The position numbers and the translations under genes are program-made. DNA of 38,050 nucleotides. It comes from a virus. A model generated the notes under the pieces. It had not been told where the DNA came from and did no database searches. It saw only the letters and a list, made by a program, of their open reading frames with translations. The number at the start of each line of letters is the position of its first letter. Within the stretch, counting starts at the first letter, position 1. The DNA is taken from the IMG/VR virus record IMGVR_UViG_3300030419_001945, positions 1 to 38,050 of that record. One strand, given 5' to 3'. This document shows positions 1-38,050 of this stretch, in pieces.

Positions 1-341
1 AAGGAGCATCTATTTCATTTTCAGAACCTGCTATTGAATCAGGTTTATTTACATTTAACAGTACCACTGGAGCATCCTTTAGAGATGATGGGGATGGAGC
101 ATTACAAATTGTTGTAGCAAATACATCAGCACTAACTATTTTAGATGCTAATGTGGGTACAGTAGATTATGCTTCTGGTAATGTTACAATATCTAATGTT
201 ACTGTTAACGCAATAGCTACAGGCACAACAATTAAAATATATGGTAGAAGTGAAGAGGCTGATATTGTTGGCAAATTAAATGACTTAATAGAAATTAAAA
301 CAGATGATACAACTGTAACCGTAAAAGGTACAAGAGAGTAA
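1..341 (+). CDS. C-terminal end of a baseplate wedge protein, probably gp6 (5' partial)
   Basis: The reading frame is open from base 3 to the TAA at 339-341, so this is the tail of a gene beginning outside the window. About 112 residues are visible. They are beta-rich, Thr/Asn/Val-rich and lack Cys. The segment with VGTVDYASGNVTISN followed by IKIYGRSEEADIVG resembles the C-terminal part of gp6 in T4-like marine phages, where a 'GxVxYxTGxV' turn precedes a terminal beta strand. gp6 forms the dimeric clamp of the baseplate wedge and binds gp7, gp8 and gp53. The immediate downstream order gp7-like then gp8 supports this. A GTG at 153 is in frame but is only an internal codon. Family placement is by recollection and position; the N-terminal part is not visible. 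Confidence 0.55.
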   Translation, partial: GASISFSEPAIESGLFTFNSTTGASFRDDGDGALQIVVANTSALTILDANVGTVDYASGNVTISNVTVNAIATGTTIKIYGRSEEADIVGKLNDLIEIKTDDTTVTVKGTRE

Positions 342-347
342 TAAAAA

Positions 348-3300
348 ATGGCTGGACTTAATAATTTTGAAGACTTTATCTCTCCGTTAGTCGAACAACA
401 GTTTCCGTCTGTATATAGAGATGAAGGTCCAATACTTGTTTTATTTCTTAAAGCATATTATGAATACCTAGAACAAACAGATAAAGATCTCCACACCTTA
501 AGAAAAATGATGGAACGTAATGATGTAGATCAAAGCGTTGATACATTTTTAGACCACTTTAGAAAACAATATCTTAATGGTATACCAAAAAGTCCTAACC
601 AAGGTACTGCATTTACAATTAAACATATAATGGATGTATATAGATCCAAAGGAACACCAAGAGCAGTCGACTTATTATTAAAATTAGTTCATGGTGTTGA
701 TTCTTCCATTTATGTTCCAGGTCAACATTTAATGACAACATCTGATGCTGATTTTTATGAACCAAAATATATTGAAGTGACATTACCATATGATAATGAT
801 AGTGCGTTTAGTGACTTTCAAGGTAAGGATATAACAGGTACAATTACAGGAGCAACTGCAACTGTAGATTCAGTTTTAAAAACAACAGCATCTGGTAAAC
901 AAACTTATATAATGTTTTTAAATAACGTGGTGGGAACATTTAAAAGAGAAGAGCTTGTAGGTTATGTAGGTGGAACACTAGAACCAAAAATTACAGGTTC
1001 GTTATCAGATATTACACTTACAGATAAAGGTACGGGATTGTCTGTTGGTGATGAATTAACAGTAACAAGTTCAAAGTATGGTTCTCAGGGTCTTATAAGA
1101 GTAACAGGTCTTACAGATGGAACAGGGCAAGCATCATATACAATCAATGATAGAGGTTTTGGATATAGTACTAACTCAGCTCATAGTAATGTTTTAGTAT
1201 CATCAGCTATTATAGCAGTTAATAATTATACAAATAGTAATGCAACATTTAGAGCAGAGTATGGTGGTAATACATTTTTCTCATTAGAAACTATTACACA
1301 ACCAGTAGAAGAGTTAGATTTTACATCTGCAACAAGTGATTTTGCAGCTGCTTTAAATACAACTTCATATGTTATAGGAACTAATAGTTCTGTCTCATCA
1401 CTGAATAGTACAAACCAATTAGCCAATGGAAAGATTGGTGTGTTTAGTAATACTGGTGCAAATGGATCGTTGACATTGTTTGTTGATACAGGTACATTTG
1501 GTAATCAAATACATTATTCACATCAAAGTAATACTGTTGCATTTGAAACTGGAGAAAAAGTTAGTGTAAATTCTACAGTAACTGGTATATTGAATGCAGC
1601 TAATTCTACTGTGTTAATAATTAATGCAGCAGCAAATGGTTTTAGTAACAGCACAACACAACAAGTAACAGGTGAAAGATCTGGTGCTACTTCTAATGGA
1701 AAAAATACTGCAATAGTTCAAACAGGTGTTAAAAAATTATTCTTTGCTGGAGGATTATCAACTAACGCTAACACAACAGCAACTTCAAATGGTTATAGAA
1801 CAGGAACAATTATAGGTGCAAACAGTACAGCTATTGGTCTTGTTGCAAATAGTACTGATTTGTTTTTAGCTACATCACAGAATTTTATAAAAGGATCAGA
1901 TAGTAATACATATGCCAATGTTACAGCTGTAAGATTAGGTAGTGGTGGTGCGTTAACAATAGGAACAATTGGAGTAGATACGGAGTCTAAAAATGTCTAT
2001 ACAGATTTTATCTCGTCGTCAAACAATTCTGCAAACACTGATATATTGGATATTGTTATTAATGGTGCTAATAGTGGCGTTGGTATTGTCAACTCTGTAA
2101 CAATATCAGCAGCTGGTTCTGGATATGCTAATGGTGATGCATTAGTATTTGCTGGTGGTGGAATAACTACTGGTAAGTTACCTACAACTAATGCTGTTGG
2201 TACAGTTACAACAAATGGTAGTGGTGGTATAACTGGTGTCACGCTTTCTAATAATGGAGTAGGTTATTATAGTGCACCAACAATAACTATTACTACTTCA
2301 GGTGGTAGTTCTGGTACACTAACTGCAGTAATGAAACATGGTTATGGTTTAGCCAAACATGGTAATACAATTAATACAACACATAGTGGTGGTTATTCAA
2401 ATGTAATAAATGATGTACTAACATTTAGTGCAGATACATTAGGAGCTATAAACACATTTAGTAGTACTAATGGTGGTAATAATTATACAGCACCTCCATT
2501 TGCATTAATACAAAATAGATTTGTAGATAAGTTTAATCAAAGAAATGTAGTACTTAAATATGATACATTTGTTTCAGGTACAAGATCAAACTTTCTTGCT
2601 GATGATGTTTTAGTACAAACACAACCTCAATCATATCTAGTGCTAACTCATAATGGTGCTAATGATGCTGCATTTACAGTTGGTGAAGGTGTTGTACAAG
2701 TAGTTAATTCTACTGTTAATAACTATGCAACATATGTTTCTGGTAATAGTACAGTATTTACAATAAGAGATGGTAAACGTAGAAAAGTAGAAAGTGATGG
2801 TCATATTAATGTTGGTTTAACAGATGCAAGTATAACATGGGCAACTGGTAATACATTTGTAGGATTAAGTTCTGGATCAACTGGTAATATTACAGGTCAG
2901 TCTACATCTACAGTTAATAGATTTGTTAAAGGAAAAGTGTTGACTTCCAACACAAGTACTAATACATTAGAAGTTCAGATGTATGATACCAGGTTTGACT
3001 TCCAGAATGGATCAAATGTACAAATAGAAGATTATAGTTCATCAGCTAATGTTTCAGAAGTTTATGCTCATAGTACTAATACAAGTACAAGAACAACTGG
3101 AATAAGATTAGATGAACGTGCAGGTTTAAATGCAAATTTAACTATTACTGCAACAACAGGAACAGGTTTGATTGATACATTACAAATAGTAAGATCTGGT
3201 TATGGATATGAAGATGGTGAAACAGTAACAATGTCAGGTGGTGATGGTGCTGCAATATCTGGAGCAGCTGTAGTTAATAATCATGGAATTGCAACTGGAC

Positions 3301-3530
3301 ACCATAGAAATAATAAAGGCTTCTTAAACGAAGATAAATATATTCATGATAATGATTTCTACCAAGAATATTCTTATCAAGTAAGGACCACTATTCCTTT
3401 TGATAAATATAAACAACAGGTAAAGGATGTAGTTCATCTTGCTGGTTCAAGAATATTTGGAATGGTAGAGGCAACATCAACAGCTAATATGCAACTAGCT
3501 GTAGCAAACTCAAGTGTAAGTCAGGCGTAG
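348..3530 (+). CDS. gp7: gp7-like baseplate wedge protein, enlarged by beta domains
   Basis: 1060 residues. Residues about 10-130 (LVEQQFPSVYRDEGPILVLF, then KAYYEYLEQ and YRSKGTPRAVDLLLKLV) correspond to a helical segment that lies in the C-terminal third of T4 gp7. The last 50 residues (YSYQVRTTIPFDKYKQQVKD) correspond to the following T4 segment ending near its hydrophobic helix. Between them lie about 800 residues of Ser/Thr/Asn/Gly-rich beta sequence with repeated 'GxGYxxGD'-type turns (near residues 225-270, 585-660 and 955-975), common in marine T4-like structural proteins. The N-terminal two-thirds of T4 gp7 has no counterpart. gp7 is the large wedge subunit connecting gp10, gp8, gp6 and gp53 in the baseplate. 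It sits 6 bases after the previous stop and 1 base before gp8. No Cys-rich or enzymatic motif is seen. Confidence 0.7.
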   Translation: MAGLNNFEDFISPLVEQQFPSVYRDEGPILVLFLKAYYEYLEQTDKDLHTLRKMMERNDVDQSVDTFLDHFRKQYLNGIPKSPNQGTAFTIKHIMDVYRSKGTPRAVDLLLKLVHGVDSSIYVPGQHLMTTSDADFYEPKYIEVTLPYDNDSAFSDFQGKDITGTITGATATVDSVLKTTASGKQTYIMFLNNVVGTFKREELVGYVGGTLEPKITGSLSDITLTDKGTGLSVGDELTVTSSKYGSQGLIRVTGLTDGTGQASYTINDRGFGYSTNSAHSNVLVSSAIIAVNNYTNSNATFRAEYGGNTFFSLETITQPVEELDFTSATSDFAAALNTTSYVIGTNSSVSSLNSTNQLANGKIGVFSNTGANGSLTLFVDTGTFGNQIHYSHQSNTVAFETGEKVSVNSTVTGILNAANSTVLIINAAANGFSNSTTQQVTGERSGATSNGKNTAIVQTGVKKLFFAGGLSTNANTTATSNGYRTGTIIGANSTAIGLVANSTDLFLATSQNFIKGSDSNTYANVTAVRLGSGGALTIGTIGVDTESKNVYTDFISSSNNSANTDILDIVINGANSGVGIVNSVTISAAGSGYANGDALVFAGGGITTGKLPTTNAVGTVTTNGSGGITGVTLSNNGVGYYSAPTITITTSGGSSGTLTAVMKHGYGLAKHGNTINTTHSGGYSNVINDVLTFSADTLGAINTFSSTNGGNNYTAPPFALIQNRFVDKFNQRNVVLKYDTFVSGTRSNFLADDVLVQTQPQSYLVLTHNGANDAAFTVGEGVVQVVNSTVNNYATYVSGNSTVFTIRDGKRRKVESDGHINVGLTDASITWATGNTFVGLSSGSTGNITGQSTSTVNRFVKGKVLTSNTSTNTLEVQMYDTRFDFQNGSNVQIEDYSSSANVSEVYAHSTNTSTRTTGIRLDERAGLNANLTITATTGTGLIDTLQIVRSGYGYEDGETVTMSGGDGAAISGAAVVNNHGIATGHHRNNKGFLNEDKYIHDNDFYQEYSYQVRTTIPFDKYKQQVKDVVHLAGSRIFGMVEATSTANMQLAVANSSVSQA

Positions 3531-3531
3531 T

Positions 3532-5340
3532 ATGGGTACATTAATAAAAAAAGAATTCAAAACACATAATGCTAAACAGTTTATTGAGTCAATAGATGAA
3601 GCATCTAATACAGTTTACTATGTTTTTACAGGTAAACCCCAAACATATACAGAAGATTCAACGCCAACTCCTACAGATAGTATAACAAACTCTCAGTATC
3701 AAGTATGGGATGAAATGATTTCTGGTAAACAAATTACCACAGATGATGCCAAGCATATGATTAAAAAGAACGAATGGGCAAATAATAATGCCTATCAAGC
3801 ATATGATGACCGTAATGGTTCATTAAATGGAACAAAATATTTTGTAGTTACTTCAGAAGGCAGTGATTATCATGTATGGAAATGTATAGCAAACAATCAA
3901 AGTAGTGGTAATAGTACATCTAAACCATTATATTCAGATGTGTCAAGTAGTTTAAATACATTATATCTTAAAACTGTTGATGGATATCAGTGGAGATTTA
4001 TGTATACAATAACTGGAACAAACTATACTAAATTTACAACAACAAATTATATTCCTTATTATGCACATACTAATGCATCTACGAATGCAGTATCAGGCTC
4101 ATTAGATGCTTATATAGTAACAAATTCAGGTAACAATTATAATGAATTCTGTAATGGTACATTTACTACTGTAACTAATTCAACCGTTCAAGTATTAGCA
4201 AGTAGTGATTTTACACTATCCACTAATAATGATTTCTATAATAATTGTGCTATCTATATTAAATCTGGTACTGGAGCGGGTGGTTTAAATAAAATTATAG
4301 ATTATGTTGGTAGTAGTAAAACAATAACATTAGAAAGTGCATGGAGTACTAGCCCAAGTACATCAGATAGTGTATTTGAAATAACACCAAGTGTAACTAT
4401 AAAGGGTGATGGTACTACAGATGCAACAGCTAGAGCATTAGTTAACACTTCAAGTAATACAATTGCTAATGTAGAAGTAGTAACAAGAGGAGCTGGTTAT
4501 ACATATGCAGATGTAACTATAGAAGCTAACAATATGGCTTCAGCTAACTTAGCAGCTGTAAGAGCACCAATAGCGCCAATAGGTGGCCATGGTAGTGATC
4601 CAATTGAAGAATTAGAAGGTAGTCATGTAGGTATTAGTGTAGAGTTTGCAAATACAGAGTCAGCAAACATACCAACAGATAATGATTTTAGACAAGTAGG
4701 AATATTAAAAGATCCAAAACATGCTAACGTACAAATAAATGGTACAGTATCTGGTACATGGACTACAGGAGAAAAAGTAACTCAAGCTAATACAACAAGT
4801 TTTGGTTACGTTATATCTGCTAATAGTAGTTCAGTATTATTAGCTAATGTTCAAGGACATATTAGTGTAGGTAATTCAACCAATCATGCTAATATATCAG
4901 GAGCAGATTCATCTGCAACAATGAATGTAACATCTGTTTTTGTAAACACAACAGAAGCATTAACAATTAATACATCAAATGAATCTCAAAGATCATCATT
5001 TACCACATTTGATCAAAGACATATATTTAAACATTCGTTAGGTTCAGCAAGTGCGTTTAGTGAAGATGAAAAAATAGTACAAGATGATACTAATGCAAAT
5101 GCATATGTATTTTTTGCTAATACATCTAAAGTATCTGCCACAAGTGTTAGAGGTACATTTAATATATCAACAGATAATGTTGTGACAGGACAAACAACAT
5201 CAAGAACAAGTAAGCTAACAGCTCAAACAAATCCTGATTTAGTTCGCAATGCCGGTGATATAATCTACCTAAATAATATAGACGCAGTTAGTCGTTCAAA
5301 TACAACAACAGAAACAGTAAGACTAGTTATAAGTTTTTAA
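3532..5340 (+). CDS. gp8: gp8-like baseplate wedge protein
   Basis: 602 residues, against 334 in T4 gp8. The N-terminal part matches the gp8 plan: IKKEFKTHNAKQFIESID, a YVFTGKP strand, the YHVWKCIANN strand (T4 has a 'VYRCL' equivalent) and DGYQWRFMYTI (T4 'DGYVWEYLFEI'). The C-terminal part keeps DFRQVGILKDPK and a final RNAGDIIYLNNIDAVSR followed by a strand, corresponding to the T4 'GEMIYMENRPPI' ending. The extra length comes from inserted beta segments at about residues 195-350 and 395-540. In T4 gp8 dimerises and helps hold the wedge around gp7, gp6 and gp10. The ATG lies one base after the gp7 stop and no strong Shine-Dalgarno sequence is visible, so coupling to gp7 translation is likely. 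Confidence 0.78.
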   Translation: MGTLIKKEFKTHNAKQFIESIDEASNTVYYVFTGKPQTYTEDSTPTPTDSITNSQYQVWDEMISGKQITTDDAKHMIKKNEWANNNAYQAYDDRNGSLNGTKYFVVTSEGSDYHVWKCIANNQSSGNSTSKPLYSDVSSSLNTLYLKTVDGYQWRFMYTITGTNYTKFTTTNYIPYYAHTNASTNAVSGSLDAYIVTNSGNNYNEFCNGTFTTVTNSTVQVLASSDFTLSTNNDFYNNCAIYIKSGTGAGGLNKIIDYVGSSKTITLESAWSTSPSTSDSVFEITPSVTIKGDGTTDATARALVNTSSNTIANVEVVTRGAGYTYADVTIEANNMASANLAAVRAPIAPIGGHGSDPIEELEGSHVGISVEFANTESANIPTDNDFRQVGILKDPKHANVQINGTVSGTWTTGEKVTQANTTSFGYVISANSSSVLLANVQGHISVGNSTNHANISGADSSATMNVTSVFVNTTEALTINTSNESQRSSFTTFDQRHIFKHSLGSASAFSEDEKIVQDDTNANAYVFFANTSKVSATSVRGTFNISTDNVVTGQTTSRTSKLTAQTNPDLVRNAGDIIYLNNIDAVSRSNTTTETVRLVISF

Positions 5341-5350
5341 GGAATAGAAG

Positions 5351-8300
5351 ATGCCAATTAATACAGATTTAAATGTAACACCTTATTACGACGATTATGA
5401 TGAAGATAAAAAGTATCATAGAGTTTTATTCCGTCCATCTGTGCCTGTTCAAGCAAGAGAATTAACTCAATTACAAACAATATTACAAAACCAAGTTGAG
5501 CGTTTTGGTGAGCATATGTTTAAAGAAGGTACCATAGTTAAAGGTGCCTCGTTTATGGATGAAGATATAAAATTTGCCAAACTTAATGATGCCAACACAT
5601 CTTTAACTGCATTAGTTATGTCTGAGTTTGATGATACACACGTAGTAACATCTTCTAATTTAATAGCCCAAGTGTTTGAAAGAAAAGCAGGATTTGAATC
5701 TACTAATCCAGATCTTAATACTATCTTTTTCCAATATGTTAACTCAGGTAATAATGCTGGTACAGAAGAAGTATCATTCAGTGCTGGTCAAACATTAGAT
5801 GTATATTCAACAAATACAACCATAGATTCTGTAACATTAACAAGCAATACTGGAACAGGATATTCAAATGCTGATACAATCACATTTAGTTCTACGTATG
5901 GTTCTAATGCTTCTGCTAACCTTACAACTAATAGTACTGGTGGTATTGTTGGTACATCAATTAACAATACAGCTGCTAAAGGTGTATCATTTAAAATTAC
6001 AGACTTACCAACTGTTGCAAACATTGTAACAAGTACAGGATCAAGTGCTAACTTAGAATTATTTACTGTTGCTCTTACAAAGAAAAATATAGTTACAATA
6101 GCTAATACAAGTTTTAATGATGCAACAGGTAATACAGATTTCTTAACAATAGGTGATGCAAAAAGATTTGAAATTAATGATGGTGTAATATTCCAAAAAG
6201 GTCACTTTGCACAAGTATCACGTCAATCAATAATAGTATCAGATTATACAAATACTCCTAATTCGATTGCAGTAGGATTTATGACAACAGAATCTATTGC
6301 TAATAATACAAGTGATACATCATTATCTGATAATGCAAGTGGTTTCCAAAATGAAAATGCACCTGGTGCTTATAGATTAAAATTAACACCAACACTAGTT
6401 GTTAATACAGTTGCTAATGCAGAAGCAACTAACAATTTCTTTATTGTAGCAAGATATGAAAGCGGTAATATTGTTACAACAAGTGGTCAAACATTATACA
6501 ATAAACTTGGGGACAGATTTGCAAAACGTACACGAGAAGAAAGTGGTAACTATGTAAAGAAACCATTTATTGTAAAAACTGAAGCTATAACTGGTAATAC
6601 AACACATTTAAATGTAGCTGTGGAACCAGGTTTAGCTTATGTAAGTGGTTACAGAGTTGAAACTGTAGGTACATCAAGATTATCTGTTCCTAAAGCAGAT
6701 ACAACACAAAATGTTTCATCTGCAATTGTTTCAACTAATTATGGACAATATCAATTTGTTGATGAATTAGTTGGACATTTTGCATTCAACCATGCAGCAG
6801 AAGTAAAATTATTAGATACAGCTGGCAACAGATTATCAACTTCTTTAGGTACAGCTGTTCCAACTGTTCCAACTACATCTAACACAACTGTTATAACAGG
6901 AACTAATCCTTCATACACAGGTAACATATTAGGTACTGCAAAAATAAGATCAGTTGAATATGATTCTAATACACCTGGAGCTCCTTTAGGTAAGTATAAA
7001 TTATACTTATTTGATATATCAATGAACCAAGGTAAAAGTTATAAAGATGTAAGAGCTATATGGTATAACGCAGAAGGTATAGCAGATGTAGTTTTAAATG
7101 ATGATAATAATGCAGCTTTAAAAGAAACAGATTTTAGAACATTAGTAACAGAAACAGGTAGAAAAGGTGTTAAAGGTACAAATATAAATGGTACTTCTAA
7201 TAACCAATATATTTACCGTACAGTAAAAACAGATGGTGAACTTGCAACTAATGGTTCAATTACATTTACCACAACAGGTACAGAAACATTTCCATATACT
7301 GCAGGTGCATTCTTAAATGCTACACAAGAAAAGGATTGGATAATTGTATCTAATAATGAAACTGCACAAACAGTATCTTTAACAGGTACAGTAGCAGTAA
7401 CTAGTGGAGCCGGTAACGTAACAGGTACAAGTACTACATTTACAGCTGAGTATAAAGCAGGTGACTTTATTACAGTTAACTCAGCAAACACACATAGAAT
7501 TACGTCTGTTGTTAATAATACATTAATGGTAACAGCAAATAACTTTGGTGCTAGTGTATCAGGTAAAACCCATGCTCGTTACTTCCCGGTAGATGTTCCT
7601 ATTAATATGGATGGAACTTCATCTAATGTTTATGTTGGTACTAATTCAAATACAGTAACAATAAATGCAACAAGAGGTAAAGCACTTCATGGTTCTCAAA
7701 CATTAGCAGTTCATGTAACACATAATGTTAAGAAAACAAGTGCACCACAATTAGATAAAACATTAGCAACATCTTTTGTAAAAATAGTATGTAGTAATAA
7801 TGCTGGAGGAACAACTGGTCCATGGTGTCTTGGTATACCAGATGTGTATGATGTACAAAATGTTGTGGTTGCAAACCAAGCATATTGGGATGGATCAACT
7901 GCAGCAAATACAACTCATGTAGAGCGTAAAGAAAACTTTAGATTAGACACAGGTCAAAGAGATGGTTTCTATAGTTTAGGAAAATTATATAAAGACCAAT
8001 CTAATGCAATAACACACGTTGCAAATGATTTCTTTACAGTAAAAGTAAGACACTTTAAGAAAGATACATCAGGTGGAGGTAAAGGTTTCTTTACTGTAGA
8101 TTCATATCCTGTAGATGATACAACAGCTAATAGTACAAACGAATATATTAAGACAGAAGATATTCCAATCTTTATATCAGAAATTACAGGGGATGGAATT
8201 GATTTAAGAAATGCTATTGATTTTAGACCGGTTTGTGCTAACACAGCAACAGAAGCTGCTGCTGTTGGTGATGCAACAATCAATCCAAATGTAGCAGTAT

Positions 8301-11300
8301 CGTTTGCTGCAAGTGAGCATTCAATAGCTGCTCCAAACGAAAATTTCCAATATGATTATCAATATTATGTACCAAGGATTGATAAAATTTATATAAATGC
8401 TCAAGGTGCTTTAAGTTCTGTACAAGGTGCACCAGGTCTTAATCCTCTAACACCAAAAGATATTGATGATGCAATAACACTTAGTACTTTACAAGTCCCA
8501 GTGTATCCTTCACTTTCAACAAAAGAAGCTCGTGATGCTGGTAGATTAGATTATGCTGCAAAAAATAAATCAAATCAAAATCGTGGTTATACTATGGAAG
8601 ATATTGGTCAAATTGATCAACGAGTTAACCGTCTTGAATATTATACGTCACTTAATTTATTAGAAAAGCAAACAAAAGATTTAACTATTCCAGCTGAATC
8701 TAACAATGCTATTGATAGATTTAAACAAGGTTTCTTAGTTGATAATTTCCAAGATTTATCTATTGCAGATACAAGGGATGAAGATTTTAATATTGGTAGA
8801 AATAAAACAGAACAAACAATAATACCTAAGTTTAAACAAAATGGTTTAAATTTAACTATTGCTGGTCATAGTAACACACAACTTACTGGTGATACTCTTA
8901 CACATCCTTATACAGCTCAAGAATTTTTTAGTCAACGATTTGCAACAGTATCAAGAGCGGTTACACAAGGAAATTGGCAATGGAATGGTACTATACAGCT
9001 ATTTCCTAATTATGATGGTTTTACTGATGTAACACTCAATCCTGATAATGTAATGGATTTAAGTATTGATTTATCTTCACAATTTAATTCATTAATAGAT
9101 GGGTTAAATGAAATTGAAGCCTTAACTGAACCTGAAAGAGAAATTTTAAATTCATCTACAACAAGACAAACCGAAGGAAGCAATGGTTGGGGTGAATGGG
9201 GTACTAGTAGAACCACAATAACAGCAAGGGAATCAAGAAATTTATTCCAAAACTCTGAAACAACAACAACAAGAAGAGTTGGTGAATTTGTAACAGATAT
9301 AAGAATGCAGCCATTTATAAGAGAACAAATGATCCATTTCCATGCATGGGGTCTAAGACCAAACAAAAGACATTACATATACTTTGATGGTACAAATGTT
9401 GATGCTAATACAAGACCAGCTTTATCTACAAATACAACAACACATAATAGATCTACAATTTATGCTGCTGGTGCTTATGGAGCCAATCTTGTAACAGATA
9501 GTGCTGGTGAAATGTTTGGTATATTCCATTTACCTAAAGGTGAATTTGCAGTTGGAGAAAGACATGTAGTAATAGCTGACAATGCAACATATTCTGATGT
9601 AGCAGATAATGCAGTGTCAATAGCTGATGAACCTTTCAATGCATATAATTTTGGTATAGAAAAAGGTGGTGTAACACAATCTATAAGAGCACCTGTAATT
9701 ACCAGACAGACTGTTACAGATGTAACAACTACAACAACCACAAGTCGCTGGGCAAGACGAAATCCACCACGTCCGGATCCAATGGCTCAAACATTTATGC
9801 CAACAGGTCCAGATTTAGAAGATTCTGCAGGTGTGCAAATAACATCAATGGATTTATACTTTGCATCTAAGGATCCAACATTAGGTGTAACAATAGAAAT
9901 AAGAAACACAGAAAATGGTTTCCCATCTGATAAAGTTGTACCTTTTGGTAGAAAACATTTGAAGTCTTCACAAGTTAGCACAAGTACAGATGGTCAAACA
10001 GCAACAGCAGTAGTATTTGATGGTCCTGTATTTCTCTCTACAACAGAAGAATATTGTTTTGTTATAATACCAGATGGTAACAGTCCAGATTATCAAGTAT
10101 GGTTATCTAAAACTGGAGGTACAGATGTATCTTCAGGTCAACCGGTAAATGTTGATCAATTTGTAGGTAGTATGTTCCTATCAACAAACAACGTTGCTTG
10201 GAAACCATTTATTGATGAAGATATTAAATTTACAATATATAGAGCTGGATTTACTACAAGCAGTACAAATACAGGTGTTGTAACATTACACAATAAAGCA
10301 AATGAGTATCTATCACTTAATAGTATCAATGGAGTATTTAAACAAGGTGAAATAGTATTCCAAGTAAATGCATCAGCACAGACAACTGGTACAGCTACTA
10401 TGTCAACTTCAAATACAATAGTAACTGGTACAGGTACAGCATTTGATACTGAGTATGCTGCTGGTGACTTTATTACATTCTCAAATACAACTGCTCAAGA
10501 TACAGTAGAAATTGATAGTGTAACAAATTCAACACAAATTATATTAAAAGGTTATCCGTTGATAGCTAATACAACAGGTATAGCTGTTACTAAAACACCT
10601 ACAGGTGTTGTATACTTCTATGATAGTGCAAATAAAGATATGCATATAGAAGATTCAACAGCATCAAGTGCTACATTTAAATTTGCAGCTGATAATTCTA
10701 TAATAGGTGCAGAGTCTGGAGCTAATGCTACAATTGAAAGTGTTGATGATAAAGCAGTAAGTTATTTAGAACCTGTATTATATAAAGCCAACCCTTCATT
10801 GACAGATGTACAAATGTATATTCATGCTAACACAGCATCAGGAGATACTGGTAATACACAAATTAGAACTAATGATAGAGCTTACATGAAAGAAAAAGCA
10901 GTTGTTAAAAGTAAGAGTAATGATTTAACAGGTAAGTTTAAAACATACTTTAAGTTAAGTACAAATACAACAAGATTATCACCTATGATTGATTCGCAAA
11001 CATTAGGATTTAATATGTATGAGAATCAAATTAATAATGATACGACCAATGAACATATTACAGGTCAAGGTAGTGCTTTAGCTAGTTATGTTTCAAAAGC
11101 TGTAACATTAGATGACGGTTTAGATGCTGAAGATTTAAGAGTGTATTTAACAGCATATAAACCTGGTAGAGATAATTGTCAGATTAAAGTATTTGGTAAG
11201 ATTCTATCTGAAGAGGATACAGATACATTCTATGATAGACATTGGACTGAATTAGAATTGATAGGAGATGATCACTTTAGTAATGATGATAATAGGTTAG

Positions 11301-11743
11301 ATTATAGAGAGTATCAATATCAAATACCTCAAACACCAGCAACTACTTTTGTAGAAAATGCTCAGACATTTGGTAATACAACAATAACTACAGCAAGTGA
11401 TGTATCAAGCACATTAACAGCAGGTACATTAGTTAAAGTTACTAACACAGATCCTAATACAGATTATCAAATAGCTACTGTAGCTTCAGCAAGTGGAACA
11501 GCAATAGTATTAGATGAAGCTATAGGTTTTTCAAATAATACTGGAGCAGCTGTATCAACAGTAACATTACCACAGACAGGATTTAAAGATCCTCAAAATG
11601 AAAAAATAGTAACATACTATAATAGTAATGGATCTAAATTTACAACTTACAAAATATTTGCAATTAAAATTCTTTTACTATCAGACAGCACTGCAACAGC
11701 TCCAGCAGTTAAAGATTATAGAGCAATAGCATTGAGTGTATAA
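5351..11743 (+). CDS. Very large DUF4815-type virion structural protein (gp10-like position)
   Basis: 2130 residues. The start YYDDYDEDKKYHRVLFRPSV followed by VQARELTQLQTILQNQVERF is the hallmark of the DUF4815 family, found in T4-like marine phage baseplate/fibre proteins. A second recognisable part begins near residue 1476 (DPMAQTFMPTGP), followed by a jelly-roll-like segment with SMDLYFASKDPTLGVTIEIR, also typical of these proteins. Two related beta domains occur near residues 678 and 1678 (TFTAEYKAGDFITVNS versus AFDTEYAAGDFITFSN), and a weaker third near 2000. The AAGG of the SD overlaps the gp8 stop (TAAGGAAT, 5338-5345). Position after gp7 and gp8 matches gp9/gp10 of T4, which attach fibres to the wedge, so a fibre-connecting role is plausible. 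I cannot align it to T4 gp10 by eye. Confidence 0.72.
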   Translation: MPINTDLNVTPYYDDYDEDKKYHRVLFRPSVPVQARELTQLQTILQNQVERFGEHMFKEGTIVKGASFMDEDIKFAKLNDANTSLTALVMSEFDDTHVVTSSNLIAQVFERKAGFESTNPDLNTIFFQYVNSGNNAGTEEVSFSAGQTLDVYSTNTTIDSVTLTSNTGTGYSNADTITFSSTYGSNASANLTTNSTGGIVGTSINNTAAKGVSFKITDLPTVANIVTSTGSSANLELFTVALTKKNIVTIANTSFNDATGNTDFLTIGDAKRFEINDGVIFQKGHFAQVSRQSIIVSDYTNTPNSIAVGFMTTESIANNTSDTSLSDNASGFQNENAPGAYRLKLTPTLVVNTVANAEATNNFFIVARYESGNIVTTSGQTLYNKLGDRFAKRTREESGNYVKKPFIVKTEAITGNTTHLNVAVEPGLAYVSGYRVETVGTSRLSVPKADTTQNVSSAIVSTNYGQYQFVDELVGHFAFNHAAEVKLLDTAGNRLSTSLGTAVPTVPTTSNTTVITGTNPSYTGNILGTAKIRSVEYDSNTPGAPLGKYKLYLFDISMNQGKSYKDVRAIWYNAEGIADVVLNDDNNAALKETDFRTLVTETGRKGVKGTNINGTSNNQYIYRTVKTDGELATNGSITFTTTGTETFPYTAGAFLNATQEKDWIIVSNNETAQTVSLTGTVAVTSGAGNVTGTSTTFTAEYKAGDFITVNSANTHRITSVVNNTLMVTANNFGASVSGKTHARYFPVDVPINMDGTSSNVYVGTNSNTVTINATRGKALHGSQTLAVHVTHNVKKTSAPQLDKTLATSFVKIVCSNNAGGTTGPWCLGIPDVYDVQNVVVANQAYWDGSTAANTTHVERKENFRLDTGQRDGFYSLGKLYKDQSNAITHVANDFFTVKVRHFKKDTSGGGKGFFTVDSYPVDDTTANSTNEYIKTEDIPIFISEITGDGIDLRNAIDFRPVCANTATEAAAVGDATINPNVAVSFAASEHSIAAPNENFQYDYQYYVPRIDKIYINAQGALSSVQGAPGLNPLTPKDIDDAITLSTLQVPVYPSLSTKEARDAGRLDYAAKNKSNQNRGYTMEDIGQIDQRVNRLEYYTSLNLLEKQTKDLTIPAESNNAIDRFKQGFLVDNFQDLSIADTRDEDFNIGRNKTEQTIIPKFKQNGLNLTIAGHSNTQLTGDTLTHPYTAQEFFSQRFATVSRAVTQGNWQWNGTIQLFPNYDGFTDVTLNPDNVMDLSIDLSSQFNSLIDGLNEIEALTEPEREILNSSTTRQTEGSNGWGEWGTSRTTITARESRNLFQNSETTTTRRVGEFVTDIRMQPFIREQMIHFHAWGLRPNKRHYIYFDGTNVDANTRPALSTNTTTHNRSTIYAAGAYGANLVTDSAGEMFGIFHLPKGEFAVGERHVVIADNATYSDVADNAVSIADEPFNAYNFGIEKGGVTQSIRAPVITRQTVTDVTTTTTTSRWARRNPPRPDPMAQTFMPTGPDLEDSAGVQITSMDLYFASKDPTLGVTIEIRNTENGFPSDKVVPFGRKHLKSSQVSTSTDGQTATAVVFDGPVFLSTTEEYCFVIIPDGNSPDYQVWLSKTGGTDVSSGQPVNVDQFVGSMFLSTNNVAWKPFIDEDIKFTIYRAGFTTSSTNTGVVTLHNKANEYLSLNSINGVFKQGEIVFQVNASAQTTGTATMSTSNTIVTGTGTAFDTEYAAGDFITFSNTTAQDTVEIDSVTNSTQIILKGYPLIANTTGIAVTKTPTGVVYFYDSANKDMHIEDSTASSATFKFAADNSIIGAESGANATIESVDDKAVSYLEPVLYKANPSLTDVQMYIHANTASGDTGNTQIRTNDRAYMKEKAVVKSKSNDLTGKFKTYFKLSTNTTRLSPMIDSQTLGFNMYENQINNDTTNEHITGQGSALASYVSKAVTLDDGLDAEDLRVYLTAYKPGRDNCQIKVFGKILSEEDTDTFYDRHWTELELIGDDHFSNDDNRLDYREYQYQIPQTPATTFVENAQTFGNTTITTASDVSSTLTAGTLVKVTNTDPNTDYQIATVASASGTAIVLDEAIGFSNNTGAAVSTVTLPQTGFKDPQNEKIVTYYNSNGSKFTTYKIFAIKILLLSDSTATAPAVKDYRAIALSV

Positions 11744-11958
11744 TGGATAGAGTAGCAACAGAGGAAAAACATCTTGTTAGAGATACTAATTCTCGCGCAG
11801 TTATAAATACTGATAGAACTGCATATAGTATGTACAAAGCGAAAAGAGATCAAGATAAGCAGGCCAAAGATTTGGTACAAGATGTGAGTAATTTAAAGCA
11901 AGATATGCATGAGATAAAGCAGATGTTGCATAGTTTAATTAGAGGAACAAATGGCTAA
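11743..11958 (+). CDS. Small coiled-coil protein of unknown function
   Basis: 71 residues. The ATG shares its first A with the stop of the 2130-residue protein (TAATG), so the genes are translationally coupled. The second half has a clear heptad-like pattern: AKDLVQDVSNLKQDMHEIKQ, then MLHSLIRG, with V, L, M, I, L and L at a/d-type spacings, suggesting a short coiled coil. The N-terminal half is polar (RDTNSRAVINTDRTAY). Similar tiny coiled-coil genes are common between structural genes in T4-like marine phages. A trimerising or linker part of the fibre attachment is possible but not shown. Its last 8 bases overlap the next gene. Confidence 0.7.
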   Translation: MDRVATEEKHLVRDTNSRAVINTDRTAYSMYKAKRDQDKQAKDLVQDVSNLKQDMHEIKQMLHSLIRGTNG

Positions 11959-12634
11959 AACAACTTATACAGGAGCAAATGTAGCACCAACTACTGATAC
12001 ATTTAGTGAGTGGGTGGATTTAACTAACCGCATTACATATGATATGAGTGATGTTGTTGTAACAGTAGCTGATGTTTCTCAACCAAGTGGAACTAATCAT
12101 GCTGAGACAACTGGTAATGGTCATGTAAATGGTTACTTCTCAAGTAATTATTTAGTAGCCAATACACAATTGAGAGGCGGTACTACTTCTGCTTCTGCTA
12201 ACTTAATTATTGGTTCTGCAACACATCCTGGAGCTAATTTAACATTGGATATGGGTACAACAACAATGGCTTGGGGTAATGTTTATGCAAACAACCTAAG
12301 AGCTTTTGGAGATGTGGAAGCAAACTATTCATCTGATGAAACTTTAAAAATTAATGTAAGAGCTATTCCAGACACTTGGGAAATATTACAACAAATAAAT
12401 GGTTATTTGTTTGAATGGGATATAAATGATCATAGAAAAGATCAAACTGATATAGGTGTTATAGCTCAAGAAGTACAACAAGTGCTTCCTTACTTAGTGA
12501 ATGAAAGAGAAGATGGCAAGCTAGCTGTTAAATATCAATCTCTAATTCCTTTGCTTATAGATGCAGTCAAGAGTTTAAAACAAGAAGTCGACGATTTAAA
12601 GGAGATAGTAGATGGGCGCACTCAAGGTAAATAA
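11951..12634 (+). CDS. Short tail-fibre-like protein with C-terminal S74 intramolecular chaperone
   Basis: 227 residues. Residues 1-125 are a Thr/Asn/Gly-rich fibre-like stretch ending in the WGNVYANNLRAFGDV strand. From residue 127 the sequence is a peptidase S74 (endosialidase chaperone) domain: S127-S128-D129-E-T-L-K at the expected autocleavage site, then LQQINGYLFEWD, TDIGVIAQEVQQVLPYLV, a VKYQSLIPLLIDAVKSLK helix and a terminal coiled coil. In this family the domain helps a fibre trimerise and then cuts itself off at the conserved Ser-Asp site. The fibre part is very short, so this may be a small spike or assembly module. A GAGGA Shine-Dalgarno sequence sits just before the ATG, inside the preceding gene. 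Autocleavage is inferred from the conserved motif. Confidence 0.85.
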   Translation: MAKTTYTGANVAPTTDTFSEWVDLTNRITYDMSDVVVTVADVSQPSGTNHAETTGNGHVNGYFSSNYLVANTQLRGGTTSASANLIIGSATHPGANLTLDMGTTTMAWGNVYANNLRAFGDVEANYSSDETLKINVRAIPDTWEILQQINGYLFEWDINDHRKDQTDIGVIAQEVQQVLPYLVNEREDGKLAVKYQSLIPLLIDAVKSLKQEVDDLKEIVDGRTQGK

Positions 12635-12908
12635 TGTTGAAATTGTTAACAGTACAGCAAATGTTCAATCAGGTACCCTTCCAACAATATCAGGTGTGGA
12701 TGGAACATATGGTGCTGGAGCCAATGGTGTTACACTTACAGTAGATACAAAAGGTTTAGCAACAGCAACAGTTAATAATGCATTATCCTCTTCCTTCACA
12801 GCAAGGTCATTTGATGGTTCACATGATGGTTCATACGCAGTGACCGTTACAACAAGTGCACCTTCGGGTGGGGACAATGGAGACATTCATTATCAGACAT
12901 ACAGTTAG
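12612..12908 (+). CDS. Small virion-like protein, unknown
   Basis: 98 residues, low in charge, rich in Gly, Thr, Ser and Val; no signal peptide or membrane helix. It begins ALKVNNVEIVNSTANVQSG and contains VTLTVDTKGLATATVNNAL, which resembles repeated linker strands of fibre or collar proteins. It ends GGDNGDIHYQTYS, similar to short C-terminal tails I associate with small structural proteins of marine T4-like phages. An AAAGGAG Shine-Dalgarno sequence at 12598-12604 lies inside the S74 gene and supports this ATG; the two genes overlap by 23 bases. Function unknown; a minor virion component is the most likely reading from content and neighbours. Confidence 0.65.
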   Translation: MGALKVNNVEIVNSTANVQSGTLPTISGVDGTYGAGANGVTLTVDTKGLATATVNNALSSSFTARSFDGSHDGSYAVTVTTSAPSGGDNGDIHYQTYS

Positions 12909-12911
12909 TGG

Positions 12912-12919
12912 GATAAATA
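12912..12919 (+). promoter_or_regulatory. Possible T4-type late promoter box (GATAAATA), weak
   Basis: GATAAATA differs at one base from the T4 late consensus TATAAATA and lies in a 15-base gap before the 2592-residue gene. It is only 4 bases from the ATG, so a transcript from it would begin at or inside the start codon. Either it is leaderless, it serves a different purpose, or it is chance in AT-rich DNA. Confidence 0.25.
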
Positions 12920-12923
12920 ATTC

Positions 12924-15900
12924 ATGGCCACTAGACAGTATGCATCATCATATACAGGAGCAGACGGGACGTTTGTACGATCGTATCTAAGTACGACCGC
13001 ACATACCCCTTTGACTTCTTTTAGTACCGCCTATGAAGGTACGTTTGGTGGATACTCTGGTCATTATCTAAAAGTAGAATCAGAACTTCTACATGGTTTC
13101 ATAAAAGCATATACATCTGAAGTAGGTTACACAAAAGTTTACAATAAGAACTGGGAAGGCTCAGTTCTAACCAACTACACTAAACAGTGGGCTGGTAATA
13201 CATCCTTTATGGGTGGTTTAGAATATTTAAAGACTTATGAGACTGAATGGACAAAAACGTATACTGGTGTATATACTAAACTTTGGGAAAAAGATTATAA
13301 TAAAGATTATGAAACAACCTATACTAAGATTTGGGAAAAGGCTTATACTAAAACATATACAAAGGCTTATGTTGGTGTCTACACTAAGTTATGGGAAAAA
13401 GATTATACAAAGATTTGGACAAAGACTTATGTTGGAGCCTACCTAGGTAATTATACTAAACTTTGGGAAAAAGATTATACTAAAGTATGGGCTGGTCCAA
13501 CTTACTATGGTGGGTTTAGTGACGGCCAAGCAGGTACAGCAACCTACACAAAAATATATGTTAAAGCATACGATAAAGTATACGAAGGTTCATTTGATAG
13601 AAACTATGATAAAGACTATACTACAATTTATGTAAAGGCCTATGATAAAACTTATGAAGGTAGTTTTGATGGTAATTGGAATAAAGATTATGTAAAGGCT
13701 TATGATGCAGTCTATACTAAGATATGGACCAAGGCTTACGTAAAGGCTTATGATAAAACATATGAAGGTACATTTGATACAGGCTATGCACAAACAATTG
13801 ATTTTGCAACAATGTTTTCAGATTCAGGTGGTGCTTATGGTATTGGTCTTGTAGACTATGCTCAAACTTATACTGGTGATGTTAATTATGAAGGAGCTGC
13901 AGCATACGCAGGTGACTTTACTTATACCAAAACATATACAAAAATTTATACAAAAGCAGTAAATTTTGCAGGTACAAAAGATTTTACAAAAATTTGGTCT
14001 AAAGATTATGATAAGACATATACTAAAATCTGGTCTAAAGATTATGCCACAGACTATAATAAAACTTATACAAAAATATGGTCTAAAGATTACGGTGCTG
14101 ACTACACTACAATTTATACAAAAGAGTATGAGCTATCTTCTGCAGCTTATGGAGCTGACTATAGTAAGGACTGGTCTAAGGGATATGTAAAAGCCTATGT
14201 TGCACAATACTCTGGTCAATATACAAAACTTTGGTCTACAGATTATACAAAAATTTATACAAAATCTTGGAATAAAGATTATGCCAAAGCCTGGGTAGGT
14301 GAATATACTAAGCTATGGGAAAAAGATTACAACAAAGATTATACAAAAACATATAGTACAGATTATTCTACAGACTATAATAAAACCTATACAAAAGGAT
14401 ATACAAAAGCATATGTTGATGGTTCTAGTGATGTATTCACAGTTACATATGAAAAAGATTATACAAAAACTTATACAAAGATTTGGTCTAAAGATTGGGA
14501 CAAAGATTATACAAAAACTTATACCAAAGCATATGATAAAGTATATGAAGGATCATTTGATGCAACATATACTAAAAATTATGATGCTGATTATACAAAG
14601 ATATGGTCTAAAGATTGGGCTGTAGTTTATAGTGGTGAATATAATAAGAGTTGGGAAAAAGATTATAGTAAAGCATACACTGCAGTATATGCAAAAGTTT
14701 GGAGCCCATCCTATTCTAAAGACTATACAAAAATCTGGTCTAAACTGTGGTCAAAAGATTATAGTACTGATTATGTAAAAACTTATACTAAAAATTATGT
14801 TGAAGATTATTCTACAGATTATACTAAAACATATACAAAAGATTATACTAAAGTATATGCTGGAACATTTATTAATTATAACAAAGCATATGAAGGTGCA
14901 ACAGACTTTCTTAAAACTTATAGTGTTGACTATGCTGCAGAAGTTAATTATATGTCTGGTAGTACAGCTGAATTTGCAGCTGCATATACTAAAATATGGA
15001 CAAAGAATTATACTAAAACATATAACAAACTTTGGTCAAAAGCATATAGTAAAGATTACAGCAAAGATTATACAACAGTTTATACTAAAATATGGTCTAA
15101 AGATTATACAAAAACTTGGGACGGTACTGCATATGCAAAAAACTATACAGGTGTATGGGAAAAAGATTATGTTAAAATTTATGCTAAAGTATGGACAAAA
15201 AGTTATATAAAAGAATATGTTAAAGCATATGCTAAAGCATGGACAAAAGATTATGAAGCTGATTATACTAAAATATATTCAGGTCCATTCACTAAAACTT
15301 ATTCAACAGTTTATGGGGCTGCTGAATATGCTAAAGATTGGAATAAAGTATGGACAGGGGCATTTACAAAAGTATGGTCTAAAGTATGGCAAAAAGATTA
15401 CGGCGCCTCATATGAGAAACAGTATAACAAAAACTATGATAAAGACTATGGTGCTGATTATAGTAAGAACTGGGTCAAAGCATATGATAAAGTATATGAA
15501 GGTGCTTGGACTAGCACGTATACTAAAATTTATAGTAAAGATTATTCTACTGACTATACAAAAATTTGGTCTAAAGTATATGCTAAAGACTATAGTAAAG
15601 ATTATGGCGCAGCTTATAATAAAGATTATGCACAAGAATATACTGCTGTATACAATAAGAATTGGGAACGTGCATATGTTAAACTAACACAAGAATATAC
15701 AAAAGTATATACGAGCGGTGTTCTTTATACAGCAACCTACACAGGTGTATTTAATTTTACAAAATCATATGCACAATCAATAACATATACTGGAGATTAT
15801 TCAGCTGATTATATTAAGGCTTGGAATTCTTATGAAAAAACATATACAAAAGTATGGCAAGGTGCATATGTAGGACAAGAAAAAGGTTATGCAAAAGACT

Positions 15901-18900
15901 ATGTTGGTACTGCTCCATACACTGGCTCATTTACAAAAACATATCAATCAGAAGGTAACTTTACGGGAGTAGAAACATTTAACGTAAGTTATATTGGTGC
16001 TGAGAAACCTTATACAAAAGCATATGAAGGTAATGCTACTTATACTAAAACATATACAAAAGCATATGAAGGTGATATTAGTTACGGTAAAGCGTTTACA
16101 AAAACATATGAAGGTAATATAACTTATACAAAAGCATACTCAAAAGTATATTCAAAAGATTACGATAAAGACTATGAAGGTCTAAATGCTAGTGATATAG
16201 CAACACAATATACCAAAACATATTCAACAGATTATCAAAAAGACTATGCTAAAGATTATGTTGCATTAACAAATTACAATAAAGATTATGGTAAAACTTA
16301 TACAGGTTTAACTGATTACAATAAAGATTATGATAAAGACTATGTTGGTTTATTGAATTATGAAAAAGATTATACAGGACTAATATATTACACAGGTGTA
16401 GGAAATTATAACAAAGAGTATGAAGGGGCATTTATAGGTGCTGCAACATATACTAAACATTATCTTGGTACAGTAAATTGGGATAAAGATTATGAAGGTA
16501 TAAGGCATCAGATGTGGGCTGCTGATTATACAAAAGTATGGACTGCTGCATATTCAATAGACTATAATAAAGATTATTCAAAAGATTGGACTGCAGTATA
16601 TACTAAGTTGTGGGATAAAACTTACAATAAAGATTATGTAGATGCTTTAGGTGACAACTATGTTAAACAATATACAAAAGATTACCAAGCAGACTATACA
16701 AAGATATGGTCCACTGTTTATACTAAATCTTATTCAAAAGATTATTCAAAGGACTGGACTACTGTATATTCAAAAAATTGGCAGCAAACAAATTTCTTAC
16801 AGGTATGGTCTGGTGATACAGATTTTACTAAAACATATACAGGTGCTGCAACTTATACTGGTACAACAAACTTTACTGTTAACTACGTTAAAACGTATAC
16901 AGGTGTATTAGATTATGTTAGAGCATATCGTACAGCAGTTAATTATGAAGGTGATGTAGACTATACTAAGATATGGATTAAAGCATATAGTGGTACAACA
17001 AACTTTACTGGTATTCATAATTTTGCAGGAGCAACTGATTTCAACAAACTTTATACAGGTGTTGCTTCTAACTATAGTATTGCTGGTTATACAAAAATTT
17101 ATGAAAAAGATTATGTAAAAGATTATAGTACCGACTATACAAAGATATGGGAAAAAAATTACGTAAAAGATTATAGTACTGACTATACTAAAGTTTGGGG
17201 AAAAGTTTATACCAAGATTTGGTCTAAAGATTATGTAAAAGATTATGAAACAACATATACTAAGATATGGGCTAAAAATTATGTCAAAGCATATGACAAA
17301 GTCTATACAAAGATATGGACAAAAACTTACGTTAAAGATTGGGTAGTAACTTATGCCCAACATTGGCATAAGAATTGGGTTAAAGATTACGGTGCTGACT
17401 ATACTAAGATATGGGTAGGACCAACTTACTATGGTGGTTTTGCATCAGGATCAGATACAACTAACTATACTAAAATTTATGCTAAAGTATGGTCTAAAGA
17501 TTATGTAGCAGCTTATCAATTGTCATGGCAAAAAGATTATACTAAGATATGGGAAAAGAATTATGTGAAGAATTATGATAAGGATTACAGCACCGACTAT
17601 ACTAAGATTTGGTCCAAAGATTATGATAAAGTGTATACAAAAATATGGGATAAAGTTTATACTAAAAATTGGCTTAGTACATACGCTCAACATTGGCATA
17701 AGAATTGGGTTAAGGCTTATCAGTTATCGTGGACTAAAAATTATGATAAAATTTATACTAAAGATTGGGGTGCTGATTATACAAAGATTTGGGTTGGACC
17801 AACTTATTATGGTGGTTTTGCATCAGGATCAGATACAACTAACTACACAAAAGTATATGCAAAAGTGTGGGATAAAGAGTATACAAAAATTTGGTCCAAA
17901 GATTGGCATGTTGATTGGTCTGATGATTCATCATCATATGCCCAACATTGGCATAAAGATTATGTAGCAGCGTATCAATTATCTTGGACTAAGACTTATG
18001 ATAAAGAGTATACAAAACTTTGGGAAACAGACTATACAAAAATTTGGGTTGGACCAACATACTATGGTGGTTTTGCTTCTGGATCTGATACAACTAACTA
18101 TACTAAAATTTATGCAAAGACTTGGGATAAAGTTTATACTAAGATATGGGATAGAGAATGGGCAGTAGATTGGACTAAAGATTGGATAACTGATTACACT
18201 AAAGCATGGTCTACAGATTATACTAAAATATGGACTAAAGATTATGATAAAGTTTATACTAAAATATGGACTAAGAGATATGAAAAAGACTATGTAAAAG
18301 CCTACGATAAAGTATATGTAAAAAATTATGCTGTAGATTGGGCAAATAATTGGGTAGTTAATTATGATAAAGATTATGAAACAACGTATACTAAGATTTG
18401 GGAAAAAGATTACGTAAAAGATTATGATGCTGTATATACTAAAATTTGGTCTAAAAATTATGTAAAAGATTATTCTACAGATTACGGTAAAGCATATGAT
18501 GCTGTATATACAAAGATCTGGTCAAAGGACTATGTTAAAGCATACGATAAAGTTTATACTAAAATATGGTCTAAAAATTATGTAAAAACTTATACAAAAA
18601 TATGGGCTGTATGGATTAGATATTGGTCAGGTGTGCAAGCATATGTATCACCAAAAGCATATACCGCAGCTTACTCAGGTATATTAAGTTATACAGGTAA
18701 CTATGCTTCAGGTGGATATAAAAAAGATTATGCTAAAACTTGGTCAGTTGATTATACTAAACTTTGGGAAAAAGATTATAATAAAGATTATGCAGCTAAC
18801 TTTACACGTAATTGGCATAAACTTTGGGAAAAAAATTATGGTAATGAATATACCGCTGATTATGATAAGGACTGGGCTGGTCCAACTTACTATGGAGGTT

Positions 18901-20702
18901 TTAGTGATGGCGAAGCTGGTTCATCCATATATTCAACAATATATACTAAAGTATGGTCAAGAGAATGGGTCAAAAGTTATGATGCTGCATACGATAAAGT
19001 ATATGAAGGTGCATTTACAAAAACATATACTAAAGCCTATGACAAAGTATATACTAAACTTTGGGAAGCAACATATACTAAACAATATGAAGGTGGATCT
19101 GCTGGTACAAGAACATACTCTGCTGATGTATCGTTCTTAAATCCATCTACTGCAGTTTCTTACGTAAGTGTACAAAACTATACAACTGGAACACTATACT
19201 TTAATCTTGCTGATTATGTAAAAACATATACCAAAGATTATACTAAAGTATGGAATGATGGCAGTACTGATTATACAAAAGTTTATAGCAAAGATTATAA
19301 TAAAACATATGAGGGTGAAGGTATCTTTAACTATAGAGGAACATTTGATGGCCTAATAGATTACAGTGCAGCATATACTAAAGTTTGGAATTTATCTACT
19401 AACTTCCTTCAAACTTATAGCCCAACATATACTGGTGATCAATACTTTGAGGCTCAATGGACTGGTGAAAGAACATCACATTCAACATATGTTGGTACTA
19501 CTAACTTCATTGGAGCTCATAGTGGTGCATTAGCAAATACTAAACCTCAACTATTTGTTAAGAAGGATGATGTATGGCAACAAGTTAAAAAGTTATGGGT
19601 AAGAGATGGTACATGGAAAGAAGTACCTTACTTCCATACTAAAGAAGGTGGTAATTGGAAACTTGTAAACATAGGTTATAAACATACAGACATATATCTA
19701 AATGGTACTTCAACAGGACCAACTGCAAATACAGAAGATCAGTTCTATATGAGAGGTGAAAATGTTGCAACAGGAACACCTGATACACTAGGTGATAATT
19801 CATCTAAAGGATCTCAATCTCTTACAGGTCATGATGGAGCTAAAACAGCTCACTTTGTAAATGAATTCCACTTAAAAGAATTCTTAGATCATAAAGGTAG
19901 AGATAGTGGTAATTATTTAACTATGACAACTATTCATGTTGGCCAACAAGATCGATTTGATAATATTTTTGTAATGGGTTCGAATACAGCTTCACGTCCT
20001 GCTATAGATTTAACTGGATTTGATACTATATCAGTTAACCAAGTGGATGGTGGAAGTGCTCAATCATTCCAACACTTAGTAAGAATATTAGTACATAATA
20101 ATGGTTATGTTGTAGGTAAAGGTGGTGATGGTGGAGATGCTGCTACAGATACTGCTGGTGCAGCAGGAGCAAACGGTGGTCCAGCTATTAAGACAGATGA
20201 TAAAGTTAAACTATTCATAGAAAATTATGGTACAATTGGTGGCGGTGGAGCCGGTGGTGGAGCTGGTGGTTTAACTATGTATAGTGATCCATCAACAGGT
20301 GCTAAGTCAAGTGAGTTTGCTGCTCAATCAGGATCTGGTGGTGGAGGTGGAGCTGGCTTTACAGTTGGTGCTGCAGGATCTACAGCAAGTGCTGTTACAG
20401 CAGCTGCAGGAGATGGTACACTTCTAACAGGTGGTATAGGAGCTAAACCAGATATATCATCTACCCATAACTCAAGAGTGCCTGGAGGTAAAGGTGGTGA
20501 CCTTGGTGGAATTGGTTTTGGTGCTAACATGGACGTAAACGAGACTGGTGCTTCAACAAGAACAATATGGGCTATGAGTGGAGATGGTGGAACACCTGGT
20601 AAAGCTGTTGATGGATATGATGAAGATCATGTTCACTTTATAGGACCAGGTGGATCAAACAGAGGGTTAATTGCTGGAGACGAAACATTCAAATTGGCTT
20701 AA
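12924..20702 (+). CDS. Giant tetrapeptide-repeat fibre-like protein with gp38-like glycine-rich adhesin tip
   Basis: 2592 residues. Residues 1-60 are a short lead. Roughly 63-2200 is an almost continuous tetrapeptide repeat, [Y/W/F]-x-x-x, with Lys at the third position in most units (Y-TKI-W-SKD-Y-DKV-Y). It is broken by Gly variants (Y-EGS-F-DGN-W) and five GPTYYGGF cassettes. About every fourth residue is aromatic; Cys is absent and Pro and Met are rare. From about 2206 the character changes: LFVKKDDVWQQVKKLWVRDG (a strand pattern seen in T-even distal fibre and gp38 proteins), then from about 2399 glycine-rich loops such as GGGGAGGGAGG and GGGGGAGF, as in polyglycine-helix adhesins. Best reading: a long fibre whose shaft is the repeat and whose tip binds the host. 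No Shine-Dalgarno sequence is visible before the ATG. The shaft matches no named family I know. Confidence 0.8.
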   Translation: MATRQYASSYTGADGTFVRSYLSTTAHTPLTSFSTAYEGTFGGYSGHYLKVESELLHGFIKAYTSEVGYTKVYNKNWEGSVLTNYTKQWAGNTSFMGGLEYLKTYETEWTKTYTGVYTKLWEKDYNKDYETTYTKIWEKAYTKTYTKAYVGVYTKLWEKDYTKIWTKTYVGAYLGNYTKLWEKDYTKVWAGPTYYGGFSDGQAGTATYTKIYVKAYDKVYEGSFDRNYDKDYTTIYVKAYDKTYEGSFDGNWNKDYVKAYDAVYTKIWTKAYVKAYDKTYEGTFDTGYAQTIDFATMFSDSGGAYGIGLVDYAQTYTGDVNYEGAAAYAGDFTYTKTYTKIYTKAVNFAGTKDFTKIWSKDYDKTYTKIWSKDYATDYNKTYTKIWSKDYGADYTTIYTKEYELSSAAYGADYSKDWSKGYVKAYVAQYSGQYTKLWSTDYTKIYTKSWNKDYAKAWVGEYTKLWEKDYNKDYTKTYSTDYSTDYNKTYTKGYTKAYVDGSSDVFTVTYEKDYTKTYTKIWSKDWDKDYTKTYTKAYDKVYEGSFDATYTKNYDADYTKIWSKDWAVVYSGEYNKSWEKDYSKAYTAVYAKVWSPSYSKDYTKIWSKLWSKDYSTDYVKTYTKNYVEDYSTDYTKTYTKDYTKVYAGTFINYNKAYEGATDFLKTYSVDYAAEVNYMSGSTAEFAAAYTKIWTKNYTKTYNKLWSKAYSKDYSKDYTTVYTKIWSKDYTKTWDGTAYAKNYTGVWEKDYVKIYAKVWTKSYIKEYVKAYAKAWTKDYEADYTKIYSGPFTKTYSTVYGAAEYAKDWNKVWTGAFTKVWSKVWQKDYGASYEKQYNKNYDKDYGADYSKNWVKAYDKVYEGAWTSTYTKIYSKDYSTDYTKIWSKVYAKDYSKDYGAAYNKDYAQEYTAVYNKNWERAYVKLTQEYTKVYTSGVLYTATYTGVFNFTKSYAQSITYTGDYSADYIKAWNSYEKTYTKVWQGAYVGQEKGYAKDYVGTAPYTGSFTKTYQSEGNFTGVETFNVSYIGAEKPYTKAYEGNATYTKTYTKAYEGDISYGKAFTKTYEGNITYTKAYSKVYSKDYDKDYEGLNASDIATQYTKTYSTDYQKDYAKDYVALTNYNKDYGKTYTGLTDYNKDYDKDYVGLLNYEKDYTGLIYYTGVGNYNKEYEGAFIGAATYTKHYLGTVNWDKDYEGIRHQMWAADYTKVWTAAYSIDYNKDYSKDWTAVYTKLWDKTYNKDYVDALGDNYVKQYTKDYQADYTKIWSTVYTKSYSKDYSKDWTTVYSKNWQQTNFLQVWSGDTDFTKTYTGAATYTGTTNFTVNYVKTYTGVLDYVRAYRTAVNYEGDVDYTKIWIKAYSGTTNFTGIHNFAGATDFNKLYTGVASNYSIAGYTKIYEKDYVKDYSTDYTKIWEKNYVKDYSTDYTKVWGKVYTKIWSKDYVKDYETTYTKIWAKNYVKAYDKVYTKIWTKTYVKDWVVTYAQHWHKNWVKDYGADYTKIWVGPTYYGGFASGSDTTNYTKIYAKVWSKDYVAAYQLSWQKDYTKIWEKNYVKNYDKDYSTDYTKIWSKDYDKVYTKIWDKVYTKNWLSTYAQHWHKNWVKAYQLSWTKNYDKIYTKDWGADYTKIWVGPTYYGGFASGSDTTNYTKVYAKVWDKEYTKIWSKDWHVDWSDDSSSYAQHWHKDYVAAYQLSWTKTYDKEYTKLWETDYTKIWVGPTYYGGFASGSDTTNYTKIYAKTWDKVYTKIWDREWAVDWTKDWITDYTKAWSTDYTKIWTKDYDKVYTKIWTKRYEKDYVKAYDKVYVKNYAVDWANNWVVNYDKDYETTYTKIWEKDYVKDYDAVYTKIWSKNYVKDYSTDYGKAYDAVYTKIWSKDYVKAYDKVYTKIWSKNYVKTYTKIWAVWIRYWSGVQAYVSPKAYTAAYSGILSYTGNYASGGYKKDYAKTWSVDYTKLWEKDYNKDYAANFTRNWHKLWEKNYGNEYTADYDKDWAGPTYYGGFSDGEAGSSIYSTIYTKVWSREWVKSYDAAYDKVYEGAFTKTYTKAYDKVYTKLWEATYTKQYEGGSAGTRTYSADVSFLNPSTAVSYVSVQNYTTGTLYFNLADYVKTYTKDYTKVWNDGSTDYTKVYSKDYNKTYEGEGIFNYRGTFDGLIDYSAAYTKVWNLSTNFLQTYSPTYTGDQYFEAQWTGERTSHSTYVGTTNFIGAHSGALANTKPQLFVKKDDVWQQVKKLWVRDGTWKEVPYFHTKEGGNWKLVNIGYKHTDIYLNGTSTGPTANTEDQFYMRGENVATGTPDTLGDNSSKGSQSLTGHDGAKTAHFVNEFHLKEFLDHKGRDSGNYLTMTTIHVGQQDRFDNIFVMGSNTASRPAIDLTGFDTISVNQVDGGSAQSFQHLVRILVHNNGYVVGKGGDGGDAATDTAGAAGANGGPAIKTDDKVKLFIENYGTIGGGGAGGGAGGLTMYSDPSTGAKSSEFAAQSGSGGGGGAGFTVGAAGSTASAVTAAAGDGTLLTGGIGAKPDISSTHNSRVPGGKGGDLGGIGFGANMDVNETGASTRTIWAMSGDGGTPGKAVDGYDEDHVHFIGPGGSNRGLIAGDETFKLA
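13108..19520 (+). repeat. Tandem tetrapeptide (12-bp quasi-period) coding repeat, giant protein 1
   Basis: The DNA shows a loose 12-base periodicity built from TAT/TGG + ACN + AAR + ATW-like units. The unit is conserved in protein much better than in DNA: TAT/TAC, AAA/AAG, ACT/ACA and GAT/GAC alternate freely, so exact DNA repeats are short. Five longer cassettes encoding GPTYYGGF interrupt it at 13494-13517, 17418-17441, 17796-17819, 18051-18074 and 18879-18902. Lower-regularity stretches with [F/Y]-TG and [F/Y]-EG units lie near 15720-16140, 16800-17060 and 19290-19530. Boundaries are approximate. Confidence 0.9.
17670..18221 (+). repeat. Copy A of a ~184-residue module shared by both giant proteins
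   Basis: This block encodes, in order: WLSTYAQHWHKNWVKAYQLSW, a GPTYYGGFASGSDTTNYTK cassette, KDWHVDW, YAQHWHKDYVAAYQLSW, a second GPTYYGGF cassette, and a W-AVDW/ITDY ending. The same order and nearly the same length recur at 23274-23828. These His/Gln/Pro-containing motifs stand out from the surrounding tetrapeptide repeat. Confidence 0.85.
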
Positions 20703-20711
20703 TTATAAAAA

Positions 20712-20719
20712 CATAAATA
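20712..20719 (+). promoter_or_regulatory. Putative T4-type late promoter (CATAAATA)
   Basis: CATAAATA is one mismatch from the T4 late-promoter box TATAAATA. It lies in the 36-base gap between the two giant genes, 19 bases before the ATG of the second. That distance leaves room for a short leader carrying AAGGA. Position and sequence fit a late structural promoter; no transcription evidence is available. Confidence 0.5.
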
Positions 20720-20721
20720 AG

Positions 20722-20739
20722 TAGGTAAAGGAATACCTA
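20722..20739 (+). promoter_or_regulatory. Ribosome binding site displayed in a hairpin loop
   Basis: TAGGTA (20722-20727) and TACCTA (20734-20739) can pair as a 6-bp stem around the loop AAGGAA (20728-20733), which contains the Shine-Dalgarno core AAGGA for the ATG at 20739. The stem reaches the A of the start codon. It may present or partly shield the ribosome site. Stability is modest. Confidence 0.45.
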
Positions 20740-23700
20740 TGGCCAATCCATTAAAGATAAAATATTCAGGTAGTACATTCAACGGTCTTCAAGTAATGAC
20801 CAATGAAGATATGGATTATATTGTCCATCAGCTTCTTACTGAATTTGTTGCAAATACTGGTCCTGGTACTATTTCAACAAATAGTGAACATACCAGCATT
20901 GGTTCATTTGTTGATACAAAACAAACAGAAAATGTAGGACAGACAACTCCTTCTGGTGCAACAACTACAGTTAGCACAACGACTGTATATCAAAATCAAA
21001 ACTCTATTACTGAGTCTGGAATAACTAGACCTCTTGAGTTCATTTCTAATACTAATCCAATAATACAACAAACAGATACAACTTTAAATGCATCATTCAT
21101 ATCAAGAGCATTATCTAATCTAACTGCAAACGGTTTAGGTTCATATGTTATGCAACCTACACAACCTAATAGTCAATATACATCCGTTCTTACATTAACA
21201 AACACTTTAACAAGCAATGGAAGTTCAGCAGGTAACACAACTCAGATTTGGCAAAGAACATCTGCAGCTGCACCAAGCGCTGTTCGTCCTTTAAAACTTA
21301 GTTATACAAATGGTGAGTTTAATGGTGAAATTTATGAAATGACAGACAGTCAAATAAAAGATTGGATTGTTAGATTAAGAAATAGAATGATGACTACCGG
21401 TATTGGTAAGTATGTACTACAAGATGAAGCACCTGCTACTGGAACATGGGTAAAGCAAGGTACTGCATTTATTGATGCAAGATATGTATTTGGTAATGAA
21501 AAAAATTATGTTAAAACATATACAAAAATATACAGTACAGATTATAGTAAAGATTGGTCCAAAGATTACACTACAGTATACTCTAAAGAATGGGCTGGTG
21601 ATTATTCAAAAACATATACTAAACTATATGGTAATGAATATGATAAGATATGGTCTAAAGATTATACTGCAACATATACAAAGCTATGGGAAAAGAATTA
21701 CGTAAAGACTTATGATGGTAATTATACTAAAACATATACAAAGATATGGGCTGGTGAAGTAGATTATTCAAAAGACTATTCAAAAGATTATAGTAAAGAT
21801 TATGAAAAAAATTGGACTAAAACTTATGAAGGTGAATATACAAAATTATGGTCTAAAGATTATTCTACTGATTACAGTAAAGCATATCAAAAAAATTATA
21901 CTAAGATATGGTCGAAAGATTATTCTACAGATTATGCAAAGTTATGGGCAAAGAATTATACAAGTGTAGAAACATTTGATCGTGATTGGGAAAAAGTATA
22001 CACTCATGATTGGACAAAAGCATATGAAAAAGATTATACAAGCGATCAAACTTATAGTCACGAATGGGTTAAAATATATTCTAAAAATTATGACAAAATA
22101 TTTGAAGGCTCATATTCTGGTGCTCAAATATATACTGGTTCATACACAAGCACTGGTAACTATTCAGTAAATTATAGTGGTACTGTTGCATATGAAGGTA
22201 CCTTTGATGTTGTTTATGCAAAGAATTTTACTAAAAGATATAGAAAAAATTATGAGAAACAATTTGCTAAAGAATGGTCAAAAGATTATATTGGTAATTA
22301 TACTAAAACTTATGTTGGATCATTTAGTAAAGACTATTCAAAAGATTATGATAAAAATTGGACTAAAGAATATACAAAAATTTATGAAGGTCATTTTGCA
22401 GGTGGTGCATATCAAAATGATTGGGAGAAACCTTATGCAAATGAATATACTAAGATATGGACTAAAACATATGTTGGTAACTATGTAAAAACATATACTA
22501 AAATATGGTCAAAACTTTGGGAAAAGATTTGGACAAAAGGATATCAAGCAGACTATAATAAAGAATATAATGTTTGGTATCTTAAAGATTGGACCAAAGA
22601 TTATAACCAAGACTACTCAGCTGATTATACAAAGATATGGACTAAGATTTGGTCTAAAGATTATGATGGTGAATATGGAGGATCATTTGATGCCACTTAT
22701 ACTAAAGCGTATACAAAGCGTTATGAAAAAGATTATGTAAAGACGTATTCAAAAGATTATGATAAAGACTATAGTGTAGATTATACAAAGATATGGTCTA
22801 AAAATTATGTAAAAGATTATGATAAAGATTATGTTAAAACTTATACTAAAATTTGGGCTAAAGTATGGCTTGGGGAATATACAAAAGGTTGGGTAAAAGG
22901 TTATGTAAAAGCCTATGATAAAGTTTATGAAGGTGCTTTTGATGCTAACTATACTAAAATTTGGGCCAAAATATATTCAAAAGATTATAGTACTGATTAT
23001 ACAAAGATATGGACTAAAAGATATTCAAAAGACTATGGTGCAGACTATACTAAAATATGGTCCAAAGATTATGACAAAGTTTATGAAGGTACATTTGATA
23101 CAGACTATACAAAAAATTGGGTTAAAACATATACAAAATTATGGGGTGCTGATTATACTAAGATATGGTCAAAAGATTATGGTGATGAATATGCTCAACA
23201 TTACCATAAAAATTATGTTAAAACATATACTAAAATTTGGACTAAAATCTGGGAGAAAGATTATACTAAAAATTGGCTTGTTGCATATGCTCAACATTGG
23301 CATAAGAATTGGGTTAAGGCTTATCAGTTATCTTGGACTAAAACATATACTAAAATCTACACCAAAGCCTGGGATAAAGAATATACTAAGATCTGGGTAG
23401 GACCAACTTATTATGGTGGATTTGCTTCTGGATCTGATACAACTAATTACACAAAAATATATACTAAAATTTGGGAAAAAGATTATGATAAAGTATGGTC
23501 TAAAGATTGGCATGTTGATTGGCAAGATGCATCCGAAGATAATTATGCTCAGCATTGGCATAAAGATTATGTAGCAGCTTATCAATTATCTTGGCATAAA
23601 TCATATGATAAAATTTATACTAAAATATGGGATAAAGATTATACCAAGATTTGGGTTGGACCGACATACTATGGTGGTTTTGCATCAGGATCTGATACAA

Positions 23701-25835
23701 CCAACTATACTAAAATCTACACTAAAGCCTGGGATAAAGAATATACTAAAATATGGGATAAACATTATGCTGTGGATTGGGTTAAAGACTATATAACTAA
23801 TTATACTAAAACATATTCAACAGATTACTCTACAGATTATAATAAAGATTATGTAGCAGCATATCAATTGTCTTGGACTAAAACTTATACTAAAATTTAT
23901 GTTAAAGATTATGATAAAGATTATAGTACTGATTATACTAAGATATGGGTAGGTCATACTTACTATGGTGGTTATGCTGATGGTAATAATAATATAAATT
24001 ATACAAAAATATATACTAAGGTATGGACTAAGATATGGGCAAAAGATTACACTAAGATATGGGAAAAAGATTACCATGTTGATTGGGGAAAAGTTTGGAC
24101 CAAAGATTATGATAAAGTTTATGCCAAAGTTTGGGAAACAGATTACAATAAAGATTATGTAAAAATTTACACTAAGACATACACTGGTCAATATACCAAG
24201 ATATGGTCTAAAGACTATACCAAGATATATGCTAAAGTATGGACAAAAGATTATGATAAAGATTACGATAAAATTTATACTAAGATATGGTCTAAAGATT
24301 ATGAGAAAAATTGGGACAAAGTATATGCTAAAGTATGGACAGGAGAGTATACAAAACTTTGGGAAAAATTATATACAAAAGATTATGTAGATGTATACGA
24401 AGGTTCATTTGATGCAAACTATGATAAGAACTATGATAAAAATTATGTGAAAACATATTCAAAAGATTATGTAAAAGATTATGACAAAGTCTATACAAAG
24501 TTATGGACTAAAATATGGTCTAAGGACTATGATAAAAATTATGTAAAAAACTATGATAAAGACTACAATAGAGATTATGATAAAGCGTGGGCTGGTGAGT
24601 ATAGTAAAACATATTCGAAAGATTATACCACAAATTATACAAAAATATATACTAAAATTTGGTCTGATACTTATAGTAAAGAGTATGAAGCTAATTATGA
24701 AAAAGATTATGTCAAAACTTACACTAAGCTATGGGAACAAGATTACGTAAAATTATATGGTAAAGACTATAGTGTTGACTATACAAAATTATATACAGGA
24801 GAGTTTAGTACAGATTATACTACAGATTATGCAAAGCAATGGATAAAACATTATGTAGCTCATTATGAAGGTAATTGGCAACAAGAATTTTCTAAACAAT
24901 GGACAAAAGATTACACAGCAACATATACAAAACTATGGACTAAAGAATGGTTAGGTGATTATAGTAAAGAGTATCTTGTAACATGGTCAAAAAACTATCA
25001 TGCAGAATATGTCAAAAGATATAGAAAAAATTGGTTAAGAACTTATACAAAAGAATATGCTAAACAATGGGTAGGTTCATATCAAGGTGAAGTACAGTAT
25101 ACAAAAATATGGACTGGTGATACGGACTTTGAAGGAACAAGTTATTCAATAGCAAACTTCGTTGGAGCTTATACAAAATTATGGACTAAGGCATGGGATA
25201 AAAGTTATACAAATGCATACACAAGCGCTGTAACATTTACAAAAGCATGGGAAAAAACATACACTGCAGATTGGACAAAAGCATATTCAACTCAATATGA
25301 TGGTGATAGAGCATACAGTAAAGATTGGGAAGGATCGTATACAAAGGTATGGTCTACAGATTACACCGCAACATATAGCACAGATTTTAATAGAGTATAT
25401 ACAAAGATTTGGAGTAAAGATTATCAAGATGAATATGCTGGTACATTTGATCGTAACTATGCAAAAGTATATACAAAAATTTGGACTAAGATATGGGCAA
25501 AAGATTATGCAGGAGAAACAAACTTTAGTGTTGACTACAACAAGGAGTATGTAGGACAATACAATAAAGATTATGTGAAGGCTTATGATGCAGTCTATAC
25601 TAAGATATGGTCCAAAGATTATGGTAAGTCATATGGTGGTGATTGGTCTAAAGATTATGTTAAACTTTATGGTGGTTCATACACTAAGGCATATACAAAG
25701 ATTTGGACTAAGATATATACTAAGGTATACAGTAAAGACTGGTCAAAGGACTATAATAAAACATACGTCGGTACTAACATAGACGATTTCGTAGCAGCTG
25801 TGACAACTGTGAATTTGTGGGTTAGGACCGCTTAA
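20739..25835 (+). CDS. Second giant tetrapeptide-repeat structural protein with duplicated N-terminal domain
   Basis: 1698 residues. Residues 1-248 are ordinary virion-like sequence with an internal duplication: PLKIKYSGSTFNGLQVMTNE followed by MDYIVHQLL near residue 4, and PLKLSYTNGEFNGEIYEMTD followed by IKDWIVRLR near residue 186. Similar starts are seen in T4-like marine phage structural proteins, so this part probably docks to the virion. Residues about 249-1675 are the same [Y/W]-x-K-x tetrapeptide repeat as the preceding gene, including three GPTYYGGF-type cassettes. The last 20 residues (TNIDDFVAAVTTVNLWVRTA) are non-repetitive. No glycine-rich tip is present, unlike the 2592-residue neighbour. 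The two may form successive fibre segments or different fibres. The start is set by the AAGGA in the 36-base leader. Function is inferred from context. Confidence 0.8.
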   Translation: MANPLKIKYSGSTFNGLQVMTNEDMDYIVHQLLTEFVANTGPGTISTNSEHTSIGSFVDTKQTENVGQTTPSGATTTVSTTTVYQNQNSITESGITRPLEFISNTNPIIQQTDTTLNASFISRALSNLTANGLGSYVMQPTQPNSQYTSVLTLTNTLTSNGSSAGNTTQIWQRTSAAAPSAVRPLKLSYTNGEFNGEIYEMTDSQIKDWIVRLRNRMMTTGIGKYVLQDEAPATGTWVKQGTAFIDARYVFGNEKNYVKTYTKIYSTDYSKDWSKDYTTVYSKEWAGDYSKTYTKLYGNEYDKIWSKDYTATYTKLWEKNYVKTYDGNYTKTYTKIWAGEVDYSKDYSKDYSKDYEKNWTKTYEGEYTKLWSKDYSTDYSKAYQKNYTKIWSKDYSTDYAKLWAKNYTSVETFDRDWEKVYTHDWTKAYEKDYTSDQTYSHEWVKIYSKNYDKIFEGSYSGAQIYTGSYTSTGNYSVNYSGTVAYEGTFDVVYAKNFTKRYRKNYEKQFAKEWSKDYIGNYTKTYVGSFSKDYSKDYDKNWTKEYTKIYEGHFAGGAYQNDWEKPYANEYTKIWTKTYVGNYVKTYTKIWSKLWEKIWTKGYQADYNKEYNVWYLKDWTKDYNQDYSADYTKIWTKIWSKDYDGEYGGSFDATYTKAYTKRYEKDYVKTYSKDYDKDYSVDYTKIWSKNYVKDYDKDYVKTYTKIWAKVWLGEYTKGWVKGYVKAYDKVYEGAFDANYTKIWAKIYSKDYSTDYTKIWTKRYSKDYGADYTKIWSKDYDKVYEGTFDTDYTKNWVKTYTKLWGADYTKIWSKDYGDEYAQHYHKNYVKTYTKIWTKIWEKDYTKNWLVAYAQHWHKNWVKAYQLSWTKTYTKIYTKAWDKEYTKIWVGPTYYGGFASGSDTTNYTKIYTKIWEKDYDKVWSKDWHVDWQDASEDNYAQHWHKDYVAAYQLSWHKSYDKIYTKIWDKDYTKIWVGPTYYGGFASGSDTTNYTKIYTKAWDKEYTKIWDKHYAVDWVKDYITNYTKTYSTDYSTDYNKDYVAAYQLSWTKTYTKIYVKDYDKDYSTDYTKIWVGHTYYGGYADGNNNINYTKIYTKVWTKIWAKDYTKIWEKDYHVDWGKVWTKDYDKVYAKVWETDYNKDYVKIYTKTYTGQYTKIWSKDYTKIYAKVWTKDYDKDYDKIYTKIWSKDYEKNWDKVYAKVWTGEYTKLWEKLYTKDYVDVYEGSFDANYDKNYDKNYVKTYSKDYVKDYDKVYTKLWTKIWSKDYDKNYVKNYDKDYNRDYDKAWAGEYSKTYSKDYTTNYTKIYTKIWSDTYSKEYEANYEKDYVKTYTKLWEQDYVKLYGKDYSVDYTKLYTGEFSTDYTTDYAKQWIKHYVAHYEGNWQQEFSKQWTKDYTATYTKLWTKEWLGDYSKEYLVTWSKNYHAEYVKRYRKNWLRTYTKEYAKQWVGSYQGEVQYTKIWTGDTDFEGTSYSIANFVGAYTKLWTKAWDKSYTNAYTSAVTFTKAWEKTYTADWTKAYSTQYDGDRAYSKDWEGSYTKVWSTDYTATYSTDFNRVYTKIWSKDYQDEYAGTFDRNYAKVYTKIWTKIWAKDYAGETNFSVDYNKEYVGQYNKDYVKAYDAVYTKIWSKDYGKSYGGDWSKDYVKLYGGSYTKAYTKIWTKIYTKVYSKDWSKDYNKTYVGTNIDDFVAAVTTVNLWVRTA
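21483..25770 (+). repeat. Tandem tetrapeptide (12-bp quasi-period) coding repeat, giant protein 2
   Basis: Same design as at 13108-19520: an aromatic residue every fourth position, mainly Y-TKI-W-SKD-Y and Y-DKV-Y units, with synonymous-codon shuffling between units. GPTYYGGF-type cassettes lie at 23400-23423, 23658-23681 and, in the variant GHTYYGGY, 23952-23975. Glycine variants (YEGSFD, YEGAFD) mark phase resets or spacing changes at several points. Boundaries approximate. Confidence 0.9.
23274..23828 (+). repeat. Copy B of the ~185-residue module shared by both giant proteins
   Basis: Collinear with 17670-18221: WLVAYAQHWHKNWVKAYQLSW, GPTYYGGFASGSDTTNYTK, KDWHVDW, YAQHWHKDYVAAYQLSW, second GPTYYGGF cassette, then YAVDW/YITNY and YSTDY. 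The intervening tetrapeptides vary (KNYDKIYTKDW versus KTYTKIYTKAW). This points to either common descent by duplication or exchange between the neighbouring genes. Confidence 0.85.
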
Positions 25836-25852
25836 CAATATGAGGATAAATT

Positions 25853-26578
25853 ATGGCAACAGAAACTGGACAAGGTGATTTTGACCAAGCATCTATAGCT
25901 GAAGGTGCTTCATCAGAAGCTGAGCAAGCTAATAGAACAATAGATGCTAGAGAAGAAGAATCTAAAGACCGTTTAAATATTAACAGACCCCCACCTCAAA
26001 CAACGTCGTGGGAAAGAGAGAATAAGATTATGGAAGAACAAAAGACTAAAGTTGTTGCTGGTGACAACATTGAAGATCAACCAGACAAATCCAAAGAAAA
26101 AAAACAAGAACCAAAGTATCCATTCAATGATGCTGAGCCTATCTTTGCTTACTATGGTAATGATAAAAAAACACTTTTGTTTTTTGTTTTAAGACATCCG
26201 GATGGCCCACAAGGTCAACCTGGACCAACAGATACACATCAAATACATAAGACCAAAGAACATGATGCTGCTTGGTATTGGGTACATAAGTTAGTAGGTC
26301 AAGAAGCTATTCATAGAAATACTAAGAAAGAAATAGATCGTCTTGATAAGATGAGAAAAAAAGATGAAGTAGCTGATAAGGATCGCCAACATAAAATGGA
26401 TCAAGAAAAGCTGTTCCAAGCTAAAATAGATGCATTTGAAATGGATGTTGTACGTGGTACAACTAATAAAGAAATGAAATCTAAAATAAGAAGATCAAAA
26501 AGTATTATGGAATTGACTGCCTACGTAGGTGCAATTATAGCATTGGAGACTATGAATGGAACAAAAGCAGCCGACTAA
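25853..26578 (+). CDS. Charged, partly coiled-coil protein; probable virion component, unknown
   Basis: 241 residues, very rich in Glu, Lys, Asp and Gln. Residues 1-90 are polar and probably disordered (TIDAREEESKDRLNINRPPP). A compact central part at about 95-150 has YPFNDAEPIFAYYGNDKKTL and LFFVLRHPDGPQGQPGP strands. Residues 155-220 are helical and charged (KKEIDRLDKMRKKDEVADKD), and the C-terminus is a hydrophobic helix (IMELTAYVGAIIALETMNG). No enzyme motif seen. It is 17 bases after the second giant protein and overlaps the first glycosyltransferase-like gene by 23 bases, so it may be a chaperone or attachment protein for the repeat fibres, but this is only positional. Confidence 0.65.
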   Translation: MATETGQGDFDQASIAEGASSEAEQANRTIDAREEESKDRLNINRPPPQTTSWERENKIMEEQKTKVVAGDNIEDQPDKSKEKKQEPKYPFNDAEPIFAYYGNDKKTLLFFVLRHPDGPQGQPGPTDTHQIHKTKEHDAAWYWVHKLVGQEAIHRNTKKEIDRLDKMRKKDEVADKDRQHKMDQEKLFQAKIDAFEMDVVRGTTNKEMKSKIRRSKSIMELTAYVGAIIALETMNGTKAAD

Positions 26579-27416
26579 AGGATTTATGTTAGTTGCTTCA
26601 TTCTCTAAGCCTTATTATGATGCAGCTGTTATGTGTGCTGACTCTATTAAAGATTTCTACCCAGAAGCCAAGATAGCATTATATACACATAAAGATTGGT
26701 TTGAAGAAAAGCACAGACATTTATTTGATCATGTACATCTTGAAGTACCTGTTCATGTCAGAGCAAAACTTTGGGCACTAACGAAAACACCTTATGATAT
26801 AACAGCATATATTGATGCAGACATATATTGTCAACACGAAGATGTTAAGTATATGTTTGATGAGATAGATGACGAACATGATATGGCAATGTCATGTAAT
26901 AGACCGTATAATGCAAAAGTAGTTTATATAACAAGAGATGAAGAATTAACTCATTATAAGCCAGAACACAAAGAACTTATCAAGACAGCTAAAGTACATG
27001 AATGGGATTTTGAAGGTAAGGAAGGTTGTTGGCGTATGAAGTGGCACTGTGGTATGTTTGTTTATAAAAAGAATGAACGTACATTTAAGATGCTAGATAT
27101 GTGGTACAAGAATTATAAGACTCAAATAGAATCAAACCCAAAAAAGAACTGGCCATACAATTGGCCTAGCTCATTATGGTATTGGGATACATTTGCATTC
27201 TTTAATACTAACTACAATGTTGATTACGGAGTAAAGATAAAAGAGATTCACGCTAAGTGGAATTATGTCAAAGGATATAGAGCTGAGCGTGAGTTAACAG
27301 AAAAAGACAATATAGTTTTTTGGCATTACACAATACCAAATGACTTAGTAGATAGGAGTACTTATAATGACCCCGATATACGAGATACAATCGGAAATTT
27401 TAAAATTATTAAATGA
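26556..27416 (+). CDS. Glycosyltransferase-like protein (GT-A type, D-A-D motif)
   Basis: 286 residues. The N-terminus FMLVASFSKPYYDAAVMCAD fits a nucleotide-sugar-binding Rossmann-like start, followed by 'DSIKDFYPEAKIALYTH'. The metal-binding D-x-D is at D87-A88-D89 in YIDADIYCQ, preceded by RAKLWALTKTPYD, the order seen in GT-A enzymes of the GT8 kind. Further on, WHCGMFVYKKNE resembles the acceptor-side 'FN.G' region. These enzymes move a sugar from a nucleotide donor to protein, lipid or glycan. The LTEKDNIVFWHYTIPNDL C-terminal part closes the fold. Start chosen at 26556 because TTGGAG precedes it inside the upstream gene. Donor and acceptor are unknown. Phage copies may modify virion proteins or surface glycans. 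Confidence in the fold is moderate. Confidence 0.65.
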   Translation: MEQKQPTKGFMLVASFSKPYYDAAVMCADSIKDFYPEAKIALYTHKDWFEEKHRHLFDHVHLEVPVHVRAKLWALTKTPYDITAYIDADIYCQHEDVKYMFDEIDDEHDMAMSCNRPYNAKVVYITRDEELTHYKPEHKELIKTAKVHEWDFEGKEGCWRMKWHCGMFVYKKNERTFKMLDMWYKNYKTQIESNPKKNWPYNWPSSLWYWDTFAFFNTNYNVDYGVKIKEIHAKWNYVKGYRAERELTEKDNIVFWHYTIPNDLVDRSTYNDPDIRDTIGNFKIIK

Positions 27417-28119
27417 GTGGAAGGACTTTGTCTGGGGACTGGACATGGAACAACTCATGCAGCGTAAAGGTAAATTCTATAGAGAGAATAGATCTAAGTA
27501 TGCTACAAGTATAGAATGTTTAAGTTCTATGGAACATGATACACATGATGGCTATCCACCAGACTCACATGGCTATGACTTTAATCAAATAGCAACATGG
27601 GTTAAGAACGACAACATTAAAGATAAAGATATTGCAAAAGAAATACAAGAGAAAAGTCATTGGCTTGATGATAACTTAGGATCATTACTTGGTATAAGAT
27701 TTTGTGCACTAAAGATGTGGTATCCAAAAGATGGTTACATTGCATGGCATAATAATTGGAATGTACCAGGGTATAATGTTTTATTCACATATACAGAAAC
27801 TGGTAATGGATATTGGAGACATATAAATCCAGCAGGTTCTAAAGGTAAAATTAATAAACCATTTGACAAACATTTAGTACATATACCTGATGTACCAGGA
27901 TGGCATATGAAGACAGGCTATTATGGTAAGAAAGATGAACATGAAAAAATTATGTGGCATAGTGCTTATGGTGGTGAACCAAGAATGACTTTGGGTTATG
28001 TTGTATATAATGAAGACTTGTGGAAAAATATGGTAGAAGATATTGCTGGCAAAGAGTTAGTATGGCCTCTTGCACCTTTTGATCCAAGTATGCTACCTGA
28101 AGGAGCTAGTTATTCATAA
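27367..28119 (+). CDS. 2-oxoglutarate/Fe(II) oxygenase-like protein
   Basis: 250 residues. The core runs from about 115 to 215: KMWYPKDGYIAWHNNWNVPG, a TYTETGNGYWRHI strand, VPGWHMKTGYYG, then MWHSAYGGEPRMTLGYVVY. It resembles a double-stranded beta helix oxygenase with proximal His128, distal His198 and Arg206 eight residues later for 2-oxoglutarate. The usual HxD is H-N-N here, so Asp is replaced by Asn130. I recall similar 'WHTN' variants in T4-like cyanophage oxygenases, so the change may be a family feature. Members hydroxylate amino-acid side chains, among other substrates; the target here is unknown. It overlaps the preceding GT-like gene by 50 bases. AGGAG at 27354-27358 supports the 27367 ATG over a later ATG at 27445. 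Confidence 0.6.
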   Translation: MTPIYEIQSEILKLLNEWKDFVWGLDMEQLMQRKGKFYRENRSKYATSIECLSSMEHDTHDGYPPDSHGYDFNQIATWVKNDNIKDKDIAKEIQEKSHWLDDNLGSLLGIRFCALKMWYPKDGYIAWHNNWNVPGYNVLFTYTETGNGYWRHINPAGSKGKINKPFDKHLVHIPDVPGWHMKTGYYGKKDEHEKIMWHSAYGGEPRMTLGYVVYNEDLWKNMVEDIAGKELVWPLAPFDPSMLPEGASYS

Positions 28120-28544
28120 TGCCGAAGAATACTGCAGGAGTAGAATTACCAGAATACTTTGTACCTTGTCGTGGTACTATTATGGATTACTATAGACAAG
28201 TAGTTAATAATAGAGGTTGGAAGAATTATCTTGTTACAGAATATAAAGATCTATACCAAGGCTATGATAACGTATTTAAATTTAGAGCAGAGCTAAAAAA
28301 CCGTATACCATTTGATTATGATAATAAACTAAGAGAACATATAGTTAGAAAATCTAATATAAGATTTGTTAATCATGGTAGAGATGGTATGCTAGAAAAA
28401 TACTTTCTCCAAGATCATCATACACTACTTCATATAATAGTTAGTAAAAGAGTAGATACATTAGTATTAATGTTTAAGTATGCTAAAGAAAAAGAACAAA
28501 TAGATGAATGGCTAACAATTGAAAGAAAATATTACTATGAATAA
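28119..28544 (+). CDS. Unknown protein in the modification island
   Basis: 141 residues. Starts at an ATG sharing its A with the TAA of the oxygenase-like gene. It is basic and aromatic, with VPCRGTIMDYYRQVVNNRGW, a YKDLYQGYDNVFKFRAEL stretch and RKSNIRFVNHGRDGMLEKYF followed by a hydrophobic HTLLHIIVSKRVDTLVLMF segment. No known motif, signal peptide or D-x-D was recognised. Tight packing between oxygenase- and glycosyltransferase-like genes suggests it works with them. I cannot say more from sequence alone. Confidence 0.6.
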   Translation: MPKNTAGVELPEYFVPCRGTIMDYYRQVVNNRGWKNYLVTEYKDLYQGYDNVFKFRAELKNRIPFDYDNKLREHIVRKSNIRFVNHGRDGMLEKYFLQDHHTLLHIIVSKRVDTLVLMFKYAKEKEQIDEWLTIERKYYYE

Positions 28545-29262
28545 TATTTTTGTCGTAAAGACAATACCAGAGAAAGCTACTATTAAAGAAAAGTACAAAG
28601 ATGCTCATGTGTGGGATATCTTTTGGCAAGTTAAACAATTATATAGAAAAAAATTTAAATTTTATTTGCTAACAAACTTTACAACAGTAAATCATCCTGA
28701 AATAAGAATTGTTGATATATCTAAATGGAAGTATGATGGATGGTGGAATAAAATGTTATTGTTTCATCCTGATATTGATAAAGAAGGTACTAATTTATAT
28801 TTTGATTTAGATACTACATTTCATAGAGAGATAACAGATATTGATAAATTTATATCACCAGGTTTACTAACATCTGTATATTGTTATTGGAAACCAATTG
28901 ACTGGTTAGACCTAAGTGCTCAACCTAAGGAGTTACAAGAAGATCCTGATATGAAGTTTCCATCTATGTATAACTCATCTGTAATGGGTTGGAAAGGTCA
29001 TACGCTAACAAGTATATGGGAAGATTTTAAAGATAATGATGAATACTATATGACATTGTATAGAGGTAATGATGATTACTTAGGACATATGCAATTAGAT
29101 AAACTAAAAGCTCTACCAAGAGGTATATGTTATTCTCAATATTATGGTGCAGAAGTAGGTTCAGAATTCTTTCCAAGAGATAAAAAAGCTAACATTAAAA
29201 GAGATAATTATTATATAAGGTTATTAAATGGACCAGGAAAAGATCAACCTACTGACAATTAA
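28537..29262 (+). CDS. Glycosyltransferase-like protein, DLD family member 1
   Basis: 241 residues from the ATG at 28537; an in-frame TTG at 28519 would add six residues but lies deeper in the previous gene, and MNNIFVVKTI looks like a natural N-terminal strand. Key features are DGWWNKMLLFHPD, then LYFDLDTTFHREI with D90-L91-D92, and MYNSSVMGWKG. The RGNDDYLGHMQLD segment and a 'YSQYYGAEVG' end follow. The same plan (WWNK, YxDLD, NSSVM, D-x-x-L, YS..G) recurs in the genes at 29228 and 30079, so these are tandem paralogs. The D-x-D in a hydrophobic strand indicates a GT-A-like nucleotide-sugar fold. Donor and acceptor are unknown. Confidence 0.62.
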   Translation: MNNIFVVKTIPEKATIKEKYKDAHVWDIFWQVKQLYRKKFKFYLLTNFTTVNHPEIRIVDISKWKYDGWWNKMLLFHPDIDKEGTNLYFDLDTTFHREITDIDKFISPGLLTSVYCYWKPIDWLDLSAQPKELQEDPDMKFPSMYNSSVMGWKGHTLTSIWEDFKDNDEYYMTLYRGNDDYLGHMQLDKLKALPRGICYSQYYGAEVGSEFFPRDKKANIKRDNYYIRLLNGPGKDQPTDN

Positions 29263-30097
29263 ATGGGGTACTAAGTTTTCAGCTGACTATCCTAATTTAA
29301 TTCATAGAATGGCCGAACGTCATATGCCCTGTGAGTTTAATTCATATTGTATGACAGATGATCCTACTGGATTAGATAAAGAAATTATTCCTGTAGAGAC
29401 AACAGAGGGTTGGCTATGGAATGATGTTATAGGTAAATGTCAAGGTGATAACGAATTAGCAGCTCTTGACAAACATGATGAATTTCTTTCACGGCTTATT
29501 GAAAATGATTCTTTTGAACAAAATACAATTATTAAAAAATTTGAAAAGATTAATTTAAGACCTCAGTGGTGGTTTTGGGATGCAGTTAAGATGTCTATAT
29601 TTGCTCCAAAGCTGTGTGGTATAGAAGGTAAGATATTATTCTCAGATTTAGATAATTTATTTTTGAATAGATTAGATAAAGTAATACAGACAACACCTCC
29701 TGCAATGATAAAAACTGATTGGAATCCAAACTATCATTTTGGAATGCATGGTGGTAATTATTTTCTTACTATGGGGTTCAATGCTAGTTTGATATACGTG
29801 GATAATAGATCACCCGTGACAGAAGAAATATGGAACCACTTTGTAAGATATTATGAACAAATAAGAGGTTCATTATATAGTAGTGATGCCTATCTATGGA
29901 GATGTCATAGAGATAAAATAAACACATATCCAGAAAAGACAGTTTATTCTCATAGTAGAGGTTCAAAATATCCAGATCAAACAAAAGGAAAGTTAAGGCC
30001 TAATCATGAGGTTTGTATTTTTATGGAAGATCATGAACCTGATCCTTTAGATATAAAAGAAGGTTGGGAGGCTGACTTATGCAAGCAGTATCTGTAA
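29228..30097 (+). CDS. Glycosyltransferase-like protein, DLD family member 2
   Basis: 289 residues, overlapping member 1 by 35 bases. N-terminus INLLTIKWGTKFSADYPNLI, then YCMTDDPTGL (shared with member 3's YCMTDNPEGL), WWFWDAVKMSIFAPKLCG, and ILFSDLDNLFLNRLDKVI with D140-L141-D142. Later come GFNASLIYVDNR, YSSDAYLWRCHRDKINTYP and VYSHSRGSKYPDQTKGKLRP. The insertion at about residues 60-105, absent in members 1 and 3, explains the extra length. The plan fits a GT-A-type transferase with metal-binding D-x-D. AAGG at 29217-29220 precedes the ATG. Its role is inferred from this motif pattern and from neighbouring relatives. Confidence 0.65.
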   Translation: MDQEKINLLTIKWGTKFSADYPNLIHRMAERHMPCEFNSYCMTDDPTGLDKEIIPVETTEGWLWNDVIGKCQGDNELAALDKHDEFLSRLIENDSFEQNTIIKKFEKINLRPQWWFWDAVKMSIFAPKLCGIEGKILFSDLDNLFLNRLDKVIQTTPPAMIKTDWNPNYHFGMHGGNYFLTMGFNASLIYVDNRSPVTEEIWNHFVRYYEQIRGSLYSSDAYLWRCHRDKINTYPEKTVYSHSRGSKYPDQTKGKLRPNHEVCIFMEDHEPDPLDIKEGWEADLCKQYL

Positions 30098-30750
30098 AAG
30101 TAGGAAAACAATATGGTGTTGAATATGTCAACCAATTATATAAACAACTGTTGACGTTTCATAAAGATTGTATATACTATTGTATGACAGATAATCCAGA
30201 AGGGTTACATAAAGATATACAGATAATAAAAATCACTGATAGCTTTAAAGAACGTAAGTGGTGGAATAAGATAAAGTTATTTGAACCAGGTCTTTTTGAT
30301 CAACCTACTATCTATTTGGATTTAGATTGTTATATACATACTTCGCTAGACAAGTTTATAGAAACATCACATCCTGATAAATTAAACATTCTTAAAACAA
30401 CATGGTTTAGTGATAGTATAGCAAGAAAGGTACATATGTGTAATGTGAACTCTTCTGTAATGGTTATAAATGACCATAATTGTGAACCTATGTGGAAAGA
30501 GTGCCAAGACCATATAGATCGAATGTACAAGAGTTTCTATGGGTTAGATCCATGGTTATACAGGAGACATATGAGTAGCATGCAATTCTTTCAACCTGGG
30601 TTAGCTTATTCATTTAAACACGGAAGTATGTTTCCAAATGATATAGATAAAAATAAATTGAGGCAATTACCAGTATGCATATTTGATGATGCGCAAAATA
30701 GAAAAGAGGTGTTAGATGGACTATGGCAAAGTTCAGCAGCTATGGGCTAA
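30079..30750 (+). CDS. Glycosyltransferase-like protein, DLD family member 3
   Basis: 223 residues, overlapping member 2 by 19 bases, with GGGAGG just upstream of the ATG. Order of motifs: VKVGKQYGVEYVNQLYKQLL, YCMTDNPEGLHKDI, KWWNKIKLFEPGLFD, TIYLDLDCYIHTSLDKFIE with D81-L82-D83, VNSSVMVINDH, YGLDPWLYRRH, and LAYSFKHGSMFPND. It is the most compact copy and matches both neighbours strongly in these blocks. A GT-A-like sugar transferase fold is the likely reading. Three adjacent diverged copies suggest sequential additions to one glycan or related acceptors. Confidence 0.65.
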   Translation: MQAVSVKVGKQYGVEYVNQLYKQLLTFHKDCIYYCMTDNPEGLHKDIQIIKITDSFKERKWWNKIKLFEPGLFDQPTIYLDLDCYIHTSLDKFIETSHPDKLNILKTTWFSDSIARKVHMCNVNSSVMVINDHNCEPMWKECQDHIDRMYKSFYGLDPWLYRRHMSSMQFFQPGLAYSFKHGSMFPNDIDKNKLRQLPVCIFDDAQNRKEVLDGLWQSSAAMG

Positions 30751-31312
30751 AGGATTAGGATACGTAGCTGATAACCACATATACAAATATAAAGATTATT
30801 CAGAGGCAGTATTTGATACTCAAATTGAAAGTAAAGAATGGCTTTGTTGGGAATTAAAAAAAATTAAACCTGATGTCAAACATATATCAATATTAGCTAG
30901 CTGGTATGGATTAGTTGCCGTACCATTTTTATATGAAACTTTTGGTGAGATAGATATTGATCTGTATGATGTAGATGAGTATACAACAGATATTGCAAAA
31001 TATATCTGGAACGAATATCCTAAAGTAAATGTGCATACAAAAGATGTTGTGTTTGATGATATTGATTATAAGGGTGAAGTAATTATTAATACATCTTGTG
31101 AGCATATGATGGATATGAAATACATTACAAAAAATTATAATGATAAACTATTTGTATTTCAAAGTAACGATAATAGTAATGTTAAATGGTTACATATTAA
31201 TTGTGCTATGAACCAAAGAGAATTAATAGAACAAGCAGGGTTAACAGACGTTAAATATTCTGGCTCAAAAATAATATATGAACATAAGAGAATAATGGTG
31301 ATTGGTAAATGA
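30716..31312 (+). CDS. SAM-dependent methyltransferase-like protein
   Basis: 198 residues. A Rossmann-like core is visible: HISILASWYGLVAVPFLYET near residues 55-75 in the place of the SAM-binding loop, IDIDLYDVDEYTT near 80-91 with the acidic end of strand 2, and YKGEVIINTSCEHMMDMKYI in the position of strand 4. The usual GxGxG is replaced by A-S-W-Y-G. Class I methyltransferases often diverge there, so the call is moderate. ATG at 30716 lies inside the preceding gene (35-base overlap) with AAAAGAGG upstream. It ends with an ATGA overlap with the next gene. Substrate unknown; in this setting a sugar or protein target is plausible, but a plain Rossmann enzyme is possible. Confidence 0.5.
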   Translation: MDYGKVQQLWAKGLGYVADNHIYKYKDYSEAVFDTQIESKEWLCWELKKIKPDVKHISILASWYGLVAVPFLYETFGEIDIDLYDVDEYTTDIAKYIWNEYPKVNVHTKDVVFDDIDYKGEVIINTSCEHMMDMKYITKNYNDKLFVFQSNDNSNVKWLHINCAMNQRELIEQAGLTDVKYSGSKIIYEHKRIMVIGK

Positions 31313-32736
31313 ACACACCTCAGAGACTATTTAATAATAATATAAATTTATGTGTATGTATACATCAACATAGTGCAACTAAGCATAAAGAGTTAACTGA
31401 TCATATGAGAGAATATACAGCCTACTATGCAGGTTTGTTAACTACACAGTCAACTAAACTTCATGTAGTTCAAGCAAAGTCAATTGATGATGGTTTAAAA
31501 AAATTTGCTGACAGGTATGATCATATATTGTTTATGGCTGCTGGTGTAAGATTATTTACTGGAAGTATTATTAATGACATTGCAATTGAAATAGAAGCCC
31601 ATCCGGATTATCTGGCAGCTGCTCATATATTAGATTGGACATGGCAGAATCGTTGGTATGAATTACATGAGCAATTTGTTTTAATTAATAGTAAGACATG
31701 GAAAGAAATTGGACGTCCAGACTTTGGAACTTTTACTGAAGGAGATAAGGAGCTTCCTATCATAGAACGTAGTGAAGAAAACTTCCATGATAATTATACC
31801 CCTCTCTGGATTAAGGACAGTGGTAAAAGAAAGGTACAACATTATTCGTGCCCTGGTTGGAACCTAATAGATACTGGTCTTAGATTTGGTTGTGAAATAA
31901 TTAATTGGAACCTTAAAATAAGAAGTCAACGCACATATTATTATCCAGAAGGAGCAGAACAATTACTTTGGAATGTAATTAAAAATAATTACCAACCCTC
32001 ACAAGAAGAGTATCAGAAGCTAATTGGTGGCCACCAACAATTTATAAATCTATTATTCAATGGTGTACAAGATCAAATATGGATACTTAACAGTGAGGAA
32101 ATGTATATACAAAACAATGGTGATGAGTATGATACTTTATGTTTACCAGCAAGTGGATTCAAATGGTTAGAAAGTTTTCATTCCAATGCATTGAAAGATA
32201 ATGGTAATATAATTTTTTATGATTGGAATACAAAAGCATTGGATTGGATTCGACATATTAAAAACTCACAATCAACAGATATAGTTGAATTGATACGCAC
32301 ATTTAAAGATTGGAAGCATTTAACATGGTACGGCATATATAACAAACCTATACTTCAAGACAACAAAGATATCAATCCAGCATTTATGAAAAGTTTTAAA
32401 AGAACTTTAGAATATTTTGGTGGAGAAAAACAATTTTGGGAATATGTTAAGATGTTCCGGAATACTGATATGACATTTATGCAGGCAGATGTTATAAAGC
32501 AACCAGACAATATAATTAAACACTTCCATGGAAAAACATTATTTCATGTATCTAATATTTTTTCTACTGATTGGTTGATAGCTAAATATGGATTTGGTGG
32601 TGCTATTAAATTATTTAATAATTTACAAATTAAATTATTTGGAAAACCAAGAATAAAATTAACAGGCTATTCACCAAACCAAATTAATAATAACTATGCA
32701 ATTATTTCTGATACCTCTATGATTAAGGAATTATAA
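31309..32736 (+). CDS. Large two-part protein, N-terminal GT-like segment, function unknown
   Basis: 475 residues. The N-terminal part (about 1-200) resembles a nucleotide-sugar fold: LCVCIHQHSATKHKELTDHM, then YDHILFMAAGVRLFTGSIIN, where a GT-A enzyme would have its acidic motif, though a plain D-x-D is absent. The C-terminal part (about 255-470) has alternating strands and helices such as YDTLCLPASGFKWLESF, GNIIFYDWNTKALDWIRHI and KTLFHVSNIFSTDWLIAKYG, suggesting a second Rossmann-like domain. It is methyltransferase-like in outline but lacks a clear SAM loop. The start overlaps the preceding gene as ATGA. Two fused modifying domains are possible, but neither activity is demonstrable here. 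Confidence 0.5.
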   Translation: MNTPQRLFNNNINLCVCIHQHSATKHKELTDHMREYTAYYAGLLTTQSTKLHVVQAKSIDDGLKKFADRYDHILFMAAGVRLFTGSIINDIAIEIEAHPDYLAAAHILDWTWQNRWYELHEQFVLINSKTWKEIGRPDFGTFTEGDKELPIIERSEENFHDNYTPLWIKDSGKRKVQHYSCPGWNLIDTGLRFGCEIINWNLKIRSQRTYYYPEGAEQLLWNVIKNNYQPSQEEYQKLIGGHQQFINLLFNGVQDQIWILNSEEMYIQNNGDEYDTLCLPASGFKWLESFHSNALKDNGNIIFYDWNTKALDWIRHIKNSQSTDIVELIRTFKDWKHLTWYGIYNKPILQDNKDINPAFMKSFKRTLEYFGGEKQFWEYVKMFRNTDMTFMQADVIKQPDNIIKHFHGKTLFHVSNIFSTDWLIAKYGFGGAIKLFNNLQIKLFGKPRIKLTGYSPNQINNNYAIISDTSMIKEL

Positions 32737-32738
32737 AA

Positions 32739-33137
32739 ATGAAGTTTGAAGTAAACGAAAAAGTGTACGCATTTACCATGTTATTATTTGGCCAACAATT
32801 ATTCCTTCAAATGTTTGATAAGGGTGGTAAACTAGATGATTCTGAATTTGGTTTAATTAAACCTATAATAAAAGAACTTTATGAAGGATTAACAGAAGAA
32901 CATAGAATAAAAGGATACAAAAGAGCATTGAAGTATAAAGGTTCTGCATGTCCAATACTAAAAGATTTTACTGATATATGGTATATAATGTACTGTATAA
33001 GTAATTATAGAGTTGATTGGGTTGGTATAGATCCAAGTCAAGACAGACAAGAGATGCATATTATGAAGTATGCATTAATAAATGTTGCTAAAAAATCTCA
33101 TAAACAGTTTCCGGAGTTTAGATCAAGACACGTATAA
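32739..33137 (+). CDS. Unknown protein at the end of the island
   Basis: 132 residues, with AAGGA upstream and a 2-base gap after the previous stop. It begins MKFEVNEKVYAFTMLLFGQQ, continues with helices (LIKPIIKELYEGLTEEHRIK) and a hydrophobic aromatic stretch DFTDIWYIMYCISNYRVDW, and ends in a basic tail (KKSHKQFPEFRSRHV). No family recognised, and no clear membrane helix or signal peptide. It is followed by the late promoter for the neck block, so it marks the end of the cargo segment. Confidence 0.55.
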   Translation: MKFEVNEKVYAFTMLLFGQQLFLQMFDKGGKLDDSEFGLIKPIIKELYEGLTEEHRIKGYKRALKYKGSACPILKDFTDIWYIMYCISNYRVDWVGIDPSQDRQEMHIMKYALINVAKKSHKQFPEFRSRHV

Positions 33138-33145
33138 TCCTTTCT

Positions 33146-33153
33146 TATAAATA
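33146..33153 (+). promoter_or_regulatory. T4-type late promoter (TATAAATA)
   Basis: TATAAATA is an exact match to the T4 late-promoter box recognised by the gp55-type sigma. It lies in the longest intergenic gap of the window, 29 bases before the ATG at 33183, with AAGGAG at 33170-33175 between. It would drive the neck, small-terminase and downstream genes late in infection. Exact box, free position and a following strong ribosome site give good support. Confidence 0.7.
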
Positions 33154-33182
33154 ATATAAACAGACGATTAAGGAGTATACCT

Positions 33183-33515
33183 ATGGCTGCAAGAGCAGAT
33201 ATTATTATTGATCAAGGAACCACATTTGAGACTGTAGTCACTGTAACCAATGATGACGGTGATGTTGTAGATTTAACAAATTATGAAGCAGCATCTCAAA
33301 TAAGAAAACATCATACTTCATCTTCAGTAACAGCAACTTTCGTTATAACCAATGGTGGTACTAATGGACAATTAACTTTAACATTGTCATCAAGTGCTAC
33401 AGGAGGAATAGAATCTGGTAGATATGTATATGATGTAGAAGTCACAACAGCAGCTGGTGTTGTATCAAGAGTTGTTGAAGGTATAGTTACAGTTAATCCA
33501 CAAGTAACGAGGTAA
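33183..33515 (+). CDS. BppU-like small beta-domain virion protein
   Basis: 110 residues. The sequence ADIIIDQGTTFETVVTVTND, GDVVDLTNYEAASQIRKH, GQLTLTLSSSAT and SGRYVYDVEVTTAAGVVSRV follows the strand order of the N-terminal domain of BppU-like baseplate upper proteins, an Ig-like fold with a 'G..f...v.v.d.dG..vDLtgy.a..qir' start. In cyanophage and pelagiphage genomes similar small proteins sit just before the neck genes. Likely a small virion decoration or fibre-linking domain. The start is well supported by AAGGAG at 33170-33175 with a 7-base spacer after the late promoter. Confidence 0.65.
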   Translation: MAARADIIIDQGTTFETVVTVTNDDGDVVDLTNYEAASQIRKHHTSSSVTATFVITNGGTNGQLTLTLSSSATGGIESGRYVYDVEVTTAAGVVSRVVEGIVTVNPQVTR

Positions 33516-33517
33516 CA

Positions 33518-33730
33518 ATGGCAATACGATCTAATAATGCTATATTAACTAATACTAATAGACTTGCTGTAAGAATTGCTCAGACAGGTGCTGGTGGTGT
33601 ACAACCAAGATTAGATAAGTTAGATGATGTTAGAGAAGTTAGTAGAGCTAACAATAATATATTAGTATATAATGCTGATAGAGATTTATATCTATTACAA
33701 GAGCCTAAAGCTGATGGAGGAACATTTTGA
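33518..33730 (+). CDS. Small tandem virion-like protein 1, ending in DGGTF
   Basis: 70 residues. After an N-terminal TNRLAVRIAQTGAGG it has LDKLDDVREVSRANNNILVY, then NADRDLYLLQEP and the end KADGGTF. The pattern 'L.DV....n..iLvYn...d.Y' followed by DGG(T/S)F recurs in the next gene and is a known type of phage virion linker sequence. SD GAGG precedes the ATG by 5 bases. The GAT-GGA-GGA codons of the C-terminal DGG contain the ribosome site GGAGG for the next gene. Small structural role likely; no enzymatic motif. Confidence 0.65.
   Translation: MAIRSNNAILTNTNRLAVRIAQTGAGGVQPRLDKLDDVREVSRANNNILVYNADRDLYLLQEPKADGGTF
33716..33720 (+). promoter_or_regulatory. GGAGG ribosome site that selects a TTG start
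   Basis: GGAGG at 33716-33720 lies in the DGG codons of the upstream gene and is followed, after a 6-base spacer, by TTG at 33727. No ATG is available at a suitable distance in that frame, so the strong ribosome site supports TTG as the start of the following gene. Confidence 0.6.
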
Positions 33731-33927
33731 ATACTGCTAACGTGGCTGGTACATTATCTGGTACTGGTGCAGTTAGTGCACAAGTATTAACTCGTAAAGC
33801 AGAAGTCTTTACTGATATGGATGATGTAAATCTTACTGGTAATGCAAATACATATGTATTAAGATATAATAAAACTGATGATACATACAGAGCTGATAAA
33901 AGAAATTTAGATGGAGGAAGTTTTTAA
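33727..33927 (+). CDS. Small tandem virion-like protein 2, ending in DGGSF (TTG start)
   Basis: 66 residues, starting at TTG 33727 that overlaps the TGA stop of the previous gene. The body VLTRKAEVFTDMDDVNLTGN, then NTYVLRYNKTDDTYRADKRN and LDGGSF parallels the preceding 70-residue protein (D-DV, VL-YN, D-Y, DGG-x-F), so the two are diverged tandem duplicates. The DGG codons again embed GGAGG (33913-33917) that serves the next ATG at 33927. Probably a minor virion linker. Function beyond that is unknown. Confidence 0.62.
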   Translation: MNTANVAGTLSGTGAVSAQVLTRKAEVFTDMDDVNLTGNANTYVLRYNKTDDTYRADKRNLDGGSF

Positions 33928-34328
33928 TGGCCGGTACAATTCAAATCAAAAGATCAGCAAATACTGCTACACCAAGTACATTAGAATTTGGTGAATTAGC
34001 ATGGTCTTCTAATGGAGGCACACTTCATATAGGTAGAGAAGAAAGTAATACTTCTAATGTAGTATCTATTGGTGGAGTAAGAACACCTGGAACATTAACA
34101 GCTAATCAAGCTCTAGTTGCTAATTCTACTTCAGAAATAAATGAAATAAAAGCATCTAATGTATACTTTGGAACAATTAAACAAGCCGTAAACACAGAAG
34201 CTAATGTAACAATGACAGGTACCTCAACAGCTAATTTGTATAACGTACATGTTAGAGGGTCTCTTAAAGATAGTAATGGTAATGCATTAGAAATCTACAA
34301 TTCAAGCGGTACAAAGATTTGGGGATAA
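33927..34328 (+). CDS. Small virion protein with Mtd-N-like start
   Basis: 133 residues. The N-terminus GTIQIKRSANTATPSTLEFG followed by ELAWSSNGGTLHIGREES matches the short domain at the start of the major tropism determinant and many tail-fibre or hyaluronidase proteins ('I.iKRs....P..L..GELa.....g.LyiG'). After it comes GVRTPGTLTANQALVANSTS and a Thr/Asn-rich tail ending in YNSSGTKIWG. Such domains attach fibres or form small trimers. Despite the Mtd link there is no reverse transcriptase or template repeat here. ATG shares its A with the preceding stop. Confidence 0.7.
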   Translation: MAGTIQIKRSANTATPSTLEFGELAWSSNGGTLHIGREESNTSNVVSIGGVRTPGTLTANQALVANSTSEINEIKASNVYFGTIKQAVNTEANVTMTGTSTANLYNVHVRGSLKDSNGNALEIYNSSGTKIWG

Positions 34329-34331
34329 TAA

Positions 34332-35075
34332 ATGGCAACACCTAGCAGCAGAGCAACAATGAAAGAATATTGTCTACGTAGATTAGGCAAACCTGTCATT
34401 GAAATAAACATTGATGATGATCAAATGGATGATCGTATTGATGAAGCATTAATGTATTATCAAGATTACCATTTTGATGGAGTTGAAAAAACTTGGCTTA
34501 AACATGTGGTAACAGAAACTGATAAAACAAATGAATACATTACTGTAACAGATTCAAATACAATTGGTATTATTAATATATTTGATATAGGTGATGCAAC
34601 AAGTACTAATAATTTATTTAATGTTAGATATCAAATAGCATTGAATGATTTATATGATCTATCAAGATATGATCTTGTACCATACTTTATGAACTTCATG
34701 AACATTAGATTCATTGAAGAGATGCTTGTTGGTAAACAACCACTAAGATATAACAGACATCAAAATAGACTACATATTGATATGGATTGGGGTAAAGTTA
34801 CTGCTGGTGATTATATTATCGCAGAAGTATACAAAAAACTAGATCCTGATACTTATACAGATGTATGGGGTGATAGATGGTTACAACGATATATAACATG
34901 TTTATTTAAAATACAATGGGGTTCAAACTTAACTAAATTTGTTGGTATGCAACTTCCAGGTGGTGTACAGTTTAATGGAGAACAAATATTGCAACAAGGT
35001 TTGGATGAAAAGCAAAGACTAGAAGATGAAATGATTTCTAGTTACTCCTTACCAGTTCATGATATGACAGGATAA
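34332..35075 (+). CDS. gp13: gp13-like neck protein
   Basis: 247 residues. The start TMKEYCLRRLGKPVIEINID followed by DDQMDDRIDEALMYYQDYHF is characteristic of gp13 of T4-like marine phages. Later WGDRWLQRYITCLFKIQWGS and LPGGVQFNGEQILQQGLDEK are conserved in the family. gp13 with gp14 forms the neck that closes the filled head and joins it to the tail. The adjacent gp14, gp15 and gp16 order is the T4 order and strongly supports the call. GGGGA lies just before the ATG. Confidence 0.88.
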   Translation: MATPSSRATMKEYCLRRLGKPVIEINIDDDQMDDRIDEALMYYQDYHFDGVEKTWLKHVVTETDKTNEYITVTDSNTIGIINIFDIGDATSTNNLFNVRYQIALNDLYDLSRYDLVPYFMNFMNIRFIEEMLVGKQPLRYNRHQNRLHIDMDWGKVTAGDYIIAEVYKKLDPDTYTDVWGDRWLQRYITCLFKIQWGSNLTKFVGMQLPGGVQFNGEQILQQGLDEKQRLEDEMISSYSLPVHDMTG

Positions 35076-35079
35076 TTAA

Positions 35080-35847
35080 ATGGCCAGAGGCACAAATCTA
35101 TTCTTCAATAATTTTGCTAGTAATGATGAGCAAAATTTAATTAATGATCTTGTCTATGAATCAATTAAGATTTATGGAATAGATGTTGGTTACGTATCAT
35201 TTACAGAAGATGATACAGATGACATACTAAATGAGTCAAGAAAGAAATATTATAATTCATATACACAGATTGAAATGTATATTAGAAATGTAGAAGGTTT
35301 TGAAGGTGAGGGTGACTTCTTAGGTAAGTTTGGTCTTGAGATTAGAGATAGAATTACATTCTCTGTTGCACGTAGAGCATTTAGTGAAGCTGTAGAAGCT
35401 GATCAAGGTATTACTAGACCAAGAGAAGGTGACTTAATTTACTTACCACTAAACAAAAAAATATATACAATTAAGTTTGTGGAACATGAGCCAACATTTT
35501 ATCAAATGGGTAACCTACAATTCTACGATATAACTTGTGAGTTATTTGAATATAGTGGTGAAAGACTTAATACAGGTTTTGATGAGATTGATGTTATTGA
35601 AACTAACTTTAGTACAGACATTTATGTTGATGTTCAACTTACACAAGAAGATGGTTTAACACCATTGTTCACTGAAGACAATCAAAGAATATTATCTGAA
35701 GAAGAAGACAGAAGTGATGGAAGTACAACATCAACTAAAGACTTTGATACAGTAACAGATGCTGATAATATACAAATAGAAACAGATGCGGATGCAATAC
35801 TAGACTTTAGTGACGGTGATCCGTTTAGTGAGGGTGGTACTTTCTAA
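35080..35847 (+). CDS. gp14: gp14-like neck protein
   Basis: 255 residues. TNLFFNNFASNDEQNLINDL then VYESIKIYGIDVGYVSF is the typical gp14 start, with a middle stretch INDLVYESIK...LTIKFVEHEPTFYQMG-type strands (YTIKFVEHEPTFYQMGNLQF) resembling a small phage head-tail connector. The C-terminal third is acidic and Thr/Asp-rich and ends SEGGTF, reminiscent of the DGG(T/S)F ends of two small genes upstream. gp14 completes the neck with gp13. Start chosen from the AGGA 13 bases upstream and the conserved first residues. Confidence 0.85.
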   Translation: MARGTNLFFNNFASNDEQNLINDLVYESIKIYGIDVGYVSFTEDDTDDILNESRKKYYNSYTQIEMYIRNVEGFEGEGDFLGKFGLEIRDRITFSVARRAFSEAVEADQGITRPREGDLIYLPLNKKIYTIKFVEHEPTFYQMGNLQFYDITCELFEYSGERLNTGFDEIDVIETNFSTDIYVDVQLTQEDGLTPLFTEDNQRILSEEEDRSDGSTTSTKDFDTVTDADNIQIETDADAILDFSDGDPFSEGGTF

Positions 35848-36740
35848 TGCTAGGACATACTTTTTATCATCAACATTTACGTAAGTACGTAATTGTTTTT
35901 GGAACAATATTCAACGATATCATTATACAAAGAAAAGATAATGCTGGTAACATAGTACAAGATATTAAAGTACCATTAGCATATGCTCCAAGAGAAAAAG
36001 CATTGGCAAGATTAGATGCAGATCCAGATCTAGCTAGAAAAGTTGGTATGGTGTTACCACGTATGTCTTTTGAGATGACATCAATAAATTATGCACCAGA
36101 AAGAAAATTAAATAAAATACACAGAAATGTTTCTGCATATGCGGATGATAAAGCTAAACTATATGCAGCATACAATCCTGTAGCATATGATGTAGGTTTT
36201 GAATTAAACATCTATACAAGATATGCTGAGGACTCAACACAAATATTAGAACAGATACTACCATTCTTTACACCAGAGTGGTCTGTATCAATGACATTAA
36301 TTCCTGATATGAATTGGAAGCAAGATATTCCAATTGTATTAAATGGAGTATCTATGCAAGATACTTATGATGGAGACTTTGAAACTAGACGAGCATTAAT
36401 TCACACATTAAACTTTACTCTTAAAGGTTATCTATGGGGACCACTAAGAAAAACTGGTATTATTAAGACTGCTAATGTTATGACTCATGTGGATACATCT
36501 ACTGTTTATGCAAACCAACATCCATCTAATACAGTGTTTGCAAATGTTAATGTGACTAATTCAGCAGCCAGTGGATACTATATACATAGTAGGACAACAA
36601 CTACACCAGGTCTATTAGCTAATGGTAGTCCAACATCCAACGCATCTGCAACAGTAGATATATCAAATATTGATGAAGATGATAATTACGGATACATACA
36701 TGATTTTGAGGAGTGGTTCAGTGCAAACACATCAGCCTAA
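35847..36740 (+). CDS. gp15: gp15-like tail sheath stabiliser / tail terminator
   Basis: 297 residues (T4 gp15 is 272). FYHQHLRKYVIVFGTIFNDI, IKVPLAYAPREKALARLDAD, LPRMSFEMTSINYAPERKLN and FELNIYTRYAEDSTQILEQI match T4 gp15 along its length, including the T4 'LSIFTRYEDDMFQIVEQILPYF' block. gp15 caps the tail and binds the neck. The C-terminal 60 residues are Thr/Ser/Asn-rich and specific to this phage type. ATG shares its A with the gp14 stop. GAGGGTGG upstream acts as the ribosome site. Confidence 0.9.
   Translation: MLGHTFYHQHLRKYVIVFGTIFNDIIIQRKDNAGNIVQDIKVPLAYAPREKALARLDADPDLARKVGMVLPRMSFEMTSINYAPERKLNKIHRNVSAYADDKAKLYAAYNPVAYDVGFELNIYTRYAEDSTQILEQILPFFTPEWSVSMTLIPDMNWKQDIPIVLNGVSMQDTYDGDFETRRALIHTLNFTLKGYLWGPLRKTGIIKTANVMTHVDTSTVYANQHPSNTVFANVNVTNSAASGYYIHSRTTTTPGLLANGSPTSNASATVDISNIDEDDNYGYIHDFEEWFSANTSA
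36708..36713 (+). promoter_or_regulatory. GAGGAG ribosome site that selects a GTG start for gp16
   Basis: GAGGAG at 36708-36713 sits 7 bases before GTG 36721, inside the end of gp15. The more upstream ATG at 36670 lacks a similar site and would lengthen the gp15 overlap to 71 bases. Confidence 0.6.
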
Positions 36741-37164
36741 ACAAGACCCAATAGCTAAGTCATTAGATTTAGAACCATTGAAAGAAGAACCTAAAGCTGT
36801 GGTAGAGGTTAAACCTGATAATGATAAAGAGGGTCAACCTGAAAGAGATTTAGAATATTCAAGAGAAAATTTATATCACCTTATTGAAAGAGGTAGAGAT
36901 GCTTTAGATGGTATACTTGATTTAGCTAATCAAAGTCAATCACCTAGAGCATATGAAGTAGCTGGTCAATTAATTAAAACAGTATCTGATACTAATAGAG
37001 ATCTGATAGACTTACAAAAGAAAGCAAAAGATTTATTTGATGATGATACAATAAAAGGTAATGTGACTAATAATTTATTTGTAGGCAATACATCTGAGTT
37101 AACAAAACTAATAGGTGGTAATGCCAGAAATGTTTTGAGAACTAAGAAGGAGAAAGAAGAATGA
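36721..37164 (+). CDS. gp16: gp16-like small terminase subunit
   Basis: 147 residues from GTG 36721. The sequence SRENLYHLIERGRDALDGIL, then SPRAYEVAGQLIKTVSDTNR with DLIDLQKKAKDL parallels T4 gp16 ('[34 protein letters not shown]'), followed by a VTNNLFVGNTSELTKLIG segment matching the T4 'ATVFMGSPTELMDEIG'. gp16 binds genomic DNA and regulates the gp17 packaging ATPase. The N-terminal 45 residues are acidic and Pro/Lys-rich. GTG is chosen because GAGGAG precedes it; starting at ATG 36670 would add 17 residues unlike the family. The large terminase is expected downstream but is not next: two other genes intervene within the window. Confidence 0.85.
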   Translation: MQTHQPKQDPIAKSLDLEPLKEEPKAVVEVKPDNDKEGQPERDLEYSRENLYHLIERGRDALDGILDLANQSQSPRAYEVAGQLIKTVSDTNRDLIDLQKKAKDLFDDDTIKGNVTNNLFVGNTSELTKLIGGNARNVLRTKKEKEE

Positions 37165-37592
37165 TAGATCAAGCATCAATGGATCTCACGCTATTCTTAG
37201 TACCTTGGATAGCTTTACTATTATCACTTGTAGCTACTTTGTGGTTAAAAGAATGGGTAACATCATTAGTTAAAGGTATGAAGTTTAGAATGAATAAAGC
37301 ATTCAATGAAAGTGATCATGTTATACTAGATGGTAAACCAGCTGTTATAGTTAAAGTAGGAATAACAGAGACAGTGTTTGGTGTATATTCAGATGCTGGT
37401 TATGTTTGGAGATATGTTCCTAATACCAAAATAGAAAATTTAAAATTAGAAAAAATTATTAATCCTGAGTTACATCTTGACTCTCCTGAAGAAAAAGCTA
37501 AGAAGATACAAGAGTTAATAGATTTAAATCAAGATAATATGATAGCAGCAAACAAAAAAGCAATAGAACAAATCAAAAATGGGAAGAAATAA
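37161..37592 (+). CDS. Single-span membrane protein with MscS-like beta domain
   Basis: 143 residues. A hydrophobic helix LFLVPWIALLLSLVATLWLK (about 10-30) is followed by VTSLVKGMKFRMNKAFNESD and HVILDGKPAVIVKVGITETV, then YVWRYVPNTKIENLKLEKI. The order matches the pore-to-beta-domain region of small mechanosensitive (MscS) channels ('F..GD.V.i.g..G.V..I......i...dg....iPN..l'), but only one membrane span and no C-terminal channel domain remain. The end is a charged helix (ELIDLNQDNMIAANKKAIEQ). It overlaps gp16 by 4 bases with AAGGAG upstream. Its role in infection is unknown; a membrane-acting or osmotic function is a guess from homology of form. Confidence 0.55.
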   Translation: MIDQASMDLTLFLVPWIALLLSLVATLWLKEWVTSLVKGMKFRMNKAFNESDHVILDGKPAVIVKVGITETVFGVYSDAGYVWRYVPNTKIENLKLEKIINPELHLDSPEEKAKKIQELIDLNQDNMIAANKKAIEQIKNGKK

Positions 37593-38023
37593 TGTTTGAA
37601 TACAATTATAAATTAATAAAAGTTGTTGATGGTGACACCATTGACGTTGACATAGATTTAGGTTTTGGTGTATGGTTACAGAAACAACGTATAAGAATGA
37701 TGGGTATAGACACTCCAGAATCTAGAACATCTGACAAAGAAGAAAAAGTATATGGTCTTCTGGCTAAAGAAAAACTTCAAACATTATTAGCTACTGGTAA
37801 AGTTCTAAAAACTTATAAAGATGCCAAAGGTAAGTTTGGTAGAATATTGGCAGATGTTATTGTTTATCATAGTGCACAAGACAGATGGTGTGGTGCTACT
37901 GAGATAATGATTGAAGAAGGTTATGGTGTTAAGTATCATGGTCAAAGTAAAGAAGATATACAAGAGCAACATTTAGCTAACAGAAAGATATTACAGGAAC
38001 GAGGACTTGTTAACAAAGAATGA
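37592..38023 (+). CDS. Staphylococcal-nuclease-like (thermonuclease) enzyme
   Basis: 143 residues, the full length of a minimal SNase domain. IKVVDGDTIDVDIDLG gives the conserved D-G-D-T (D13, D15), RIRMMGIDTPESRTSD gives Arg35, Asp40, Thr41 and Glu43, and DAKGKFGRILADVIV gives Arg84. These match the Ca2+-site and catalytic residues of staphylococcal nuclease (Asp21, Arg35, Asp40, Thr41, Glu43, Arg87). The enzyme cuts DNA or RNA near a metal ion. There is no signal peptide, so it acts in the host cytoplasm, possibly in host DNA breakdown or phage DNA handling. ATG shares its A with the preceding stop, with GGGAAG upstream. Confidence 0.88.
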   Translation: MFEYNYKLIKVVDGDTIDVDIDLGFGVWLQKQRIRMMGIDTPESRTSDKEEKVYGLLAKEKLQTLLATGKVLKTYKDAKGKFGRILADVIVYHSAQDRWCGATEIMIEEGYGVKYHGQSKEDIQEQHLANRKILQERGLVNKE

Positions 38024-38028
38024 TATCT

Positions 38029-38046
38029 ATCTTGGTAATCCAAGAT
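38029..38046 (+). terminator. Possible terminator hairpin at the window's right edge
   Basis: ATCTTGG (38029-38035) and CCAAGAT (38040-38046) form a perfect 7-bp stem around a TAAT loop, 5 bases after the nuclease stop codon. The next bases are TAAA and then the window ends, so a U-run cannot be checked. The position after a long run of packed genes fits a terminator or an RNA-stabilising hairpin. Confidence 0.45.
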
Positions 38047-38050
38047 TAAA

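Follow-up and report, generated by a model that had tools for sequence, protein, structure and literature searches.

Aromatic period-4 ladders in two giant proteins of an uncultured, probably T4-like phage: candidate antiparallel beta-hairpin fibres with a gp38-type domain

The distal tail-fibre adhesin gp38 of the T2-type and S16-like phages (PF05268; structures 6F45 and 9V85) is a separate small protein that caps the gp37 trimer via its N-terminal part, and in phage PP01 loop-B of gp38 (residues 161-170) is required for adsorption (PMC12892980). Long regular repeats with stacked aromatics are known from the bacterial ice-nucleation proteins, in which a tyrosine ladder is built from 16-residue beta-solenoid coils (PMC10727499), whereas repeats with a period of four that combine hydrophobic residues with glycine occur in structural proteins of T4-like marine phages, namely as T-G-N-[VL] runs in the YadA-like proteins of S-SSM5 (L005:25978-31926) and S-RIM2 (L014:7414-13152). 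The two proteins described here, P0001 and P0002, resemble the ice-nucleation proteins in having long regular repeats with aromatics that would stack, but they consist of 4-residue units, give no solenoid-like lag signal and have an antiparallel register. The TGNV repeats of S-RIM2 and S-SSM5 differ from them in carrying Val or Leu instead of aromatics, in forming runs of only tens of residues and in belonging to another protein at another gene position; the S-RIM2 matches that were obtained turned out to be these TGNV repeats, which matched the ladder of phage C48C1 alone, and weakly, and were accordingly discarded.

The stretch of DNA analyzed here (the window) is a 38,050-base IMG/VR virus record from an uncultured virus of bacteria. 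A gp8-like baseplate wedge gene (PF09215), the gene for a VrlC/DUF4815 structural protein (5351-11743, plus strand; assigned with Pfam and PHROG, and a conserved neighbour of ladder genes) and a gene with a Peptidase_S74 (endosialidase chaperone) domain (11951-12634, plus strand; PF13884, E=1.9e-12) are followed in the same direction by the two ladder genes, glycosyltransferase-like genes and uncharacterized genes, and, further downstream, by head-tail adaptor, head-closure, tail-sheath-stabiliser and terminase small-subunit genes. The Peptidase_S74 gene lies two genes upstream of the first ladder gene, with a small uncharacterized gene (12612-12908) in between. The gp8-VrlC neighbourhood is as in T4-like marine phages such as HTVC008M and Melnitz; in the stretches of these two genomes that were examined, ladders are absent.

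Ladder gene A (12924-20702, plus strand), for which orthologues are known, encodes P0001, a 2592-aa protein in one open frame with no internal stops that comprises a short leader, an aromatic ladder and a gp38-type C-terminal domain. The ladder (aa 3-2172; 12930-19439, plus strand) forms a single segment according to the ladder HMM, is regular from aa 62 (nt 13107) and has an aromatic residue in 479 of its 521 four-residue units (Tyr 64%, Trp 21%, Phe 7%), with Lys (51%) or Gly (13%) at the third position of the unit; residue-shuffled versions of P0001 contain 1.8 ladder aromatics on average and at most 30. The original prediction, made from the letters alone, had delineated this repeat and its [Y/W]-x-K-x chemistry correctly but had missed the ladder in the adjacent gene, and the runs are not continuous. 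Ladder gene B (20739-25835, plus strand) encodes P0002 (1698 aa), which shows the same regularity: its ladder (aa 257-1676; 21507-25766, plus strand), which mirrored steps and register statistics predict to be an antiparallel hairpin, has aromatics in 344 of 354 units and Lys two residues on in 61%, compared to a mean of 2.9 ladder aromatics in shuffled P0002 and a maximum of 37 across the shuffles of both proteins. The ladders are broken by phase steps (53 in P0001 and 18 in P0002), mostly of six residues (e.g., YTSAVTF), and by turn motifs such as WVGPTYYGGFASGSD.

In codon-aligned orthologues, dN/dS over both ladders is 0.16-0.33 in the compared pairs, indicative of purifying selection, and the ladder aromatic sites are aromatic in 99-100% of the aligned sites even where Tyr and Trp, which are two base changes apart, are exchanged, whereas identity at the two outer positions of the unit is just 37-69%. 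Given this selection and the retention of the aromatics, selection acts on the ladder as a protein feature, and it is more than a repeat in the DNA. No match within either ladder was found in Pfam or PHROGs at the limits used, in agreement with the original prediction that the repeat belongs to no named family (collagen, pentapeptide, RTX, choline-binding and others). P0001 has no sequence match in the PDB, and a search of the open-access literature turned up no paper on such repeats or on giant beta-hairpins.

Ladder relatives were found in about 40 IMG/VR contigs and in phage C48C1, and the wide occurrence in viral metagenomes that had been proposed as a check is thus borne out. About 30 IMG/VR contigs with ladders were detected with a degenerate DNA pattern for Y-x-K-x-W-x-K-x-Y-x-K-x-Y, and 28 IMG/VR loci, including about a dozen further contigs, with a profile built on the P0002 N-terminal domain; each of these 28 loci whose sequence extends beyond the domain enters an aromatic ladder, which comprises between 11 and 700 aromatics, and almost all complete ladder B genes terminate in ...LW[VIL]R[TVI][AST]. 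Among 33 ladder-bearing records, a gp38 domain above the cut-off is present in 19, a VrlC relative in 24 and the P0002 N-terminal domain in 17. The ladder genes keep a fixed place downstream of the baseplate gene gp8 and the VrlC-like gene, with VrlC, ladder A and ladder B as the usual order. Arm length differs about forty-fold among the viruses while both ends are conserved. In two of the contigs (G010, L158/L159; G015, L164) the ladder genes are split into two or more frames, possibly as a result of frameshifts or of assembly errors in repetitive DNA.

The nearest named ladder-bearing relative is phage C48C1 (Kyanoviridae), which encodes a 3347-aa hypothetical protein (WJE88074.1, OQ984149) with an N-terminal domain homologous to that of P0002 (33% identity, E=1e-18). 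Like P0002, this protein has a period-4 aromatic ladder and a C-terminal return strand (YTLYVRVA) and is encoded downstream of baseplate genes; its ladder chemistry is [Y/F]-x-[G/R]-x as opposed to the [Y/W]-x-K-x of P0001 and P0002, the ladder is interrupted by several globular domains, and no GP38 domain was detected in the C48C1 record. The [F/Y]-x-G-x repeats of T4-like cyanophage fibres, named in the original prediction as potential relatives, fit C48C1. The globular domains in the C48C1 ladder (L001:11110-21153) span approximately 105-215 aa and some of them seem to be repeats of one domain; the two that were tested had no Pfam match. Phage records yielded nothing in a DNA-level search with part of the ladder, and tblastn with the P0002 N-terminal domain found nothing among phages at E 0.01 despite the presence of the C48C1 homologue there, so that absence of the ladder from isolate records is weak evidence. 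When bacterial and archaeal genomes were searched for a pattern with Tyr or Phe at every fourth position, only unrelated low-complexity frames, many of them antisense, were among the matches listed, and these were rejected.

The arrangement of the phase steps is informative with respect to the path of the chain. The six-residue steps of P0002 lie at 340/1593, 410/1523, 436/1497 and 482/1451, each pair summing to 1933, so that all four steps of the C-terminal arm pair at this sum. The same was observed in ladder B of G004, where 11 of 11 steps pair at 3175 (to within 1) and these include an irregular gap of 30 residues that recurs in mirror image, in ladder B of G001 (8 of 8 steps, sums 1578-1579) and in G021 (4 of 5 mirrored). 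The mirroring thus appears in four different arrangements, with p values of 1.8e-3, 1e-4, 2.5e-3 and <=5e-5 when one arm is randomly re-drawn, and matching irregularities in both arms are what is expected if the ladder runs out and back. In 14 of 15 long B ladders (1356 to 3134 residues), several of which are close relatives, a register derived solely from the conserved ends matches to within 5 residues. The exception is ladder B of G013, in which the mirror is broken at the base, where there is an extra stretch; in the P0001-type ladders a single global mirror was looked for and not found. Inverted repeats in the DNA were considered as a source of the mirror and rejected: only short imperfect ones are present in the gene, and the protein mirror does not follow from them. 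As a separate observation, close to the hairpin base of ladder B in G004, G001 and G007 (L166, L155 and L156), six-residue steps recur at intervals of 26 residues (6 x 4 + 2).

Residue contacts across the proposed strand pair point in the same direction. In a count over six ladders (G000, G025, G003, G001, G007 and G004), two acidic residues (Asp/Glu) face each other at register C-2 in 32 cases compared to 97 expected, an observed/expected ratio of 0.33 that is the lowest of 201 registers; the next lowest is that of the neighbouring register (0.67), and all others are 0.84 or higher. G004 by itself gives 10 against 33.7 expected (p=9e-9). At this register acids face Thr, Val, Ile and Leu, and the Lys/Gly position lies opposite the aromatics. 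Within the G021-type group, acid avoidance at the register given by the ends was observed in L320, L334 and L337 and, weakly, in G021, and was absent in L317 and L319. Pairing of opposite charges across the hairpin was examined and rejected, the signal being one of acid-acid avoidance; pairing between the P0001 and P0002 ladders gave no signal over background. Over lags 2-120, charge autocorrelation ranges from about -0.09 to +0.17, with neither coil-like depletion nor a solenoid-like period. Together, these statistics strongly indicate that the ladder chain would run out and then back, pairing with itself as an antiparallel beta-ribbon.

The confident elongated fold anticipated in the original prediction was not obtained, AlphaFold2 giving a pLDDT of about 23-45 for the ladder. 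Such very low pLDDT, as well as the low complexity, the aromatic/Lys composition and the strong length variation, would be compatible with a mostly disordered ladder acting as a sticky Tyr/Lys-rich adhesive or a phase-separating tassel, which we nevertheless regard as improbable: the phase is strict over hundreds of residues, the aromatics are kept through Tyr-Trp swaps, and neither mirrored steps nor a contact-like signature at a single register is expected of a disordered chain.

As a test of the hairpin reading on held-out ladders, a residue-pair matrix was trained on eight B ladders and applied to A ladders and to ladder B of G025 and G007. The best stems score higher than those of shuffled sequences, and several are centred exactly on the motif [WYF]xG[PHG]x[YF]YGG[YF] (A of G001 at 2302, of G003 at 506 and of G025 at 2968; B of G025 at 2668 and 3616). 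Motif centres score far higher than random centres (p=7e-16, a comparison that includes B ladders near the training ladders). When 21 registers were compared in the A ladders and ladder B of G025, the one at the motif centre scored best in 59-78% of cases, compared to 5% expected, and this preference (p 2e-8 to 2e-5) also holds when 12, 20 or 30 motif-flanking residues are skipped; given that some motif copies descend from one another or from a common source, the cases are less independent than these held-out p values imply. In ladder A of G001 and G013, a further stem is centred on a second turn, WNSSAATY.

The clearest stems in P0001 pair aa 105-184 with 211-290, 417-496 with 504-583 (turn VDGSSD) and 1393-1472 with 1809-1888. 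The first of these predicted hairpins surrounds the turn motif WAGPTYYGGFSDGQAG (aa 189-204; 13488-13535, plus strand), for which the stem scan (C=395) is above the shuffle null. Another turn motif identified by the motif search, WVGPTYYGGFASGSDT (aa 1497; 17412-17459, plus strand), scores low in this copy and recurs at aa 1623 (17790) and 1708 (18045), with a variant at 1984 (18873). At the distal centre of P0002, three turn motifs were recognized in the sequence at aa 886, 972 and 1070 (WVGPTYYGGFASGSD, WVGHTYYGGYADGNN; 23394-23993, plus strand), and their function as turns would follow from the behavior of the motif in the held-out ladders.

The conserved N-terminal domain of P0002 (20739-21488, plus strand), represented in the 28 IMG/VR loci, consists of three repeats of about 80 aa, the third of which carries the hairpin that holds the ladder insertion. 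The AlphaFold2 model of L318, the smallest complete relative (314 aa, 20 aligned relatives), has a mean pLDDT of 80.6, shows the N-terminal part as three repeats with a long hairpin in each, and has the ladder, with a pLDDT of about 30-45, flanked by strand 240-256 on one side and by the C-terminal strand 288-312 on the other. The corresponding C-terminal return strand of P0002 (aa 1682-1698, ...VTTVNLWVRTA; 25782-25832, plus strand), modelled in L318 with pLDDT 91-95, resembles the return strand of repeat 2 (LWVRT and LWRKT, respectively), a similarity that was equalled in 1 of 500 shuffles. The model together with the strand similarity places the ladder inside a hairpin: as modelled, the ladder of P0002 is an insertion into the third hairpin with its ends side by side, and its strands are predicted to pair. 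No clear relative emerged from fold searches with the P0002-type N-terminal domain; the best VIA-align row, the perforin-2 P2 domain (Z 5.9), was rejected as too low. Among the relatives, L318, L323 and L330 (314 to approximately 418 aa) retain the conserved domain and the C-terminus with only a short ladder, which makes these minimal forms handy for expression and structural work.

The position of the return strand also bears on which chains pair. If residue i paired with residue C-i of a partner chain in a head-to-tail homodimer, the mirror statistics would be identical to those of a hairpin, and these statistics do not separate intrachain from interchain pairing. Such a dimer is unlikely, however: in the L318 monomer model the return strand completes the N-terminal domain of its own chain, numerous local hairpins with turn motifs are predicted in A ladders, and head-to-tail dimerization would place N-terminal domains at both ends of the fibre. 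Intrachain pairing is the simplest reading.

The C-terminal part of P0001 (aa 2383-2564; 20070-20615, plus strand) contains a gp38-type (polyglycine) adhesin domain, with a match to Pfam PF05268 (GP38; E=2.7e-10, 40.9 bits against a curated cut-off of 25) and a match of the C-terminus to PHROG 2056 (tail fibre host specificity; E=6.3e-14). In a Foldseek search, for which the query was an AlphaFold2 model of only moderate confidence in the gp38-type part, the best three PDB matches were all gp38, from PP01 (9v85, E=3e-6, and another at 2e-5) and S16 (6f45, E=1.3e-3); unlike this fold search, a profile search of the PDB with the tip alignment found nothing. The glycine-rich (polyglycine II) motifs align one to one and in the same order with those of S16 and PP01 gp38, with variable loops between them, and in both systems the domain lies at the C-terminal end of the fibre protein. 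The PF05268 profile match begins at position 55 of 218, and the N-terminal attachment part of gp38 was not found in P0001. Given this start and the location in the C-terminal part of a 2592-aa protein, P0001 has a gp38-type domain, fused to a ladder, and is not a gp38 protein.

The equivalent of gp38 loop-B, located by the alignments to S16 and PP01 gp38, is LTMYSDPSTGAKSSEFAAQS (approximately aa 2450-2469; 20271-20330, plus strand). Many relatives (G001, G004, G007, G013, G017, G019, G030 and others) have a gp38-type domain that is split by a ladder of about 800-1,300 aa in the loop-B position, and ladder A of relatives holds a Laminin_G_3 lectin-type domain (LamG in A of G001, E=1e-17). The gp38-type domain, the loop-B insertions and the lectin-type domains support a probable role in host binding. 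The original suggestion of a fibre is backed by this C-terminal domain, by the lectin insertions in relatives and by the baseplate gene neighbourhood, whereas the accompanying picture of a one-way, one-dimensional ladder or beta-spiral is at odds with statistics that indicate antiparallel out-and-back hairpins.

A one-way shaft (beta-spiral, beta-solenoid or trimeric ribbon) leading from a virion-attached N-terminus to the gp38 tip would be in line with the one-way trimeric build that tail fibres usually have, with the leader and the gp38-type tip at opposite ends of P0001 and with the lack of a global mirror in P0001-type ladders. Such a shaft appears doubtful, although of the alternatives to a hairpin it is the one to which we give most weight, ahead of the dimer and then the disordered chain. 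P0002 ladders start and finish in the same hairpin and have mirrored steps; the avoidance among acids is limited to a single, antiparallel register, with no solenoid-like lag period; A ladders, too, score as local hairpins; and the ladder that sits in one gp38 loop of the relatives must have its ends close to each other.

The interpretation that we favor, with a probability of roughly 75%, is that P0001 and P0002 are giant adsorption-fibre proteins of a T4-like (Kyanoviridae-like) phage, with ladders that form antiparallel ribbons as beta-hairpins. Across the strand pair, aromatics would face Lys or Gly and Asp/Glu would face Thr, Val, Ile or Leu; paired six-residue steps would form matched kinks and WxGPxYYGGF-type motifs the turns, and P0001-type ladders would string together shorter hairpins of this type, with lectin domains in some of them. 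The N-terminal domain of P0002 would attach at the baseplate, from which the ribbons would reach outward, with the gp38-type tip, the lectin domains and the exposed turns touching the host surface. The beta structure, the attachment at the baseplate and the contact of tips and turns with the host are our inference, and presence of the proteins in virions is suggested by gene order and domains only. Full extension of a beta strand corresponds to 3.3 angstrom per residue, and an arm of P0002 (about 700 residues) would then be about 0.2 micrometre long, a calculated and not a measured value.

In its role, a host-binding phage fibre that carries a gp38-type domain belongs to a known kind; it is the construction of the fibre that appears new. 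On balance, we are inclined to view these proteins as a new architectural class, in which single chains of up to about 3,700 residues would form giant antiparallel beta-hairpins, sometimes branched, that serve as extendable host-adhesion fibres. In this class, the two arms would be matched by mirrored kinks and single-register preferences, as in a nucleic-acid hairpin, and closed by dedicated turn motifs, and some members would have replaced the receptor-binding loop of a gp38-type adhesin by a ladder. If correct, this would be a previously undescribed construction in which one chain makes up a fibre of hundreds of nanometres, and the underlying sequence code (aromatic-x-Lys/Gly-x, mirrored kinks and turn motif) can be read by eye. 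It would also account for giant unannotated proteins of marine phages and tie the class to host adsorption, test to what extent the register of a two-stranded ribbon can be deduced from sequence statistics alone, and offer a natural template for the design of very long beta-ribbons.

Two further features of the window were noted. Following the ladder genes, region 26556-31312 encompasses five to six consecutive genes that resemble small glycosyltransferases or related enzymes, with a single weak Pfam match (Glycos_transf_2, E=2.6e-4), and phage C48C1 has two genes resembling this set in the same location. A gene for a staphylococcal-nuclease-type (SNase) protein (37592-38023) occupies the end of the window, close to the gene for the terminase small subunit.
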